From Bacillus sp. FJAT-29937 (GTDB lineage Bacteria > Bacillota > Bacilli > Bacillales > Cytobacillaceae), in assembly GCF_001509555.1 (NCBI RefSeq), contig NZ_LMAS01000004.1, positions 1 to 64,000 on the forward strand: a stretch of DNA of 64,000 bases. The letters are read 5' to 3'. Position 1 is the stretch's first letter. Each line of letters begins with the position of its first letter. Below, one piece after another: positions 1 through 64,000 of the stretch. Both the position numbers and the translations under genes were made by a program. The notes under the pieces are model-generated. The model was not told the origin of the DNA. It worked only from the letters and a program-made list of their open reading frames with translations, and did not search any database.

Positions 1-45
1 CTGTTTTTTCCAAAGAGATCCTCCTCCGAATCATTTATGAGGAGA

Positions 46-1671
46 TTATCTCATAATATATTTTCCGTTAAAATGTGGGTATAGTTTGACGCTTACTTTT
101 ATAAGTTCTTTATATTTCTCTAGATTATCTTGGTCAAAATATAAATTGGCGATACAAATTAATAATGATACTTCGATTGTTGACGGTAGACTAATATTTT
201 TAACTAAATATCTTTTCTTAAGATACCTCTTAAAAATAGTTTCACAATCTGTTGCACTCCATATCCAATAATCGTCATTAAATAATGCCAAAACCATATT
301 TTCAATATTACAATGTGTCAACAATTCCTTGTTTTGTCTAATTACTTTTTCATAATTATCTCTCTTATCTTCTTTAAGATAAAAATCATTTAATATTATA
401 TAGAAAGAAAACATTAAATGTTTTTCTGGCTTTTTAGAAGAATTAATACTTTCTTCAATTAATTCTAAAACACTATTCATATCTGGTAATTTATAATCAC
501 CTGAATAAAGTGAGGTTACCGTAAGGTTAAGAAGTGCTTCTAAAGATTTAATTGGTCCATAACTTTCCTTACTTCCAATCCAATACTCTGGTGATAAGTA
601 TAAATTTATAGAACCGGGTAGATCTCCATTCCAGTCATATTCTTCTTTTTCTATAGTCTGTTGCTTGTATATAAAATTTTTTATTGTGTGCAAAGTCAAA
701 CGAACTAATCCACTATATGTCAAATACACATTATGTTCCCAAGTAAAAACCTCACCATTACTTAAATCTGGAAATGTTAGATGCTTCAGTAATGGCTTTA
801 ATTCATGTACATATTTTGACCGCATGTCATAAGAATTAAATAGAACTTGGTCTAATTCTGATTTTTTTAGAGGTCTATTTATATCCACAGCTTCTTCTAC
901 AAAGTAACTGTCATTTACATTGTCTTTTATAAATTCTATAAATCTCTTCTGTAATTTTAAGAAGGAATTTTGTAAGAGTACGCTTTTTATTTGTTGAACC
1001 GGCCCTTCCTCTATACCTTCAAAAATTTCTTCTAAACCTACCCTAATATTATGACTGTAATCTTCCCATTGGGGCTCATATTCATCAAAGTTTTGCGAAA
1101 AGGATTCCAGACAATAAACTAAAGATGCGTATGATGCTTCAATGTTTGTATTAAGGTTTATAAATGAATTAAAAAAGTTATAAAATCCATTAATTACAGC
1201 CTTGTAAGTTTCTCTGTTAAGGCCGATGATACTTTTGACTAATTCTATAAAAGAGTTAACTTCTTCTTGATTACCATTAATTTTGGAATCAAAAAATCTA
1301 TTCAAAAATTTTGATGGTTGATATCTCTCTGTAAAATGACTAGAGCTTGTTCTACATAATCTTTCAACTTCATCTTTATCCGTAGAAAATATTGCTTGCA
1401 ACCCAAAACTACATAGCAGCATAAACTGCTGTACAATTTCCGGATCACCAACTCTTACCAAGTTAAATCCTGAATGCATATCCTTTTCTATTTGATTATT
1501 GTAATGAAAAATATAAGTGTTTATTTCACTCCTATTGTCAATAGGTTCTAATGTTCCAATACATGTTTCAATCTTTAACGGCCAATAGTAGTTTGAGTAT
1601 AAAACAGCCTTACATGGTGTTGAATAAACTGTATCACTATTAAAAAATTTACCCGAAATAATCTGTAACAT
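46..1671 (-). CDS. Large hypothetical protein with a HEPN-type RX4H motif
   Basis: Start chosen at the ATG at 1671 because AGAAGGAGT lies just upstream; an upstream in-frame start at 1737 has no such site. The 541-residue product is acidic, soluble and helix-rich, with no signal peptide or membrane segment. Residues 284-289 (RSKYVH) fit the R-x4-H signature of HEPN domains, set in a helical stretch as in Apea-type HEPN proteins. HEPN proteins are often RNases in defence or toxin systems; that role here is only inference. It lies at the window edge, downstream of an excisionase-like gene and in an accessory region. I do not recognise the N-terminal 180 residues. Confidence 0.6.
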   Translation of the reverse strand: MLQIISGKFFNSDTVYSTPCKAVLYSNYYWPLKIETCIGTLEPIDNRSEINTYIFHYNNQIEKDMHSGFNLVRVGDPEIVQQFMLLCSFGLQAIFSTDKDEVERLCRTSSSHFTERYQPSKFLNRFFDSKINGNQEEVNSFIELVKSIIGLNRETYKAVINGFYNFFNSFINLNTNIEASYASLVYCLESFSQNFDEYEPQWEDYSHNIRVGLEEIFEGIEEGPVQQIKSVLLQNSFLKLQKRFIEFIKDNVNDSYFVEEAVDINRPLKKSELDQVLFNSYDMRSKYVHELKPLLKHLTFPDLSNGEVFTWEHNVYLTYSGLVRLTLHTIKNFIYKQQTIEKEEYDWNGDLPGSINLYLSPEYWIGSKESYGPIKSLEALLNLTVTSLYSGDYKLPDMNSVLELIEESINSSKKPEKHLMFSFYIILNDFYLKEDKRDNYEKVIRQNKELLTHCNIENMVLALFNDDYWIWSATDCETIFKRYLKKRYLVKNISLPSTIEVSLLICIANLYFDQDNLEKYKELIKVSVKLYPHFNGKYIMR

Positions 1672-1785
1672 GTAATACTCCTTCTGTAATGTACTTTTGT
1701 TTACTACCATTATGAATAATATGGAAATAAAGTTCAATCCAATTATGTTTGTTTATTTAATAGAATAATAAAAAAAGACTGCACA

Positions 1786-1983
1786 TTATAATGCAATCTC
1801 TTCTCCCTTTGTCAGCCATTTCAAAAACACTGACTTATAAACCCTTAGTTGTTTACCCACTTTGACAACATGAAACTGACCACTATTCATTAACTCGTAG
1901 GCAGTAGTTTGCCCAATATTTAAAATGTCCTCTAAATCCTTTACAGTCAATACTAATGGAATTTCGTTTTCATTTTTATACAT
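1786..1983 (-). CDS. Excisionase/AlpA-type helix-turn-helix protein
   Basis: A 65-residue protein with the layout of excisionase-family DNA-binding domains: a helix-turn-helix (about residues 13-34, with DLEDILNIGQTTAYELMNSG) followed by a wing ending in VYKSVFLKWL. AGGAGG precedes the ATG. Such proteins act as recombination directionality factors or small transcription regulators in integrative elements. It lies just upstream of and codirectional with the HEPN-motif gene (115 bp gap), so it could regulate that gene or serve the tyrosine recombinase at 8809. The family call is fairly secure; the role is inference. Confidence 0.75.
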   Translation of the reverse strand: MYKNENEIPLVLTVKDLEDILNIGQTTAYELMNSGQFHVVKVGKQLRVYKSVFLKWLTKGEEIAL

Positions 1984-2155
1984 ACTATCAACCTCCTAAA
2001 TGGAGGCCAGACGTATGATGAATTGTGTTGTGAAAAATATGCTCTGAATTGTGTTATAAATGCTGACCTTTACTTATTTTTAATTATAATTAAAACTTCC
2101 AAATCATATTTGAACAATGTAGAAAATCACTGTTTACCTTTGTTTTTATCTGACC

Positions 2156-2407
2156 CTAAAATGGAAACCTTGAGACAGTTCCACGACTTAACACTTTCAC
2201 AAAATCAGCATCTACCGTTAGGACGTCCTTAACAACAGGCAGCATTATGACAAAATATATTATGACATCTGGGTCTTCCGGGTCAAATAGTTCCGATAAA
2301 ACATAAATAAGTTCGCCTTCCTCCAGCCAAACGTCAATGCCTTTAATTTTTTCTTCAAAACCCTCTTTAATTTTTCCAATATGGAATTTGTTCATTTCAT
2401 AGTACAT
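2156..2407 (-). CDS. Small acidic hypothetical protein, paralogue of the gene at 2531
   Basis: An 83-residue acidic protein with no recognised domain. It aligns end to end with the product of 2531-2794: both share a GF.xKxxGx(D/E)VW core, a EGEL(I/V)YVL segment, a DxEDxD stretch and an RFP C-terminus. The pair probably arose by duplication inside the element. GGGAGG is 8 bases before the ATG and is part of a leader hairpin (2418-2435). No cysteines, no membrane segments. Function unknown; small size and neighbourhood suggest an accessory protein of the mobile element. Confidence 0.6.
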   Translation of the reverse strand: MYYEMNKFHIGKIKEGFEEKIKGIDVWLEEGELIYVLSELFDPEDPDVIIYFVIMLPVVKDVLTVDADFVKVLSRGTVSRFPF

Positions 2408-2417
2408 TAGAATTCCT

Positions 2418-2435
2418 CCCTTTTTATTGGAAGGG
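2418..2435 (-). promoter_or_regulatory. Leader hairpin overlapping the ribosome binding site of the gene at 2156
   Basis: On the minus strand CCCTT pairs with AAGGG across an 8-base A-rich loop, and the 3' arm runs into the GGGAGG ribosome binding site. Related hairpins sit at 2805-2821, 3236-3253 and 8419-8437. Confidence 0.45.
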
Positions 2436-2530
2436 ATATGGTATGATTACATATTATATTGGCACCCTTTCATATATTTTTTTGTTATTTTTTAATACGT
2501 ATGGCGAAACATTGAGAATGTTATTTATTA

Positions 2531-2794
2531 CTATTCCTCATTGAAATGCGGGAATCTCATAACATTCCCATGATTTTTCACATTGACGAAATCTGAGTTT
2601 ATCCTTAGCACTTCCTTACTAGTAGGCTTCATTATTGCGTACCATAAGATACAATCAGAATCTTCTTCGTCAAATATCTCAGCAAGAACATATACAAGTT
2701 CTCCTTCGTCAAACCAAACTTCTTGTCCCCCCACCTTTATTCCAAAACCGCCAGTAATTTCTCCTTTATGATAACTTCTCATTTTTTTATTCAT
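2531..2794 (-). CDS. Small acidic hypothetical protein, paralogue of the gene at 2156
   Basis: Start set at the ATG at 2794, where AAGGAGG lies 8 bases upstream; the frame is open to 2845 but without a ribosome binding site there. The 87-residue product is acidic and soluble and resembles its neighbour at 2156 along its whole length (EVWFDEGELVYVLAEIFDEE against DVWLEEGELIYVLSELFDPE). A single cysteine is present near the middle. It is followed by a similar leader and gene, so the two form a small paralogous set. No function can be assigned. Confidence 0.6.
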   Translation of the reverse strand: MNKKMRSYHKGEITGGFGIKVGGQEVWFDEGELVYVLAEIFDEEDSDCILWYAIMKPTSKEVLRINSDFVNVKNHGNVMRFPHFNEE

Positions 2795-2804
2795 TAAAAT
2801 TCCT

Positions 2805-2821
2805 CCTTTTTTATAAGAAGG
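2805..2821 (-). promoter_or_regulatory. Leader hairpin overlapping the ribosome binding site of the gene at 2531
   Basis: Minus-strand CCTT pairs with AAGG (4 bp, extendable by a wobble pair), with the AAGGAGG site in the 3' arm. It is weaker than the copies at 2418, 3236 and 8419 but in the same place relative to the start codon. Confidence 0.35.
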
Positions 2822-2861
2822 GATAAGATTTTTATATTGCCTCACCCTTGTCTTTAATTTT

Positions 2862-3224
2862 TCAAAGCATTTTTTCCGAATCTAATATCGAAAGGTCTAT
2901 AAGCGTTATTCCCTTCTCTTTAAATATTTTCAAAAGGCAATGAAGTTCCTCAATATCCCTACTCAATTCAAAGAGGTGATGAACAACAATACAATCTGTT
3001 TCACCCTTCATAATATAATCAATAAGCATACCTCCACCTATTCTCATTACCAAAGGTGATAGACCACTTGAGCCTCTGTCAACAATAATCTCTTCTATTA
3101 ATATTGATCGGGTTGTACAATACCTTGAAATCCTCTCTTGCTTTAATCGAACAATATTTTCCACATCTGTTTCTAATGATGCAGTTCTAATGTAGCCTAC
3201 TGCTAGTTTTAATTGTCTGAACAT
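2862..3224 (-). CDS. Truncated serine-recombinase (resolvase N-terminal domain) protein
   Basis: A 120-residue protein that spans just the catalytic domain of the resolvase/invertase family. It keeps YIRTAS at residues 11-16 (canonical Y-R-V-S-T, catalytic serine position), a Q about ten residues later, DRGSSG near residue 49, and a GDxxVVxxLDRLxR-like stretch read here as TDCIVVHHLFELSRD, in which the first arginine of the usual DRL has become part of FEL. There is no C-terminal DNA-binding domain or long helix. It is the best preserved of at least four such proteins in this block. It could be a dimerisation partner or regulator rather than an active recombinase; that is inference. Confidence 0.7.
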   Translation of the reverse strand: MFRQLKLAVGYIRTASLETDVENIVRLKQERISRYCTTRSILIEEIIVDRGSSGLSPLVMRIGGGMLIDYIMKGETDCIVVHHLFELSRDIEELHCLLKIFKEKGITLIDLSILDSEKML

Positions 3225-3235
3225 TTAATCATCCT

Positions 3236-3253
3236 CCCTTTCGTCATAAAGGG
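3236..3253 (-). promoter_or_regulatory. Leader hairpin overlapping the ribosome binding site of the gene at 2862
   Basis: A perfect 6-bp stem, CCCTTT with AAAGGG on the minus strand, separated by six bases; the 3' arm is continuous with GGGAGG in front of the ATG at 3224. Confidence 0.5.
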
Positions 3254-3333
3254 ATGTGTTGTAAAGTAATAATATGAATGCCCCCTCTTAATTTGGTTAC
3301 TTTTATTTCCATATCCGATAACTACTTTCTATT

Positions 3334-3759
3334 TCACCTTTTGGTGAATTTAAATTTTTGTAGGCCTTCTATTTCCTTTTCGAGTTCATCTCTTAGCCTA
3401 AGGTCCATAACTGGCCTTATTTTTTCCCACATGAGCAACTCAACAACTTCGATATTATGCTTTGAAAAGAAGGCTTTTAATTGCTCCCATTCCTCTTCCT
3501 CAACACAATCTGTTAAATCGTTTATTAGGAAAAAATCAATTGAATCTGAATTCTTTTCAATGAAGTTCATCATTTCTTTTCCTGCAGAACCCTTTCTGAT
3601 TGGGTTGTGAAACTTGTAATCTACGATATCCTCAAATAAATTGAGGAGATTGATTTCATAGACCCTGCAAAAATCATGGATTTTATCTTTAAGTCTTTTT
3701 CCATGATCAAAACTTGATTGTTGTGTTGCTGTCATTACATAAGCAATTGCATTACTCAT
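3334..3759 (-). CDS. Degenerate resolvase-fold small protein
   Basis: A 141-residue protein whose N-terminus (SNAIAYVMTAT) aligns with the first strand of resolvase domains (AxxYxRVST) but has methionine in place of the essential arginine. The middle (LLNLFEDIVDY, then a lysine/glycine loop, KEMMNFIEKNSDSIDFFLINDL) follows the fold's strand-helix order. The C-terminal 25 residues are charged and probably helical. Catalytic residues are lost, so recombinase activity is unlikely. GGTGG precedes the ATG. The call rests on pattern similarity to the neighbour at 2862 and would need a profile search. Confidence 0.5.
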   Translation of the reverse strand: MSNAIAYVMTATQQSSFDHGKRLKDKIHDFCRVYEINLLNLFEDIVDYKFHNPIRKGSAGKEMMNFIEKNSDSIDFFLINDLTDCVEEEEWEQLKAFFSKHNIEVVELLMWEKIRPVMDLRLRDELEKEIEGLQKFKFTKR

Positions 3760-4048
3760 TTTGCCACCATCTTTCTTTGTATGCTTCTAGAAATGTCCGT
3801 CACTAAAAGTTTCCCAAAGCATACGAGAGTAATAAATCAATGTCATTGCGCCTTGTTAAATCATTGTGCATTTGAATCTGAGCAATTCTTGGTTCTTTTT
3901 GGGAAAAGCAAACATACTCATAAACTTTTACTAAATCCCCCATTTTGAACACATAACAACATAACATTGGACAAACTTTTCATGACAAATTTGTGGTACG
4001 GATGATTCACCTAATCCCTTTTGACAGTTACATATCCAATAACTTTTT

Positions 4049-4387
4049 TCATATACCCTCACCACGGTTTATAATTTCAATAAGTTCGTTCAAATGATTA
4101 TCTAATGGTCCAACATTCTTCCAACGTATTTCCTCTGAATACATAGGCTTATCATGAACTAGAAAAACATTAATACCTAGTTCCTGACTGACGAATGTGA
4201 TTAATTCTTCAGATGCAAAAGATTCTAGTGTAATAGGGTTATTAATATCATCATCAATAAAGAAGAACCCAATGCATTCCGTTTTCTCTTCCTTACAATG
4301 TTTTTTTACCTCATCACATAGTGAGCCTATTAGTTCATTATCGGATTTCTTGAAGTCAGCCAAGACATATCCCACTGCCTTTTTCAT
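4049..4387 (-). CDS. Degenerate resolvase-fold small protein
   Basis: A 112-residue protein starting KKAVGYVLADF, the same first strand as the neighbours at 2862, 3334 and 4577, again without the catalytic arginine. A second strand (GFFFIDDDINNP) sits where resolvases carry the DxxSG motif, and NVFLVHDKP lies where VVxxLDR would be. No DNA-binding tail. AAGGAGG lies 9 bases before the ATG. Probably a divergent paralogue kept by the element for regulation or host interaction; function unknown. Confidence 0.5.
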   Translation of the reverse strand: MKKAVGYVLADFKKSDNELIGSLCDEVKKHCKEEKTECIGFFFIDDDINNPITLESFASEELITFVSQELGINVFLVHDKPMYSEEIRWKNVGPLDNHLNELIEIINRGEGI

Positions 4388-4576
4388 TTGATCTCCTCCT
4401 TGTATAAATTCTTATTTTATCGCTCTTACCCAAGCCGTCTGAGTAAGAGCTATATAATTGATAGTTTTCTTAAAGTTTTCTTCTACTTCCACTTCACAAT
4501 GGGTTAACCTTGTGGTAGTATATGTGTAACCAACGTATTACTAATTTGATAATGTTTTTATAGATACTGCAAATAT

Positions 4577-4873
4577 CTATATAATTTCGAGATGACCGTC
4601 TGGTGACATGATCATATAATGTCCCAGAGAAAAGTTTATGAGATAATCATACTTATCCTTTACTCTTAAGAGATTGAGAAATTCTTTAGTAGGCTGAGGT
4701 GCATTCGCATCAGTAAACCTATCCTCATAAACCTTTACTAGTTTTAGATTTCTTTCTTTACAAACCTTTTCAAATCCTTTAAGGACTTTTTTATAATGCT
4801 CATGGTTACTTTCAGCAAATTCTTTTTCAACTAAAACGTAGCCAAATGCTTTTGATTTTTTGTACACATGCAT
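4577..4873 (-). CDS. Degenerate resolvase-fold small protein
   Basis: Begins KSKAFGYVLVEKEF after a short basic lead, matching the GYV first strand of the other small resolvase-fold proteins here. LKLVKVYEDRF followed by DYLINFSLGHYMIM matches the later strands; catalytic residues are absent. The start is ambiguous: the AAGGAGG site suits either the ATG at 4873 or, with better spacing, the GTG at 4867; a TTG at 4924 overlapping the upstream gene's stop is a third option. Product about 98 residues. Function unknown. Confidence 0.5.
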   Translation of the reverse strand: MHVYKKSKAFGYVLVEKEFAESNHEHYKKVLKGFEKVCKERNLKLVKVYEDRFTDANAPQPTKEFLNLLRVKDKYDYLINFSLGHYMIMSPDGHLEII

Positions 4874-4920
4874 CTCCTCCTTTTTATGGTATTCTACATC
4901 CTTAAATAGTTTTTTAAATA

Positions 4921-5229
4921 TCAACCTTTGGATTCATTTGTGAAGTGAATTTCAATTTCGTTGATTTTTTTATGTTTTTTTAACCATTCGTACGCTTGAT
5001 CATTGTTTAGAAGAATAAGAGTTTCAATCCTCCAAGTTGAATTCCCACTTGATTGACTGTACTTTGTCTTTGCACCACCTTGCGCATGTGCAAAGAATTG
5101 ACCAGCATTAGTTAAATATAAATCCTCAAATACATATCTAAAATCACTACTAGGTAACCCATTACTATACTCAGCAATAAATGTTGCTTTCTTTGTTTCG
5201 TAAATTTTCCCCTTAATAATTTCTCTCAT
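4921..5229 (-). CDS. Hypothetical protein typical of mobile elements
   Basis: Start chosen at ATG 5229 because GGAGGTG ends about 8 bases upstream (an upstream ATG at 5247 overlaps that site). The 102-residue protein has a beta-rich pattern with AEYSNGL, FRYVFEDLY and a glycine-rich segment (AQGGAKTKY) ending in an NDQAYEWL helix. I have a sense of similar proteins in plasmids and integrative elements, but no functional domain is recognised. It directly precedes the degenerate resolvase-fold gene at 4577, nearly overlapping it, so the two are probably cotranscribed. Confidence 0.55.
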   Translation of the reverse strand: MREIIKGKIYETKKATFIAEYSNGLPSSDFRYVFEDLYLTNAGQFFAHAQGGAKTKYSQSSGNSTWRIETLILLNNDQAYEWLKKHKKINEIEIHFTNESKG

Positions 5230-5771
5230 TTTTTTATACACCTCCAATCTTGAAAACTACCTTTTAACAAACCTATAATTTTTGTTTGCTACGGTTGATA
5301 AGGAGTATATTACACCTTTTTATTGTTGACAACCCTCGATAATTGTTCGTAGATAAAAATTGGAAATATAAATATTACCATTCCGAATTGAAAATCCATA
5401 CATATCAACACTTTTATTTTTTTAAAACTTTTTTTAAAAATTTTTTTCCTTCTTGTGCTATTTCGTAGATAAAAATTTGCGCATTATATACATATCCCCC
5501 GGCATATTGTTAAATTTGCGACATCAATTTCATAAAGTATCTAACACACCCATCATAATTTGTCATCCATAAATAATTAAGACGCCCCCATGGGTAAACA
5601 CTTCAATGGATTTAAGCGAGTTTATAAGTATGCCTCCTGTTTTAAGTTGGTATATTGGATTAGAGGATAATGCTCCTTTTCACATTGATGAAGCGGATAT
5701 ACCATTTACTTAATTGAATAGCCACTTAGAAAACGCCCAACTAATTGAAGCTGGGCGTTTTCTAATTTTGA
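5230..5771. other. 540-bp AT-rich intergenic region with a direct repeat and a terminator
   Basis: No convincing gene. TTCGTAGATAAAAATT occurs twice in the same orientation (5346-5361 and 5462-5477). A 35-codon plus-strand frame (5606-5713) lacks a ribosome binding site and looks like a remnant at best. A strong symmetric hairpin at 5728-5763 closes the region. Its position next to the primase-helicase gene makes an origin or copy-control region possible, but that is only inference. Confidence 0.4.
5728..5763 (-). terminator. Bidirectional rho-independent terminator
   Basis: AGAAAACGCCCA pairs with TGGGCGTTTTCT around a short loop; T-runs on both strands. It lies 9 bases past the stop of the primase-helicase gene. 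Confidence 0.85.
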
Positions 5772-8411
5772 CTATTTCATTATTTCTTGTATTTCATTTT
5801 GAGAAAAAGATTTGTAATCAGCGCCTAGAACCGGTAAATTACTAAGAATAAGCACTTTGACCGGATATCTATTGACACGTGCCCGTCCTATCGCTTGTAT
5901 CAATTGACTTTCTATCAGGTAAAACTGAATTTCCCTCAATAAAGACTCACCATTATATGTAGTAAAGTAAAATCGCAAACCATTCCGTTCAACTTGTCTA
6001 TATTCCATACGGCTTTCTTCCAAACCCATGCGAAAGCCTAGACAAACACCTATTAACAAGTATGCAATAGGATTAATATGTGGTGTACCAATAACCGTAA
6101 TATTCTTACCTTTCATTGAATCAATTCCTTCAGTATTTCCGAAATAAAGGTTTTCTTCTCTTTCAATTTGGAAGAAATCTTTATATGAAATAATTTCGCT
6201 GCAGGGATTATATCGTTGTATAAGATTTTCTGCCAATTTTATTAAGTCTTTTTCATTCTCTTTTATCGTGTACCTGCTAAAACTTTTAGATGTAACTTGT
6301 AGTATACTACCCTTTGGCTTTACTTCACCTAAATCATAAAATTGGACATTGTTTCCAAATGCAAGTTTGGAAATTTGTTCATTCGCAGTGGCGCTTAATA
6401 TAATTATTTTTCTATTTTCAGGAAGCTGGTTCCTGTTTATAAAATAAACCCACTCTTTATCATTTACTCTCTTTTTTATAAAATAATCGCAATTCAAAAA
6501 TCCTAATATATCAGAATGAATATTTGAATCTTCAATAACGGTATGTTCCATTTCTTTAACTGAAGGAAGCAGAAATGAGGAACGCTCATGTACTACATCT
6601 GACGGAGCATCAATTATCATCTTTTGTAGTGCCATGATTACATCTTTATTATCTTGATTTTCCTGTAGTTTTGTAAAAGCATAAACTAAATCGGATTGCC
6701 TCATTTGGGAAATAGGAAACAATGAAGGAATTGGGTCTTCATCGAAAATAATGGTTGAATTTGAATCATCATTAGTGTAAATTGCCCTTTGGTGTGTTGT
6801 AAGGAGGATCCCACCTTTAGTTTTCTTAATTTTTTCCAACTCCTCAAGGAACATTCTGACTTCATCATTTTCTAATGATAATTTACGCAAATATTTATTA
6901 ACAGCCTTATATGCACCAATATTGTATAAATGTTCTACTTTATCTCTAAAATGGGCTTCAAGTGTTGGTAATTCCGGAACTTTAAAGTGCTGAACATTTT
7001 GCTCTTTAAGTCGTAGAGAGACTTCATCCTTCAATTTGTGAGTAGGAAATGCAACGCTGAAAGTATAATTCTTGGCACTATTGATTATCAATTCCGTTTT
7101 TCCAATACCTGTTGGAGCCTTAATGACATAAACTCCCTTCTCATTATTCCTTAGAAGTTCCCCACACAGATCCTCCAAATTTTTATATACTTCATCAACT
7201 TCTTGAAAATGTAACTGATTTAGAACTTGAACACTTCCACGCGGTAATTTTCCCTGTTCAATCATGTTTTTGGTATGAGTACATTCATTAGCAAATGGAC
7301 AAAATGATTCACACCTAGACGGAAGATAGTTCATTTTCTTAATTTGGTTCAACATCAATGACCAATCTTCTTTCTTCTGAAGATACTCACTTCTTGAATT
7401 GATAATCTCAACAACTTTAGACTTGCCACCTTCAATGTTAAGTAGGTTAGTCATTAAACCAAACATTTCATGATGGTATAACCAATATTCTCCAGAAACT
7501 GCCTCACGATAAAGTTTACATCTATCCTCCAACGTTCCGAATGGAAAGTTCCGAATTAACTTCACGTTTTCTTCCTGCAATAAACCGTTAGAATATTCGC
7601 TATTGAATTTTGAATCTTTTTCAAATACTAAATAGTAATCACTATGACTAATTTCTGCACGCGTCCTATAGTAATTAATAGGGTTAGTGCGGTTTTTATT
7701 CAACGAGACATAAATTGAACTATTCCCTTCTGGTGCAACACTATCATTAATGACTTTATAGTAGGGATAACCCTTGTATAAACTAAGATTAGTTACCTCA
7801 CAGAACTTCTTTATTTCCCTTGATGAGTTTGTCCCTGTTTTTAACTTTATTACCACAGCATCTAAAAGTTGGGGAACTGTCAGCATAGAATTGCTAGTAA
7901 ATTCAATTTTCTTTCCACCAAAAAAGAATCTTGCCTCATCATTTGCATTTGGATCTGCAGCAGGAAACAACGTGGTCAAACTTTTTTGTATTATTTTTCT
8001 TACTCTGGTATCTTGGATTTCTTCATTTAATAAAAAAACCATTCGAAATTTATGTTGGTTCTCTAAATGACTAAATGATGAGTAAATAAAAATTGGTTTA
8101 ACATTTATATCTTCAGAATGTTTAATAGCCTCATCGATTCGTAATCCTCTGTCGATATCTATTGCAAATAATTGCTGACCAGCCCAATTATCATTCAACC
8201 TTTTTTCTGTTTGGAAGTAAGCAGGCGTAAATGATTGAGCATTTGGTAACGTAATAGATTTCATTAATTCTTCAATAGTAACCTCTACCCTTTGCTTTGC
8301 AATCCTAGAAGAGATATCTATAATATCCTCTTTCTTAGGCTTTTGTATAAATCCTTCCCAGTCTAAGCATACCTTAATTCTGTTCTTAAAAATTGTATCT
8401 TCCTTAACCAT
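5772..8411 (-). CDS. Primase-helicase-like replication protein
   Basis: An 879-residue multidomain protein. Residues about 75-185 look like an archaeo-eukaryotic primase (PrimPol-type) core: FAIDID with a D-x-D pair at 85/87, then HKFRMVFLL (119-127) and DPNANDEARFFFGG (152-165). A C-x3-C-x5-C-x-H cluster (C366, C370, C376, H378) may bind metal or Fe-S. The C-terminal half is a superfamily 2 helicase: Walker A APTGIGKTE (431-439), a TTHQ motif near 537, a DEDP box (556-559) and motif VI QAIGRAR at about 839-845. Likely replicates or processes the element's DNA. GGGGGG within a leader hairpin precedes the ATG. Domain order is visible; the exact family is not certain. Confidence 0.7.
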   Translation of the reverse strand: MVKEDTIFKNRIKVCLDWEGFIQKPKKEDIIDISSRIAKQRVEVTIEELMKSITLPNAQSFTPAYFQTEKRLNDNWAGQQLFAIDIDRGLRIDEAIKHSEDINVKPIFIYSSFSHLENQHKFRMVFLLNEEIQDTRVRKIIQKSLTTLFPAADPNANDEARFFFGGKKIEFTSNSMLTVPQLLDAVVIKLKTGTNSSREIKKFCEVTNLSLYKGYPYYKVINDSVAPEGNSSIYVSLNKNRTNPINYYRTRAEISHSDYYLVFEKDSKFNSEYSNGLLQEENVKLIRNFPFGTLEDRCKLYREAVSGEYWLYHHEMFGLMTNLLNIEGGKSKVVEIINSRSEYLQKKEDWSLMLNQIKKMNYLPSRCESFCPFANECTHTKNMIEQGKLPRGSVQVLNQLHFQEVDEVYKNLEDLCGELLRNNEKGVYVIKAPTGIGKTELIINSAKNYTFSVAFPTHKLKDEVSLRLKEQNVQHFKVPELPTLEAHFRDKVEHLYNIGAYKAVNKYLRKLSLENDEVRMFLEELEKIKKTKGGILLTTHQRAIYTNDDSNSTIIFDEDPIPSLFPISQMRQSDLVYAFTKLQENQDNKDVIMALQKMIIDAPSDVVHERSSFLLPSVKEMEHTVIEDSNIHSDILGFLNCDYFIKKRVNDKEWVYFINRNQLPENRKIIILSATANEQISKLAFGNNVQFYDLGEVKPKGSILQVTSKSFSRYTIKENEKDLIKLAENLIQRYNPCSEIISYKDFFQIEREENLYFGNTEGIDSMKGKNITVIGTPHINPIAYLLIGVCLGFRMGLEESRMEYRQVERNGLRFYFTTYNGESLLREIQFYLIESQLIQAIGRARVNRYPVKVLILSNLPVLGADYKSFSQNEIQEIMK

Positions 8412-8418
8412 TGTGATC

Positions 8419-8437
8419 CCCCCTTTCTATAAGGAGG
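8419..8437 (-). promoter_or_regulatory. Leader hairpin overlapping the ribosome binding site of the primase-helicase
   Basis: Minus-strand CCTCCTT pairs with AAGGGGG (7 bp, one G-T) across a 5-base loop; the 3' arm is the G-rich ribosome binding site of the gene starting at 8411. It is the strongest of the four related hairpins and could limit translation of the replication protein. Confidence 0.5.
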
Positions 8438-8808
8438 AGCATGGTATTTAATAGTGTTTTAATGAAATTCTCTTAATTTTGTTTTTATCAACTCCTCTAA
8501 ATCTTTCTTCAATGGTTACAGCTACATAATATTTGACCTAATTTTTGTTTTCAAATTTTTAGCGTAAGTATTTTATGATATAAGTTTACTTTTTACAGGA
8601 TTTTGGCCAGTTACATTGAATCATGAAAATGAAAATGCCTTAAAACCCTACAAAAGAAAGGAAAGGAGAATGTCGTGGAAAAACGTCGTGGAATTACTAT
8701 TCTACGTAATAAAAGATTAATATTTGATTATTTTTTATAACAGAAAGGGCTATTAACTCAAGAAAATTTTGTCGTGGAATAAATTAATCTAAAAAATGGG
8801 GTGATTCT
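8438..8808. other. 370-bp region upstream of the recombinase with a 9-bp triple repeat
   Basis: No supported gene. GTCGTGGAA occurs three times in the same orientation (8672-8680, 8685-8693, 8771-8779). A 21-codon frame with a GTG start at 8675 and a good AGGAG site ends at a TAA, and the same frame stays open for 13 more codons after it. It could be a leader peptide or a remnant. The repeats may be arm-type recombinase sites. Confidence 0.35.
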
Positions 8809-9633
8809 ATGTTAGACATATATCTCGTAGAAGGACTAAGAGGGAAGTCTAAACAAACGATAAAAACATACACTTTTTGCCTTTCTCAATTCAAAACGTG
8901 GCTAGATGGTGCCGGTACTAGTTTAGAAGATTACTCACGAACTGATGTACAATTATATGTTAATTATCTTGTTAGCAAAAGATTTGCAGCTACTACGATT
9001 AACAAACATTGGAGTTCGATTAAACATTATAGCCGATGGGCTAAAAAAGAAGAAACGATTGAGGACATATCTGTAATCTCTCCACCTAATATGTTAAATG
9101 AAGCACCAAAGTCGCTAAACCGGAATGAAATACACAAGATTATTCGTGAGATTGATCGTTCTGGAAACGTCCGAAACTTTGCAATTGTTCAGTTATTAAT
9201 AAACACAGGAATCAGACTGAATGAATTAGTACAACTTGATCGTGAAGATATAGAAATAACTGAACGGAAAGGGTCCGTAACCATTAGATATGGAAAAGGT
9301 AATAAAGAACGGAAAATTCCTTTATCTTCAGAGACTAGGAGAGCCATTTTAAAATATTTAGAAACCCGAGAGGATCAGCATGAAGCATTGTTTCTTTCGA
9401 ATAGATATAAACGAATTTCAGAAAGAACTGTTCAACATATTTTTCAAAGATACGATATTAATGTACATGCTTTTAGACACACATTTATTACAAAACTAGT
9501 TAGAAACGGTGAAGACTTTAGCATCGTCCAAGCATTATCAGGACATGCAAATGCTGATATGGTTATGAGGTATGCTGCACCGAATGAGGAAGATAAAAAT
9601 GAGGCAGTCACAAATTTGTGGTTGACTGACTGA
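8809..9633 (+). CDS. Tyrosine recombinase (XerC/D-like integrase)
   Basis: A 274-residue recombinase with a SAM-like core-binding N-terminal domain (about 1-90, YLVSKRFAATTINKHWSSIKHY) and a complete catalytic domain: R136 in TGIRLNEL, the beta-turn lysine region YGKGNKERKIPL (161-172), H220-x2-R223 in HAFRHTF, H246 in SGHANADM and the nucleophile Y255. It lacks the arm-binding AP2-type N-terminus of phage lambda-like integrases, so it resembles plasmid or conjugative-element resolvases. GGGG lies before the ATG. It is the only plus-strand gene in the block and points away from the primase-helicase; probably responsible for integrating or resolving the element. Confidence 0.9.
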   Translation: MLDIYLVEGLRGKSKQTIKTYTFCLSQFKTWLDGAGTSLEDYSRTDVQLYVNYLVSKRFAATTINKHWSSIKHYSRWAKKEETIEDISVISPPNMLNEAPKSLNRNEIHKIIREIDRSGNVRNFAIVQLLINTGIRLNELVQLDREDIEITERKGSVTIRYGKGNKERKIPLSSETRRAILKYLETREDQHEALFLSNRYKRISERTVQHIFQRYDINVHAFRHTFITKLVRNGEDFSIVQALSGHANADMVMRYAAPNEEDKNEAVTNLWLTD

Positions 9634-9641
9634 AAGTAATA

Positions 9642-9681
9642 ATATCAAAAGAGCTTCAAAATAATGGAGCTCTTTTGATAT
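9642..9681. terminator. Terminator after the tyrosine recombinase
   Basis: A 14-base arm (ATATCAAAAGAGCT) repeats inverted after a 12-base loop. Convergent with the gene at 9717, so likely used from both sides. Confidence 0.8.
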
Positions 9682-9716
9682 ATGGTAGAAATATTCTGAA
9701 TGAATACATATTTAAA

Positions 9717-10040
9717 TCAAATTACCTGTAACATATAGCCCAACTCAACTGGAACATCTGAATGCAAATCCTGTCGTAAAATGCTGAACTCTAGTCTGTG
9801 CTTAGAGCAAGTATTTTCGAAGATTTTAAAATTTTTAAGCTCCCTAAATTCTTCATAATCATAGATTATTACTCTTTGAATATTATTGTTTTCTTTTTCC
9901 ATATTAAGAAACTCATTCAATAGCGAAACATCATTTAGACTTATAACCATTGTCTTTTTATAAAATAAATCTCCATGTATTTTAATACTTTCAGCGTATT
10001 GATTATACTTTTTTAAATCAAATACTACCCCTAAAAACAC
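9717..10040 (-). CDS. Small hypothetical protein, possibly resolvase-fold
   Basis: A 107-residue protein starting MFLGVVFDLKKYNQ. The alternating strand-helix pattern (FLGVVF, VISLNDVSLLNEFL, QRVIIYDYEEF, LEFSI) is like the degenerate resolvase-domain proteins at 3334-4873, but there is no catalytic motif and the resemblance is weak. The usual AGGAGG is replaced by GGGGTG. It is the last gene before the methyltransferase that opens the sulfur region, so it may mark the right part of the first element. Function unknown. Confidence 0.4.
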   Translation of the reverse strand: MFLGVVFDLKKYNQYAESIKIHGDLFYKKTMVISLNDVSLLNEFLNMEKENNNIQRVIIYDYEEFRELKNFKIFENTCSKHRLEFSILRQDLHSDVPVELGYMLQVI

Positions 10041-10197
10041 GTAATCACCCCAACTAATTTATTAGTACTTACTATATTAACGCGAATCTAATCATCTTCA
10101 AGTCTTAATTTTCATTAAAGGTTTTATCATCTAATTAACCGCCAACTAGAAATGATTTCTGTCCTACTGATAAATGCAAAAAGACTCCAAAGTTATT

Positions 10198-10797
10198 TTA
10201 TTCTCTTTTTTGCCCCACAAACTGAATAACATGTGACAAACCATTATGAAGTTCTCCTTCATTCCTTACAACCTCGCCCATAAAAAAGTGAACAATCCGC
10301 CAATCTGAAAATATGCTTAGAAACTCTTCTGGTTTGTATAGCAATTCTATATTTTGTGGTCCACCACTTTTGTATGGTAGTTGATATACCGAATACACCT
10401 CTGAAATAAAATAACCACCTGGCTTAACTGATTCTTTGACACCTTCAAGTGTTTTTGTACGTAATGCCTCTGGAAAGTGACCAAAAATACAAATCAATCC
10501 ATCCCACTGATCTTTATCCCAGTTAGCTTCATTTAAGTCTACAAGCTTTGTTTGAACTGTTACGTTTCTATCCTTGGCAAGCTTTTCTGTTTTAGCCAGT
10601 CCGGATTGCGCATAATCCCATGCAGTTACATTCATTCCTTGTTGCGCCAAGTAGACTGCATTTCTACCTTCTCCTTCAGCAATAGCCAATACATCTCCTG
10701 ATAGGTTTAATTTTTCATGGACATCCGCAAGAAATACGTTTGGATTAGTTCCATAAACATAATTCTCATTTTTAAATCGATCATTCCAGGAATTCAT
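10198..10797 (-). CDS. Class I SAM-dependent methyltransferase
   Basis: A 199-residue methyltransferase. Motif I is seen as DVLAIAEGEGRNAVYLAQQG (about 34-53), followed by the acidic strand end VTAWDYAQSG and motif IV-like WDGLICIFGHFP (about 97-108). The overall shape matches the TehB/thiopurine-methyltransferase-like group that often handles small thiols, selenium or tellurium compounds. AAGGAGAA precedes the ATG. It is the downstream-most gene of the run lgt-like/ccdA/resA-like, separated from the latter by 26 bp, so probably in the same operon. Substrate is unknown; the sulfur/selenium setting makes a chalcogen substrate attractive but unproven. Confidence 0.75.
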   Translation of the reverse strand: MNSWNDRFKNENYVYGTNPNVFLADVHEKLNLSGDVLAIAEGEGRNAVYLAQQGMNVTAWDYAQSGLAKTEKLAKDRNVTVQTKLVDLNEANWDKDQWDGLICIFGHFPEALRTKTLEGVKESVKPGGYFISEVYSVYQLPYKSGGPQNIELLYKPEEFLSIFSDWRIVHFFMGEVVRNEGELHNGLSHVIQFVGQKRE

Positions 10798-10823
10798 AGC
10801 TTGTTCTCCTTTGGTTTAATTTT

Positions 10824-11390
10824 TTAGTCGACACTTTTTATTAATTGCTCCATCATTTCCTTATTCATCGGTCCGACAATTTTCTTTCGAACAATCCCCT
10901 GCGAATCAATTATATAACTTGTTGGGATCGTAAAAGCTTGATATGTTTCTCCTGTATCGCCTTTAGTATCAAGCAGTATTGGAAAAGTTAATCCATAATC
11001 TTTTACAAATTTTCCAATATCGTTTGTGTTCTTTTCTGCAGTCGTTAAATTAACTGCTAGGATTTCTACATTTTCTTTTTGTTGATCTAGATAAAACTCT
11101 TGCATATGAGGCATTTCAGCTTTACAAGGAGGACACCAAGTAGCCCAAAAATTTAAAATGACTTTCTTTCCTTTATAGTCAGACAGTTTTACTTCTCTTC
11201 CTTCAAAAGTCTGGAGTTGAAATTCAGGTGCCAAATTCCCTTCTTTTATTCCACTAATTAAATCATTATTTTCTATTCGATTGTTAAGGGAGGTTTCATC
11301 CATATTGTCTTTTTCTGAAAATGCATAGTCATATACTCCCCAACCTAAAAGACCAATCAAACCTACTAAGACGAGTATTTGTTTGTTCAT
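10824..11390 (-). CDS. resA: TlpA/ResA-family thiol-disulfide oxidoreductase
   Basis: A 188-residue membrane-anchored thioredoxin-like protein. Residues 4-20 form an uncleaved N-terminal anchor, then a thioredoxin domain with the active site WCPPC in FWATWCPPCKAEM (about 81-93) and the cis-proline region FTIPTSYIID (about 153-162). ResA/StoA-type proteins reduce disulfides outside the membrane with electrons from CcdA. It overlaps the ccdA stop by 4 bases (ATGA), a sign of tight coupling with its electron donor. The symbol is by family; which ResA/StoA/YneN branch it belongs to cannot be settled here. Given the neighbours it may act on sulfur-carrier proteins instead of cytochrome c. Confidence 0.85.
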   Translation of the reverse strand: MNKQILVLVGLIGLLGWGVYDYAFSEKDNMDETSLNNRIENNDLISGIKEGNLAPEFQLQTFEGREVKLSDYKGKKVILNFWATWCPPCKAEMPHMQEFYLDQQKENVEILAVNLTTAEKNTNDIGKFVKDYGLTFPILLDTKGDTGETYQAFTIPTSYIIDSQGIVRKKIVGPMNKEMMEQLIKSVD

Positions 11391-12112
11391 AATCCCACTC
11401 CTTTAAAAATCGTGAATGTAGAGAGATAAGCACTGATTTTTTCCATTTGACCAGTGAATAATAAAAACCCCATTATGATAAGAATTACTCCATTAACTAA
11501 CGAAAGCTTTGGTAACACCTTATTGATTCTTTTAATCACATTTAAAGAGTATGTCACAAGAAAAGATAACAAAAGAAAAGGAATACCTAGTCCTAAGGCG
11601 TATATCCATAATAAAAACATACCAGAATAAATCGTTTCTGTTGAACTAGCCAGTAATAAAATGGACGATAAAGCAAGTCCTACACAAGGTGTCCACCCTG
11701 ATCCAAATGCTAAACCAAGGATAAATGATTTTAGAGAACTAGCTTTGGACTTCCTACTATAATCAAACCGTTTTTCAGTCATTAAAAGCTTTATTTTAAA
11801 TACACCAAGCATCTGCAATCCAAAAATAATGATGAGGAATCCCCCTATCATTTGAATCAATTTCTTATTATCTAAAAATATTTGTCCTACAACACTTGCT
11901 GAAGCTCCTAATAACACAAATACAATACTAAATCCAAAAATAAAACTTATTGAACGAGACAATAGGACACTCTTCTGGGTATTTACTTTTCCATCTTTTA
12001 CTGACCCATTGGTTAAATGGGCAACATATGCAGGAATTAATGGAAACACACAAGGTGAAAAAAATGAAAGTACCCCTGCAGTTAATGCAAAAAATATTGT
12101 GATATTCTCCAA
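11387..12112 (-). CDS. ccdA: CcdA-family thiol-disulfide electron carrier
   Basis: A 241-residue polytopic membrane protein with six predicted segments. The two conserved cysteine motifs of the CcdA/DsbD-beta family are present: FSPCVFPLIPAY (about 18-29) and GSGWTPCVG (about 137-145). It shuttles reducing equivalents from cytosolic thioredoxin to extracytoplasmic thiol proteins. It sits between a membrane protein at 12132 and the TlpA/ResA-like gene it overlaps, forming a reductant-export operon upstream of a methyltransferase. Length and motifs are normal for the family. Confidence 0.93.
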   Translation of the reverse strand: MENITIFFALTAGVLSFFSPCVFPLIPAYVAHLTNGSVKDGKVNTQKSVLLSRSISFIFGFSIVFVLLGASASVVGQIFLDNKKLIQMIGGFLIIIFGLQMLGVFKIKLLMTEKRFDYSRKSKASSLKSFILGLAFGSGWTPCVGLALSSILLLASSTETIYSGMFLLWIYALGLGIPFLLLSFLVTYSLNVIKRINKVLPKLSLVNGVILIIMGFLLFTGQMEKISAYLSTFTIFKGVGL

Positions 12113-12131
12113 TTCTTACCCACCTTTCTTT

Positions 12132-12794
12132 CTACTGTAGTTTTCTGTCCCAAAGGTAAAGAGACAAGATTATTAATCCTATAAAAAACCACTGCTCCAT
12201 CGAGAAAATAAAGACAGTATTTTCATTGATTAGAACCAATGAGAGTATTATTTTGTAGAATGAAAATAAGACGATGACAGAAAAAAATGACTTATATGAG
12301 GATAGAATCCTTTTAACTAGAATGAGTATCAAATTAGTCAACGAATAAATGCCAATAAGAACATGATAAATGAAATTATCCTCTACAAAGGTGGCGAATA
12401 AAAAGTGATAGACAGACAGCACTGAAAAACTAAATAGTAAGCCGTATTTCAAAGTAACTAGCATTGAAATATCTAATTTCCTTGCTCTATAAATAAAGTA
12501 GTAGATTGAAAAAATAATAGCTAAAATTAAGCCACTTCTTCCTCCTGTAAAATACAACAACGACAAAGGACTTTTTATGACTAATGAAGGCTCCGTAAGA
12601 AGTAAGCTACCTTTCCAAATAAAAAAGCCTAAAAACACGCTATTAGTTAATAAGTCAAATATTGCCTTATTTTGTTCCCTATTCGGTAAGCGTAGGAGCA
12701 ATACTTTTATAAGAACTATTCCAAATAGAATTGCCACTCCAAGAAGAAACCATTTAAAGAGAATCGTAAAAGAACCGATTTGAATGATATCCAT
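12132..12794 (-). CDS. Polytopic membrane protein, distant Lgt-like
   Basis: A 220-residue very hydrophobic protein with six or seven predicted membrane segments. The opening (IGSFTILFKWFLLGVAILFG) and a GGRSG turn near residue 85 recall the first half of prolipoprotein diacylglyceryl transferase, but the catalytic HGGLxG and other Lgt residues are missing, so lipid transfer is doubtful. GGAGGTACCC precedes the ATG. It begins the operon with ccdA and the TlpA-like gene and might be a redox membrane partner. Family assignment is weak. Confidence 0.5.
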   Translation of the reverse strand: MDIIQIGSFTILFKWFLLGVAILFGIVLIKVLLLRLPNREQNKAIFDLLTNSVFLGFFIWKGSLLLTEPSLVIKSPLSLLYFTGGRSGLILAIIFSIYYFIYRARKLDISMLVTLKYGLLFSFSVLSVYHFLFATFVEDNFIYHVLIGIYSLTNLILILVKRILSSYKSFFSVIVLFSFYKIILSLVLINENTVFIFSMEQWFFIGLIILSLYLWDRKLQ

Positions 12795-12828
12795 GGGTAC
12801 CTCCTAAAAAATTGCTTGATGTTTACAC

Positions 12829-12853
12829 AAAAAGGGGCTGTTTAGCCCCTTTT
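12829..12853 (-). terminator. Terminator directly after the two-TGA membrane-protein frame
   Basis: On the minus strand AAAAGGGGCT-AAAC-AGCCCCTTTTT, starting one base after the TAA at 12855. Its position argues that transcription and translation of the preceding frame end together. Confidence 0.85.
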
Positions 12854-12854
12854 C

Positions 12855-12998
12855 TTAAAACATTCTTTGAATCAAGACGATGACTCCTACCAGGAGCCAA
12901 ACTAAAATCCCTGGTCATATCGGTGGAAAAAATGACCGTGATTTTTTGTTAGGAATTCCTCAACTACCTTTTCCACAGTTGTTATGATCTTTATTCAT
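12855..12998 (-). CDS. Candidate selenoprotein: small single-pass membrane protein with two in-frame TGAs
   Basis: A 47-codon frame: MNKDHNNCGKGS, TGA (12960-12962), 14 codons, TGA (12915-12917), then PGILVWLLVGVIVLIQRMF and TAA. Read as selenocysteine the product would have CGKGS-U and PPI-U-PG before one membrane helix. The second TGA is followed, 22 nt later, by the loop of a 7-bp stem-loop (12881-12899) nearly identical to the one in the HesB-like gene at 13437. The first TGA has only a 6-bp stem with a 13-nt loop lacking the usual G. It follows the rhodanese gene by 21 bp and ends at a terminator. Ribosome binding site is weak (GGAG, 12 bases off). Alternative: a decayed gene. Confidence 0.55.
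12881..12899 (-). promoter_or_regulatory. Putative bacterial SECIS stem-loop
   Basis: UGGCUCC-UGGUA-GGAGUCA: a 7-bp stem (one G-U) with a 5-nt loop starting 22 nt after the TGA at 12915-12917, with G in the second loop position. Loop size, distance and G placement fit the known bacterial SECIS consensus, and the sequence matches the element at 13580-13598. Confidence 0.6.
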
Positions 12999-13019
12999 AT
13001 TATCAGTCTACTCCATTAC

Positions 13020-13412
13020 TTATTTTATAATTTCTCCCTGCCATTCTTGAATACCGCCACTTACACTTACAACATTCCCATAACCAATATCTTTTAAAAT
13101 GTTTGCAGCTTGAAGACTTCGTTTCCCACTCCTACACAATAGAACGATTTCCGCATCTTTAGACAGACCTTTATAATCGGATTTTAATGTGCTTAGTGGA
13201 ATGTTTTTCATCCCTTTAATATGACCTGCTTCATATTCATGGGGTTCACGCACATCAACAAAGATTATGTTACTTGATTTGGGATCCTGTAATTTTTGCT
13301 CCAACTCATTAATTGAAATTGTTTTAATACTTTTATTTTCAAACTGGGTATAGACAAAATATAATACTAAAATGACAATGGGTAGATATAATGCTATTGT
13401 TTTAATCTTCAA
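13020..13412 (-). CDS. Membrane-anchored rhodanese
   Basis: A 130-residue protein: one N-terminal membrane anchor (about 5-23), then a single rhodanese domain with VDVREPHEYEAGHIKGMKNIP and the active-site loop CRSGKRS (cysteine about residue 94). Single-domain rhodaneses carry persulfide sulfur on this cysteine. The anchor points the domain to one face of the membrane, probably outside given the lack of other segments. It lies between the two TGA-containing frames (24 bp after the HesB-like stop, 21 bp before the next), so all three form one transcript. Confidence 0.9.
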   Translation of the reverse strand: MKIKTIALYLPIVILVLYFVYTQFENKSIKTISINELEQKLQDPKSSNIIFVDVREPHEYEAGHIKGMKNIPLSTLKSDYKGLSKDAEIVLLCRSGKRSLQAANILKDIGYGNVVSVSGGIQEWQGEIIK

Positions 13413-13436
13413 AGAAACTCCTGCTTTCAGATGTAC

Positions 13437-13712
13437 TTATAGTGTAAGGACAATAAATTGCCCGCCACCCAATATGGTCTTGGTATAATCAATTTTGACA
13501 TTATTAAAATATGGTTTACTTGTTTCATGTACTAAAAAACTTATGCCGTCTTGTTCAATGATTTCATCATTTTCTAAAGCTGACTCTTCCAGAGCCAGGC
13601 GAAGCTGAGGTCCCCCTCAACCAATGCCCATTGCAAGACGAATAACCGGTTTTTTTACATCTTTAACTTCTTGTCTTATTTTTGATATCGCAGCATCTGT
13701 AATTTTAATCAA
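13437..13712 (-). CDS. HesB-like selenoprotein (in-frame TGA at the family's conserved cysteine)
   Basis: TTG start at 13712 with AGGAGG 7 bases upstream; 92 codons to TAA. The product begins LIKITDAAISKIRQEV and reaches RLAMGIG, then TGA (13617-13619), then GGPQLRLALEESALENDE. In the HesB/IscA-like family this point reads G-x-G-C-G-G-P, so TGA replaces exactly the conserved cysteine, while every other codon is intact. HesB-like selenoproteins with this U-G-G-P motif are a known prokaryotic family. A SECIS-like stem-loop (13580-13598) follows at the right distance. IscA's C-terminal C-x-C pair is absent, so persulfide or redox chemistry is more likely than Fe-S delivery. Lies 20 bp after a DsrE-like gene. 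Confidence 0.85.
13580..13598 (-). promoter_or_regulatory. Putative bacterial SECIS stem-loop in the HesB-like gene
   Basis: CUGGCUC-UGGAA-GAGUCAG: a 7-bp stem with one G-U pair and a 5-nt loop beginning 25 nt after the TGA at 13617-13619; G in loop position 2. It lies within the coding frame, as bacterial SECIS elements do. Confidence 0.7.
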
Positions 13713-13731
13713 CGTTATTCCTCCTATATAT

Positions 13732-14112
13732 TTAAAAATGTACAAATAAATCCGCTGAAACTGCCTCATTTAAAACCCATTTAATGGGGACTTGCTCAGC
13801 TGGATACTTAAATTGCGTATGGTCCTTTATATCTAAGTCCACCACATAAAATTTAACACCAGATTCAACAGCTATCTCAAGTAAATCGTTAATTGAAGGT
13901 GCGTTAAAATCAGATAGCGCATTAGACAAGTATTCAATTCCATCCGATGGAATAGGAATGTATTTATGGTCTAAAATGTTTACTCCTTTTCGTGAGAAGG
14001 CTAAGATCACATCAGCCCCGGATGAAGCAGCTCCAACGGCAACATTTAAGGGTGGGTAAGCAGACTCTAATTCATCATGAAGTGCTAATACTACAACCTT
14101 TTTCTTATTCAT
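13732..14112 (-). CDS. DsrE/DsrF-like protein without the sulfur-carrier cysteine
   Basis: A 126-residue protein of DsrE-like layout: KKVVVLALHDELESAYPPLNVAVGAASSG at the N-terminus, VILAFSRKGVNIL as the second strand-helix and VKFYVVDLDIKD where active relatives have GCQMxxD. It contains no cysteine, so it cannot carry a persulfide itself and may be a structural partner in a DsrEF-type oligomer. It lies 14 bp after the DsrE gene at 14127 and 20 bp before the HesB-like gene. Family call is by fold pattern and position. Confidence 0.65.
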   Translation of the reverse strand: MNKKKVVVLALHDELESAYPPLNVAVGAASSGADVILAFSRKGVNILDHKYIPIPSDGIEYLSNALSDFNAPSINDLLEIAVESGVKFYVVDLDIKDHTQFKYPAEQVPIKWVLNEAVSADLFVHF

Positions 14113-14126
14113 GTTTAGTCCCCCTC

Positions 14127-14474
14127 TTAATAGCTTAAAACAGCATCAGCTTGGTAGGCTGCTTCTAAAAAGGTAACAACGCCTGCAAGCTCTGCTCCAT
14201 CTATTAATTCCAAACCATCTGCAATTAACACGTTCATTTGACAACCATACAATTTAATCCCTGCCTCTAAAGCTATTTTAAAAAGTGAGACTAGATCCAC
14301 TCCATGCGTTCTCGTCACTTTTTTTAAATAACGTTTATCTAAAACACGGGCTCCATCAAGATCAAAAAATATGGTGACTTCATTTTTTGGGTTGACCATT
14401 TCAATCGATTTCTTTAGTACATAGGGAACATTTGAACTTAACGATACAAAATAGATGTATTTCTTATTTGTCAT
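14127..14474 (-). CDS. DsrE-like sulfur-carrier protein
   Basis: A 115-residue DsrE-family protein. The strand VTIFFDLDGARVLDKRY and the helix DLVSLFKIALEAG lead to KLYGCQMNV (about residues 82-90), whose cysteine is the usual sulfur-binding residue, and the C-terminus GAELAGVVTFLEAAYQADAV is typical. DsrE-like proteins receive sulfane sulfur and pass it to TusA. It follows the TauE-like gene by 52 bp and would form a pair with the cysteine-free neighbour at 13732. Confidence 0.8.
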   Translation of the reverse strand: MTNKKYIYFVSLSSNVPYVLKKSIEMVNPKNEVTIFFDLDGARVLDKRYLKKVTRTHGVDLVSLFKIALEAGIKLYGCQMNVLIADGLELIDGAELAGVVTFLEAAYQADAVLSY

Positions 14475-14526
14475 TTTTAGCCCTTCTTTCAGATAAGCTA
14501 ATTTTATGTTTTATTTTCCCCTATTT

Positions 14527-15303
14527 TTATAAGATATCTAACCAAATCTTAACAGCAGTAGCTCCAATTAATAACGCCAAAATAATTTGTAGTATTTTTG
14601 TATTCACTTTTTTTCCAGCTATTGCTCCTAATGGGGAAGCAAGTAAACTTGCAACGACCATAATAAAAGCAGGGAAATAATCAATCTGTCCAGTTGTAAT
14701 TTTACCGACAGTTGCACCTATTGATGATATAAACGTAATTGCTAGTGATGATGCGATTGTCATTCTTGTTGGAATTTTTAATACCACTAACATGATTGGC
14801 ACTAATAAAAAGGCTCCTGCTGCCCCGACGATTCCAGCACCTACACCAACAATAAGGGCTAAGATTGCTGCGAGCCATTTATTAAATTTCACCTGATCTA
14901 AAGGGATATCATCTATCCCCTTTTTCGGAATAAACATCATCACAGCTGCAATTAAAGCTAGTATCCCATAAATTAAATTAATGCCTCCTTCTGACATTAA
15001 CTTTGATCCAAATCCTCCAACAAAACTACCTACTAAAATACTAGCACCCATATACATGATTAACGTTTTATTTAAATATCCACCTTTTCGGTATGCCCAA
15101 ACTCCACCAATGGTTGCAAAGAATACTTGAATCGCACTTATACCAGAAACCTCATGAGCACTAAAAGCGGCTAAGCCAAATAATGGTGGAATATATAATA
15201 ACATTGGGTATTTAATAATTGACCCACCAATACCTAACATTCCAGAAATGTATGATCCGATAAATCCGATTAAAAATATTGTAATAATAAATCCAAAATC
15301 CAT
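14527..15303 (-). CDS. TauE/SafE-family sulfite/sulfonate exporter (copy A)
   Basis: A 258-residue TSUP-family permease with about eight membrane segments and the two family repeats, each starting with a glycine-rich helix ([20 protein letters not shown] and [20 protein letters not shown]). In cst-type operons this protein removes sulfite produced by persulfide oxidation. It is very similar to the copy at 20899. A hairpin (15321-15351) separates it from the upstream tusA. Substrate is inferred from context. Confidence 0.9.
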
Positions 15304-15320
15304 CTTGTTACCTCCTTTTG

Positions 15321-15351
15321 AAAAAAGGGAACCCTACATAGGCTCCCCCTT
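15321..15351 (-). terminator. Hairpin between tusA and the TauE-like gene (copy A)
   Basis: Minus-strand AGGGGGAGCC pairs imperfectly with GGGTTCCCTT, followed by T6. It is a probable partial terminator; the second cluster has a hairpin in the same place (21698-21732). Confidence 0.55.
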
Positions 15352-15356
15352 ATTTT

Positions 15357-15584
15357 TCAACCTTTTTTAATCCAAAATTTAAATACATCATTTTCTTCTT
15401 CATGTTTAATTAATTCATGACCACCAGATGTTGCCCAAGCTGTCAGGTCGTTTTTAGCACCCTTATCTGTTGCATGAATTTCTAGAACTTCTCCTGTTGC
15501 TAAGTCATTCATAGCTTTTTTTGTTTTTACAATTGGCATTGGACATGCTAATCCTTTTGCGTCTAAAACTTTAGTTGATTCCAT
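15357..15584 (-). CDS. tusA: TusA-type sulfur carrier (copy A)
   Basis: A 75-residue SirA/TusA protein with LDAKGLACPMPIVKTKKAM (C14 is the persulfide-carrying cysteine) and the C-terminal half DKGAKNDLTAWATSGGHELI. It moves sulfane sulfur between rhodaneses, DsrE proteins and acceptors. AGGAGG precedes the ATG. It lies 25 bp after the persulfide dioxygenase gene. Nearly identical in design to the gene at 21739. Confidence 0.92.
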   Translation of the reverse strand: MESTKVLDAKGLACPMPIVKTKKAMNDLATGEVLEIHATDKGAKNDLTAWATSGGHELIKHEEENDVFKFWIKKG

Positions 15585-15609
15585 TGTTTATTCCTCCTAA
15601 AATTAATTT

Positions 15610-16737
15610 TTATCTAACCGCACAACGGTTTGGTCCGATTTCCATTTCACGTTGTTTTTCTTCATCAGGGTTGATTTTCCCCATGTTTGTTTCACGAATT
15701 TCTTGATACGCATTTGGTTGTGGTGGTAGGTTTTCTGTTACTAGTTTTCTGAACTCATTTTCGTCTTCAATGTTTAAACCGTGATTTTTTGCAAACAGTG
15801 TTCCTAATTTTTCTGATACACTACCATCGTCATTCAATTCATCAATGATCATAAAGTGTGCTGGCAGAACAACTAAATCTTCTGATAGCTCTCTGTAGCG
15901 TAAGTACAGACTTTCTCTTAAATCTGCTACCCAATCCTCTGCCATACCAGCAAGGTCTGGTCTTCCAATTGAATCGATGAATAATATATCTCCTGAAAGA
16001 AGGAACTTTTCATCAACAACAAAAGATGTAGAACCGATCGTATGACCTGGAGAGTATAGCGCATGAATATCAATCGCCGTATTTCCGATTGTCACTACAT
16101 TTCCACCTTCTAGAGCCTCGTACTCAAATGTTACTTCTGTCGCATCTTTTGGAGGTAACCAATATGTTGCACCTGTTCTCTCAGCAATCACTCTTCCTCC
16201 TGAAATATGGTCAGCATGAAGGTGTGTATCAAAAACATGCGTAATTTTTGCTCCAATTTCATTTGCAAAATCAAGATAAATGTCAGTCATACGAGTTGCA
16301 TCGATAATCGCAGCTTCACCGTTTGAAGTAACCATGTATGATAGACATCCTTTTCCGATACGAACGAACTGATACACTTTGCCTCCATCTCTTAATTCCC
16401 CAACTTTAACTGGTTCTAAGTGTTCACTCCATGCTTTCATGCCACCTTGTAAGTAGGAAACTGTTAATCCTTCTTCAGAAAGCATCTCTGCCACCATAAC
16501 AGATGACCCTTCTTTAGCACATACAACCACTATTTCTCTATCAGAAGGAAGCTTCTCTAAGATTTCTTCCACTCCATCCAGTAATTCAAAATACGGGATA
16601 TTTAGATAGTCAAAGTTTTCACCTTCAATTTTCCAATCTTGAAAATCACTTTCGTTACGAACGTCTAGAATAAACAATTCTTCTTTATTAAATACTTTTT
16701 GAGTTACTTCTTTTGAAGTCATAGCTTTTACAGTCAT
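15610..16737 (-). CDS. Rhodanese-metallo-beta-lactamase persulfide dioxygenase (copy A)
   Basis: A 375-residue fusion. Residues about 5-108 form a rhodanese domain with C73 in VVCAKEGSS; residues about 120-330 form an ETHE1/CstB-type metallo-beta-lactamase with H172-x-H174-x-D176-H177, SPGHTIGS and [14 protein letters not shown]. The C-terminal tail [20 protein letters not shown] is characteristic of the persulfide dioxygenase group. It oxidises low-molecular-weight persulfide to sulfite, and with the rhodanese may give thiosulfate. The domain order is rhodanese first. A CstR-type operator (16745-16760) lies right before it. Confidence 0.92.
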
Positions 16738-16744
16738 ATATTTT

Positions 16745-16760
16745 TACCCCCTACGGTATA
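16745..16760. promoter_or_regulatory. CstR-type operator, site 1
   Basis: TACCCCCTACGGTATA, an imperfect inverted repeat of the T-A-C-C-C/G-G-G-T-A type, 8 bp before the dioxygenase start. It implies an internal regulated promoter in the cluster. Confidence 0.55.
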
Positions 16761-16785
16761 ATTTAATTTAAAAAAATATTTAAGA

Positions 16786-17178
16786 TTAAAAAGTAAGTGT
16801 TACATCTGCATCCTTTGCATATTCTAAAAAGGTTACTGCTCCACCAACTTGAATTCCATCAATAAATGAGTCTTTTTCTAATCCCATAACATCCATTGTC
16901 ATTTGACAACCAATGAACTTAACACCCATTTCTTGTGCCATTGCTACCAATTCTGGAATGGCTGGAACATTTGCATTAGCAAAACCTTCGGCAAAGTGTT
17001 CTTTTCCCTCCGGCATTGGAAGCTGTTTGTATGACTCTTTATGGATTAAGTTTAATCCTTCAAATGTAAAGAAAATCGCTACTTCCTGATCCGATGCTGC
17101 TGCAGCTGTTGCAATATTAAACACTTTATATGCATCAAATAATCCACCATTACTTGCTATAATTGCTACTTTATTCAT
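16786..17178 (-). CDS. DsrE-like sulfur-carrier protein (copy A)
   Basis: A 130-residue DsrE-family protein: VAIIASNGGLFDAYKVFNIA at the N-terminus, EVAIFFTFEGLNLIHKES in the second unit and KFIGCQMTMDVMGL (cysteine about residue 94) as the sulfur-binding loop, ending GAVTFLEYAKDADVTLTF. Closely similar to the protein at 23382. It lies 12 bp after the glutaredoxin gene. Expected to accept sulfur from rhodanese or TusA. Confidence 0.88.
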   Translation of the reverse strand: MNKVAIIASNGGLFDAYKVFNIATAAAASDQEVAIFFTFEGLNLIHKESYKQLPMPEGKEHFAEGFANANVPAIPELVAMAQEMGVKFIGCQMTMDVMGLEKDSFIDGIQVGGAVTFLEYAKDADVTLTF

Positions 17179-17190
17179 TCTTAATTCCTC

Positions 17191-17424
17191 CTAGTTTCTT
17201 AATGCTAGCATTATATTATTTGGATCATAACCAACAACCCACTTACCATTTACCTCTGTTTGAGGAACTCCCATTTGACCCGTCTTCGCGACTATTTGGT
17301 TCATAATCTCTAGATTTCCTTCAACATTTATCTCTCTAAAAGGTATATTTTGATCTTCCAAAAAGTTCTTTAACATAACACAATACGGACAGCGTGTGGT
17401 TGTGTATACCGTTACTGTGCTCAT
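17191..17424 (-). CDS. Glutaredoxin (copy A)
   Basis: A 77-residue single-domain glutaredoxin with the active site RCPYC in VYTTTRCPYCVML (residues 5-17), GVPQ cis-proline loop (about 53-56) and a GYDPNNI C-terminal region. It likely reduces mixed disulfides or takes sulfur off carrier proteins in this operon. Intact, unlike its counterpart at 23129, which is frameshifted just before the active site. AGGAGG precedes the ATG. Confidence 0.92.
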   Translation of the reverse strand: MSTVTVYTTTRCPYCVMLKNFLEDQNIPFREINVEGNLEIMNQIVAKTGQMGVPQTEVNGKWVVGYDPNNIMLALRN

Positions 17425-17439
17425 ATCAATTTTCCCTCC

Positions 17440-18015
17440 TTATTTATTTACACTATTGGTTTTGCCTGACCAAGCACTCATCCCTGGCACAACATTAATT
17501 ACATTAGAAAAACCTTTTTCAGCTAACTTTTGAGCTGCAAGATCACTACGGTTTCCTGTTCGGCAAACCACATAAATCTCATCTCCTGTATTTAATTCTG
17601 AGAATCGATTTTCTAACTCTCCTAAAGGAATTGAAATTGCATTAGGAATATGGTTAAAAGCATACTCTGCTGCTTCTCTCACATCTAAAACTACAATATT
17701 CTCATTTGCTAAAAGCTTCTTTTCAAGCTCTTCATTACTTGTAACATTAGGATGTTTTCTTTCAATTGTTCCATCATTGGAAGATTTTCTAAGGTAATGC
17801 TTTAACACATCTCCTTGTTCAATTGTGCCTAGATACTGATGTCCAGCGCTTTTTGCCCATGCTTCCAGGTCAGCTTTTGACCCTTTATCTGTTGCTTGAA
17901 CCTCTAAGACTTGACCAGCTTGTAACTCATTCATTGCCTTTTTTGTTTTTACGATAGGCATTGGGCAAGCTAAGCCCTTTGCATCTAATAAAAGATCTGT
18001 TTTTAATGAATTCAT
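17440..18015 (-). CDS. TusA-rhodanese fusion, CstA-like sulfurtransferase (copy A)
   Basis: A 191-residue fusion: N-terminal TusA domain (about 8-80) with C17 in GLACPMPIVK, a short acidic linker, then a rhodanese domain (about 93-185) with VLDVREAAEYAFNHIPNAIS and CRTGNRS. Fusing carrier to sulfurtransferase lets persulfide pass inside one chain, as in CstA of staphylococci. It is preceded by a CstR-type operator at 18038-18051. A close relative lies at 23788. Confidence 0.92.
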   Translation of the reverse strand: MNSLKTDLLLDAKGLACPMPIVKTKKAMNELQAGQVLEVQATDKGSKADLEAWAKSAGHQYLGTIEQGDVLKHYLRKSSNDGTIERKHPNVTSNEELEKKLLANENIVVLDVREAAEYAFNHIPNAISIPLGELENRFSELNTGDEIYVVCRTGNRSDLAAQKLAEKGFSNVINVVPGMSAWSGKTNSVNK

Positions 18016-18037
18016 AATATAAAAACCTCCTATTTAT

Positions 18038-18051
18038 TACCCTTATGGGTA
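18038..18051. promoter_or_regulatory. CstR-type operator, site 2
   Basis: TACCC-TTAT-GGGTA, a perfect 5-bp inverted repeat 23 bp before the TusA-rhodanese start at 18015. Confidence 0.75.
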
Positions 18052-18075
18052 TATTAACTTCTAAAAAAAATCACC

Positions 18076-18372
18076 TTATTTTGTTTCGCCTTCCCATGCA
18101 AGCATTCCGCCTGTCATGTTGGTTACCTTAAACCCATGACTTTCAAGAAATTGACAGGCGCGCCCACTACGTGCACCAGAACGACAAACCATGATATAGT
18201 CTTGTGACTTATCTAATTCATGCAAACGGAATTCTAATAACCCTAGTGGAATGTGGATCGCTCCTGGGATTTTCCCAGTTTCCACTTCTTCCACTTCACG
18301 AACATCAATTAGGTTTAATGGTTGACCTTCTACTAATAATGTTTCTACTTCTTTAGCGGATAACTGCTTCAT
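18076..18372 (-). CDS. Single-domain rhodanese
   Basis: A 98-residue cytosolic rhodanese: NLIDVREVEEVETGKIPGAIHIP and active-site loop CRSGARS (cysteine about residue 64), ending GGMLAWEGE. Closest local relative is the gene at 24381, which occupies the same position in the second cluster. AGGAGG precedes the ATG. Carries or transfers sulfane sulfur. Confidence 0.92.
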   Translation of the reverse strand: MKQLSAKEVETLLVEGQPLNLIDVREVEEVETGKIPGAIHIPLGLLEFRLHELDKSQDYIMVCRSGARSGRACQFLESHGFKVTNMTGGMLAWEGETK

Positions 18373-18387
18373 TTTTTCTCCTCCTTT

Positions 18388-18750
18388 TTATCTCCAGGCA
18401 CTCATACCACCTTTTACATTTGTCACGTTCGTAAATCCTAATTTTTTTAATATTTTAGTAGCATTTTGACTTCTCATTCCACTTTGACATATAACAACTA
18501 CTTCTTTGTCTTTTGATAGTTCCTTCTCCGCTTTTTGCGCAAGTTGTTGGAGCGGAAGGTTTTTAAACCCTTTGATGTTATTTCCCTTAAACTCCCCAGG
18601 AGTACGAACGTCAACAAATTGTTTATTCTTATCTTTTAATTCATTTTTTAAATCTGTTGTTGAAATTTGTCTAACACCTTTAACCGGGATGATTCGTTTA
18701 ATGATAAATAACAGAAAGAGTCCAATAATTATATAATTTAGATATTCCAA
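18388..18750 (-). CDS. Membrane-anchored rhodanese
   Basis: A 120-residue protein with an N-terminal membrane helix (YIIIGLFLLFIIKRIIPVKG) and a rhodanese domain with FVDVRTPGEFKGNNIKGFKNLP and CQSGMRS (cysteine about residue 93). The basic end of the helix suggests that the domain is cytosolic, next to the membrane. It has no counterpart in the second cluster. It lies 15 bp before the rhodanese gene at 18076 and shares its transcript. Confidence 0.9.
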   Translation of the reverse strand: MEYLNYIIIGLFLLFIIKRIIPVKGVRQISTTDLKNELKDKNKQFVDVRTPGEFKGNNIKGFKNLPLQQLAQKAEKELSKDKEVVVICQSGMRSQNATKILKKLGFTNVTNVKGGMSAWR

Positions 18751-18795
18751 ACTTACTCCCTCCTTTTTATGTAGGGGAGAATCCCCCTAACGTGT

Positions 18796-19275
18796 TTAGA
18801 TAAATAGATTTACATTTCCATCTTCTGCATCTGCTAAATACGCAGCTACACCTGCATATTCAATATTATCTAAAAGTTCTTCTTTTTGAAGTCCTAATAA
18901 ATCCATTGTCATCGTACATGCAACGAGCTTTACATCTTGTTCTTTTGCCATTTCAATTAAATCTGGAAGTGGCATTGCATTATGCTTTTTCATCACATCT
19001 TTAATCATTTTAGGACCGAAACCTGCGAAATGCATTTTTGACAGACCCATTTTGTCAGCACCTCTTGGCATCATTTTGCCAAACATCTTTTCCATGAATC
19101 CCTTTTTAACTTGAATATTTTCATCTTTTCGAAGAGCATTTAACCCCCAAAATGTGTGGAAAATTGTTACTTCATGATCATAGGCAGCTGCACCATTTGC
19201 AATAATATAAGCTGCCATTGCTTTATCATAATCACCACTAAATAATACGATTGTGGTTTTTTTCTTTTCTGTCAT
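18796..19275 (-). CDS. DsrE2-like sulfur-trafficking protein
   Basis: A 159-residue DsrE/DsrF/DrsH-family protein. TTIVLFSGDYDKAMAAYIIANGAAAYDHE starts the fold, a methionine-rich insert (EKMFGKMMPRGADKMGL) interrupts it, and KLVACTMTMDLLGLQKEEL holds the probable sulfur-carrying cysteine (about residue 123). The insert marks the DsrE2 group. It is the first gene after a regulated promoter (19356-19385) and two CstR-type operators, so it leads the copy A transcript. Confidence 0.85.
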   Translation of the reverse strand: MTEKKKTTIVLFSGDYDKAMAAYIIANGAAAYDHEVTIFHTFWGLNALRKDENIQVKKGFMEKMFGKMMPRGADKMGLSKMHFAGFGPKMIKDVMKKHNAMPLPDLIEMAKEQDVKLVACTMTMDLLGLQKEELLDNIEYAGVAAYLADAEDGNVNLFI

Positions 19276-19297
19276 GCTTGTTCCTCCTCTTTGTTGT

Positions 19298-19311
19298 TAC
19301 CCATTAGGGTA
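19298..19311. promoter_or_regulatory. CstR-type operator, site 3
   Basis: TACCC-ATTA-GGGTA, perfect inverted repeat in the 5' leader of the DsrE2-like gene, 23 bp before its start. Confidence 0.75.
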
Positions 19312-19342
19312 TTTATCTGTATAATTTTTTTACACTTATCTC

Positions 19343-19356
19343 TACCCCCATGGGTA
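19343..19356. promoter_or_regulatory. CstR-type operator, site 4
   Basis: TACCC-CCAT-GGGTA, perfect inverted repeat that begins at the last base of the -10 element of the promoter at 19356-19385, well placed to block initiation. Confidence 0.8.
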
Positions 19357-19385
19357 TTATATTATTAAAAATAAAAGAGAGTCAA
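19356..19385 (-). promoter_or_regulatory. Sigma-A promoter of the DsrE2-led operon
   Basis: TTGACT (19380-19385) and TATAAT (19356-19361) separated by 18 bp on the minus strand, just downstream of cstR, with operator site 4 overlapping the start point. Confidence 0.8.
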
Positions 19386-19396
19386 CCTCTTTATTT

Positions 19397-19660
19397 CTAT
19401 CTACTTCTTACAAGCAGATTGACAGCTTCTTTTAGTAGTTCTTCTGTATTTCTCTCACCAGTTTCTTCGGCGTTTCGAACACATTCCACTAAATTTGAAC
19501 TGACGACAACTCCAATTGTCCGATCAATTGCTGTTCTTGCTGCAGATAACTGAGTGATAACATCTTTACAGTCTTTATTTTCTTCCATCATTCTTAAGAT
19601 TCCTCTAAGTTGTCCTTCAATGCGCTTTACTCTGTTTTTCATTTGATCGTTGTATTCCAT
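19397..19660 (-). CDS. cstR: CstR-type persulfide-sensing repressor
   Basis: An 87-residue CsoR/FrmR-fold repressor. It has C31 (NKDCKD) and C60 (SNLVECV), the pair that forms a sulfur bridge in CstR. Asparagine stands at position 56, where copper-sensing CsoR has a histidine ligand, so this is the persulfide sensor and not a copper sensor. Five sites of the TACCC-N4-GGGTA type in the cluster match CstR/CsoR-type operators. It sits between a divergent rhodanese gene upstream (13 bp) and the main operon, and is probably made from the promoter at 20097-20125. Confidence 0.93.
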   Translation of the reverse strand: MEYNDQMKNRVKRIEGQLRGILRMMEENKDCKDVITQLSAARTAIDRTIGVVVSSNLVECVRNAEETGERNTEELLKEAVNLLVRSR

Positions 19661-19673
19661 CTGTTTTCCCCCC

Positions 19674-20057
19674 TTAACAATAAGTTTCTTTATTTAATTG
19701 ATTTCCCTTTGATACAGTTTGTTCTTCATTAGTAATTGTGTATCCAACCACCTTAAATCCCTTTGTACGTAAGAATCGAATACCAACATTCTTTTCAAGG
19801 CGATTCGAAGCAACTACTATCAGATTTTTACTTGGTATTTCCAAGTAGTACCTTTTCAGGTATGCAACTGGAACATTGATTGCTCCCTTTACGGGATTTT
19901 TATAGGACTCATTATAGTCCCTAACATCTACTTTAATCAATGTTGTTAAATCTAGTTCTTTCTTATTATCTATATAATTTAGTCCTATGATTGGAAAATA
20001 TCTTATAGCTATCAGGTAACCGACAACTATTAATAAAACAAACATTACAATCGCCAT
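19674..20057 (-). CDS. Membrane-anchored rhodanese-like protein without catalytic cysteine
   Basis: A 127-residue protein: N-terminal membrane helix (IVMFVLLIVVGYLIAIRYF) followed by a rhodanese-like domain (KVDVRDYNESYKNPVKGAINVP). The active-site loop reads VVASNRLEKN where active relatives have C-R-x-G-x-R, so the sulfur-carrying cysteine is missing (its only cysteine is at the last position). It may bind or scaffold instead of transferring sulfur. It is the first gene of the cstR transcript, directly behind a promoter carrying a CstR operator. Confidence 0.75.
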   Translation of the reverse strand: MAIVMFVLLIVVGYLIAIRYFPIIGLNYIDNKKELDLTTLIKVDVRDYNESYKNPVKGAINVPVAYLKRYYLEIPSKNLIVVASNRLEKNVGIRFLRTKGFKVVGYTITNEEQTVSKGNQLNKETYC

Positions 20058-20096
20058 GTTGACTGTCCTCCTAACTTTCAGCGGCTGACAAGACTT

Positions 20097-20125
20097 ATAA
20101 TATACCGTACTGGGTATATTGTCAA
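20097..20125 (-). promoter_or_regulatory. Sigma-A promoter of the rhodanese-like/cstR operon
   Basis: TTGACA (20120-20125) and TATTAT (20097-20102) with an exact 17-bp spacer on the minus strand; the spacer is occupied by operator site 5. Confidence 0.85.
20103..20116. promoter_or_regulatory. CstR-type operator, site 5
   Basis: TACCG-TACT-GGGTA inside the -35/-10 spacer; one mismatch in the arms. Indicates autoregulation of cstR. Confidence 0.75.
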
Positions 20126-20209
20126 CACTCTAAAAACAAATATATAAAATGAGCCCATGAATAATATCTCATGAGCTTTTATAGGCATTTATCCTAAGGA
20201 TGAATTTCT

Positions 20210-20611
20210 TCATTTTAAAGATTTAAGCTTTCTTAAAGCTTCCTTTTCCTTCGTAATTTCCACTGCTGTCCTTATTCCCATTCTTCTAATAATCGGTAAA
20301 GGTGGGCACCATCCCTGTAAAGAATGTTGGATCATAAACACACTTGTAATTCCAGACAATGCCATCCATTTTTTATTGCCTAATAATCCAAGTAAAGATG
20401 ATATCAATACAATTGATGCAAAGTTAAGTTCTAAAACTCTTTCGGTATCCCATTCATAATTTAATTCTTTAATACGTCTATCTATTTCTTCTTCAGTTTT
20501 TCGGTAGTATTTGTTGATATTATGGGCAGTTTTTCGTTCTATTTCATTATTGATTCCATCATCAGTGTTTAACTTTACTTTAATTGTAGTTGGTGGAAAT
20601 AGATCTCTCAC
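20210..20611 (-). CDS. DUF2892-type small membrane protein
   Basis: A 133-residue protein with a charged, helical N-terminal half (about 1-60, NNEIERKTAHNINKYYRKTEEEIDRR) and a C-terminal hydrophobic region with two membrane helices (LELNFASIVLISSLLGLLG and WMALSGITSVFMIQHSLQGW) followed by CPPLPIIRRMG. The W-x-P-P-L-P-I-x-R-x-x-G end is typical of DUF2892/YgaP-type domains that often accompany rhodaneses. Role unknown; probably part of the sulfur cluster by association. Confidence 0.7.
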   Translation of the reverse strand: MRDLFPPTTIKVKLNTDDGINNEIERKTAHNINKYYRKTEEEIDRRIKELNYEWDTERVLELNFASIVLISSLLGLLGNKKWMALSGITSVFMIQHSLQGWCPPLPIIRRMGIRTAVEITKEKEALRKLKSLK

Positions 20612-20722
20612 GTATTCCCATCCTCTCGTTGATTGGTATATAAACCCATTGAGTTTTTAAAATAAATCTTCTATAATACCTAGTATAATTATAGGAATTA
20701 AAGGATATAGGAGGAACCTTAT

Positions 20723-20902
20723 ATGAAACGTTTTTTAAAATCTCTTTTCAATGAGAAATGTCCTACTTGTAATAAAAATTTAGTCAGCGATAAAACGAAC
20801 TCATTACTCTCAATTGTAATTAAATCATGTCCAGATAATCATTTCCAAAGGGAATATCATCCTGCACTTGAGACATACGTTGAAAGTAATAAGGTGTTTT
20901 AA
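20723..20902 (+). CDS. Small C-x2-C protein
   Basis: A 59-codon plus-strand gene with AGGAGGA 8 bases before the ATG at 20723. It begins [20 protein letters not shown], a basic start plus one CPTC knuckle, with a third cysteine later ([14 protein letters not shown]), which fits a small zinc-binding or redox protein. It is the only plus-strand gene in the sulfur island, reading away from the DUF2892 gene; its last 4 bases overlap the 3' end of the converging TauE-like gene. Function unknown. Confidence 0.65.
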
Positions 20903-21678
20903 AATAAAATATCAGACCAAATTTTAATTGAAGTAGCTAATATGAGTAGTGCCAAAATCCATTGTAGGATTTTGGTATTAATTTTTTTCCCAAAATTAGC
21001 ACCAAGTGGTGAAGCGATTAGGCTTGCAACAACCATGATTAACGCTGGATAATATTCAACTTGACCCGTTGTAATTTTCCCAACAGTTGCACCAATTGAC
21101 GAAATAAACGTAATAGCCAAAGAAGTCGCTATCGTCATTCTAGTTGGAATTTTTAGCACTACGAGCATGATAGGAACTAAAATGAATGCACCAGCAGCAC
21201 CAACAATTCCCGCACCAATCCCAACTATTAAAGCTAGAACAGCTGCGAGCCATTTATTAAACTTCACCTGATCAAGAGGGATCTCGTCGATTCCTTTTTT
21301 AGGCAAGAACATCATCACAACGGCGATTAAAGCTAGAATTCCATATACAAAGTTAATTCCACTTTCGGTCATGAGCTTTGAGCCATATCCACCAATAAAA
21401 CTACCAATTAATATGGCAACACCCATGTATATAATTAACGTTTTATTCAAGTACCCGCCTTTTCTATAAGCCCATACTCCCCCTATTGTGGCGAAGAAAA
21501 CTTGTACGGCGCTAATTCCAGACACCTCATGTGCACTAAATGCAGCTAATCCAAACAGTGGCGGAATGTATAGAAGCATGGGATACTTAATAATCGATCC
21601 ACCAATTCCAACCATTCCGGATATGAAGGATCCAATAAAACCGATAAGGAATATAACCACGATAAATGCAATATCCAC
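20899..21678 (-). CDS. TauE/SafE-family sulfite/sulfonate exporter (copy B)
   Basis: A 259-residue TSUP permease, nearly the same sequence as the copy at 14527 (both run [19 protein letters not shown] and [20 protein letters not shown]). About eight membrane segments. Last gene of the second cluster, after a hairpin at 21698-21732 that mirrors the one in copy A. Presumed sulfite exporter. Confidence 0.9.
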
Positions 21679-21697
21679 TTTCTTTTTCCTCCAATCA

Positions 21698-21732
21698 AAG
21701 GGGGAGGGTAACCGTTTAAAGGTACCTTCCCC
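21698..21732 (-). terminator. Hairpin between tusA and the TauE-like gene (copy B)
   Basis: Minus-strand AGGGGAAGGTACC folds back on GGTTACCCTCCCCCTTT with small mismatches. Same position as the hairpin at 15321-15351. Confidence 0.5.
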
Positions 21733-21738
21733 TAAATT

Positions 21739-21966
21739 CTATCCTTTTTTTAACCAGAACTTATAAACACCATTTTCTTCTTCATCTTTTAGCAATTCGT
21801 GTCCACCCGATTGTGCCCATGCGGTCAAGTCATTTTTTGCCCCTTTATCTGTTGCATGAATCTCAAGGACCTCCCCTGAACTTAATGCATCCATTTCTTT
21901 TTTTGTTTTTACAATTGGCATAGGACAAGCTAGCCCTTTTGCATCTAACACTTTATTAGCTTCCAT
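21739..21966 (-). CDS. tusA: TusA-type sulfur carrier (copy B)
   Basis: A 75-residue TusA protein: LDAKGLACPMPIVKTKKEM with the carrier cysteine at residue 14, then DKGAKNDLTAWAQSGGHELL. Differs from copy A at scattered positions only. GGAGG precedes the ATG; 12 bp after the dioxygenase gene. Confidence 0.92.
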   Translation of the reverse strand: MEANKVLDAKGLACPMPIVKTKKEMDALSSGEVLEIHATDKGAKNDLTAWAQSGGHELLKDEEENGVYKFWLKKG

Positions 21967-21978
21967 GGTATTACCTCC

Positions 21979-23115
21979 TTATCTAACGGCACATCGGTTA
22001 GGACCGATTTCCATTTCTCTTTGTTGTTCTTCCTCAGGTTTGATTTTACCCATATTTGTTTCACGAATTTCTTGGTATGAATTTGGCTGTGGCGGAAGAT
22101 TTTCTGTCACCGTTTTTCTGAATTCAGCTTCATCATTAATATTTAATCCATGATTTTGTTGATAAAGCACACCAAGTTTTTCTGAAATACTTCCATCATC
22201 ATTCATTTCGTTAATTCCCATGTAATGGGCAGGTAGCACTAGAAGATTATCAGCTAGCTCTTTGTAACGTTGATAAAGGGTATTTCTTAAATCTCCTACC
22301 CAGTCTTCAGCTTTACCAGCTAGATCAGGGCGACCAATGGAATCAATAAATAAAATGTCACCAGTTAACAAATATTGATCATCAACGACAAAAGATGTAC
22401 TACCAATGGTATGCCCAGGAGAGTAAATGGCTTTTATGGTTGTCTGTCCAACCTTGTATTCATCGCCATCATTAATTTGTGAATAGTTATATGTGACTTC
22501 TGTAGCATCCTTTGGTGGTAAATAATAGGTTGCACCATGTTTTTCAGCAAGTTCTCTACCACCAGAAATATGGTCAGCATGCAAATGAGTATCTAAAACG
22601 TGTGTTAACGTAATATTATGTTCCTTTATCATCTCTTCATATGGAGACAACATTCTGTTAGTATCAATTATTGCCCCTTTCCCGTCAGACTCAATTAAGT
22701 AGGAAAGGCAGCCTTTTCCAATACGTACAAATTGATAGATGCTTCCTCCATTTTTTAAACTACCTATTTTTATTGGCTCAAGGTGTTCACTCCAGGCTTT
22801 CATACCACCTTCAACCGAATAAACATCTGTAAATCCAGCTCCCATAATTTGTTCTGCAACGAATTCAGAAGATCCACCTTTTGCACAGATGACATAAATT
22901 TCTTTATTTTTTGGTAACTTCTCTAATATTGAATCTACCCCTTCTAAAAGATCAAAGTATGGCTTATTTATGACCTCTATATTTCGTCCCTCGATTTTCC
23001 AATCGTCAAAATCATCTGTATTTCGTGCATCAAGAATGAAAAGGTCTTCATGATTAATTACTTTCCGAGCTAAATCTTTAACAGATATTGTTTTCACAGA
23101 TGTTGTTGTTCCCAT
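21979..23115 (-). CDS. Rhodanese-metallo-beta-lactamase persulfide dioxygenase (copy B)
   Basis: A 378-residue paralogue of the gene at 15610 with the same domain order. The rhodanese part has VICAKGGSS; the metallo-beta-lactamase part has [18 protein letters not shown] and [14 protein letters not shown]. The C-terminal tail ([20 protein letters not shown]) is almost the same. The two copies differ most in the rhodanese part and linkers, so they may differ in sulfur acceptor. No CstR-type operator is seen before this copy. Confidence 0.92.
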
Positions 23116-23128
23116 GTGTCTCCTCCTT

Positions 23129-23370
23129 TTACTTTTCTAAAAGTTGAGTAACCGTTTCGGTATCATACCCTAAAACCCACTCACCACTGATTTCAATTTG
23201 AGGGACTCCCATCTGACCTGTTGTTTCAACCAATTTATCTCCTGCAGCAGGATCTTCTTGCACATTTACTTCTTTAAATGCCACACCTTGCTCATTTAAA
23301 AAGTTTTTTATCATTACACAATAGGGACAAGTGTGTTTGTGGTATAGACAGTAACATTCTTACTCATCAT
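23129..23370 (-). pseudogene. Glutaredoxin (copy B), frameshifted before the active site
   Basis: From the ATG at 23370 the frame reads MMSKNVTVYTTNT and then leaves frame, meeting TAA-TGA. The other frame, from CPYCVM onward, continues intact to the end (KNFLNEQGVAFKEV, GQMGVPQIEISG, GYDTETV). An extra AC within an ACAC run at about 23331-23336 explains the shift. Upstream starts in the second frame would lose the CPYC site. Either a recent loss of function, with copy A at 17191 as backup, or a base-call error. Confidence 0.8.
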
Positions 23371-23381
23371 TCTTCACTCCT

Positions 23382-23771
23382 TTAGAACGTAAGGGTCACG
23401 TCTGCATCTTTAGCAAAGGATAGGAATGTAACTGCACCGCCAACATCAATCCCTTCTACAAAATGCTCTTTTTCTAAACTCATAACATCCATTGTCATTT
23501 GGCACGCAATCATTTTTACACCCATCTCACTCGCCATTGCAACTAGCTCTTCAACTGGTGGAACATTCGCTTTTTTAAATCCTTCTTGAAAATGTTCTGT
23601 TCCTTTAGGCATTGGCAAATTTTTATGACCTTCTTTATGAATGAGATTTAAGCCTTCAAATGTAAAAAAGATTCCCACTTCAGCATCAGTAGCAGCTGCA
23701 GCCGTTGCAATATTGAATACTTTATAGGCATCAAACATCCCACCGTTTGAGGCAATGATAGCTACTTTCAT
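23382..23771 (-). CDS. DsrE-like sulfur-carrier protein (copy B)
   Basis: A 129-residue DsrE-family protein, highly similar to the one at 16786: VAIIASNGGMFDAYKVFNIA, EVGIFFTFEGLNLIHKEG, and KMIACQMTMDVMSL with the sulfur-carrying cysteine (about residue 93). In this cluster it lies upstream of the glutaredoxin, the reverse of copy A. Confidence 0.88.
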   Translation of the reverse strand: MKVAIIASNGGMFDAYKVFNIATAAAATDAEVGIFFTFEGLNLIHKEGHKNLPMPKGTEHFQEGFKKANVPPVEELVAMASEMGVKMIACQMTMDVMSLEKEHFVEGIDVGGAVTFLSFAKDADVTLTF

Positions 23772-23787
23772 TTTTATTCCTCCTTGT

Positions 23788-24360
23788 TTAATGATTTTTA
23801 TCGACCGGACCTGTCCAGTCTTTCATTCCAGGAACTACATTTTTAACGTTTCTAAAACCTTTTTCGGTTAACTTTTGTGAAGCAAAATCACTCCGACTCC
23901 CCGTCCTACAAATGACATGTAGATTGTCTACATTGTTAAGTTCTTCAAACCGATTTTCTAATTCACCAAGAGGGATATTTATGGCGCCTGGAACATGACC
24001 GAATGCATATTCAGCCGGTTCTCTCACATCTAAAACAGTTACTTTTTCATTACCATCTAATTTATTTAATAATTCATCTAAATGAACCACATCCGGATGT
24101 TTTGCTTCAGGTTTTTCTTCTTCTGAACGAGCTTTTCGAAGATAATGTTTTAATGTCTCGCCCTCTTCTACAGTTCCTAAATATTGATGACCGGTACTAG
24201 AAGCCCAAGCCTTTAAATCAGCTGTTGAACCTTTATCGGTAGCTTGAATTTCCATCACTTCACCTGGTTCAAGGGTGTTCATTTCTTTTTTTGTTTTTAC
24301 AATTGGCATCGGGCAAGCTAGTCCCTTTGCATCTAACACCCTGTTAACTGTAACTTCCAT
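23788..24360 (-). CDS. TusA-rhodanese fusion, CstA-like sulfurtransferase (copy B)
   Basis: A 190-residue fusion with the TusA motif GLACPMPIVKTKKEM (cysteine at residue 16), a Lys/Glu-rich linker and a rhodanese domain with VLDVREPAEYAFGHVPGAIN and CRTGSRS. Paralogous to 17440 over the full length. GGAGGAATC precedes the ATG; 20 bp after the rhodanese gene. Confidence 0.92.
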   Translation of the reverse strand: MEVTVNRVLDAKGLACPMPIVKTKKEMNTLEPGEVMEIQATDKGSTADLKAWASSTGHQYLGTVEEGETLKHYLRKARSEEEKPEAKHPDVVHLDELLNKLDGNEKVTVLDVREPAEYAFGHVPGAINIPLGELENRFEELNNVDNLHVICRTGSRSDFASQKLTEKGFRNVKNVVPGMKDWTGPVDKNH

Positions 24361-24380
24361 TGAGATTCCTCCTTCTTGGG

Positions 24381-24701
24381 TTACGGTTTTTCAACTTCAT
24401 CTTCCCAATTTAGCATTCCACCAACCATATTTTTCACTTTATACCCCTTATCTTGCAAAAACTCAGCAGCCATCCCACTCCGACTCCCCGATCGACATAC
24501 CATAAAATGCTCCTTGTCTTTGTCAATTTCATGTAATCTATTTTCAAGCTCTCCTAAAGGGATATGGTAAGCACCAGGTATTTTCCCTTGTACAACTTCT
24601 TCATGTTCACGAACATCGATAATACTTTGCGCTTTTCCTTGCCTAACTTTTTCAGATACTTCTTTTGGTAAAATCTCAGCAACTTTTGACTTAGTATTCA
24701 T
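24381..24701 (-). CDS. Single-domain rhodanese
   Basis: A 106-residue cytosolic rhodanese with IIDVREHEEVVQGKIPGAYHIP and active-site loop CRSGSRS (cysteine about residue 72), closing with NMVGGMLNWEDE. Counterpart of 18076. It is the first gene of the second cluster; AAGGAGTG precedes the ATG. Upstream (24702-24860) I see no TACCC-N4-GGGTA operator, so copy B may be controlled differently. Confidence 0.9.
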   Translation of the reverse strand: MNTKSKVAEILPKEVSEKVRQGKAQSIIDVREHEEVVQGKIPGAYHIPLGELENRLHEIDKDKEHFMVCRSGSRSGMAAEFLQDKGYKVKNMVGGMLNWEDEVEKP

Positions 24702-24860
24702 TTCGTCACTCCTTATGTTGAAGTATACAAGTCATACTTAGAATTCTCTTTTTTCTGGTAAATATGTTTATTAACACCCCTCCATATAAAACCAAAACAA
24801 GTTCCAAGGTGTGACTTTTAACACATCAAAGTATAAAAATTAATAGAGATATCAACATGC

Positions 24861-25253
24861 ATAAAAAACGTAGTAATAGTAGGTGGAGTTGCTGAAGAAG
24901 CAACAACTGCCGCAAGATTGAGAAGGCTGGATGAAACATCAACGATTGTTTTATTTGAAAAAGGGATACACATTTCATTTGCCAACTGTGGATTGCCTAA
25001 CTATATTGGGGAAACGATTAAGGGACTGAGCAAGATGTTGGTTCAAACGGTTGAGAGTATGAGTAAAAAGTTTAATTTAGATATTTGAAATCTTAGTGAA
25101 GTGTTTAAATTAAATCAAGAAGAGAACAGTAAAATATGTACTGCCACTAGAATTTTAATTAATTTAGGATATAAAGCCCTCAATTTAGATCGTGGTTGGA
25201 AAACGTATTCTTCGGTATATAAAAACCCTGTATTGTGCTATTATCCCCTTTAA
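24861..25253 (+). pseudogene. Relic of a coenzyme A disulfide reductase-rhodanese gene
   Basis: The frame IKNVVIVGGVAEEATTAARLRRLDET, then FEKGIHISFANCGLPNYIG and MLVQTVESM, is the N-terminus of the CoA-disulfide/persulfide reductase family, including its active cysteine. The start codon is ATA, an in-frame TGA occurs at 25086-25088, and soon after the frame jumps to a C-terminal rhodanese tail (LGYKALNL.RGWKTYSSVYKNP). About 400 central codons are missing. Its end runs into the left inverted repeat of the insertion sequence. Non-functional. Confidence 0.75.
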
Positions 25254-25320
25254 GTAGACAGTGTAAAAAACCCATGATTATTGTTTGGGTGTTACACTAT
25301 TACTTGGAGGGGATTTTTCT

Positions 25321-25647
25321 ATGGCTAAAAAGGGACAACAATTCCAGACTTATACAGAAGAGTTTAAATTAAATGCAGTTATGAAATATATTAATGGGTC
25401 TAAAAGTTATAAAGTAATGGCGGACGAGTTGGGAATTCGAAACTGTACACAACTAAAAGTGTGGGTGAAGAAATGGAAAAATGGACAAGCCTTTGATGAG
25501 CGTAGTGGAATAAGTAATCCATTAAATGGGCGACCACGTACTAAATTTAAATCAGTTGAAGAGGAAAGAGATTATCTAAAGGCACAGGTACTTTATTTAA
25601 AAAAGCAGTATCCAAATCTAGTAAAGGAGGAGATATCCCTCAATTAA
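25321..25647 (+). CDS. IS3-family transposase OrfA
   Basis: Start at ATG 25321, preceded by GGAGGGG; an upstream ATG at 25285 is in frame but unsupported. The 108-residue product has a helix-turn-helix (FQTYTEEFKLNAVMKYINGS, then KVMADELGI and LKVWVKKWKNG) that recognises the element's ends, and a C-terminal leucine-rich helix. Codons TTA-AAA-AAG at 25597-25605 contain the A-AAA-AAG slippery heptamer for -1 frameshifting into OrfB. Confidence 0.88.
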   Translation: MAKKGQQFQTYTEEFKLNAVMKYINGSKSYKVMADELGIRNCTQLKVWVKKWKNGQAFDERSGISNPLNGRPRTKFKSVEEERDYLKAQVLYLKKQYPNLVKEEISLN

Positions 25648-26498
25648 TTAAGTATGAAATTATCGAAGGATTAAAAAGTACATACCCTATTACTTGGCTA
25701 CTGGAAATAGCTTACGTTAAGCGTTCTAGCTACTATAAATGGAGAGCCACTTATACAAAAAGAAATGAAAGGGCCAAACAAGATCAGGATATAAAAGAAC
25801 ACATGATGGGAATTCATTTTCTACATCCTGAATTTGGCTACCCTCGTATGACCTTTTTGTTAAATGAAAATGATTATATGATAAATCATAAAAAAGTGTA
25901 TCGATTAATGAAGGAAATGGACATCCAGTCTGTCATTCGAAAGAAAAGAAAGCGTCATGGTCATACCCCTTCGGTTATATTCCCGAATCGCCTTAAGAGA
26001 AAATTCAAGGCAACAGGACCTAATCAAAAAATGGTAACAGATATTACTTATGTTTCAGATGGTAACCAATTCTTTTACTTATCGGTCATTCAGGATCTAT
26101 TTAATAATGAAATTGTGGGATGGGAACTATCGAAGCGAAACGATCTTGAACTTGTTTTAAATACAATAGAAAAATGGACAAAGAAAAAAGACGTAGCTGA
26201 AGCTGTTCTCCATTCGGATCAAGGCTTTCAGTATACGTCTAAGGCATACAATAATCGATTAGAAGCATACAGCATTAAGGGCAGCCACTCTCGCAAAGGA
26301 AACTGCTTGGATAATGCTTGCATCGAATCCTTCTTTTCGCATCTCAAAACAGAGAAGTTGTATATAAAACAGTGTAAATCAGAAGTGGAGATACGACAAG
26401 CGATTGAAGAATACATCTATCACTATAATTACAAACGTATTCAAAAGAAACTAAACAAACGCGCGCCGATTGAGTATCGACACGCGTTGGCAGCTTAG
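25605..26498 (+). CDS. IS3-family transposase OrfB (DDE integrase domain)
   Basis: The frame is open through YEIIEGLKSTYPITWLLEIA from the slippery site on and includes the usual HTH_21 region (FGYPRMTFLLNE). The rve integrase core has all catalytic residues: D in MVTDITYVSDG, D in LHSDQGFQYTS and E in CLDNACIESFFSHLK. It has no good start codon of its own until 25803, so it is expected to be made as an OrfA-OrfB fusion by -1 frameshifting. Stop at 26498 just inside the right inverted repeat. Confidence 0.88.
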   Translation, partial: AVSKSSKGGDIPQLIKYEIIEGLKSTYPITWLLEIAYVKRSSYYKWRATYTKRNERAKQDQDIKEHMMGIHFLHPEFGYPRMTFLLNENDYMINHKKVYRLMKEMDIQSVIRKKRKRHGHTPSVIFPNRLKRKFKATGPNQKMVTDITYVSDGNQFFYLSVIQDLFNNEIVGWELSKRNDLELVLNTIEKWTKKKDVAEAVLHSDQGFQYTSKAYNNRLEAYSIKGSHSRKGNCLDNACIESFFSHLKTEKLYIKQCKSEVEIRQAIEEYIYHYNYKRIQKKLNKRAPIEYRHALAA

Positions 26499-26537
26499 GT
26501 TTTTTAGGCTGTCTACTTGACAGGGGTAAGACCATTG

Positions 26538-27029
26538 CTACGGGGTTTTTAACTCTTCAACTTTTGACTTACCTACATACTCCTCAACTTTTTTCTGGAA
26601 CCAATAAATGATAAGTGAAAATGAAATAAATGTTAGAAAGATTTGATGTTGTCTAAACCGAATTAATTTGAATACATTAAGTTTTTGAAACAAGGTGGTA
26701 AAAGGATATGAAAATAACCAATCCAAAATAATGTTTGCTCCTAGATACTTAAAAAAATTCCCATATGAATATTTAAATACCCATAACGTTCCTACAAAAA
26801 AGGAGCTCAATACAAAGGAAACATTAGTGGTTAGATCAGGTATTAAATTGATTTTCACCTTCCACCATCTTCTAGATTGCGCTATTTCACTCATTAGCGC
26901 TAAAAGCAAAGAAACAAAAGTCGCTGATGGTAAAAATCGAAAAAAATGTTTCTTTCCTATTAGTGGTATCGTTAACAATGGGAAAATTAATAACCCCCAC
27001 ATTATGTAAGTATATCTTTTCATTACCAT
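26538..27029 (-). CDS. Hypothetical polytopic membrane protein
   Basis: A 163-residue membrane protein with four or five hydrophobic segments (YIMWGLLIFPLLTIPLIG, FLPSATFVSLLLALMSEIA, VSFVLSSFFVGTLWVF, FLTFISFSLIIYWF). A conserved-looking WWKVKINLIPDL segment links the second and third. Proteins of this style are common in Bacillaceae without a known role. AAGAGG precedes the ATG. It begins 15 bp beyond the IS end. Confidence 0.6.
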   Translation of the reverse strand: MVMKRYTYIMWGLLIFPLLTIPLIGKKHFFRFLPSATFVSLLLALMSEIAQSRRWWKVKINLIPDLTTNVSFVLSSFFVGTLWVFKYSYGNFFKYLGANIILDWLFSYPFTTLFQKLNVFKLIRFRQHQIFLTFISFSLIIYWFQKKVEEYVGKSKVEELKTP

Positions 27030-27652
27030 ACCTCTTTCTTAAATAATAAAGGGAACAGAATAATTAGTTATCCTCTTCCCTTATTATCCTTCTATATACT
27101 TTTATTAATACAACCAATTAAACGATCTTCAATATCTTGTGCAAGCTTCTTCACTTGTCTCATTGTTTACAAATATATGTTATATAGTCTGTTTAACTTT
27201 TTAGGAACGAGGAAGAAGTTAGATAAAAAAAATTTTTTGTGGCACTCTTTAGATTTTCGAAGAGTTAATGGTTGTTTTTATTTATAAAAACACACCGCAA
27301 AATTGCGTTGGAATATTAAAAAATGGATAACTGTTTATCTCTTTTTATTTCTGCTTTCTTTCTTGCACAAACCTAATCCGTTCAGTTTTAGGTACATTCA
27401 CCACAATTGCATCTAAAAATGATGATAATTATTGCGTAGTAAGAGTCTACTACGCAATAATAGTGTAAATCTATCGTGAGAGTAACATTAATTACACAAA
27501 AATATTCAGTGGTAAGTGTATGTCATTTACTGGTACAATCTTTTTTACTTAATTGTAAAAAGTATGGCAACGGTGGTTAAATACAATGACCATAATCAAA
27601 ATGATTGCAAACGTTTTTCAGTTCCTTTTACAAATAGTTGTTAAATAATTGT
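27030..27652. other. 620-bp non-coding stretch with a long palindrome
   Basis: AT-rich with stops in all frames. The only structure I see is the perfect 14-bp inverted repeat at 27428-27461. Confidence 0.5.
27428..27461. repeat. Perfect 14-bp inverted repeat
   Basis: ATTATTGCGTAGTA, six bases AGAGTC, then TACTACGCAATAAT. No T-run follows on either strand, so it is not an ordinary terminator. Could be an operator or a cruciform-type site; no gene is near. Confidence 0.75.
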
Positions 27653-27880
27653 TTAGTTGTTCAAAATAGCCCACATTACTCCAATGTTGAATGTCATTAA
27701 ACTTGTCCACTCTAGTATTGTCTCAATTTTTTTTGCCATTTGTTCTGGTAAATTATCATTTATCCTATTATTAATGAAAAACTTAATTAAAGTGATTACA
27801 AAAAAGATTGCTACTGCAATAATACAGCCATTTGCAATGCGATCAATACTATCTACTAATACTTCTAATTCTTTTGTCAT
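27653..27880 (-). CDS. Small two-helix membrane protein
   Basis: A 75-residue protein with two predicted membrane helices (CIIAVAIFFVITLIKFFI and WTSLMTFNIGVMWAIL) joined by a short polar loop (NNRINDNLPEQMAKKIETI). AGAGGGG precedes the ATG. Acidic-polar N-terminus probably cytosolic. Holin-like or phage superinfection-type proteins share this size, but nothing specific is recognised. Confidence 0.5.
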   Translation of the reverse strand: MTKELEVLVDSIDRIANGCIIAVAIFFVITLIKFFINNRINDNLPEQMAKKIETILEWTSLMTFNIGVMWAILNN

Positions 27881-28550
27881 TTAGAAAACCCCTCTCTATC
27901 ATAAAAGTTTTTTTCATACCTGTTCTTTATATTTCTTTTCAAAAAAACCTTTATTTTAAGAGTGATTAGTCATTTAAAATTCAAAAAAAATGTTCATTGA
28001 GGAACCGAAAATTTACATTCCCATTATAATTATAAATCCCTAAAAACAGCCGAAAGCTGTTGAATATAGCCTAAAACAGTCAAACTTAATAAATGTTAAT
28101 GTAATGCAAATTTGTTCGTTTTCTTTCATTTTCCTTGATAGTAAACATTTAATATTATCCTATTGTATGGATTTTTTTCGTACATTGAATTTATTTTTTT
28201 CGTTAATAAATTTTTACTAAATTTTAATTACAAGAAAGCAAAAATTTTTCTTCTAAAAATAAGAAAAGATCAAATAGTTAACAAAACCATTTGATCTTTT
28301 GTGTATTATTATTACAATCAAAAAAGAAGTAAACACAAGAAAGCGGCAAAAGAATTAGAGGACATTGTCAGAAGATTCTAAGGGGAATGATTTATCCTGA
28401 CACTATTTATTTCAACATTTACAGATAATTACCTTCTTTTATATTAAAAATATTATCAGCTATTCCCTCTGTACCCTCTAAAAATAATCATTATTATTGA
28501 TTCTTATCGGCTAATTTTCATTATTATTTTGTAACTAGCATGACACATTT
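27881..28550. other. 670-bp AT-rich non-coding stretch
   Basis: No supported gene. It contains a small AACAGC/GCTGTT hairpin (28045-28061) and a terminator-like hairpin at 28267-28300. A 24-codon plus-strand frame at 28301 has no ribosome binding site. Confidence 0.45.
28267..28300. terminator. Terminator-like hairpin
   Basis: AGATCAAAT and ATTTGATCT as arms with TTTT on both outer sides; orientation cannot be decided. Confidence 0.5.
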
Positions 28551-29051
28551 TTAAACTTTGAAATAGAGACGTTTATTCCCATTCTCGTCTATAAAGACAG
28601 TATTATATTTCCTTTCCCTTTTTTCTTTAAGTTCCTTTCTAAAATAATTTAGAGGGATGTACCAACTTAAAGAACCGTACAAATAAACCAAAATTGTAAT
28701 CCCTCCATATACGGGGCTATTGGTAAACAAGTAAATTAGGAATCCAGCAAATGCTCCTGTTAAGTTAAATATATTAATAGCAATCGTATTCCAAAATTTT
28801 TCATTTTGATTTTTTGCTAAGATTACAACATGATCATACATATATAAATAAAATCGGTGAAATAGAACGCCACTACTAATGAATACTGCAGCAAAGGATA
28901 AAAAATAGTAGGTTGGGTCAAGTTTTAATGTTAAATAATTAATAGGGTATAGCATAACTGAAGAAATTGAACAAAAAATTATAGACCAAACAAATAGTAC
29001 AGAAATAATCCTTAAATTAGTATTAATATCCTTTTCGTTTATATTATGCAA
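28551..29051 (-). CDS. Hypothetical membrane protein (four helices)
   Basis: A 166-residue protein with four hydrophobic segments (ISVLFVWSIIFCSISSVMLY, YYFLSFAAVFISSGVLF, IFNLTGAFAGFLIYLF, VYGGITILVYLYGSLSWYI) and a charged cytosolic tail (KELKEKRERKYNTVFIDENG). It follows the gene at 29058 by six bases, so they are cotranscribed. Not recognised; it belongs to a set of three similarly sized membrane proteins. Confidence 0.55.
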   Translation of the reverse strand: MHNINEKDINTNLRIISVLFVWSIIFCSISSVMLYPINYLTLKLDPTYYFLSFAAVFISSGVLFHRFYLYMYDHVVILAKNQNEKFWNTIAINIFNLTGAFAGFLIYLFTNSPVYGGITILVYLYGSLSWYIPLNYFRKELKEKRERKYNTVFIDENGNKRLYFKV

Positions 29052-29057
29052 CTTGGC

Positions 29058-29417
29058 TCACCTCTCTCTTAATGATGCCAAGACAGAATAGATTACTAAG
29101 TTCCAGCAGAATGCCCCCATAAAGAAAAAAAATGGCATAAAAAAAGTAGAAAATACTCTATTCCCTTGAAAGAAAAGTATCACCCCGGACACTAATGAGA
29201 CAAACAATATGAGCGTAAGCATAATCCAAGAAAATATTGGTGGCATTCCATTATTATTATATTTCTCATTGACCAAGTATTGATATGTTAGAACGTACAT
29301 TCGCTTATAAATAAATCCACCTATCTGCATAGTCAAGTATGCAATGATAAAATATGCCATAGCACTGTTTTCCCAGAATTGTAAGGTCAAAGGAGCAAAC
29401 AAAGTTATAACAAACAA
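29058..29417 (-). CDS. Hypothetical membrane protein
   Basis: A 119-residue protein with four hydrophobic segments (MAYFIIAYLTMQIGGFIY, FSWIMLTLILFVSLVSGVILFF, FFMPFFFFMGAFCWNLVIYSVL). The start is uncertain, as no clear ribosome binding site is seen before the ATG at 29417. Codirectional and close-spaced with 28551. Function unknown. Confidence 0.45.
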   Translation of the reverse strand: MFVITLFAPLTLQFWENSAMAYFIIAYLTMQIGGFIYKRMYVLTYQYLVNEKYNNNGMPPIFSWIMLTLILFVSLVSGVILFFQGNRVFSTFFMPFFFFMGAFCWNLVIYSVLASLRER

Positions 29418-29617
29418 TCTACATAAGAAATGAAATAAATGAGTATTCAGCCTCGTCTTTTTACTTGGTATAAGTAGTTCTATATCAAACGCCCCCTAAT
29501 CTTAGAAATTTATTGGTATTCTATTATTATACGTCGATCTAAGAATACAGTCAGGGCCAAATGAATAGTATAAAAAGACACAAACCTTTATATTTTGACA
29601 TTTGAAAAAGAGCGGGA

Positions 29618-30052
29618 TTATTGCTCCTTTTTCTTAAATGCCATTGCTGGCAAATTTGGAACTAACTTTGCCGAATGGAAACTAATAAACCATATAAAGC
29701 CTCCAACAACTGCAAACCATGTAAAATTTAATGTATCCACTATTTTGTGCTGCATTGCAAACCAGTTTCCCAATAAGACTAAAGAACAATTTATTGCAAA
29801 AACAGGAAGAATAAATAGATATCGAACAAAGATAGCAAGGAATCCCTTTTCCTTAATTGATTCATGTAATCCGATATATATTTCACTAAAACAAAATGAA
29901 CCAATTATAGAAAAAATTAAAGCATTCATGTAAGTGAACTGGTCAATTTGAAAAGATATCGGAACAAATGGTATAAGAATAAATATCGTTATCATAAAGA
30001 AAAATAAATAAGTAAATCCTTTATGTATATCGTGTTTATACAAGATAATCAC
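29618..30052 (-). CDS. Hypothetical membrane protein (four helices)
   Basis: A 144-residue protein with four predicted helices (LFFFMITIFILIPFVPISF, ALIFSIIGSFCFSEIYIGL, YLFILPVFAINCSLVLLGNWF, WFAVVGGFIWFISFHSAKL) and a basic C-terminus. AAGGAGTGAT precedes the start. Similar in size and shape to 28551, suggesting paralogy or a three-component membrane complex; sequence similarity is not obvious by eye. Confidence 0.5.
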   Translation of the reverse strand: MIILYKHDIHKGFTYLFFFMITIFILIPFVPISFQIDQFTYMNALIFSIIGSFCFSEIYIGLHESIKEKGFLAIFVRYLFILPVFAINCSLVLLGNWFAMQHKIVDTLNFTWFAVVGGFIWFISFHSAKLVPNLPAMAFKKKEQ

Positions 30053-30136
30053 TCCTTAATTGGTATTATTTACAAAAAGAAAAAAGAGCAAACGCAATGT
30101 CTACTCTTTATATGACTATTTTATATTTTAATTTTT

Positions 30137-30616
30137 TTATATCGCTTCAACCTTTTTTATAAAATAACAATGAATGATTCCCAATGCATCGCGAACATGC
30201 TCATTTGTTTTTAAATCCCCGAATATTTTATGTATGGCAATTTTTATCTCTTTCTTGCTTGCTCTTCCATTCCCTGTAACAGCCTTTTTAATAGAAGCAG
30301 GAGCGTAAGTCACTACATTAATTCCTCTCATTGCAGCAATTAAATAGATTATTCCTATAATCCAATTTACTTCCTTACTTCCTCCAGTATAGTTACTTTC
30401 CATTAAAATAACTTTAACCTTGTAGTCTTCAATAATTTTGTCTAAATTTATATATACAAAGAGAATCCTTTGATGAATAGGCATATTAGCAGTAGTCTTA
30501 ATTGTATGGAGCATGACAATTTCTTTGTTGAATTTTGTAATAGCAATACCGGAGGATGTTAATGAGGCGTCTATTGCCATAATTGTAGGGGACTTCACGG
30601 CTATTATTGTTTGCAT
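30137..30616 (-). CDS. RuvC-like Holliday-junction endonuclease
   Basis: Start at ATG 30616, 8 bases after GGAGG. The 159-residue protein has the RuvC/RNase H-fold acidic residues: D16 in IMAIDASLTSSGIAI, E73 in VILMESNYTGG, and a C-terminal D in HVRDALGIIHCYF. The K-x-A-V-T-G-N-G-R-A-S-K-K-E segment (about 120-130) is typical of phage-type RuvC. It would cut four-way junctions during replication or recombination of the element. Confidence 0.85.
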   Translation of the reverse strand: MQTIIAVKSPTIMAIDASLTSSGIAITKFNKEIVMLHTIKTTANMPIHQRILFVYINLDKIIEDYKVKVILMESNYTGGSKEVNWIIGIIYLIAAMRGINVVTYAPASIKKAVTGNGRASKKEIKIAIHKIFGDLKTNEHVRDALGIIHCYFIKKVEAI

Positions 30617-30729
30617 ATGCAGCACCTCCTAACATAGACACCAACACATTAAATTATTTAGCTTGTTGGTGCAGGCCCTGTCATTTGTGAGCAAAATTCT
30701 ATCTAAGTATTACTTCACCTTCATATCTT

Positions 30730-31119
30730 CTACCTAATGCCTGATCTTTGCTTTTTCAATGAGTTATAAATAAAACCCAATTCCTTAAAATTACAAAAGT
30801 ACCTTTCATGAATTTCATTTTGATAAGTAAATATTATTTCAACTGGAAAATTTTCAACACTCGGATTTAATTTAACACTCATGATTAACTCATCGTCTAA
30901 GCCATCTACAATAATATCGTTAAGTACACAAATAAAAAAGTCAGTCTGAACTGCCTTAAAGTCTCTTTTAGTCAGAGTAAAACAATTCTTTTCACCCTCA
31001 CTATCAATGATTTCAATGTAAACAAATTTATTTAAATTATGGAACATAACACTTGCCGCATGATTATATAATTCATTAATACTTATTAAATCTTGAACAC
31101 TATATTCAAACTTATCCAT
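30730..31119 (-). CDS. Hypothetical protein
   Basis: A 129-residue soluble acidic protein with no recognised domain. Alternating beta-strand pattern in the middle (KFVYIEIIDSEGEKNCFTLT, ELIMSVKLNPSVENFPVEII). AGGAGAGGAG precedes the ATG. Likely an accessory gene of the element in the same transcript direction as the RuvC-like gene. Confidence 0.55.
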   Translation of the reverse strand: MDKFEYSVQDLISINELYNHAASVMFHNLNKFVYIEIIDSEGEKNCFTLTKRDFKAVQTDFFICVLNDIIVDGLDDELIMSVKLNPSVENFPVEIIFTYQNEIHERYFCNFKELGFIYNSLKKQRSGIR

Positions 31120-31279
31120 TCTTCTCCTCTCCTTTCCTTACTCTCCATTGGTTTCCCATACTTGCTACTTCTTTCTAGGGCAAGAAAAACCTTTATTATT
31201 TTTTTATCCAAATAAATATTTATAGTCATAATTAAAAATAAACAAAAAAAAGAGCAAGGAGACAATCCTTGCTGAGATA

Positions 31280-31648
31280 TCATTCTCCACTTGCTTTTTT
31301 ATGGAGTGGATCTTCGTTAGGTTCTATAAGTTCCTCACATAACATCGCTATTTGAAATAACTTCTTGTTATCCAGTATATATTCACTCAATACTGGTTCA
31401 ATAACATTCATGAGATTCTCATATGAAGAAAAGAAATTTTGAAAACATAAAATATTGTATTCACCGACATTAGCTGTGCGGTTGTCTACAAATCTCTTCT
31501 GTGAGCGGGTAATATACAAAAAATATATATACTCCTCTTCGCTATGGTGCATCCATCCGTAACGGGGATGCTTGGCAATAATAAAAGTATAATCATCGTG
31601 AATTGCCTTCACAAAATCCAATTTCTTTTGTTTTCCCTTGCTAGCCAT
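31280..31648 (-). CDS. Hypothetical protein
   Basis: Start at ATG 31648 (AAAGGA upstream, 9 bases). The 122-residue soluble product begins with a basic MASKGKQKKLDFVKAI and contains GWMHHSEEEYIYFLYITRSQ; no domain recognised. A hairpin before a T-run (31240-31275 region, AGCAAGGA with TCCTTGCT) follows its stop. Unknown function. Confidence 0.55.
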   Translation of the reverse strand: MASKGKQKKLDFVKAIHDDYTFIIAKHPRYGWMHHSEEEYIYFLYITRSQKRFVDNRTANVGEYNILCFQNFFSSYENLMNVIEPVLSEYILDNKKLFQIAMLCEELIEPNEDPLHKKASGE

Positions 31649-31866
31649 TATATTCAATCCTTTCTTTTGTAAAGTCTTTACATATATTCATTTACACGCA
31701 TATACGTTCTAACCTTTATTTTTTTAAAAAAGAATTGTAACTGTATTCGAAACAGATTAATCATAAGCAATGAACCAGCTTAGAACCAATTACATATTTT
31801 AGTGAGTTATAAAGGAACAAAAAAGAAGTAAGGAAAAATTTATCCTTACTTGCTCATTAGAGATAA

Positions 31867-32157
31867 TTAAATATTTTTTTCTTGACCCTTTTGTGTTTCT
31901 TTCATTTCCCTTTTGTAAATGTTAAAGAGAGTGATTGCAACCTTAAGTTTCATAAAAAAATTTAAATCATTATTCTCTTTCCTAAACAGTGTCCTTTGAT
32001 GTTTCGTAGGGCTATTTTTAGGAATCACTATGGCATACTTAGTCTGATTTCCCCTTGAAGGTTTAATCTTGATAACTGCAACAAAATTATCATCTTGTTG
32101 TGCCACAACCATGTCTTTATTTACTTGTACTATTTCCGTTTCATTTCTTACGTTCAT
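31867..32157 (-). CDS. Hypothetical protein
   Basis: Start at ATG 32157, after GAGGGTAGAG. The 96-residue basic protein contains VAVIKIKPSRGNQTKYAIVIP, a beta-rich core, and a Lys-rich C-terminus. Not recognised. It lies between the hairpin at 32235 and the gene at 31280. Confidence 0.5.
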   Translation of the reverse strand: MNVRNETEIVQVNKDMVVAQQDDNFVAVIKIKPSRGNQTKYAIVIPKNSPTKHQRTLFRKENNDLNFFMKLKVAITLFNIYKREMKETQKGQEKNI

Positions 32158-32234
32158 ATCTCTACCCTCTTTCGTAAACTTCATTATTGTCATGATGTTC
32201 TATATAGAGAGTGTGTTACCTTCTTTTCTTACAT

Positions 32235-32272
32235 AAATAAAACCTAGCTGATATATCAGCTAGGTTTTATTT
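32235..32272 (-). terminator. Terminator after the XRE-ImmA gene
   Basis: A perfect palindrome: AAATAAAACCTAGCTGAT and its complement, with T-runs on both sides, 24 bp beyond the stop at 32296. Confidence 0.85.
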
Positions 32273-32295
32273 ATTATGTCTTACTTGTTTAACAC

Positions 32296-33477
32296 TTATT
32301 TGATTTGTTTCTTTGATTCTAGTCTGTCTTTAATACTTACTATATTATCCTTTAAAGGAACAGACTCTGTTTTAAGATAACCTTCCTCTAATCCAAGCAA
32401 TTCCTCAACTTCTTCCCTATATAAACTTAGGCCATAATGTTGGGATAGTTTCTGCATAAATTCATCACCAGTAATGTAGTTATTTTCAATAAGTAGTTCT
32501 ATTGCTTGTTTCATTGATACTGGTTCTCTAATGTCTTTTATATCATCTAGTGGTTCTTTGGTTCTCCAACCTTTTTGACTTATAGACCTTTGCATGTATT
32601 GGTACGTTCCTTCTGTAATTGCACCTAATTTATAAGCGCGCATAACCATTGCGCCAATAGATACACACCATTTCTTCTTTAGAAGTTTATAATACATTAA
32701 ATCGTTCGGATGAATTGAGACGTCTCTCAAGAAACTTTCTTTAGGTAAAAGAAATGCTGCTGCAAAATCATTGGCTTCTTGCTCAATTTGTTTGAACTCA
32801 TCCTTACTCAAGTCATCTAAATTTAAATAAGGATCATGTAAGACTTTATGCCCCAATTCATGAGCCACATCAAACTGGCGTCTGTAAAAAGAACCTTTAT
32901 CGTTTCCTAAAACAATTGAATAATATTGTTTTCCATTGACTTCATGTTGCGATCCAAAAGCATCAATTGTTCTCTTATCCAAATTTAAAGAAGAAATGAC
33001 AAATCCCTTTGTCTCCAATAAAAAGACAATATCCTTAATAGGTTTATCTTCTAAGCCCCATTCTACTCTTAATCGATTCGCAATCTCTTCAACATTCTCA
33101 GAATCCCTTTCAGAAAAGTCTGGGACATGCAATTCTGGAAAATCAACATACTCTTCAAGTAATGCTCGAATAATTGTTAAATATTTAACACGGTCGTACT
33201 GCATTTCTCTTTCTTTTTTACCAGTTGTTAACAGAGAACGAAAGTAAGTGTTACCAGTTTTGACTTCTATCGAATTCTCATAAAAGTATTCTTTTGGAAA
33301 TTTTAATAAATTGCTTATTTGTATTAGGGATTCAAAAGTAGGAACTGCTTTGTTATTTTCATACTTTGAAATCATTTGTTTACTTACTTCTAGTTCGTTT
33401 GCAAGGTCGGTAATAGTATATCCTCGATATATTCTTCCTTCTCTTAGTCTTGAACCGTTAAATTGGCGTTCTAACAC
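32296..33477 (-). CDS. XRE-family regulator fused to an ImmA/IrrE metallopeptidase
   Basis: GTG start with AGGAGGT 6 bases upstream. The 393-residue protein has an XRE helix-turn-helix (about 15-55, YTITDLANELEVSKQMISKYE) and a COG2856 ImmA/IrrE peptidase domain with H206-E207-x2-H210 (AHELGHKVLHD) and a downstream glutamate (EQEANDFAAAFLLP). In ICEBs1-like elements ImmA cleaves the element's repressor on DNA damage; here repressor and peptidase are one chain. Its location beside the integrase suggests that it controls element excision. Confidence 0.9.
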   Translation of the reverse strand: MLERQFNGSRLREGRIYRGYTITDLANELEVSKQMISKYENNKAVPTFESLIQISNLLKFPKEYFYENSIEVKTGNTYFRSLLTTGKKEREMQYDRVKYLTIIRALLEEYVDFPELHVPDFSERDSENVEEIANRLRVEWGLEDKPIKDIVFLLETKGFVISSLNLDKRTIDAFGSQHEVNGKQYYSIVLGNDKGSFYRRQFDVAHELGHKVLHDPYLNLDDLSKDEFKQIEQEANDFAAAFLLPKESFLRDVSIHPNDLMYYKLLKKKWCVSIGAMVMRAYKLGAITEGTYQYMQRSISQKGWRTKEPLDDIKDIREPVSMKQAIELLIENNYITGDEFMQKLSQHYGLSLYREEVEELLGLEEGYLKTESVPLKDNIVSIKDRLESKKQIK

Positions 33478-33507
33478 CCTGATACCTCCTTATGAGAACA
33501 GGACCAT

Positions 33508-34275
33508 TTAACTGTTTCCTTCCTCTTTTATATTTCTTTTATGCTGCTTTTTACTTGGAATTTCTTTTTCAAAATGATTTTTTCTGTTTTTAACCTCTAG
33601 TTTCACCTTAGGAATAATACCAATATTTTCAGTATTGTCAATGGTTTCATCATCTATAACTAGAATGCTTCCGTATTCATCGTCAGGAACGTGCGAAGAC
33701 CAATCTTGAACATCAATTAACTCAAAATATCGATTAAATAGTTTCGCTTCAACCCCAACTATCTTTCTTTCTTCTTCCTTAGCAACTACAAAAATCACTT
33801 GGTTTACTAACGGATATTCTTCCCCTAGTATTTTCTGAGCCTCTCTGATTCTACGCATCTCGTAATCTTCAGGAAAAACAGAAAATAATGACATTTGCTG
33901 ATTGTCCATATCAACTGGGTCACTATTTAGGGATACAAAGGCTTGGAAGTAATGAATATTTTTCCTTCCGAGTTTTTTAATAACCCCTTCTAAATTCTTG
34001 TCTTTTGAAAAGACATATAAAGTGCCAGAATCAAGATTTAGAACACAAATAAATGACCATATTCCTCTTTTTCTAGTTAGAACCAATAATTCATTCTGTA
34101 ATGCAACTTGTTTGATTCTATTGAACCTAGTATCCCATGATCCTCCATTTTTAAAGTTCCCTGTGTCCCAGCCGTACTCTTGCCTAACTTCATTTACAAC
34201 TTCATTTGTTGTTCCTGTAAATGCTTTAACGAGATTCCCAATAACCGATTGACCCATGTCTGAACTAATACTCAT
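33508..34275 (-). CDS. Hypothetical protein upstream of the XRE-ImmA regulator
   Basis: A 255-residue soluble protein. N-terminal region is helical (GQSVIGNLVKAFTGTTNEVVNEV), the middle has beta strands typical of a sensing or nuclease-like fold (IWSFICVLNLDSGTLYVFSKDK), and the tail is very basic. It ends 30 bp before the XRE-ImmA start and shares its transcript. Such genes are often found paired with XRE-ImmA proteins; the function is not known to me. Confidence 0.6.
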   Translation of the reverse strand: MSISSDMGQSVIGNLVKAFTGTTNEVVNEVRQEYGWDTGNFKNGGSWDTRFNRIKQVALQNELLVLTRKRGIWSFICVLNLDSGTLYVFSKDKNLEGVIKKLGRKNIHYFQAFVSLNSDPVDMDNQQMSLFSVFPEDYEMRRIREAQKILGEEYPLVNQVIFVVAKEEERKIVGVEAKLFNRYFELIDVQDWSSHVPDDEYGSILVIDDETIDNTENIGIIPKVKLEVKNRKNHFEKEIPSKKQHKRNIKEEGNS

Positions 34276-34663
34276 TTACTATCTCCTCTCATTTTTGGAC
34301 TATGTATTATTTGATTTAATCTTACTACATTTTTTTATAAAAAGTAAACCATTTATTAATATTTTTTATTTTTAATATACCCAAAAGACGAATCGATATA
34401 TTTATCAACTAGAAAATATTTTAAATTAAATATGACCATAGATTGAATGCTTATATTTTATAAGTTAGGAAGTGGTAACATAAAAGTACCTTCTTCCCTA
34501 AATCCCTCCGTAATGATAGAATCTAATTATTCATCGTAATAACGCCTTAAATAAGTGTTTATTTATTGAAAACATATAGGCTGGTATCATAAAAATACCT
34601 CCTACTCAATATCACTCCGGAGTGATACAATCTACTAAACTAATTAAAAAGGGGGATGGTCGA
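34276..34663. promoter_or_regulatory. Divergent control region between integrase and regulator
   Basis: 388 bp. A degenerate direct repeat occurs at 34473-34526 and 34583-34636 (shared blocks GGTA, CATAAAA, TACCT, CTCCG, TGATA, AATCTA). The second copy contains a perfect 16-bp palindrome. Good candidates for operators of the element's repressor. Confidence 0.5.
34611..34626. promoter_or_regulatory. Perfect 16-bp palindrome before the integrase
   Basis: ATCACTCCGGAGTGAT, 37 bp upstream of the integrase start; likely repressor operator. Confidence 0.55.
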
Positions 34664-35776
34664 ATGCCACAATACAAACACAAGGATAGAAGTAAAAAGG
34701 AAGATTTGTTATGGTACTTTGAGTATCAATATAAGGGAATAAGAAGGAAACAAAGTGGGTTTAAAGATAGAGATGATGCTAGAGATGCAGAAACTGCAGA
34801 TAGAGAAAAACTTAAAAGACAATTAAGTGGGGATTATGAAATTGAAGACAATATGGCTGAACATATACAAGTTTGGCTAAATGGTAGAAGAAACCTATCT
34901 GATAACACAAGAAGTGTTTATCAAATGCAACTTGATACCCACATTAAGCCCTTCTTTAACAAAAAAGCCGTTAATCAAATTAAGGCCACTGATGTCCAAT
35001 TATTTTTAAACAGTTTATATGATAAGAACTTAAGCAGTGCTACGGTAAAAAAAGCATATAACATTGTGAACAAGTATTATAACGACCTATTAAAAAGACA
35101 AGAAATCAAGTATAACCCATGTAATGGGGTTGAAAAACCAAAAGAGACGAACAAAAAAATTGAAGTACTTGATGAAAAGGAACTCAAAGAACTTTTAGAG
35201 TTTGCTGAGGGCTACACTCGTTATGCTTTTGCATTTAGATTGGCTTCACACACCGGGCTTAGACGTGGGGAATTATTGGCCTTACAGTGGCGTGATATTG
35301 ATTTAGATAGAAAAACAATAAATGTCAGAAAAAGATTAGTTAGAGCGGCTATGGGTACAGATCGATATATGCAAGAAGGTACCAAGACCTCAATTGGAAG
35401 ATTTGTTGCCTTCTCGGAACAAATGAAACAAGACATTATTAAACATAAAGAAATGCAAAAGATTGAACAAGAAACGAATAAGTATGAAGACAATGACTTA
35501 GTTATTGCTACTCAAAACGGTAAGTTCTTATCTGTTGATAACTTTTCACGTATTTTCCGTCATACACTAAAATCAAGCCCCGTAAATAAAACTTTATCTT
35601 TCCATGCAATACGCCATACACATGCTACTCTAATGTTAAAAGCAGGTGTTCAAATGAAAGTAGTTTCAGAAAGGCTTGGTCATAGTTCAATTAAAATAAC
35701 AATGGACACTTATGCACATTTACTACCTTCAATGGAGACTGAAGCAATTGAGAAATTTGAACGATTATTTGAATAA
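34664..35776 (+). CDS. int: Tyrosine site-specific integrase (phage/ICE type)
   Basis: Start chosen at ATG 34664 with GGGGG 8 bases upstream; the frame is open further upstream to 34622. The 370-residue product has an arm-binding AP2-like N-terminus (WYFEYQYKGIRRKQSGF), a core-binding domain and a catalytic domain with R in HTGLRRGELLALQW, H-x2-R in FHAIRHTHATLM, and H/Y in RLGHSSIKITMDTYAHLLP. It lies next to a tRNA-Val gene, as expected for an integrase using a tRNA attachment site. Confidence 0.93.
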   Translation: MPQYKHKDRSKKEDLLWYFEYQYKGIRRKQSGFKDRDDARDAETADREKLKRQLSGDYEIEDNMAEHIQVWLNGRRNLSDNTRSVYQMQLDTHIKPFFNKKAVNQIKATDVQLFLNSLYDKNLSSATVKKAYNIVNKYYNDLLKRQEIKYNPCNGVEKPKETNKKIEVLDEKELKELLEFAEGYTRYAFAFRLASHTGLRRGELLALQWRDIDLDRKTINVRKRLVRAAMGTDRYMQEGTKTSIGRFVAFSEQMKQDIIKHKEMQKIEQETNKYEDNDLVIATQNGKFLSVDNFSRIFRHTLKSSPVNKTLSFHAIRHTHATLMLKAGVQMKVVSERLGHSSIKITMDTYAHLLPSMETEAIEKFERLFE

Positions 35777-35869
35777 AGTGAGGGATTAAAAACTCCCCCG
35801 CCAAAATCCCACCGTGAAATAAATAATACAGAAAATCGATTAAATGTTATAACATTCTCGACAAATAAA

Positions 35870-35901
35870 AAGGCACTCTCTAATTTCTTAGAAAGTGCCT
35901 T
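35870..35901 (+). terminator. Terminator after the integrase
   Basis: AAGGCACTCTCTAA and TTAGAAAGTGCCTT pair with one mismatch region; A/T runs outside. Confidence 0.75.
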
Positions 35902-35908
35902 AAACCTA

Positions 35909-35980
35909 TGAGCGATGAGGGATTCGAACCCCCGACCCTCACCCTGTCAAGGTGATGTTCTCCCACTGAACTAATCGCTC
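35909..35980 (-). tRNA. tRNA-Val (anticodon GAC)
   Basis: 72 nt, full cloverleaf: acceptor GAGCGAT/ATCGCTC, D-stem GTTC/GAAC, anticodon stem TCACC/GGTGA with loop TTGACAG, variable loop GGGTC, T-arm with TTCGAAT, discriminator A. CCA is not encoded. It lies between the integrase and the partial copy at 36000-36038. Confidence 0.92.
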
Positions 35981-35999
35981 GTAATATAAAGGATAGTTT

Positions 36000-36038
36000 C
36001 CCTGTCAAGGTAGTGTTCTCCCGCTGAACTATCAGATC
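36000..36038 (-). pseudogene. 5' half of a second tRNA-Val(GAC), cut in the anticodon arm
   Basis: Minus strand GATCTGATAGTTCAGCGGG, then AGAACACTACC and TTGACAGGG; after this the sequence departs from tRNA (AAACTATCC). Same anticodon loop as the complete gene but a different acceptor and stem, so it is a different tRNA and not a tandem copy. TTGACAGG is shared with the intact tRNA and is a likely recombination core. Confidence 0.75.
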
Positions 36039-36133
36039 GAATATTATAGTATATATATTATTATATTAATTATTGAAGAAAAGTCAATATTATTTTTTAA
36101 TCCTATATTAATTATCATCCAATTTTGACCATT

Positions 36134-36166
36134 AGAAGGGAAGCTCTATTAAGATGCTTCCCTTCT
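36134..36166 (-). terminator. Terminator of the TRAP operon
   Basis: AGAAGGGAAGC and GCTTCCCTTCT around an 11-base loop, just past the permease stop. Confidence 0.8.
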
Positions 36167-36169
36167 CTC

Positions 36170-38122
36170 TTATGCAATTTGCGGTTTGGAAGTGTTGTCA
36201 CGCTTAAAAATAAATTGTAAGGCAACAACGACAGCAAATAAAACAATACCAATTATATCTGTAAATCCTGATGGATCAATCAATAGAAGTCCGCCTACTA
36301 TTGCAATGATTCTTTCAAACCAATTAAGCCTTCTGAACCAGAATCCAATGACTCCGCCGCCAATGGCTGTCATACCCGCTAAAGCTGTACAAACTACCCA
36401 GATGACCCCATACCAAGTTGTATCAATCATTAAGAGTTCAGGTGACAGTACAAACATGTATGGAATGATAAATGCGGCAATTGCCAGCTTTGACGCACTG
36501 ACCCCAGTCTTTATTGGGTCCCCTCCTGATACACCAGCGGCAGCAAATGCAGCTAAGGCAACAGGTGGTGTAATATCCGCAATAATACCAAAATAGAATA
36601 CGAATAAGTGAGCTGGTAAATCAGGTACACCTAGTAAAATAATTGCAGGTGCCGCAATCGTTGATGTGATGACATAGTTTGCTGTTGTAGGTGAACCCAT
36701 TCCTAGTACAAGCGCTGCAAGCATCGTTAACATTAATGTAGGGATGATAGCACCGCCAGCAAGATCAAGTAATCCGTTAGCAAGTTTAAGGCCTAGTCCT
36801 GTTTTCGTCACAACCCCGACGATAATACCGGCTGCCGCTGTAGCTGATGCTACTCCAAGTGCCGTTCGCGCTCCGTCAACAAGTGCATCAATCGCATCCT
36901 TAAATGTGATTCGTGTTTCTTTTCTAATGGCACTAATACCAACTGTAATAACAATTGACCATAGTGCTGCACGAATAACACTCATTCCGCTCATTAAAAG
37001 GACCATAACTCCAATAATCGGCAACAGCAAGTAGATTTTACTCAATACTTCTTTTCGGTTTGGCATTTCTTCATCTGTCAAGCCTCGAAGTCCTACTCGC
37101 TTCGCCTCAAAGTGAGTCATAATCCAAATACCAGTGAAATAAAGCAAAGCAGGAATGGCCGCCGCTTTTGCAATTTCCCAATAGGTAATCCCGCCGATAA
37201 ACTCTACCATTAAGAAAGCTGCGGCACCCATTACAGGAGGCATAAGCTGTCCGCCAGTTGAAGCTGCTGCCTCTACCCCACCGGCAAATTCTTTTTTATA
37301 GCCAAGCTTTTTCATCATTGGAATCGTAAATGATCCAGAGGTTACTACGTTAGCAACAGAGCTTCCACTAATTGTCCCCTGTAGAGCACTTGAGAAAACA
37401 GCTACTTTTGCAGGTCCACCAATACTTTTTCCAGCAATTGAAAGAGCTAAATCATTAAAGTATTGGCCAACTCCCGTTTTAACAAGGAATGAACCGAAGA
37501 GCAAGAATAAAAATATAAAGGTTGATGATACACCTAGTGGCGTACCAAGAATTCCTTCTGTTGTATAAAACATTGTTTGGACAAGTCGCTTTAAATCTAA
37601 ACCTCTATGCGCAAGGAAGCCAGGCATATGTTGTCCGTAAATTGCATAAAGCAAGAACAAAGTAGCAATAACTGTAATTGGCATCCCGACTGCACGACGA
37701 GTTGCTTCTAATACGAGTATAATAGCCATTAATCCAATAATAAAGTCGAGGTCAGTCAGACGGCCAACCCTCATTACAAGGACATCAATCATGAGCGGCC
37801 AGTAGGCACCCACTGCAATAGATGCAAGGGCAAGAATATAATCATACCATGCTGGCTTATGCTTTTTCCCTTTGTCTTTCTTTCTAGCAGGGAATAATAA
37901 GAAAATAAGGGCTAGAGCAAATCCTAAGTGAATCGAACGCTGAAGTTGTGCTGTTAATATTCCAAAAACCCCTGTATAAAGTTGGAATAAAGAGAAAGAT
38001 AGCAATCCAATAAAGACGACCCAGCCGATCCATCCTTTTAGCTTTCTCGTACCTGCTTCAGGGTCATATTTTTCCAGTAGCTCCTGCTGTTGTTCCTGAG
38101 ATAACGTTTCATGTTGACTCAA
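36170..38122 (-). CDS. TAXI-type TRAP transporter fused DctQM permease
   Basis: A 650-residue membrane protein with about 16-18 helices, joining the small (DctQ-like) and large (DctM-like) TRAP subunits, as in TAXI-type systems. Signature stretches are SGSSVANVVTSGSFTIPMMKK and PPVMGAAAFLMVEFIGG, and later GMGSPTTANYVITS. Takes up an organic acid with a sodium or proton gradient, using the binding protein at 38707. It overlaps the DUF1850 gene by 14 bases. Substrate unknown. Confidence 0.93.
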   Translation of the reverse strand: MSQHETLSQEQQQELLEKYDPEAGTRKLKGWIGWVVFIGLLSFSLFQLYTGVFGILTAQLQRSIHLGFALALIFLLFPARKKDKGKKHKPAWYDYILALASIAVGAYWPLMIDVLVMRVGRLTDLDFIIGLMAIILVLEATRRAVGMPITVIATLFLLYAIYGQHMPGFLAHRGLDLKRLVQTMFYTTEGILGTPLGVSSTFIFLFLLFGSFLVKTGVGQYFNDLALSIAGKSIGGPAKVAVFSSALQGTISGSSVANVVTSGSFTIPMMKKLGYKKEFAGGVEAAASTGGQLMPPVMGAAAFLMVEFIGGITYWEIAKAAAIPALLYFTGIWIMTHFEAKRVGLRGLTDEEMPNRKEVLSKIYLLLPIIGVMVLLMSGMSVIRAALWSIVITVGISAIRKETRITFKDAIDALVDGARTALGVASATAAAGIIVGVVTKTGLGLKLANGLLDLAGGAIIPTLMLTMLAALVLGMGSPTTANYVITSTIAAPAIILLGVPDLPAHLFVFYFGIIADITPPVALAAFAAAGVSGGDPIKTGVSASKLAIAAFIIPYMFVLSPELLMIDTTWYGVIWVVCTALAGMTAIGGGVIGFWFRRLNWFERIIAIVGGLLLIDPSGFTDIIGIVLFAVVVALQFIFKRDNTSKPQIA

Positions 38123-38630
38123 GGATATTCACTCCTTTCAATAGCTGTAACAAATTCATTTTTTCAATCTTAATACGGATCCATGTTCCAGGTTCAATGT
38201 ATTTGGAAAGGGGATATTCTACATTATTATAAACAACTCTATGATTAGCCCTTATCCTTCCAATCCTCATGTCAAAATAAGGGAAAATACGGTTCATATT
38301 TTTTAAATAATATTTACCATTTCTTTGTTCAAACACTTCGCCTTCCGATGCATTTTCCGGCATGCCAATTGAAAAATCCTCATACATTAATTCGTATTGT
38401 TTAATCTCGTACTGACCTGTTGTTTCATAGCTTTCTACCACATCTGTTAAATGAATAGAATGGGTATATATTATCTGAAACCTTTCTTCCTTTGAAAAAG
38501 GGATATAGGCAAGCGTTTTCCCTGAGTCCTGGTATTCAAACACAAGTCCTTCTCTAAATGGAATGAATAACATAATTGCGATGGATGATAGGATGAGGAT
38601 CAGCTTAATCGCTGAATTTCTTTTTTCCAT
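38109..38630 (-). CDS. DUF1850 protein associated with TAXI-TRAP transporters
   Basis: Start placed at ATG 38630 (AAGAGAG upstream); a GTG at 38669 is also in frame. The 173-residue product has an N-terminal membrane helix (IKLILILSSIAIMLFIPF) and an extracytoplasmic DUF1850 domain (IIYTHSIHLTDVVESYE, DMRIGRIRANH). It is regularly encoded between the TAXI binding protein and permease; its role is unknown. Confidence 0.88.
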   Translation of the reverse strand: MEKRNSAIKLILILSSIAIMLFIPFREGLVFEYQDSGKTLAYIPFSKEERFQIIYTHSIHLTDVVESYETTGQYEIKQYELMYEDFSIGMPENASEGEVFEQRNGKYYLKNMNRIFPYFDMRIGRIRANHRVVYNNVEYPLSKYIEPGTWIRIKIEKMNLLQLLKGVNILEST

Positions 38631-38706
38631 ACGTTTTAACTCTCTTAAAGTGAATTTGACCGGCAGCACTACTTCCCAAGAAGTTCACTACCGGCCAACT
38701 ACTCAA

Positions 38707-39732
38707 TTATTGAGCTTTAACGCCTTTTTCATCGAAGTATTTTTGTGCACCTGGGTGAACATCAATTCCAACTCCGTTTAAAGCGTTTTCAACATTAATT
38801 AATTTTGCTTTAGCATGAGTAACTTTGTCTAAGTTTTCGAAAATAGCTTTAGTAATATCGTAAACTACTTCATCAGAAAGATCATTTGAAACAACAAGCA
38901 TTGCTTGAACTGCCACTGTTACTACAGGTTCAGCTAACTTGTATGTGCCAGCCGGAATTTCTTCCTTTGCATAGTACGGGTATTTCGCAATTATTGCATC
39001 AACTTTATCTTGAGCAATTGGAACAATTACTACATCTTCAGTTGCAGAAAGTCCTTCTACAGCACCAGTTGGAGTTCCAGCTGTAACGAAAGCTGCATCA
39101 ATGGTGCCATCTTGGATACCAGCAGTAGACTCATCAAATGAAAGGTCTTGCTTTTTAATATCATCAAAAGTAATTCCATGAATTTCTAAGATTTGCTCAG
39201 CGTTTGCTGCTGTACCAGAACCTGGAGCTCCAACAGATACCTTTTTACCTTTTAAATCCTCAACAGATTTAATTCCAGATTTTGCAGTAGTAACAATTTG
39301 GATTGTTTCTGGGTATAGAGTTCCAATTGCACTAATATTTTCAATTTTATCGCCTTCAAACATTAACTTGCCTTCTTTTGCATAAGACGCGATGTCAGTT
39401 TGTGTAAAGGCAACTTCAGCATCTCCAGCTTTTAAAGTTGTCATGTTCTCAGCTGATGCACCAGACGTTTCAGCATTTGCCTTAATGCCCGTTTCGTCAG
39501 TAACGATATTAGCAAAAGATCCTCCAAGCGGGAAATAAGTTCCGCCTGTACCTCCAGTTAGAATACTAATGTATTCAGGCTTTTCTGCTGTTTCAGTACC
39601 ACTATCTCCACCAGCGTTGCCTCCATCAGTCTTTTCACCTTCTTCTTCTTTCGCTCCGCCGCCGCAAGCTGCTAGAAACATAGAAAGCGTTAACAATAAT
39701 ACCGTCATTAAAAGAAAACTCTTCTTTTTCAA
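38707..39732 (-). CDS. TAXI-family TRAP transporter solute-binding lipoprotein
   Basis: A 341-residue lipoprotein: signal peptide with lipobox LAAC (C23 in MFLAACGGG), a Gly/Glu-rich linker and a type 2 periplasmic-binding fold. YISILTGGTGGTYFPLGGSFANIV is the TAXI substrate-binding signature; KGKKVSVGAPGSGTAANAEQ is the second conserved segment. Captures the substrate for the permease at 36170. AAAAGGGGG precedes the ATG. Confidence 0.93.
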   Translation of the reverse strand: MKKKSFLLMTVLLLTLSMFLAACGGGAKEEEGEKTDGGNAGGDSGTETAEKPEYISILTGGTGGTYFPLGGSFANIVTDETGIKANAETSGASAENMTTLKAGDAEVAFTQTDIASYAKEGKLMFEGDKIENISAIGTLYPETIQIVTTAKSGIKSVEDLKGKKVSVGAPGSGTAANAEQILEIHGITFDDIKKQDLSFDESTAGIQDGTIDAAFVTAGTPTGAVEGLSATEDVVIVPIAQDKVDAIIAKYPYYAKEEIPAGTYKLAEPVVTVAVQAMLVVSNDLSDEVVYDITKAIFENLDKVTHAKAKLINVENALNGVGIDVHPGAQKYFDEKGVKAQ

Positions 39733-40073
39733 ATTATTTCCCCCTTTTTATAGATTTCTAGTTTTCAGATTATATAATAACACAACACTTAATAAAATTG
39801 TCAATAATCTAAAATTAACTTTGATTTAACTATTGTTTTTCTGAGTCTTCCCGTTTTTAATTCCGTATGTAAGTAATTCATTCTAAAAGAGGTTTTAATA
39901 ATACTTTTATATTTTTTAGCATGAAATCCAAAAATGAATCCATATTATAACAGACATACAAACTGCTGAATTAAATTCCTGTCAACAAAGTGTTAATAAA
40001 AGTATTTCTTACTATCATGTGTTAAAATATCATGAAAATAATTGTTATATATTTATGATATGGGGGAGCATGC
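39733..40073. other. 340-bp divergent promoter region
   Basis: Between the TRAP operon (minus) and yjcH (plus); AT-rich, no gene. I see no clear riboswitch or operator. Confidence 0.5.
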
Positions 40074-40814
40074 ATGAGTCAATCCAGAGGAACAATTAAA
40101 GATATTACCTTTGCTAGTCAAGAGTTGGGTGAGGATATTCAGCTTTTAGTCTATTTGCCTGCTTCATTTTCTCCTTTATACAAATATTCGGTCGTTATTG
40201 CGCAAGATGGGCGTGATTATTTTCAATTAGGGAGAATTGGCAGGACTGCAGATGAATTGCTGGAAAATAAGGATATTGAAAATATTATTATTATAGGCAT
40301 TCCTTATAAAAACGTAGAAGATCGAAGAAGAAAATATCATCCGAGTGGTGAGCAGCATCAGGCATATATCCGCTTTCTTGCACACGAGCTTGTTCCATTT
40401 CTCGATGATGAATTCCCAACATATCAAATGGGGATGGGCCGTTCACTGATTGGAGATTCCTTAGCAGCAACTGTTTCTCTGCTGGCGGCTATTCAATATC
40501 CACATACATTTGGTAAGGTGATTTTACAATCCCCAATGGTTAATGAGGATGTAATGGATGCCGTTAAAGCTGTTAAAGAGCCTCACCTCCTACATATTTA
40601 TCATGTCATTGGCAAGGAAGAAACGACAGTCAAAACAACAAAAGGTGAGATAGAAGACTTTTTAACACCTAACCGTGAATTATCAAAGTTATTTAATGAA
40701 TTGAAGTTCCCTTATTTTTATGAAGAATTTGATGGAAATCATACATGGACTTATTGGCAGCCAGATTTAAAACGAGCATTACAACAAATGTTTCCTAATT
40801 CTTTACAAGATTAA
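40074..40814 (+). CDS. yjcH: Alpha/beta-hydrolase esterase, YjcH-like
   Basis: A 246-residue esterase of the Esterase D/BesA-like family. The nucleophile elbow is MGMGRSLIGDSLAA (serine about residue 127, GxSLxG-like), an aspartate lies in IYHVIGKEET region and the histidine in FDGNHTWTYW near the end. First of the yjcH-yjcG-yjcF order seen in B. subtilis. GGGGG before the ATG. Substrate not known. Confidence 0.9.
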   Translation: MSQSRGTIKDITFASQELGEDIQLLVYLPASFSPLYKYSVVIAQDGRDYFQLGRIGRTADELLENKDIENIIIIGIPYKNVEDRRRKYHPSGEQHQAYIRFLAHELVPFLDDEFPTYQMGMGRSLIGDSLAATVSLLAAIQYPHTFGKVILQSPMVNEDVMDAVKAVKEPHLLHIYHVIGKEETTVKTTKGEIEDFLTPNRELSKLFNELKFPYFYEEFDGNHTWTYWQPDLKRALQQMFPNSLQD

Positions 40815-40931
40815 TTACTTTTTCTTATGTTAAGTACTTTGTTTATTAAAAATTTGTTATAATTATATAAATATTTTATTTTTCTCAATATTTTATAATA
40901 TAATACATTCAAATTCTGATATGGAGGTAAT

Positions 40932-41447
40932 GTGATGAAATTAGGTATTGTTATTTTTCCATCAAAAAAGCTTCAGGACTTTGCGAATTCTTACCGAAAG
41001 AGGTATGATCCGAATTATTCCTTAATTCCTCCGCATATTACACTAAAATCCGCATTCGATGTAACAGAAGAAAATATGGACCAGCTTACAGTTACTTTGA
41101 ATCAAATTGCTAACAACTATCAGCCTTTTAATATCCAAACGACAAAGTTTAGTTCATTTAAACCGGTTAACAATGCAATCTATTTAAAAATTGAAGGAGC
41201 AGATGAACTGAAAGAGCTTCAAAATGAATTAAACACGAAAATTAATATCGATAATTCCGAATATGCTTTTGTCCCCCATATTACAGTTGGACAAAAACTC
41301 TCTAATGATGAGCATTCAGATGTATACGGCACGCTAAGAATGAACCAATTTAACTATGAGGACAGCGTTGACCGTTTTCACCTGTTGTATCAGCTTGAAA
41401 ACGGATCATGGACTGTATATGAAACATTTCGACTTGGAAGGGAATAG
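40932..41447 (+). CDS. yjcG: 2H phosphoesterase, YjcG
   Basis: A 171-residue member of the 2'-5' RNA ligase-like (2H) family with both H-x-T motifs: PPHITLKS (about residue 37) and VPHITVGQ (about residue 119). These histidines catalyse cyclic phosphodiester hydrolysis. GGAGG precedes the ATG. Ends 9 bp before yjcF. Confidence 0.92.
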
Positions 41448-41456
41448 GGTACTAAA

Positions 41457-41879
41457 ATGATTGTAAAAGTCGTAGAAAATCATCAAGAATTACAGGATGC
41501 CTTATCTGTTCGCAAAATTGTTTTTATTCATGAACAGCAAGTCCCGGCAGAAGAAGAAATTGATCAATATGATGACACAGCCGTTCATTTTGTTCAGTAT
41601 GACGGTGAAGCTCCAATAGGAGCAGGCAGATTTCGAACAATTGATGGGATTGGGAAAGTGGAAAGAATTTGTGTTCTTAAAGACAAGCGAAAAACTGGTG
41701 CGGGAAAATTAATTATGCAGAAAATTGAGGACTATGCGAAAGAGCATGACATTCAGTCTGTAAAGCTGAATGCACAAACACACGCCATTCCTTTTTATAC
41801 CCGATTAGGCTATGAAATCATCTCTGATGAGTTTTTGGATGCTGGCATCCCCCATCGGACAATGAAAAAAAATCTGTAA
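41457..41879 (+). CDS. yjcF: GNAT acetyltransferase, YjcF
   Basis: A 140-residue GNAT-family protein: ERICVLKDKRKTGAGKLIM contains the acetyl-CoA pyrophosphate loop (R/Q-x2-G-x-G/A variant K-T-G-A-G), and SVKLNAQTHAIPFYTRLGYEI is the family C-terminus. Acetyl acceptor unknown. Cotranscribed with yjcG. Confidence 0.92.
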   Translation: MIVKVVENHQELQDALSVRKIVFIHEQQVPAEEEIDQYDDTAVHFVQYDGEAPIGAGRFRTIDGIGKVERICVLKDKRKTGAGKLIMQKIEDYAKEHDIQSVKLNAQTHAIPFYTRLGYEIISDEFLDAGIPHRTMKKNL

Positions 41880-41880
41880 A

Positions 41881-41913
41881 AAAAACTTCTGTCACTTTGA
41901 CAGAAGTTTTTTT
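41881..41913. terminator. Terminator after yjcF
   Basis: AAAAACTTCTGTCA and TGACAGAAGTTTTTTT with a 3-base loop. Confidence 0.88.
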
Positions 41914-41928
41914 CGTAAATACTTAACA

Positions 41929-42192
41929 CTAGGCAAAATCACTATAAAGAAGTCCCTTCCCAGTGATTTCCCCATATAATCTTTCCATTTGATTATTAGG
42001 CGTTTTCTGATTTTTTCCTGATGCCTTTTTGTCAGTGGGGATAAGCTCGTGTGACTGCTCTTTCTCTGGAGAATTAACTGAAGGCTTTATTCGATTAATA
42101 GGCACGAATCGATATGGGTCATACTTTTTGATCGCCGCTCTCTCCGCATATTGGCTATATTGATAATGGTTAACTGGAATAATATACCCCAT
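41929..42192 (-). CDS. Small hypothetical protein
   Basis: An 87-residue protein starting MGYIIPVNHYQYSQYAERA, with proline- and Lys-rich disordered middle (NSPEKEQSHELIPTDKKASG) and the tail MERLYGEITGKGLLYS. The conserved-looking ends and spore-gene neighbourhood suggest a Bacillaceae-specific protein. AAGGAGG precedes the ATG. No known function. Confidence 0.65.
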   Translation of the reverse strand: MGYIIPVNHYQYSQYAERAAIKKYDPYRFVPINRIKPSVNSPEKEQSHELIPTDKKASGKNQKTPNNQMERLYGEITGKGLLYSDFA

Positions 42193-42341
42193 TTTATCCT
42201 CCTTCTTTGTACAAACAATTTCTATAGAATTACGAAAATAGTTTTCTATTTATGACCATTTTCTTAAAAAACTTTCGTTAGTCTAGGCTTTTTTGTTATG
42301 ATAGAGTTTGTCTAAAAAAAGGCAAAGTTGAGGATAACTAG

Positions 42342-44660
42342 ATGAAAACAGCGAAGTTTAATAATGCAATCATTGATTTAACTCATATGAACAGGGAATT
42401 ATACCAATCCATATATGAAAATAGCAAAAAGGGAAAGCTCCATTGCCGATCTTGTGGTGATCCTGTTCGGTTCTACATAGGGATTGAAAAGGAACCTTAC
42501 TTTTATCATATTCATAATGAAGATAAGAAGTGTGTGGATCCCCCACCCCTCCTTATTTCAACACATAACGAACAACATGAATATAAGGAACAAAATGGAT
42601 TTAGAATTCCAAAATCGAGATCCATAACAGCAGAAACTCCGTCGGGAAACAATTATAAACAAGCACAGACATTGAAAACAAAAACTCCTTTTATTCCGGC
42701 AAAAGGATATGTAATGAATGGATCATTTCGTTATTTACGTGAATTGAATGAAGCGGGTGTCGTTCTTGATCATAATCAGGCGGAGGCCGTATCCCGAGTT
42801 AATGGACCGCTCCTTGTTCTTGCAGGAGCCGGCAGCGGAAAAACTCGTGTATTGACAGCAAGAACTGCTTTCATGATTAGTGAGCATGGAATTGACCCAA
42901 AATCAATTATGCTCGTTACTTTTACAGCGAAAGCTGCCGCAGAAATGAAGAATAGACTTCTAACCTATCCAAACATTGACCAACATAAGATTCAGCAGAT
43001 TGTATCTGGCACCTTTCATAGTCTGTTCTATCGGATTTTAGCCTTTCATTCTCCGAAAGAATGGTCTGCTTCTAAACTTCTAAGCAAGAGCTGGCAGCGG
43101 GACCAGCTTATAAAACAGGCTGGCAGAACATTAAACATAGATGAGAAGGAATTTGCCTTTGATCTCGCCCTCCAGCAAATTAGCTTTTGGAAAAATTCCA
43201 TCATACCCGATGACAAGGTTAGGCCTGAATCTGCATGGGAAGAGCAGGTTGCTCTTCTTTATCAGCTTTATGAGGAAGAGAAAAGGAAAAATGAATGGTT
43301 TGACTTCGATGATATGCTGCTTGGATGTTATACATTATTTCAAAATGAACCGTCCATTCTAGCCAAGTACCAAAAGCGGTTTCAATACTTTTTAATTGAT
43401 GAATTTCAAGACATTAATAAAATACAATATGAATTAATTAAAATGATGTCATCACAAACGCAAAATGTATGCGCAGTTGGGGATGATGACCAATCTATAT
43501 ATGCATTTCGCGGCAGTAATCCCCAATACCTGCTAGACTTTGAAAAAGACTTTTCTACAGCAGAAATCGTCATATTAAGTCAAAATTACCGCTCTTCACA
43601 TGAAATTGTTTCTGCTGCAAATGAAGTCATATCACAAAACAAAAATCGCCATGTGAAGAAAATGCAAGCTCAAATTTCTGGAACAAATCCGCCTGTCATT
43701 TTCTACCCATATGATGAAGAAGAAGAAGCAACCGCAATTGTTACTGATATGCAGGAAAAAATAGCAGAAGGCTTACAGCCAAGTGACATCATTGTTTTAT
43801 TTCGCACGAATACCGGAAGCCGCGCCATTTTCGAACGATTGGCTAACTCCAGCCTTCCGTTCAGGATTGAAATGGATGCAGAGTCTTTTTACGATCGTTT
43901 TGTCATAAAAAGCATGCTGAGCTTTCTACAGCTGTCTATTAATGAAGATCATCAAGATGCGATTAAAAATATTCTTCCAGCTCTTTTTGTCAAGCAAACA
44001 GCGATGAAGGATTTAATCGCAGAAAGTATATTAAAGGATTGCTCTCTTCTTGAATGCCTGAAATATATAAAAACAGGCTTTTCTTTTCAAGAAAAGAAAT
44101 TGTCAAAGAGTATAAAAGTGATCCGATCTTTATCAAAAATGTCACCTGTTTCAGCCATTGAAGCCATTGAAAAGGAGCTTGGATTTCAAGACTTTATTAA
44201 AAAGCGGGGCAATGACGGGAATATGATGGAGAAAGGCTCTGACGATCTTAAAGATCTTAAGGTTGCTGCAAGGAACTTTTCATCAATTGAGGATTTATTA
44301 AATCATGCAGACCATATGCGAGCCATGAATAAGGAAATGAAGGAATTCAGCAAAAAAAATCAAAATGCCATTTCGCTAAGCACGATACACCGTGCAAAAG
44401 GACTAGAGTATAAGGTCGTCTATATATTAGGAGCCGTTGATGGAAATTTGCCTCATGATTATGCTTTAGAAGCATCTCGTAACGGAGATTCTTCCTCTAT
44501 TGAAGAGGAGCGTAGACTTCTGTATGTAGCAATGACAAGAGCTATGGAATATTTATACATTTCAATTCCCGAAAAAAGACGCGGAAAACAGGCTGCCCCA
44601 TCGAGATTTCTTTCCGGTATGCAAAGGCACTCAATGGCTTTGAATATATCTTTACATTAA
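42342..44660 (+). CDS. yjcD: UvrD/PcrA-like DNA helicase, YjcD
   Basis: A 772-residue superfamily 1 helicase. An N-terminal extension carries a zinc-finger-like CRSCGDPVRFY. Helicase motifs: Walker A GAGSGKTRV (about 163-171), TFTAKAAAEM (Ia), DEFQDINKIQ (II), GDDDQSIYAFRG (III), QNYRSSHEIV (IV), LSTIHRAKGLEYKVVYI (V) and LLYVAMTRAMEYLYIS (VI). Likely acts in DNA repair. No ribosome binding site stronger than GAGGAT is visible. Confidence 0.93.
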   Translation: MKTAKFNNAIIDLTHMNRELYQSIYENSKKGKLHCRSCGDPVRFYIGIEKEPYFYHIHNEDKKCVDPPPLLISTHNEQHEYKEQNGFRIPKSRSITAETPSGNNYKQAQTLKTKTPFIPAKGYVMNGSFRYLRELNEAGVVLDHNQAEAVSRVNGPLLVLAGAGSGKTRVLTARTAFMISEHGIDPKSIMLVTFTAKAAAEMKNRLLTYPNIDQHKIQQIVSGTFHSLFYRILAFHSPKEWSASKLLSKSWQRDQLIKQAGRTLNIDEKEFAFDLALQQISFWKNSIIPDDKVRPESAWEEQVALLYQLYEEEKRKNEWFDFDDMLLGCYTLFQNEPSILAKYQKRFQYFLIDEFQDINKIQYELIKMMSSQTQNVCAVGDDDQSIYAFRGSNPQYLLDFEKDFSTAEIVILSQNYRSSHEIVSAANEVISQNKNRHVKKMQAQISGTNPPVIFYPYDEEEEATAIVTDMQEKIAEGLQPSDIIVLFRTNTGSRAIFERLANSSLPFRIEMDAESFYDRFVIKSMLSFLQLSINEDHQDAIKNILPALFVKQTAMKDLIAESILKDCSLLECLKYIKTGFSFQEKKLSKSIKVIRSLSKMSPVSAIEAIEKELGFQDFIKKRGNDGNMMEKGSDDLKDLKVAARNFSSIEDLLNHADHMRAMNKEMKEFSKKNQNAISLSTIHRAKGLEYKVVYILGAVDGNLPHDYALEASRNGDSSSIEEERRLLYVAMTRAMEYLYISIPEKRRGKQAAPSRFLSGMQRHSMALNISLH

Positions 44661-44665
44661 GAAAA

Positions 44666-44698
44666 GACCTGGATATTTAAACTCCAGGTCCTCTTTTT
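44666..44698 (+). terminator. Terminator after the YjcD-like helicase
   Basis: GACCTGGA, nine-base loop, TCCAGGTC, then CTCTTTTT. Confidence 0.85.
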
Positions 44699-44700
44699 CC

Positions 44701-44967
44701 TTATTTTTTATTGATCATTTGTGAAATGGTGCCAAAATCAAGCTGTTTTCCATCTGCGACAATTGACTGTACAATTTTGTCCTCTGTTTCTTTATTTACT
44801 GGCCTATTTGCAATTTGCGATACTCTTCGAATGACACTTCTCACTGTTTTTTCATCTTTAAAATTTGCATTTTGTAATGAATTAGCTAAATCAAATACAT
44901 CCTTCATATTAACGCCAGTTTTCTGCTCAATATTTTTAAAAAAATTATTATCCATTTCTAGGTTCAC
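44701..44967 (-). CDS. spoVIF: Stage VI sporulation protein F
   Basis: An 88-residue protein with the SpoVIF (YjcC) pattern: DNNFFKNIEQKTGVNMKDVF and FKDEKTVRSVIRRVSQIANRPV, ending FGTISQMINKK. In B. subtilis it is needed for late coat assembly with GerE. GGGCGTGAAC precedes the ATG. Converges with the helicase gene. Confidence 0.92.
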   Translation of the reverse strand: MNLEMDNNFFKNIEQKTGVNMKDVFDLANSLQNANFKDEKTVRSVIRRVSQIANRPVNKETEDKIVQSIVADGKQLDFGTISQMINKK

Positions 44968-45020
44968 GCCCTTTCCTAAACTACTTTATATAGTATGAAA
45001 TTGGGCGTAAAACGTGAAAA

Positions 45021-45055
45021 AAAACAGGCAAATGTTAAACATTTGCCTGTTTTTT
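45021..45055 (-). terminator. Terminator after the YjcZ-family gene
   Basis: AACAGGCAAATG and CATTTGCCTGTT around TTAAA, T-run on the minus strand. Confidence 0.88.
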
Positions 45056-45062
45056 AGCAGTA

Positions 45063-45197
45063 TTATATACAGCTGCAACCAACAATAATTAACAAAATAA
45101 ACAAAACGACAATTAAGACGAAATTTGAGCGGAAGCCGCCACCGTAGCCGTATCCGCCATAGCCTCCAAAACCGCATCCTCCAAAACCGAAGCCCAT
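45063..45197 (-). CDS. YjcZ-family small sporulation protein
   Basis: A 44-residue protein: Gly/Tyr/Phe-rich N-terminus ([20 protein letters not shown]) and a single membrane helix ([19 protein letters not shown]). This is the YjcZ family, expressed late in sporulation and often found in multiple copies. AGGTG precedes the ATG. Followed by a strong terminator. Confidence 0.9.
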
Positions 45198-45299
45198 GTC
45201 CCTACACCTCACTTTATTTAGTCTTTAACACAATATGACAAATGATGATGAGGTGTGTGGGCAAGCTCCTATCTTTGTCTTATTTTATAAATTTGATTT

Positions 45300-45656
45300 T
45301 TATCCTTTTGGCTTAAAGATAAGAGCCCCTATAAACCCGAATACGATAGCTGCGGAGATACCCGAACTCGTAACCTCAAACATCCCTGTTAATACGCCTA
45401 CAAGGCCGTGCTTTTCCGCTTCATTCAAGGCACCATGAACGAGGGAGTTCCCAAAGCTTGTAATGGGGATCGTTGCACCAGCACCGGCAAAATCAATTAA
45501 TGGTTCATAAAGTCCAACACCATCCAGAATAGCTCCTATTACGACAAGAAGGCTTAATGTATGTCCTGGTGTTAATTTAGCAACATCAAATAATAACTGG
45601 CCAATCACACAGATTATTCCTCCAACGACAAAAGCCCAAAAAAACATTGGCAGCAT
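45300..45656 (-). CDS. spoVAE: Stage V sporulation protein AE
   Basis: A 118-residue membrane protein with three or four helices ([55 protein letters not shown]) and the [19 protein letters not shown] loop. It matches the SpoVAEb/SpoVAC-like family. It helps form the dipicolinic acid channel in the spore inner membrane. Third gene of spoVAC-AD-AE. Confidence 0.92.
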
Positions 45657-45671
45657 TTGTTTATCCCTCCT

Positions 45672-46691
45672 TTACTTGTTATCCATTTCGATTGAAACAG
45701 CATGTGCAATGCAGGGAATAGTCTCGTTTTGCTGAAACGTTAAGGGTGACAAAAGTGCACCAGTTGCCACTACTAGAATTCTCCTATATACACCCTGTTT
45801 CATTTGATTCAGCAAATGTCCATAAAGAACCGTTGCTGAACAGCCTGCACCGCTGCCCCCTGAATTGACAGGCTGATCCTCTTTATATATAAGCAATCCA
45901 CAATCTTGAAATTTATTTCTCTCTATTTTTAAGCCTGCATTCGTTAATAATTCATAAGTAGTACTCTGTCCAATTTTCCCTAAATCCCCTGTTACAATTA
46001 AGTCGTAGTATGATGGATCTAATTGTAAGTCCTTGAAATGGGCTTTAATCGTTTCGGCTGCTGCTGGAGCCATCGCCCCTCCCATATTAAATGGGTCAGT
46101 GATACCCATATCAACGACCTTTCCAATTGTTGCGGAAGTTGTATAGGGAAGATTTTCATTGCCTTCATTTACTTTTACAAGGGCCATCCCAGCACCTGTT
46201 ATCGTCCATTGCGCTGTTGGAGGCTTCTGCCCTCCGTATTCTGTAGGGTATCTAAATTGTCTTTCCGCTGCTGAATTATGACTCGCCGCACCTGTAAGAA
46301 TATATTTGGCCCCTTGATTATTTAAGATAAAGGAAGCGAGTGCTAAACCCTCCATGGAAGTTGAGCAAGCCCCGAATATCCCAAAATACGGAATTTGATT
46401 CGTCCTTGCACTAAAGCTTGTCGGGGTAATTTGATTTATTAAATCTCCCGCAATATAGAAATGAACATCGTCATCCTGCAGATTGCCCTTTTTTAAAGCT
46501 GCTTCACAGGCTTCTTCAATTAACACTCTGTGGGCCTTCTCATATGAATCCTGCCCCATCCATAAATCATCGTGAAGAACGTCGAAATCATTAGCAAGTT
46601 TTCCATTTGCTTCAAATGGCCCCCCTGATACACCGGTTGCTGCGATAATAGGACGATTCTGAAATACCCAAGACTGCTTTCCTCTAAGCAT
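45672..46691 (-). CDS. spoVAD: Stage V sporulation protein AD
   Basis: Start at ATG 46691, overlapping the spoVAC stop as TAATG. The 339-residue thiolase-fold protein starts MLRGKQSWVFQNRPII and has GACSTSMEGLALAS and GGSGAGCSATVLYGHLL. SpoVAD binds dipicolinic acid and is held at the spore membrane. Length is normal. Confidence 0.95.
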   Translation of the reverse strand: MLRGKQSWVFQNRPIIAATGVSGGPFEANGKLANDFDVLHDDLWMGQDSYEKAHRVLIEEACEAALKKGNLQDDDVHFYIAGDLINQITPTSFSARTNQIPYFGIFGACSTSMEGLALASFILNNQGAKYILTGAASHNSAAERQFRYPTEYGGQKPPTAQWTITGAGMALVKVNEGNENLPYTTSATIGKVVDMGITDPFNMGGAMAPAAAETIKAHFKDLQLDPSYYDLIVTGDLGKIGQSTTYELLTNAGLKIERNKFQDCGLLIYKEDQPVNSGGSGAGCSATVLYGHLLNQMKQGVYRRILVVATGALLSPLTFQQNETIPCIAHAVSIEMDNK

Positions 46692-47167
46692 TACAAAACA
46701 CCCCATTGAATTAATATCGTTTTAATTAAGGCAACAACAAAGGCTGAAAAGACTCCGAATAAAATAACCGAACCCGCTAGTTTAAACATGTTTCCCCCAA
46801 CCCCAAGAACAAACCCTTCCGTTTTGTGTTCAATCGCCGCAGAAATTACTGCATTTCCAAACCCCGTTACAGGTACAGCCGTTCCCGCTCCAGCGTATTG
46901 GCCAATATGATCATAAACGCCGAGACCTGTAAGAAGCATAGATAAGAATACCATTGTAGCAACAGTTGGACTTCCAGCCGTCTGCTCGGTAAAGTTGAAA
47001 AAATATATATAGAAATAAGTAATCGCCTGTCCAATTGCACAAATGACGCCGCCTACCCAGAATGCTTTAAAGCAATTTTTTAAGACCGGGCGTTTAAGCT
47101 CATGCTTCTGCTGCAATGTTTGATATTTTTGTTGCTCTGGTGTAAGTTTCTTCTTGTCCTTCCCCAT
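46691..47167 (-). CDS. spoVAC: Stage V sporulation protein AC
   Basis: A 158-residue membrane protein with a basic N-terminus (MGKDKKKLTPEQQKYQ) and four helices; the GAGTAVPVTGFGNAVISAAIEH loop is shared with SpoVAE. SpoVAC acts as a mechanosensitive part of the dipicolinate channel. Starts the spoVA set here, 13 bp after the lipoprotein gene. Confidence 0.95.
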   Translation of the reverse strand: MGKDKKKLTPEQQKYQTLQQKHELKRPVLKNCFKAFWVGGVICAIGQAITYFYIYFFNFTEQTAGSPTVATMVFLSMLLTGLGVYDHIGQYAGAGTAVPVTGFGNAVISAAIEHKTEGFVLGVGGNMFKLAGSVILFGVFSAFVVALIKTILIQWGVL

Positions 47168-47180
47168 CTTATTCTCCTTT

Positions 47181-47657
47181 CTACGCCATTTCTTGTTTAA
47201 GTCTAATTATTTCTTCTAATTTTTGATTTGCTTTCTTATCTGTGAAGTTAGGATCTTCCATTTTTTCATTTAGTTTTACAGCTTCAAGGAAAATTTTATA
47301 ATCACTGGAGACTGTAAAATTCTCATCTTTATATTTTTTCTCCAACTTATCTGATATCCTCTTCTCAATTCCTTTCATCTTAAATCGGTACATTTGCTTT
47401 ACTTTATAAACAACCAAAGTATCCTTCTTTCCTTTTATGACCGCAACATCATATATTTCTTTCATAGAACTGATGTCTTGTTTGATGCTTTCCACTAAAT
47501 CAAGCTTTTCCTTCGTGTTGCTTTCAAGTAAAGCTGGACTAGGATTAGTTGTCTTAATTAATGCAAGCTCACTCTTTTTTGTCTCGTCACTCCCTATGCC
47601 ACAGCCTGCTAATCCGGCAGCCATTATGAAAATGATGATGCAAATTTTTGTCCGCAT
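47181..47657 (-). CDS. YhcN/YlaJ-family sporulation lipoprotein
   Basis: A 158-residue lipoprotein: signal peptide MRTKICIIIFIMAAGLAGC with lipobox cysteine at 19, then a soluble domain with SIKQDISSMKEIYDVAVIKGK and a C-terminal coiled region. This matches spore lipoproteins of the YhcN/YlaJ type. Upstream of and close to spoVAC; likely made in the forespore with it. Confidence 0.8.
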   Translation of the reverse strand: MRTKICIIIFIMAAGLAGCGIGSDETKKSELALIKTTNPSPALLESNTKEKLDLVESIKQDISSMKEIYDVAVIKGKKDTLVVYKVKQMYRFKMKGIEKRISDKLEKKYKDENFTVSSDYKIFLEAVKLNEKMEDPNFTDKKANQKLEEIIRLKQEMA

Positions 47658-47770
47658 AAATCTTCCCTTCCTTACTCGTCCGTAATCATAAAGTATTTCT
47701 TCATTTATTGTCCTCGATTCATAGTAAAATTATGAATTCACGAGTCACCAAATTATGTAAATAAGATAAT

Positions 47771-47797
47771 AAAAAAACAGCCGGAAATTCCGACTGT
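47771..47797 (-). terminator. Terminator after the small basic gene at 47799
   Basis: ACAGTCGGAATTTCCGGCTGT followed by T7 on the minus strand. Confidence 0.85.
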
Positions 47798-47798
47798 A

Positions 47799-47903
47799 CT
47801 ATTGCTTCGTTTTCTTCGTTTTTTTCCCGCATCCACAACCACTTTTTTTCTTAACTGTTTGACTTGCTTGATTCTTTATTGGTTCAGAACTTTTTTTATA
47901 CAT
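47799..47903 (-). CDS. Very small basic protein with a C-x-C knuckle
   Basis: A 34-residue protein, MYKKSSEPIKNQASQTVKKK followed by SGCGCGKKTKKTKQ. Very basic, with a GCGCG metal-binding-like motif. GGGGTGAG precedes the ATG and a strong terminator follows directly after the stop, supporting a real gene. Possibly a spore or DNA-associated protein; no known function. Confidence 0.6.
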   Translation of the reverse strand: MYKKSSEPIKNQASQTVKKKSGCGCGKKTKKTKQ

Positions 47904-48043
47904 GTTTAATCTCACCCCTTATGAGTCTTTTTTAAGTTCACCTTTGAACATCCTTTTCCTGCTTATCGCTGGCATTTACTATCTCCTTTCATATAATATA
48001 TGAGCAGCGGTGTAAGCTTGTGTAAATCAGAGGCCTATATTGG

Positions 48044-48400
48044 TTATTCATTTAGCAATTTTTGAACAATTGTTTCAATAATTGATGCAAGCCCTGCCAC
48101 AGCAAGAATAATAAGGATAGGAATAGCAATTGATAAAAAGTATATATACACAACACATACGAAAATAGATGTCCAAACACCCGTACACCAATAGCAGCTT
48201 AGCAATTCACCCATAAATCCGCGAATGCCGCCTTTTTTCGGAGAAACATAAATATCAACGCCTCCTGTTTCGTTCTTCTCCTCAAATTCATCAAAAAATG
48301 GACTTCTCAAAAATTCAGTAATTTTGTCATAGACTAATAACCTCGTTAGTCTAAAGCTTGCCAAGGCTAGTATCAATAATTCCATTAATGATAATTCCAA
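48044..48400 (-). CDS. yjcA: DUF1360 protein, YjcA-like
   Basis: A 118-residue membrane protein. FRLTRLLVYDKITEFLRSPF starts the DUF1360 domain, GELLSCYWCTGVWTSIFVCVVY has the conserved C-x2-C, and the C-terminus holds two membrane helices. In B. subtilis YjcA is a sporulation protein. Divergent from cotZ. Confidence 0.88.
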   Translation of the reverse strand: MELSLMELLILALASFRLTRLLVYDKITEFLRSPFFDEFEEKNETGGVDIYVSPKKGGIRGFMGELLSCYWCTGVWTSIFVCVVYIYFLSIAIPILIILAVAGLASIIETIVQKLLNE

Positions 48401-48532
48401 GCTATTTCCATCCTTTCGTAAAAAAATTGCCTATTTTTTTATAAAACAAGGCGTTTGTCCGTAACCCATAGGGCACTTCGGCAATATGTTATTAGTGTAG
48501 TATCACAAGAATCAAATAAGGAGGAAACTATA

Positions 48533-49150
48533 ATGGGTTGTGGAAAAAAAGACGACAACTTAAAACAGCACAATCAGAATTGTGTATGTGAAGTAGTCCG
48601 TGCGATAAAAGATATTCAAGAAAATGCAGAAGAAGAATGCCAATGCCCTTCTAACTGCTTTCTAGAACCGCTTGGAGCTATCTCACCTTCTGCAAAGGGA
48701 AGACCAATGCGCCCGGATACACGTGTAATTGTCCTTAGCACTGCTGATGGAACACCTTTCCATGCTTTTTTCACCAATAATAGAAGAATGGGTATGGGAA
48801 TGGGCATGGGAATGGGAAAAGACGGTGGTAAAGACAAAGATCAAGCATGTGTATCCATCTTCTTCAGGGTTGAAGATGTATTTGACAACTGCTGTGCAGT
48901 CCTTCGTGTTCTAGAACCAGTTAAAATGGAAGGCCAAGGGAATAAAGACCAACAAGGACAGAATCAAAATCAGCAAATGCAAATGCAAAGATTTAAGCCA
49001 GTAAACCTTGTAAAAGATGGCAAAATCGACTTACATGCAGTATGCGATGTTGACTTTTTCCGCAGTACAGGAGACTGCATTACAGTTGATCTTGGCTGCT
49101 TCTGCGCAGTCCAATGTATTGCTGACGTAGATTTAAATATTTGCGAATAA
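48533..49150 (+). CDS. cotZ: Spore coat protein CotY/CotZ
   Basis: Start at ATG 48533 with AAGGAGG 8 bases upstream; the frame is open further but unsupported. The 205-residue cysteine-rich protein begins MGCGKKDDN and has CVCEVVRAIKDIQ, CQCPSNCFLEPLG, CVSIFFRVEDVFDNCCAVLR and CFCAVQCIADVDL. CotZ self-assembles through disulfides into the spore crust. A Met-Gly repeat (MGMGMGMG, about residue 88) and a Gln-rich stretch make local low-complexity inserts. Confidence 0.95.
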   Translation: MGCGKKDDNLKQHNQNCVCEVVRAIKDIQENAEEECQCPSNCFLEPLGAISPSAKGRPMRPDTRVIVLSTADGTPFHAFFTNNRRMGMGMGMGMGKDGGKDKDQACVSIFFRVEDVFDNCCAVLRVLEPVKMEGQGNKDQQGQNQNQQMQMQRFKPVNLVKDGKIDLHAVCDVDFFRSTGDCITVDLGCFCAVQCIADVDLNICE

Positions 49151-49168
49151 AAAAATGAATAAAAAAGA

Positions 49169-49202
49169 AGCCAGTCGTTTAAATACGGCTGGCTATTTTT
49201 TT
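49169..49202. terminator. Terminator between cotZ and cotO
   Basis: AGCCAGTCGT and ACGGCTGGCT, then T-run; convergent genes on both sides. Confidence 0.85.
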
Positions 49203-49205
49203 ATG

Positions 49206-49778
49206 CTATTTTCTTATTCCAACCATTCGGATTTCTTTGACTGATTGAATTTGAAGCTCTCTCGTTTTTCCATCTAATAATTTGATTTCAATCAGTTCAT
49301 CTGTTTTTCCAATCAATACCCCTCGAAAGCTGCCTGCTTCTGTTTCAAACACACAAGGGACGGGTGGAAGCTGTATAGGAAAGTTTAATAAATAATTTAT
49401 ACGTTCCTCGGTATTCATTTCTTTAAAGCTCTTTAACCGCTTAAAAGAGGGCTCTGGTCTTTTTCTAATATGTGGGGCCAAGGAAGATTCAGATTCATTT
49501 TCCCTATTTTCAGCTTCGTAATTTTCAATTAATTCTGTTGCCTTCCCGCTTTCCTTTACAACAACTTCCTTCCTTTCATTTTCGGCCAATTCTTCATGCT
49601 CCTTCGTCCCCAAAGTTTCTTGATCATTTAAATCCTTGACGTTATTAGCGGAAGCTGTCCTCTTTTTTTCTCTTTCTGCTGCTTTACTTGAAAAAGTTTC
49701 CTGCATATTAGGAACGGGCCTTTGTATTCCAGGTTGAGTAATATGAAAAAAAGGCTCTTTTTTATTCATTTTTGGCAT
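49206..49778 (-). CDS. cotO: Spore coat protein CotO
   Basis: Start at ATG 49778, after GGAGGT; an ATG at 49808 is in frame but lies upstream of that site. The 190-residue protein has a conserved N-terminus (KMNKKEPFFHITQPGIQRP), a long acidic disordered middle (about 40-115) and a structured C-terminus (RINYLLNFPIQLPPVPCVFE, VLIGKTDELIEIKLLDGK). CotO is an outer-coat morphogenetic protein, encoded next to cotZ in B. subtilis too. Confidence 0.88.
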   Translation of the reverse strand: MPKMNKKEPFFHITQPGIQRPVPNMQETFSSKAAEREKKRTASANNVKDLNDQETLGTKEHEELAENERKEVVVKESGKATELIENYEAENRENESESSLAPHIRKRPEPSFKRLKSFKEMNTEERINYLLNFPIQLPPVPCVFETEAGSFRGVLIGKTDELIEIKLLDGKTRELQIQSVKEIRMVGIRK

Positions 49779-49879
49779 TTTATCTACCTCCATCACAAAT
49801 GGGTTCATTTATAAGTATGCAAATAATCTATTTTCGTTGCCATTTGGAGGAAAAAGGTGTCATTATAATTACTTTAGAG

Positions 49880-49907
49880 AAAAAAACCCGTTTCACATGG
49901 AAACGGG
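49880..49907 (-). terminator. Terminator of fabI
   Basis: CCCGTTTC and GAAACGGG with loop CATGT, then T6 on the minus strand. Confidence 0.85.
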
Positions 49908-49916
49908 ATCGTTATA

Positions 49917-50687
49917 CTATAGGATATGGTAGCCGGAATCAACGTGAATATTTTCACCAGTAATCCCACGGGATAAGTCACTAAAAAGAAATGCGGCCGT
50001 ATCGCCAACCTCTTCAGGTGTAGTTGTTCTCCGTAGTGGAGCTCGTTCTTCGATCTCCTTAAGAACTGAATTGAAATCACTTACTCCTTTTGCAGAAAGG
50101 GTACGAATTGGACCTGCAGAAATAGAATTGACGCGAATACCAGCTTTACCAAGGTCATTAGCCAAATACTTAACACTCGCATCAAGAGAAGCTTTCGCAA
50201 CACCCATGACGTTATAGTTTTTGATCGCACGCTCACCCCCTAAATATGTTAACGTAACGATGCTTCCTCCCTCTGTCATTAAATCCTTCGCAACCTTTGC
50301 AACAGCAGTTAAAGAGTAGGAACTAATGTTATGTGCCAGCAAAAATCCGTCCCTCGTTGTATTCATGTAATCACCTTGAAGTTCCTCTTTATTAGCAAAT
50401 GCAATACAGTGTGCAAGCCCATGAATCGTTCCAACCTGCTCTTTAATTTCTGCAAAGCATTTGTCAATATCCTGGTCATTTGTTACGTCACAAGGCAGGA
50501 CAAGGGAATTTGCCCCCTCAAGGGATTCTGCTAACTCACGAACACTTCCCTCTAGCCGTTCACCCGCATAAGTAAAAATTAAACGGGCGCCTGCCGTATG
50601 AAGGGATCTGGCAATCCCCCATGCGATACTGCGCTTATTGGCTACTCCCATGACAACAAAGGTTTTTCCATTTAAAGAAAGGGTCAT
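49917..50687 (-). CDS. fabI: Enoyl-ACP reductase FabI
   Basis: A 256-residue short-chain dehydrogenase: GKTFVVMGVANKRSIAWGIA holds the nucleotide-binding segment, SLTAVAKVAKDLM and TLTYLGGERAIKNYNVMGVAK hold the Y-x6-Y-x6-K catalytic residues, and SAGPIRTLSAKGV is the flexible substrate loop. Last step of fatty acid elongation with NAD(P)H. Length and motifs are normal. A FapR-type operator lies upstream. Confidence 0.96.
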   Translation of the reverse strand: MTLSLNGKTFVVMGVANKRSIAWGIARSLHTAGARLIFTYAGERLEGSVRELAESLEGANSLVLPCDVTNDQDIDKCFAEIKEQVGTIHGLAHCIAFANKEELQGDYMNTTRDGFLLAHNISSYSLTAVAKVAKDLMTEGGSIVTLTYLGGERAIKNYNVMGVAKASLDASVKYLANDLGKAGIRVNSISAGPIRTLSAKGVSDFNSVLKEIEERAPLRRTTTPEEVGDTAAFLFSDLSRGITGENIHVDSGYHIL

Positions 50688-50719
50688 TTTTTCCAGCCTC
50701 CTAAATATTATTACAAGTT

Positions 50720-50738
50720 ATTAGTACCTAGTACTAAT
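50720..50738. promoter_or_regulatory. FapR operator of fabI
   Basis: ATTAGTACCTAGTACTAAT, a perfect match to the known FapR palindrome, 33 bp before the fabI start. FapR releases it in the presence of malonyl-CoA. Confidence 0.9.
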
Positions 50739-50790
50739 TTTACTATAATATTTAGAAAAAGGAAAGAAAGTAGTTGAATTTGGTTCTATT

Positions 50791-52653
50791 TTAGCACCAT
50801 TCGCAAAATTCAAGCTCACGTTTTAATTCATCGACATATTCTTTTGTGCCAGTGACTATTAAACGATCATTTAAATGGAGCTCTGTCTCACCATGGGGGA
50901 CAATGGAATCATGCCCTCGAAAGATCCTCACAAAAATGACATCCCCGGTAAACGGAAACTTTCTTAAAGTCATACCATCAAATTGATCATTAAGCATTTC
51001 GATTTCATATAGGGCATTTTCCTGATTTGTTAATATATCCATCACACTCGGGGTTTCGATTAATGCTCTCAACAAGGTTTTTTGTGACATTAATACTGAA
51101 AAAATCTCGATGCCATGCTCTTTCATACTTTCTTGAAGGTCGGGGCTTTCAAGGCGGCATATGACCCGCTCCATTCCCTGTTCCTTAACGGCAATGGCAA
51201 GTGTTGCATTTAATTCCTCATCTCCTGTTGAGATGACAACAATATCTGAGTGTAAAACATTCTGCTCTTCAAGCGTTTCAATTAAATAGTTGTCTAATTC
51301 CACAATATCGAATAAGGAATCTGCTAAATTTTTATCTGCTTTTTCTTGTTTTTTATGAAAAAGGGTTGCCTTATAATGGTTTGAATTTAGTTCCCGATAT
51401 ACTGGGAGGGTCAGCTGATTTGCACCGATAAATGCCACAGTTAATGATTTTTGACTATTTGCTTCCCTTGGGAATAATTTTTTAAAGACAACAGGGGTAA
51501 ATACACTCGTAATAACGGCAACTAGGATTAATGTTCCGCTCATTTCTGCCGTTATTACTCCTATTCTCTCGCCAATCGTTGCAGAGGCAATAACTAATGA
51601 TAATGTCGATGTCAAAAGGAACCCGGAAGCCATAACCGTTTTCATATCATACCATCTCTTTAATAAGTAAACAGGCACAAGCTTCGAAATTAGCAAGGCA
51701 ATAAGCAATAGCGGTATGAGCAGGAGCATTTTTTCATCGCTCAATAATGACCAAATATTTAGATCAACACCGACCATTACGAAAAATATTGGAATTAAGA
51801 AGCCATAACCGAAAGAGTCAAGCTTATGAATCATTTCCTGATTAGGAGCTAGCAAGGAAACAAGCACTCCTGCAAGGAAAGCGCCGAGAATATTCTCTGC
51901 CCCTACTGATTCAGATAATGCAACGAGCAGAATGATTAAAGTAAAAACAGCTCTTGTACCTATTTGAATAGTTCCAGTTGACATCGCCTCGAAAAATTTA
52001 CCGTTTTTGAATCGATTTCCAATAAAATATAAGAGGATTCCTGCAGCAAAAAGGATAAGCAATAACCACACATTGCCTTCTCCGCCATCATAAAGAGAAA
52101 CAAATACGGCAAGTAAAATCATCGTGACCAGATCAGCAATAACGGCAACCAATAGAACAATTTGCCCAATGCCAGTCTTCATGAGATGGGCTTCCTTCAA
52201 AGTTGGGACGACAACACCTAATGAAATGGTAGAAATAATTAAGGTCATCAAAAAAGCATTTTCAATAAAACCGGCTATTACGAACAAATAGGAAAGCCCA
52301 AACGAAATAAGAAATATCCCGGAAAATACAATAAAAGATACAGAAAATGAATTCGGCTCTAATTTCCCGCTCGGCAGCTTTTCCCGCTTCTTATTACTAG
52401 AAAATGCAGTAAAGTCAATTTCTAGGCCGCTAAGAAACATGAGAAAAATAAAGCCAAGTGTTGAAAGCGTCTCAAGCCACATATCTGGCTGAACAAGATT
52501 AAAGCCGCTTTTCCCAATCACAAGCCCCATCAAAATTTCCGCAACGACAACAGGTATGAAATGGATCTTGAACCGATGCAATAATATCGGTGTCAGGAAA
52601 GCTATTACGATTACAATGACCAAAGATGCTAACGAAACACCATGTTCTTCCAT
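50791..52653 (-). CDS. yjbQ: CPA2-type K+/Na+:H+ antiporter with RCK domains, YjbQ-like
   Basis: A 620-residue antiporter. Residues about 1-390 hold 12 membrane helices of the KefB/Na+-H+ exchanger family (LSGLEIDFTAF, GAENILGAFLAGVLVSLL). Residues about 405-520 form an RCK_N/TrkA_N-like domain (VAFIGANQLTLPVYREL) and about 535-615 an RCK_C domain. It exports monovalent cations in exchange for protons and is gated by the cytosolic domains. Same neighbourhood as yjbQ in B. subtilis. Confidence 0.92.
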   Translation of the reverse strand: MEEHGVSLASLVIVIVIAFLTPILLHRFKIHFIPVVVAEILMGLVIGKSGFNLVQPDMWLETLSTLGFIFLMFLSGLEIDFTAFSSNKKREKLPSGKLEPNSFSVSFIVFSGIFLISFGLSYLFVIAGFIENAFLMTLIISTISLGVVVPTLKEAHLMKTGIGQIVLLVAVIADLVTMILLAVFVSLYDGGEGNVWLLLILFAAGILLYFIGNRFKNGKFFEAMSTGTIQIGTRAVFTLIILLVALSESVGAENILGAFLAGVLVSLLAPNQEMIHKLDSFGYGFLIPIFFVMVGVDLNIWSLLSDEKMLLLIPLLLIALLISKLVPVYLLKRWYDMKTVMASGFLLTSTLSLVIASATIGERIGVITAEMSGTLILVAVITSVFTPVVFKKLFPREANSQKSLTVAFIGANQLTLPVYRELNSNHYKATLFHKKQEKADKNLADSLFDIVELDNYLIETLEEQNVLHSDIVVISTGDEELNATLAIAVKEQGMERVICRLESPDLQESMKEHGIEIFSVLMSQKTLLRALIETPSVMDILTNQENALYEIEMLNDQFDGMTLRKFPFTGDVIFVRIFRGHDSIVPHGETELHLNDRLIVTGTKEYVDELKRELEFCEWC

Positions 52654-52727
52654 CGAATCACTCCTTTAATCAGCAAGAGTCCAACTCAAAAGCATAAACA
52701 TCACTGACGATAATCGGTGTCTGGAAC

Positions 52728-54107
52728 CTATTTAGGCAAAAACCCTAAAAACATATTTGCGATTGAAAAGTAAATTAGAATACTGATAATATCATTAATT
52801 GTAGTTATGAAGGGACCTGAAGCAACCGCTGGATCAATTTTGAATTTATGCATAGCTAACGGAATAATTGCACCGGCTAAAGTGGCAATAATTAATGTAC
52901 AGAAAATAGATATCCCGACTAATATGCCTAAATAAAAATTCCCTTTCCAAATAAAAATGGTCCCCGTAACAAGGATTCCACAAATGGTGCCAGTGATTAA
53001 GCCCGTACCGGCTTCTCGATAAATTAATTTCAGCTTGCTTTCTTTTTCCAAATCACCTGTAGCTATCCCTCGAACAACAACGGCTAGTGCCTGTGTTCCG
53101 GTATTTCCAGCCATTCCGGCAATTAAAGTGATGAATGCCCCTAATATGGCTGCCTTCTCCAGTGTTGCTTCAAAACGGGCAGCAAGGCTTGCCGTCCCCA
53201 TTCCTAAATACAGGAGGATAATGAGCCATGGCAGCCTTTTTCGAGCAGCTGAAAAAGGACTGCGGTCAATTGTATCCATATCTGATACGGCAGCAAGCTT
53301 CGAGTAGTCATCAGATGCCTCTTCTTCCATAACATCCATAATGTCATCAACCGTAATAATCCCTAACAGATGGTTTTGAAAATCAACAACAGGAAGCGCT
53401 AGAAAATTATAATCCTTAATTTTTCGCGCTACCTCTTCCTGATCGTCGCCAACAGATACCGAAACGATTCTTTCATTCGTTATTTCTGAAATCATTGTAT
53501 CATCATCATTTACAATTAAATCTCTAAGTGAAATGACTCCTGCCAGTCTCTCGTCTTCATCAAGAACATAGATATAATAAATTGTTTCGGCCTTTGGCGC
53601 TTCTTTTTTTAATATATACATGGCAGAACGGACCGTCTGATTGGCCGCAATGGAAACAAAATCAGTTGTCATGATACTTCCAGCTGTATATTCCTCATAA
53701 TGAAGCAGATCCTTTATTTCCTGTGCTGCTTCTTCGTCCATAATTGTTAAATAGCTGACAACTTGATCCTTTTCAAGCTCATTTAATACGTCAACTGCAT
53801 CATCAACGTACATTTTTGAAATCATTTCTGCCGCATAGTTTGGATTCATTTCTCCTAAGACATCTTGGTAGCTCTCATCATCTATTTCTAAGTTTTCAAA
53901 TAATGTAGCCATTTCCTCAGGGGAAAGATAATGATAAATTCTTTCTCGTGTGTCTTCATCCAATTCCTTAAAAAATGAAGCCTGATCATAAGGGTGCAGC
54001 TCTAGAAATTCATCCCGGAATTTTTCTATATCTTCATTTTGTAAAGAATTAATGAGCAATTCCCTGTCCATATGATGGGTGGACCTTTCGCTTAAAGCTT
54101 CATCCAT
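52728..54107 (-). CDS. mgtE: Magnesium transporter MgtE
   Basis: A 459-residue MgtE. Residues about 20-125 form the MgtE_N superhelical domain (ERIYHYLSPEEMATLFENLE), about 130-255 the CBS pair (YEEYTAGSIMTTDFVSI, LPVVDFQNHLLGIITVDDIMD), and about 285-459 five membrane helices with AGMAGNTGTQALAVVVRGIA as pore segment. Gated by cytosolic Mg2+. I could not find an M-box in its leader. Confidence 0.95.
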   Translation of the reverse strand: MDEALSERSTHHMDRELLINSLQNEDIEKFRDEFLELHPYDQASFFKELDEDTRERIYHYLSPEEMATLFENLEIDDESYQDVLGEMNPNYAAEMISKMYVDDAVDVLNELEKDQVVSYLTIMDEEAAQEIKDLLHYEEYTAGSIMTTDFVSIAANQTVRSAMYILKKEAPKAETIYYIYVLDEDERLAGVISLRDLIVNDDDTMISEITNERIVSVSVGDDQEEVARKIKDYNFLALPVVDFQNHLLGIITVDDIMDVMEEEASDDYSKLAAVSDMDTIDRSPFSAARKRLPWLIILLYLGMGTASLAARFEATLEKAAILGAFITLIAGMAGNTGTQALAVVVRGIATGDLEKESKLKLIYREAGTGLITGTICGILVTGTIFIWKGNFYLGILVGISIFCTLIIATLAGAIIPLAMHKFKIDPAVASGPFITTINDIISILIYFSIANMFLGFLPK

Positions 54108-54369
54108 ATTTCACAGCCCCCTTTCTCATATCAAGCATATAAGCCTGAATACTCCATAATACTAGCAAATTTTAACAACCTTGTCGCTCGATTTATGAAA
54201 TAAATATCAAAGGTTTCTTTCCATTACCTTCCCCTCTTTACCCTATTCATATCATCAATTAACCTAGGCTAACCATTTTTATGTAACTATAATATTTAAC
54301 TATTTTGAATAGATTATTAGGATAAGAATTGTATTAATTGATATGATAAAAATAAAAAAGGAGATACAT

Positions 54370-55104
54370 ATGAAGCTTGATATTATTGGAGATATTCACG
54401 GATGTTTTCATGAATTTAAAGAGCTGACCATTAAGCTTGGCTACAGCTGGGGGAAAGGGATTCCCATTCATAACAAAAACAGAAAATTAGCTTTCGTAGG
54501 AGATTTAACAGATCGTGGTCCACATTCTTTAAAAGTGGCGGAAATTGTTTGCAAGCTTGTTAGCGGAGGCAACGCCTATTATGTGCCTGGAAATCATTGC
54601 AACAAGCTATACCGCTTCTTCCTGGGGAATAAGGTACAGCTTACCCACGGCCTTGAAACGACCGCTGCCGAATATGATTCTCTCGATAAGAAAAATCAAC
54701 AGGCAATTCGAGAAAAGTTTATGAACCTATATGAGAATGCTCCACTTTATGCCGTTCTAGATGAAGGGAAGCTAGTCATTGCCCATGCAGGCATAAGAGA
54801 AGACTATATAGGCCAGCATTCTGAAAAGGTAAAGACCTTCGTGCTATATGGAGATATTACCGGAGAAAAAAATCCAGACGGCTCGCCTGTCCGAAGAGAT
54901 TGGGCCCAAGCCTATCATGGAAAAGCGGTAATTGTGTATGGTCACACACCTGTAAAGGATGTCAGGATCGTTAATAATACATACAATATCGACACTGGGG
55001 CTGTATTTGGCAATAAACTATCTGCACTTCAGTATCCGGAAATGGAAATCGTATCTGTCCCATCGACCATGCCGCTAGTGAAAGAAAAGTTTCGGAAAAT
55101 TTAG
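54370..55104 (+). CDS. prpE: Bis(5'-nucleosyl)-tetraphosphatase PrpE
   Basis: Start at ATG 54370 with AAGGAGA 6 bases upstream; the frame is open to 54343. The 244-residue calcineurin-like phosphatase has [30 protein letters not shown] and YGHTPVKDV, all the metal-binding motifs. Hydrolyses Ap4A-type nucleotides; in Bacillus it acts on spore germination. Same position relative to the RluD-type gene as in B. subtilis. Confidence 0.95.
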
Positions 55105-55138
55105 CTCTTACAAAGGGAAAGGGTGACTATACTAACAG

Positions 55139-56050
55139 TCACCCTCCTTCTAAAAGTATTTTTCTCAAATCATCTGGCAAATCCTGCATAAAAGTAAGCC
55201 TTTCCTCAGTCATCGGGTGAACAAATGAGATTCTGCTGCAGTGCAAGGCTTGGTGTGAAAGCAATTCCAGCTTTCCTCCGTAAAGCTCATCCCCAAGCAA
55301 AGGGTGGCCCAAATATGACATATGCACCCTGATTTGATGGGTTCGCCCTGTTTCAAGTCTTAGCTTTATATGGGTAAAGTCCCGATATTTTCGAATAACC
55401 TCATAATGAGTGCAGGCATACTGCCCTTCTGGATTCACTTCTCTTTCAATGATACTATCCTTTTTTCTTGCTATTGGCTGCCTAATAACACCATAATCTT
55501 CTGTCAGAAGTCCTTCAGCAATTGCTTCATATTCTCTGTTTATCATTCCAGCTTTTTGCTGTTTGCTAAACAAATGATGGATATGCCGATGCTTAGCAAC
55601 TAGAACAATGCCTGATGTATCACGATCAAGTCTTGTCACAATATGGGTTGTAGCGTTTAAACCAATTTGCTGATAATAGCCGATCAAGGCATTTGCAAGG
55701 CTGCCGGCAGGATGCTCCCTAGAAGGGATCGTACTAATGCCGGCAGGCTTATTTACTACTAGTAAAAAGTCATCTTCATACAATATGTTTAGCGGGAGCT
55801 CTTCCCCTTTAATCCCATCACTTGGAATTTCTTCAGGAAATCCAATAGTCAGGATGTCTCCTTCTTTAAGTGTATAACGGACCGTTTGTTCATTTCCATT
55901 TACAGCAATGAAACCGCCTTTAAATTTAATATCGGTTAAAGACGTTTTCGAAATTTCCTTTTCATGTAAAAAACCTTTAATGTTTTTATTTTCGTCTTCC
56001 GAGGTTATACGCCACATTAGTTCAAACGTTGACAATCTATTCTTGTCCAC
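55139..56050 (-). CDS. yjbO: RluD-type pseudouridine synthase, YjbO-like
   Basis: About 300 residues. An S4-like N-terminal part (KGFLHEKEISKTSLTDIKFKGG) precedes the RluA-type catalytic core HIVTRLDRDTSGIVLVAKH, in which the aspartate is the nucleophile, and RLETGRTHQIRVHMSYLGHPL. Modifies uridine in rRNA or tRNA. The start is uncertain: GTG 56050, TTG 56035 or ATG 56017 (MWRITSED, closest to family N-termini). Confidence 0.92.
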   Translation of the reverse strand: MDKNRLSTFELMWRITSEDENKNIKGFLHEKEISKTSLTDIKFKGGFIAVNGNEQTVRYTLKEGDILTIGFPEEIPSDGIKGEELPLNILYEDDFLLVVNKPAGISTIPSREHPAGSLANALIGYYQQIGLNATTHIVTRLDRDTSGIVLVAKHRHIHHLFSKQQKAGMINREYEAIAEGLLTEDYGVIRQPIARKKDSIIEREVNPEGQYACTHYEVIRKYRDFTHIKLRLETGRTHQIRVHMSYLGHPLLGDELYGGKLELLSHQALHCSRISFVHPMTEERLTFMQDLPDDLRKILLEGG

Positions 56051-56070
56051 CTTTTTCTTTCATAACTATA

Positions 56071-56865
56071 TTAGTCAGCCACAAATGAATCATGGACCCT
56101 TTTCCAGAATGGGAACGGACGAAAACGGGCAAAGCGAATCTTTTCATCGGCGACACGGAATTGAATTGATTTTACATCCTTATGAAGCAGATTTAAATGA
56201 TCAATTGTAATTTGAAAGTCTGGGCCATTAACCGGCTTTAGCATACATGTATGGTGTGCAGGAAGAACAAGCGGTGATCCGACAGTCCGGAACACTTTAT
56301 TATTGATAGACGCCATTTCCGCAAGCTGAATGGCAGATAAGGAAGGATGAAGAATGGCACCGCCTAATGCCTTATTATAGGCGGTGCTCCCAGAAGGGGT
56401 TGATACACATAGCCCATCCCCTCTAAACCGTTCAAAATGCTGACCGCGTATTTCTACATCCATAACGAGGGTAGCATCAACCGCCTTGACTGTAGATTCA
56501 TTTAAGGCAAGATAGCGGGTTTCTCTTCCCCCGTGCTGATAACGAATGATCACTTCCAGCAATGGATATTCACTCACTTGAAAGGGGGTTTTCGCAATGG
56601 CAATAACTAGTTTCTCAATCTCCTCAGGCACCCAATCCGCATAAAAGCCTAAATGCCCTGTATGAATTCCAACAAATGCTGTTTTGTCCAGTCGGCCGGT
56701 ATAACGATGAAAAGCGTACAACAAAGTGCCATCCCCACCAATTGAGACGACAATATCAGGCTTCTCTTCGTCATAAACAAGATCAAAATCCAATAAATAC
56801 GTTCTCATTTTATGCATGAGTGCATTTGATTTATTATCGCCTTTCGATGTAATGGCAAATTTCAT
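56071..56865 (-). CDS. nadK: NAD kinase
   Basis: A 264-residue NAD kinase with [16 protein letters not shown] (the GGDG motif), [20 protein letters not shown] and [20 protein letters not shown]. Converts NAD to NADP. Lies 25 bp after the RelQ gene and is cotranscribed with the RluD-type gene. Confidence 0.96.
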
Positions 56866-56890
56866 CGCAATAATTCTCCTTTATCAACAT

Positions 56891-57541
56891 TTAACCTTTA
56901 TGTGAATCAGGGTTGTTGCCTTGCTGTTCTTTATTTCTTGAAAAAAAAGCTTGAGCTTCCTGGATTTCCCCTCGAATTAGCGACATTTCTTCATCAAGCA
57001 TGAAAGCTGCCTCTGCTGCCCTTTGAAGTCTCATTTGAATATCCTTTGGAAACTGCCCCTTATACTTATAATTTAGCGAATGTTCAATAGTTGCCCAAAA
57101 ATTCATCGCAAGTGTACGAATTTGAATCTCAGCCAAAATCTGCTTTTCACCATTAATTGTTTGAACGGGGTAGCGAATGACAACGTGGTAAGACCGATAG
57201 CCGCTTACTTTCTTGTGGGAAATATAATCTCGTTCTTCCACTATTTCGAAGTCATTTCGCTTTCTTAACAATTCAACAACCTTTTTAATATCATCAACAA
57301 ACTGACACATCATCCGAAGTCCTGCAATATCTTGCAGCTCCGTGTCTAATATATCTAAAGGAATGCTTTTTTGATTAGCCTTATCAAGTATACTTGCAAT
57401 AGGCTTCACTCTTCCTGTTACAAATTCGATCGGCGAGTGTGTACCTTCTTGTTCAAATTGTTTACGCATTCCTTTAAGCTTGATCTTTAATTCTTCCACA
57501 GCCTGCTTATATGGAGCCAAAAATTGATCCCAATTTTTCAC
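56891..57541 (-). CDS. relQ: Small alarmone synthetase RelQ/SasB, YjbM
   Basis: A 216-residue (p)ppGpp synthetase without hydrolase domain. VTGRVKPIASILDKANQK binds nucleotide, DIAGLRMMCQFVDDIKKV and YISHKKVSGYRSYHVVIRYP are the RelA_SpoT motifs, and AEIQIRTLAMNFWATIEHSL follows with the catalytic glutamate. Allosterically regulated in relatives by pppGpp. Same order yjbM-yjbN-yjbO as in B. subtilis. Confidence 0.95.
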   Translation of the reverse strand: MKNWDQFLAPYKQAVEELKIKLKGMRKQFEQEGTHSPIEFVTGRVKPIASILDKANQKSIPLDILDTELQDIAGLRMMCQFVDDIKKVVELLRKRNDFEIVEERDYISHKKVSGYRSYHVVIRYPVQTINGEKQILAEIQIRTLAMNFWATIEHSLNYKYKGQFPKDIQMRLQRAAEAAFMLDEEMSLIRGEIQEAQAFFSRNKEQQGNNPDSHKG

Positions 57542-57638
57542 TTCATCAACACCTCATCCGAAAATATTGTCTAATTAAAATCTGCCTTTAAAGGAAATTT
57601 AGGCTAGATTATGTATGGGCGGATGATTATTCAATTAA

Positions 57639-58010
57639 TTAAAAAATGCTTTCGACCTTTTTAACCATCTCTTCTCCGTAATTACTATTCCCCTTAATAT
57701 TTTCAATTAAGTAGCTGAACTCTTCTATAAATCCAGGAAGATGGATCCGATCTTTGCTATCTGTAACATATACTTTAAACTCCGAGTCTAATGCTTCCTT
57801 AAGCTTCGACCAAATGGATTCTGGAATTGCTAAATATGTATACTCATCATTCATGTCTGTTATGTAAACAAAGGAAAGATTATCTGAATCAACTAACATC
57901 TGCTCCATTGGCTTTAAATCAATAACGGAGTAACCTTCCTCTGCTATGAATTCAACTTCCCTTTCATTCTCTCTGAAACTTGCATCAATTATCGATATTT
58001 TCTTTGTCAT
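57639..58010 (-). CDS. yjbL: UPF0738 protein, YjbL-like
   Basis: Start at ATG 58010 after GGAGGT. The 123-residue soluble protein runs KKISIIDASFRENEREVEFI, SFVYITDMNDEYTYLAIPES, and LPGFIEEFSYLIENIKGNSNYGEEMVKKVE. This is the UPF0738 family found at this locus in Bacillus. No known function. Confidence 0.85.
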   Translation of the reverse strand: MTKKISIIDASFRENEREVEFIAEEGYSVIDLKPMEQMLVDSDNLSFVYITDMNDEYTYLAIPESIWSKLKEALDSEFKVYVTDSKDRIHLPGFIEEFSYLIENIKGNSNYGEEMVKKVESIF

Positions 58011-58186
58011 TATTTCTACCTCCAAACTTATCTTATTTTATCGCAGATTATCGGGCAATAAAACCCTAATATAAGTATTTTGCATAATCATTTTCAAGTA
58101 TTTGCTTTTCTTATGCTTAAAAAAATTGCAGTAAACAATTAGTAAGTGGATAATTAGACAGTGAACATCTGAAAGGAATGAAAAAT

Positions 58187-58789
58187 TTGTCGCAATCAAT
58201 TGAAATAGAATTAAAAAACATCTTAACAAAACAAGAATTCAATAAGTTAATAAAGTTTTTTCAGTTTAACGATGAAAATTTTTTCACACAGGAAAATCAT
58301 TATTTTGATACGAAGGATTTTGCTCTAAAAAAGGCCGGCTGTGCTCTAAGAATAAGACGAAAGAATAATCGATATGAACTAACACTTAAGCAGCCTTACG
58401 GGGACGGACTTCTTGAGACGAATGAATATTTGACTGATGAGATGGCTGAGAACATGTTCCAAACGGGAAAAACAATGGTGGAATCGATTAGAAATTTAAT
58501 TGAAGGAATGAAGATCGATCCTAACCTCATGCAGTATTTTGGCTCATTAACAACGAATCGAGCCGAAACAGCCTATAAAAATGGACTGATCGTATTGGAT
58601 CATAGTTATTATTTAAATAAAGAGGATTTTGAGATAGAATATGAAGTAAGTAATAGAGAAAAAGGCCTGGAAGTATTTTCAGAATTGCTATTACATTTAG
58701 ATATCCCAATCCGCAAAACTGACAATAAAATTATGCGATTTTATAATGAAAAATATAATCAACAAGCAAGGTTTAAAAAGGAGAACTAG
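58187..58789 (+). CDS. yjbK: CYTH-domain triphosphatase-like protein, YjbK
   Basis: TTG start at 58187, 9 bases after AAGGA, giving MSQSIEIELKN as in relatives; the ATG at 58178 abuts the ribosome binding site. The 200-residue CYTH protein has the E-x-E-x-K motif (IEIELKN), RIRRKNNRYELTLKQP and ELTLK, and IEYEV near the middle. Metal-dependent triphosphate hydrolysis is the usual activity. Confidence 0.92.
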   Translation: MSQSIEIELKNILTKQEFNKLIKFFQFNDENFFTQENHYFDTKDFALKKAGCALRIRRKNNRYELTLKQPYGDGLLETNEYLTDEMAENMFQTGKTMVESIRNLIEGMKIDPNLMQYFGSLTTNRAETAYKNGLIVLDHSYYLNKEDFEIEYEVSNREKGLEVFSELLLHLDIPIRKTDNKIMRFYNEKYNQQARFKKEN

Positions 58790-58792
58790 GAA

Positions 58793-59431
58793 ATGAATGT
58801 AGAGCAATTAAAAATTATGCTTGACTTGCAAGCCCTAAAAAACTTTAACAGTTCTCAAGCTCCATCAGAAAATAGCCAACTATTTCAAGATCTGTTGAAT
58901 CAATTATTGCAAGAAACTAATTTGCCTGATTCAACTGCTAATGAAATACAATTTGAGAAGTTTGCCAGTCAAACCGAAAGCAACCCTCAAGCGGTGATAA
59001 ATGGGCAATCATTGCCTCCATTCATGCTTACGAAGCTATCGGGTTCCGGAACGGAAACAGCTTTTGATGAAATTATTGAAAAAGCATCAGAGCTTTATCG
59101 TATTCCAGCCAAATTGCTGAGATCTGTCATAAAGCAGGAGTCTAATTATAATCAATATGCAATCAGCCATTCAGGCGCATCTGGATTAATGCAGCTGATG
59201 CCAGAAACTGCAAAGTCTTTAGGTGTGAAAAATGTTTTTGATCCACAAGAAAATGTTTTTGGCGGAGCGAAATATTTACGTCAAATGCTGAATAAATATG
59301 ATGAAAATATTGAACTAGCTTTAGCAGCCTACAATGCTGGACCAGGAAATGTCGATAAACACGGAGGGATTCCTCCATTCAAAGAAACGATGAATTACGT
59401 TCGAAAAATCAAGAGTGCATTTCTATCCTAA
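58793..59431 (+). CDS. yjbJ: Lytic transglycosylase, YjbJ
   Basis: A 212-residue SLT-family protein. N-terminal 90 residues are polar; the catalytic domain (about 95-205) has VIKQESNYNQYAISHSGASG with the catalytic glutamate, GLMQLMPETAKSLGV and LALAAYNAGPGNVDKHGG. No signal peptide is obvious. Cleaves peptidoglycan. GGAG and a 4-bp gap follow yjbK. Confidence 0.92.
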   Translation: MNVEQLKIMLDLQALKNFNSSQAPSENSQLFQDLLNQLLQETNLPDSTANEIQFEKFASQTESNPQAVINGQSLPPFMLTKLSGSGTETAFDEIIEKASELYRIPAKLLRSVIKQESNYNQYAISHSGASGLMQLMPETAKSLGVKNVFDPQENVFGGAKYLRQMLNKYDENIELALAAYNAGPGNVDKHGGIPPFKETMNYVRKIKSAFLS

Positions 59432-59625
59432 GCTTTTAGTGAAAATTAAGGGAGTGCACCTCTTCAAAAAACTCCCTTGAAATTTTTTGAAAGCTATTTA
59501 TTTGAGTTAAAAATCACACATTGATAGAATGAAAATAGATTACTTGATCAATTGCTAATCATTTATCTTAAATGTCTGCTAACAGGCTTAACATTATATA
59601 ACTCAAATAAGGGAGATTTTTTATT

Positions 59626-60033
59626 ATGGTCGAGAAAATGCATACACCGTTCGATGCGATTGGAGAAGAGAAGCTCCATCAACTTGTGGAAGCTTTTTAT
59701 CATCGAGTGGGACAACATCCTGATCTCGTTCCTATTTTTCCAGATAATCTTACTGAAACAGCAAGAAAGCAAAAGCAATTCTTAACCCAATATTTAGGCG
59801 GCCCCCCATTGTATACGTCCGAACATGGGCATCCAATGCTTCGTGCCCGGCATCTGCCTTTCGAAATAACTGAAACGAGAGCCAAAGCATGGCTTTCATG
59901 CATGACAGAAGCGATGGACGAGATTGGGCTGGAAGGACAAATACGAGAAGATTTTTATGCAAGACTCTTTTTAACTGCACAGCATATGATTAATACATCT
60001 GAAAATGAAAAGATGAAAGGTGAGAACTTGTGA
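59626..60033 (+). CDS. yjbI: Truncated haemoglobin, YjbI
   Basis: A 135-residue group II truncated globin: [40 protein letters not shown] and [21 protein letters not shown], with the proximal histidine in LRARHLPF. In B. subtilis the gene pairs with yjbH; the protein protects against thiol damage. Overlaps the spxH start by 4 bases. Confidence 0.94.
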
Positions 60034-60917
60034 ACAATCAAGAATCATTCGAATCAAAGTCGCCATCACCTCATTGTCATGGCAATGAGAAAAAGCCGCT
60101 TGAATTGTACTTGTTCATTGATCCTCTTTGTCCTGAATGCTGGGCTCTTGAACCCATCTTAAAAAAACTCATGATTGAGTATGGTCGTTATTTTTCCATT
60201 AAGCATGTCATAAGCGGAAGATTGTCGACATTGAATATAGGCAGAAAGCATAGCTACGATAGCATAGCTGAGCTTTGGGAAAAAACTGCAAGCCGTTCAG
60301 GAATGTCATGTGACGGAAACCTTTGGTTTGAAAACCCCATTTCATCTCCACATCTTGCATCGGTTGCAATAAAAGCTGCAGAGCTGCAAGGCAGAAGAGC
60401 AGGAATACGGTTTTTGCGAAAATTGCAGGAAGTGTTATTCTTGGAAAAGCAAAATGTTTCTAGCTTGGATATATTAAGAGATTGTGCAGAAAATGTGGGC
60501 TTGGATGTAGCGGAATTTATTTCTGATATCCACTCTGATAGTGCCGCAAAAGCCTTTCAATGCGACTTGAAAATTACCGCAGAAATGGATGTACAAGAAA
60601 TTCCTACCCTCGTCTTTTTTAATGAAAATATCGAGGATGAAGGAATAAAAATTACAGGTGTTTATCCTTATGAGGTGTATGAGCAAATTTTAGAGGAAAT
60701 GCTGCTGGATAAGCCTGAACGCTTAGCTCCGCCCCCTTTAGAAATCTTTCTAAAGTATTTTAAATTTGTTGCTTCTAAGGAAATTGCAGTTGTCTACAAT
60801 ATGACGATTAATGAAGTTGACCGCGAAATGAAGAAGCTGCAATTAAAGCAAGTAGTCGAACAGATTCCCGTTAAGTACGGTATGTTTTGGAAGTTTAATT
60901 CTTCAGATGAAATTTGA
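60030..60917 (+). CDS. spxH: Spx adaptor SpxH (YjbH)
   Basis: GTG start overlapping yjbI. The 295-residue DsbA-fold protein has [19 protein letters not shown] with C-x2-C (CPEC), the adaptor's N-terminal cysteine pair, the histidine-rich start PHCHGNEKK, and [12 protein letters not shown] (cis-proline). Delivers Spx to ClpXP and so sets disulfide-stress output. Translation coupled to the globin gene. Confidence 0.95.
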
Positions 60918-60942
60918 ACTCATTTCTTATAACTCTATACCC

Positions 60943-60987
60943 AAAAAAAGACCGTACAAACTAATTTAGTCTGCGCGGTCTTTTTTT
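60943..60987 (+). terminator. Terminator after spxH
   Basis: AAAAAAAGACCG and CGGTCTTTTTTT arms, with extra pairing inside. Confidence 0.85.
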
Positions 60988-61221
60988 ATATATAATACGA
61001 AAAAGGGGATGGGAGAAATCTTTCACGGTCAAACAAGGGGTAGGTGTTTGTGTGTGATCAACTTCATGTCTGTAATATAACATGAATTTCGGGAGTGCAC
61101 AATAAGTTTGTGCCTTATTTCACAATATTGTCAAATACTCAACATAATAGATGGACGACTGAATATAATATAATACCCATTATGCCTATACTAGCTAACA
61201 CTCTAACAGGAGGAGTTCTAA

Positions 61222-61395
61222 GTGAAAAAGCTTCCTTTTGTTCTTATGATTATCTTTATTTCTCTTTCCTTTATCTTAAATTTCTTCGCGCTTATGAAGA
61301 TGTTTCCCATTTATATAAGCTCACCGCTATTATTTTTATCGATATTAATTCTCATTATCACGATTAATGACCGGAAGAAGTTTAAAGGTTTTTGA
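61222..61395 (+). CDS. Small two-helix membrane protein
   Basis: GTG start at 61222 with AGGAGGAG 6 bases upstream. The 57-residue protein has two membrane helices (FVLMIIFISLSFILNFFAL and ISSPLLFLSILILIITI) and a basic C-terminus DRKKFKGF. A perfect terminator follows, supporting a real monocistronic gene. No function known. Confidence 0.65.
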   Translation: MKKLPFVLMIIFISLSFILNFFALMKMFPIYISSPLLFLSILILIITINDRKKFKGF

Positions 61396-61406
61396 ATCTG
61401 TTATAT

Positions 61407-61445
61407 AAAAGGAGAATGAAGTTTAGAACCTCATTCTCCTTTTTT
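61407..61445 (+). terminator. Terminator after the small membrane gene
   Basis: AAAAGGAGAATGA and TCATTCTCCTTTTTT with an 11-base loop. Confidence 0.88.
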
Positions 61446-61446
61446 C

Positions 61447-61620
61447 TGTCCAGCTTCAGCGCCTACCCCCTCGAGGTCACAAGCCAATCCTCCCAGAAAG
61501 GTAAAGAACACCTTTCCGGGAGGCTCGTCTTGTGCTTGTCGGGGGTGACCACAAAGGAAAGCTTCTGCGAATATTCATCGCAGGAACAATTGTCCTTTAT
61601 TGTTCCGAAGGCGCTTCCGC
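61447..61620. repeat. GC-rich intergenic repeat with internal inverted repeats
   Basis: Starts GTCCAGCTTCAGCGCCTACC, with ACAAGC...GCTTGT and CCTCCCAGAAAGGT...ACCTTTCCGGGAGG foldback arms, and a CGAAGGCGCTTCCGC end that complements the start. GC content is clearly above its surroundings. It resembles a repeat element I know from many Bacillaceae intergenic regions; it may be a miniature element. Confidence 0.65.
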
Positions 61621-61628
61621 ATTTCTAT

Positions 61629-63446
61629 TTACCCTAATAATTTTTCCATTTCATTGAGCTTTTCTTCAAATACTTTACAAGCGTCCTCGACTGGTTTAGA
61701 GCTAGTCATATCCACTCCAGCTTTCTTCAGCACCTCTATTGGGTAATCGGAGCTTCCAGCCTTTAAGAAGTCAATGTATCGATTTACTGCAGGCTGTCCC
61801 TCATCTAAGATTTGCTTGCTTAATGCGGTAGCTGCACTAAAGCCGGTCGCATATTGATAAACATAATAATTGTAATAGAAATGAGGAATCCGGGACCATT
61901 CTAATCCAATTTCCTCGTCGATGATTAGATTTTCCTCACCAAAATATTTCTTATTCAGCTCATAGTAATCATTTGTCAGCGCCTCAGCCGTTAGAGCTTC
62001 ATTATTCTGCGCCTTTTGATAAATTAGATGCTCAAACTCTGCAAACATCGTTTGACGGAATACGGTGCCTCTAAAGCCTTCTAAATAATGATTTAATAAA
62101 TAAATTCTCTTCTTATCATCGTCCACTGTCTTTAATAAATAATCGTTTAATAGCGCTTCATTGCATGTTGAAGCAACCTCTGCAACGAAGATTGAATAAT
62201 TGCCATATGGATATTTTTGAGTTTTTCTCGTGTAATAACTATGAACAGAGTGGCCAAATTCATGTGCCAGTGTAAACAAATTATTTATATTATCCTGCCA
62301 GTTCATTAGTATATATGGATGGGTCCCATATGAACCAGATGAATAAGCCCCGCTGCGCTTTCCTTTATTCTCGTAAATATCAACCCAGCGATTTTCAAAG
62401 CCTTCTTTCAACACGTTTATATAATCATCGCCAAGAGGGGCTAAACCTTTAAGGATCAGATCTTTAGCCTCATCATACTTAACCTCCATTTTGATGTCTT
62501 TAACAAGGGGTGTGTACAGATCATACATATGAAGCTCATTGACAGCAAGAACCTTTTTACGAAGCTTTACATAGCGCTGCAGCAAATGCAGATTGTCATT
62601 AACTGTTTGAACAAGATTATCGTAAACTGATTCTGGAATATTATTAGCAGCTAATGCTGAATGGCGAGCCGAGCTGTAGTTTCTAATCCTCGCATTGAAA
62701 TTATTCATTTTAACATTTCCGCTTAATGTGCTTGCAAACGTATTGCGAAATTTCCCATACGTATCATAAACAGCTTTAAATGCATCATGCCTTACCCTTT
62801 GATCTTCACTTTCAAGGAATCTGCTGTAACGGCCATGCGTTACCTCAACCTCTTCCCCATTTTCGTCCTTAATAGAAGGGAATTCTAAATCAGCGTTATT
62901 AAGCATCCCAAATGTATTGCTGGAAGCAGAAAACACTTCTGAAGCTTGTGCAAGCAATGCCTCCTGTTCAGCAGACAGCACATGAGGGCGCTGTAAATTA
63001 ACTTCGTCCAACGATTGCCTATAAAGCTGGAGTTCTTCCTTCTCCTCTAAGAAACCATTAATCTTCTCCTCATCAACGGCAAGAATTTCAGGTACAATAT
63101 AGGCGAGACTGCTCGCAGCCTGTGAATATAAATTTTTTATTCGGTCATCCATCCCCTGATAATGAGAATTTGTTGTATCCTGATCATACCTCATATGAGC
63201 ATATGTATAGAGCTTGCCAAGACGCTCAAGTAAATGATCTTGATATTGTAATGCCTCATATAATAAATTAGCACTTTCCCCCAACTTCCCTTGATACTTG
63301 CTTGCTCCAGGTATAAGTGCTTTTACATCATTGAATTCCTTATCCCATGCTTCATCATTAGAGAAAATATCCTCTAGCTTCCAAGTGTCCTCAACATTGA
63401 TTTCACTTCTCGCAGGAAGTTTTTTTACAGCCGTTTCACTCGACAT
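61629..63446 (-). CDS. pepF: Oligoendopeptidase F
   Basis: Start at ATG 63446 (GGAGGATGG upstream), giving MSSETAVKKLPARSEI; the frame is open to 63563. The 605-residue M3 metallopeptidase has the H-E-x2-H zinc motif in LFTLAHEFGHSVHSYY, and FVAEVASTCNEALL with the third ligand glutamate. Cytosolic; degrades oligopeptides. Gene order coiA-pepF-spxH matches B. subtilis. Confidence 0.95.
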   Translation of the reverse strand: MSSETAVKKLPARSEINVEDTWKLEDIFSNDEAWDKEFNDVKALIPGASKYQGKLGESANLLYEALQYQDHLLERLGKLYTYAHMRYDQDTTNSHYQGMDDRIKNLYSQAASSLAYIVPEILAVDEEKINGFLEEKEELQLYRQSLDEVNLQRPHVLSAEQEALLAQASEVFSASSNTFGMLNNADLEFPSIKDENGEEVEVTHGRYSRFLESEDQRVRHDAFKAVYDTYGKFRNTFASTLSGNVKMNNFNARIRNYSSARHSALAANNIPESVYDNLVQTVNDNLHLLQRYVKLRKKVLAVNELHMYDLYTPLVKDIKMEVKYDEAKDLILKGLAPLGDDYINVLKEGFENRWVDIYENKGKRSGAYSSGSYGTHPYILMNWQDNINNLFTLAHEFGHSVHSYYTRKTQKYPYGNYSIFVAEVASTCNEALLNDYLLKTVDDDKKRIYLLNHYLEGFRGTVFRQTMFAEFEHLIYQKAQNNEALTAEALTNDYYELNKKYFGEENLIIDEEIGLEWSRIPHFYYNYYVYQYATGFSAATALSKQILDEGQPAVNRYIDFLKAGSSDYPIEVLKKAGVDMTSSKPVEDACKVFEEKLNEMEKLLG

Positions 63447-63559
63447 TTTCCATCCTCCATTCAATATTTCGTGTACCGAAAAAGGGTGCAAATTAATATT
63501 TCGCTTTACATGTATGAAATCCCTTCTATGTACAGTGTATTTCTGAATCGATATTTTTA

Positions 63560-64000
63560 TCATACCCAGCTTAAACTCTTACTAATAATTCCCTTATATG
63601 ATTGATAAAAAATTTTCTCACTTTCATACTGGTTTCCTATTGTTTCATCTACGATAATTGGCTTAACCATCTTAAATGAATTTTGACCTGCGGGCTTGAG
63701 TGTTTTTATTTGGACAAGTAAATCGATATATTCCTTCACAGCTACAAGTGCGCTTCCTTCTCGGGCTTGGGGAAACTGTCTAATTTTTATATCGCGATTT
63801 CGTACTCTCCTTTTAAAAGAATGCAAAATTTGCCCCATCGAAATCAATTTATATTGTTTTAGGACATCCATAAATAAGTAGCTTTGCCATTCAATTGCTG
63901 GAGTTTCAATAAAATGCAGATGTGGAACTGGTAAGCCGATTTCAGGCGGAAGCAGTGAAGGTGTAAGGGAATGAGTATAAAGTTCTTGGAGGAATTTATT
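63560..64000 (-). CDS. coiA: Competence protein CoiA, C-terminal part (runs off the window)
   Basis: The frame is open through the right window edge; 146 codons are visible. Includes LPPEIGLPVPHLHFIETPAIEWQ and YLFMDVLKQYKLISMGQIL. The call rests on the C-terminal pattern and on the position upstream of pepF, as with yjbF/coiA in B. subtilis. CoiA promotes recombination during transformation. The catalytic N-terminus lies outside the window. Confidence 0.8.
   Translation of the reverse strand, partial: NKFLQELYTHSLTPSLLPPEIGLPVPHLHFIETPAIEWQSYLFMDVLKQYKLISMGQILHSFKRRVRNRDIKIRQFPQAREGSALVAVKEYIDLLVQIKTLKPAGQNSFKMVKPIIVDETIGNQYESEKIFYQSYKGIISKSLSWV

Follow-up and report, generated by a model that had tools for sequence, protein, structure and literature searches.

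A probable HesB-like selenoprotein gene in a sulfane-sulfur island on a mobile element of Bacillus sp. FJAT-29937

The window, which is the whole 64,000-nucleotide stretch of DNA analysed here from Bacillus sp. FJAT-29937 (genome G000, contig C16), carries on its minus strand a 91-residue reading frame whose sole interruption is a TGA codon. The translation around that codon reads IRLAMGIG-U-GGPQLRL. The original prediction had described this frame, the TGA position, its G-I-G-TGA-G-G-P context and a ribosome binding site, and all were found as described. In the record of pBO1, a plasmid of Cytobacillus oceanisediminis 2691 that is the source of several of the neighbour-gene annotations below, the homologous stretch falls in an unannotated gap that separates two annotated genes, as read from an incomplete gene table. 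The features at the gene itself are these:

13437..13712, minus strand: predicted HesB-like selenoprotein gene of clade A (defined below), 91 residues, with selenocysteine (Sec) as residue 32
13617..13619, minus strand: TGA codon taken as selenocysteine
13580..13598, minus strand: putative SECIS hairpin, 25 nt after the TGA, with a 7-bp stem and loop UGGAA or an 8-bp stem and loop GGA
13720..13725, minus strand: ribosome binding site AGGAGG (read from 13725 to 13720), 5' of the TTG start at 13712

Elsewhere in the window, a membrane-protein frame at 28551-29417 also holds one TGA; it has no Sec-like motif, and the codon is probably an ordinary break.

The product matches PF01521 (Fe-S_biosyn) in a Pfam scan with 43.8 bits, against a gathering cut-off of 26.3, and its profile matches AQ_1857 (1nwb), HI1723 (2apn) and IscA chains. 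In these alignments the U stands opposite the first conserved cysteine, in keeping with the earlier statement that HesB/IscA-like proteins carry cysteine at the TGA site. IscA, SufA and ErpA have three conserved cysteines, including a C-terminal CxC. The CxC is absent from the window's product, and the U is the only residue of Cys or Sec type, with zero cysteines elsewhere, so that any thiol-like chemistry must rely on a single selenol. The predicted protein is a short, minimal A-type carrier of HesB/IscA-like type, with Sec in place of the first IscA cysteine.

The nine matches of the product to NCBIfam models are all sub-threshold, the best scores being 49.5 for TIGR00049 (cut-off 58.8), 47.5 for NF038090 (cut-off 85) and 46.1 for ErpA (cut-off 117); TIGR01911 scores 28.6 against 66.35. 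When 20 clade-A members were scanned against those models, the best E-values were no better than about 3e-13. Given the scores under the TIGR01911 and NF038090 cut-offs, the product is placed as a sister subfamily rather than as a member of either model. The HesB-like identity first proposed therefore holds at the level of PF01521 and of the UxGP motif, which the available text of PMC13188914 gives as the motif of HesB-like selenoproteins, and fails at the level of the curated HesB-selenoprotein models.

The TGA is conserved. A motif search gave 60 distinct 93-base clade-A contexts from many genera, and TGA is present in 60/60; the contexts come from loci L018-L126 with L048 and L049 omitted, after removal of two unrelated motif hits (L060, L088) and a paralogue (L050), and with no row from, for example, L092, L094, L096 and L099. 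Within the GTDB family, at least 46 of 193 genomes carry a copy (48 places) with at least 61% identity and exactly one TGA, and two more partial matches without a stop both start 3' of the TGA. The claim that selenocysteine use in a sulfur-trafficking island of a Bacillaceae is unusual was thus wrong, as the gene is common in this family. With a limit of E 1e-12, an order-wide profile search matched 53 of 397 genomes, including 50 with a TGA-interrupted match (clade B, described below, included), two with stop-free frames of about 50 bits and one with a frameshifted copy. One of the stop-free frames (G318) encodes an ordinary IscA-like protein that has CGCG; no full-length Cys-substituted orthologue is among the matches listed in the family or order-wide searches. 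One Neobacillus genome has two open-frame TGA copies (L062:6666-6971 and 8815-9183) and a truncated third close together.

The putative SECIS hairpin, folded alone, has an energy of -8.9 kcal/mol. Its loop, stem, spacing and energy fall within the published constraints, which in the available text of PMC13188914 are a loop of 3-9 nt, a stem of 4-16 bp, a G in the first two loop positions, a spacing of 16-37 nt and an MFE at or below -7.5. Folding energy was rejected as proof of a SECIS element, given that dinucleotide shuffles of the window's 48-nt stretch are about as stable as the stretch itself (z = -0.51), and the evidence for the hairpin is therefore comparative. The complete 7-bp stem is present in 56 of the 60 clade-A contexts, with 6/7 pairs in the other four, and a simulation with synonymous codons expects the full stem in 0.37%. 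This comparison and the 25-nt spacing bear out the 7-bp stem-loop that had been proposed to lie in the SECIS range. From codon +7 to codon +12 after the TGA, the sequence is CTG-RCT-CTG-GAR-GAG-TCR with near-zero synonymous variation; leucine elsewhere in the examined stretches is TTA in 93 of 139 cases. The fourth stem pair in clade A is G-U in 30 contexts and A-U in 29.

The same genome has a second HesB-like TGA gene (C1:286014-286292; L050:10006-10314), whose relatives are found in many of the family's genomes. In a tree of 95 columns, clade A (59 rows), to which the window gene belongs, and clade B (19 rows), to which this chromosomal paralogue belongs, are separated with 100/100 support. 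The four clade-B members scanned were also below the cut-offs of the NCBIfam models that they matched. A bulged U is important to the SelB of Escherichia coli. Such a bulge is found in the SECIS of 17 of the 19 clade-B rows, whereas clade A has an R-U pair at that place. That the SECIS of the window gene is without the bulged U seen in most sampled chromosomal paralogues is new in this analysis.

The host genome appears equipped to decode Sec. Its tRNA-Sec scores 58.5 bits against a cut-off of 47 and is also called SeC by ARAGORN, and selA and selB are matched with 560 and 354 bits. The selD gene, identified by reading the sequence, lies next to selA, divergently placed (L009:3442-4383), and has an in-frame TGA in AGUGCK, which makes it look like a selenoprotein gene itself. 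The search for selA, selB, selC and selD that had been proposed thus finds all four, and the absence of selB or selC, named beforehand as refuting a selenoprotein, is not the case.

The gene lies among a set of genes probably concerned with sulfane-sulfur chemistry:

10198..10797, minus strand: methyltransferase; homologue annotated in pBO1
10824..11390, minus strand: TlpA/ResA-like thioredoxin; ResA 151.1 bits, cut-off 170
11387..12112, minus strand: CcdA/DsbD-like membrane protein; sub-threshold matches, homologue annotated CcdA in pBO1
12132..12794, minus strand: membrane protein with a weak Lgt-like match and no Pfam match
13020..13412, minus strand: rhodanese directly downstream of the Sec gene, by profile match, with an N-terminal hydrophobic stretch read from the sequence
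13732..14112, minus strand: DsrE2-like protein (N-terminal half) directly upstream of the Sec gene; profile matches
14127..14474, minus strand: DsrE-like protein matching the C-terminal half of DsrE2; profile matches
14527..15303, minus strand: TauE-type exporter (YrkJ-like); profile match
15357..15584, minus strand: TusA-like sulfur carrier (YrkI-like); sequence read, homologue so annotated in pBO1
15610..16737, minus strand: MBL-fold and rhodanese protein (YrkH-like, perhaps a persulfide dioxygenase); sub-threshold matches and pBO1 homologue
16786..17178, minus strand: DsrE-like protein; homologue annotated in pBO1
17191..17424, minus strand: glutaredoxin-like protein; homologue annotated in pBO1
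17440..18015, minus strand: TusA-rhodanese fusion (YrkF-like); sequence read, pBO1 homologue annotated as TusA family
18796..19275, minus strand: DsrE2-like protein (YrkE-like); NF047629 91.7 bits, below the cut-off of 210
19397..19660, minus strand: CsoR-family repressor, probably CstR/YrkD-like by inference; sub-threshold matches to CsoR-type families only

Between 13732 and 14474, the adjacent genes match the N- and C-terminal parts of the DsrE2 model, as if split. A second, partly parallel copy of sulfur genes follows the first at 20899-24701 (TauE, TusA, MBL-rhodanese, DsrE, TusA-rhodanese and rhodanese).

Neighbourhoods were compared solely with the window's own gene set, at 66 loci of which the motif missed two (L119 and L161). 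Within 6 kb of 52 distinct clade-A proteins, at least two core island genes are found for 23, at least one for 33 and none for 19, and so the sulfur link is frequent but not universal. At least two core genes are found at 0/19 clade-B loci, for which the flanks are shorter (about 4 kb); in a span of 3.5 kb the counts are 21/58 for clade A and 0/19 for clade B, with a few loci counted twice.

The island is borne by a stretch that recurs in G523, which belongs to a different family:

96..36042: mobile, probably integrative, element bearing the island; 99.9-100% identical to a stretch of G523
32296..33477, minus strand: HTH-IrrE repressor/protease of the element; Pfam scan
34622..35776, plus strand: tyrosine integrase of the element; PF00589
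35909..35980, minus strand: tRNA-Val at the right edge of the element

Beyond 36042 the two genomes differ; on the left side only 95 bases are left to the contig end. At 35909-36042, a CCCTGTCAAGG core comes after the tRNA-Val, and past it the host sequence differs between the two genomes, which suggests insertion of the element into a tRNA gene. The near-identity is interrupted at 25236-26533, where IS3-type transposase genes mark an insertion in the window's element that is absent from the G523 copy and is single-copy in the window's genome. Three Cytobacillus plasmids of 377-387 kb carry the 9.5-kb island at 93%. A new finding is that the Sec gene lies within an element of 36 kb whose copy in a genome of a different family shows 99.9-100% identity.

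The Sec genes are on contig C1 and the window is on C16. A contaminant contig, with the Sec genes from another organism, was considered in view of an estimated contamination of 9.28% and of the near-identity of the element in G523, and was rejected by synteny. The G523 genes left of the element form 65 reciprocal best pairs with C16, against 4 with C1 and 1 with C17, and those right of it form 29 with C1 against 2 with C16, at 50% identity or more and with C1 more densely sampled than the other contigs; the order is largely colinear near the element. By this synteny, C16 and C1 most likely lie next to each other on a single chromosome. Comparison with G048, a genome of the same genus, did not settle contamination, either by protein identity (median 77.9% for 29 C1 pairs and 48.3% for 19 C16 pairs, paralogues included) or by DNA-block identity (76.0% and 71.5%); nor did tetranucleotide profiles, and the single-copy insertion sequence was uninformative. 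Duplication of C16 is slight: 45 of 301 C16 frames were matched in 849 kb of other contigs, about one-fifth of the remaining genome. The 21 syntenic pairs in that sample comprise 16 that set several C16 places against one C7 stretch and 5 in one C1 block.

Nearly all carriers of the gene have selB. In the family, selB is found in 170/193 genomes and in 44 of the 46 close carriers listed; Bacillus subtilis, searched as a control, gave no selB over the cut-off. The other two close carriers (G171 and G175) gave no match to selB at the thresholds used, nor a tRNA-Sec or selA over the cut-off, and selB and over-cut-off tRNA-Sec are absent in 13/13 genomes of their genus (one of them inferred from the unlisted remainder). 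Order-wide, selB is found in 47 of 50 TGA carriers, the paralogue clade included, versus 132 of 347 other genomes. The three order-wide carriers without a selB match are G389, which has a tRNA-Sec and an assembly of 480 contigs, and G452 and G523, neither of which has a tRNA-Sec match at E 1e-7. A further copy of the Sec gene in G452 is decayed, and G454 has a frameshifted copy with no selB and no tRNA-Sec match. A TGA homologue is also present in three more selB-negative genomes of the family (G006, G078 and G145), whose assemblies are incomplete or fragmented; two of these genomes have a tRNA-Sec. The four carriers without detected selB or over-cut-off tRNA-Sec (G171, G175, G452 and G523) are new observations, and the gene seems to reach hosts where it would be expected to stay silent.

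The gene almost certainly encodes a selenoprotein, in which UGA would be decoded as Sec by the host's SelA, SelB, SelC and SelD, with the hairpin at 13580-13598 acting as the SECIS element. The original prediction of a selenoprotein is supported by the tRNA-Sec, selA, selB and selD of the genome, by the conserved TGA and by the SECIS. The overall explanation, that this selenoprotein is a minimal A-type carrier in a sulfane-sulfur island that travels as mobile cargo, is given a probability of about 0.9. In the proposed mechanism, the product would be made as part of the island, and its selenolate would accept sulfane sulfur from TusA, DsrE or rhodanese carriers as a perselenide. The sulfur would then be passed to the dioxygenase-like protein, or be released as sulfide via thioredoxin-like or CcdA-like reduction. 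Perselenide-type handling of sulfane sulfur is tentatively favoured as the most likely function, at somewhat under even odds; given the 19 of 52 clade-A proteins without core island genes within 6 kb, a sulfur role would not be universal.

The whole gene set would be cargo of mobile DNA, by an integrative element here and by plasmids of about 380 kb in relatives. As mobile cargo, the gene would work only in Sec-decoding hosts, and elsewhere its product should end at residue 31. More tentative still is the reading that Sec is chemically irreplaceable in this sulfane-sulfur protein, that the gene travels as conditional cargo which the genetic code of the host renders functional or silent, and that a single SelB reads both the bulged SECIS and the bulge-less variant of this gene. 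This reading draws on the observation that no Cys version was seen, though mobile DNA repeatedly brings the gene into apparently non-decoding hosts.

It is unlikely, if worth weighing, that the protein is instead an iron or iron-sulfur carrier like IscA, with Sec as a cluster ligand and the island supplying or repairing Fe-S clusters; membership in PF01521 and the profile matches to IscA and its relatives are consistent with such a role, but the IscA C-terminal cysteines are missing and no other cysteine is available in the window's product. A redox sensor or reductase acting on persulfides and disulfides of low molecular weight, in which Sec would form a mixed Se-S bond with a thiol and carry no sulfur, is likewise improbable. 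The single Sec with no resolving cysteine and the thioredoxin-like and CcdA-like genes downstream would fit it, but TlpA-like and CcdA-like neighbours occur at only some loci. With respect to decoding, general readthrough of the UGA, or its reading as tryptophan, has nothing found in its favour and is very improbable in a genome with full Sec machinery and a SECIS, at a position that aligns with the conserved IscA cysteine and in a family where selB accompanies nearly all of the listed close carriers. That the TGA is an ordinary nonsense mutation in a pseudogene, a reading to which the stop in the frame and the decayed copies of G452 and G454 lend themselves, is refuted by TGA in 60/60 distinct contexts from many genera and by frozen downstream synonymous sites, much as the original prediction had argued that a random nonsense mutation was not to be expected here, and it is hardly credible.

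Many Bacillaceae can be cultivated. If the overall explanation is true, it gives a concrete pathway for HesB-like selenoproteins in this family, and it adds a widespread selenoprotein subfamily that is missed by the NCBIfam models. A Sec-positive genome and an apparently Sec-negative one carry copies of the element with 99.9-100% identity, and these also constitute a natural test, which asks whether a Sec-dependent gene has any value, or any path of decay, where Sec is not decoded.

In the available text of the cited reports, HesB-like selenoproteins are an established family (PMC1794560, PMC13188914), counted as 90 proteins in 86 organisms (PMC5029168). In Methanococcus maripaludis, 75Se labelling and mutagenesis revealed one member, in a report whose accessible part calls the function of the family not clear (PMC11097638). 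The Bacillales are credited with three selenoproteins from three families in the part of PMC1794560 at hand, and a HesB-like protein may be among them. A literature search (TusA/DsrE selenoprotein; Cytobacillus selenocysteine; Bacillaceae HesB selenocysteine) listed no report of the present subfamily, for which an earlier description is possible.

With the HesB-like selenoproteins of TIGR01911 and NF038090 (IscA_HesB_Se), the window's product shares the A-type carrier domain, Sec in UxGP (here U-G-G-P) and a downstream bacterial SECIS, but it falls below both cut-offs and recurs in sulfane-sulfur islands and on plasmids. With IscA, SufA and ErpA it shares PF01521 and a U aligned with the first cysteine, and it differs in having neither the C-terminal CxC nor any cysteine and in scoring below the cut-offs of all three. 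The clade-B paralogue has the TGA, a GIGUGGPQLKL motif and a hairpin in the same position, but it belongs to a separate clade with a bulged U in the SECIS of 17 of its 19 rows and with none of its 19 loci near the sulfur set. Likened by gene types alone, the island resembles the yrkD-yrkJ cluster of Bacillus licheniformis (PMC9918477) in its genes for a putative CstR-like repressor, DsrE, TusA, rhodanese, a dioxygenase-like protein and TauE. Neither HesB nor selen- occurs in the available text of that paper, and what sets the window's island apart is that, after TauE, it has DsrE-like genes and the Sec gene.
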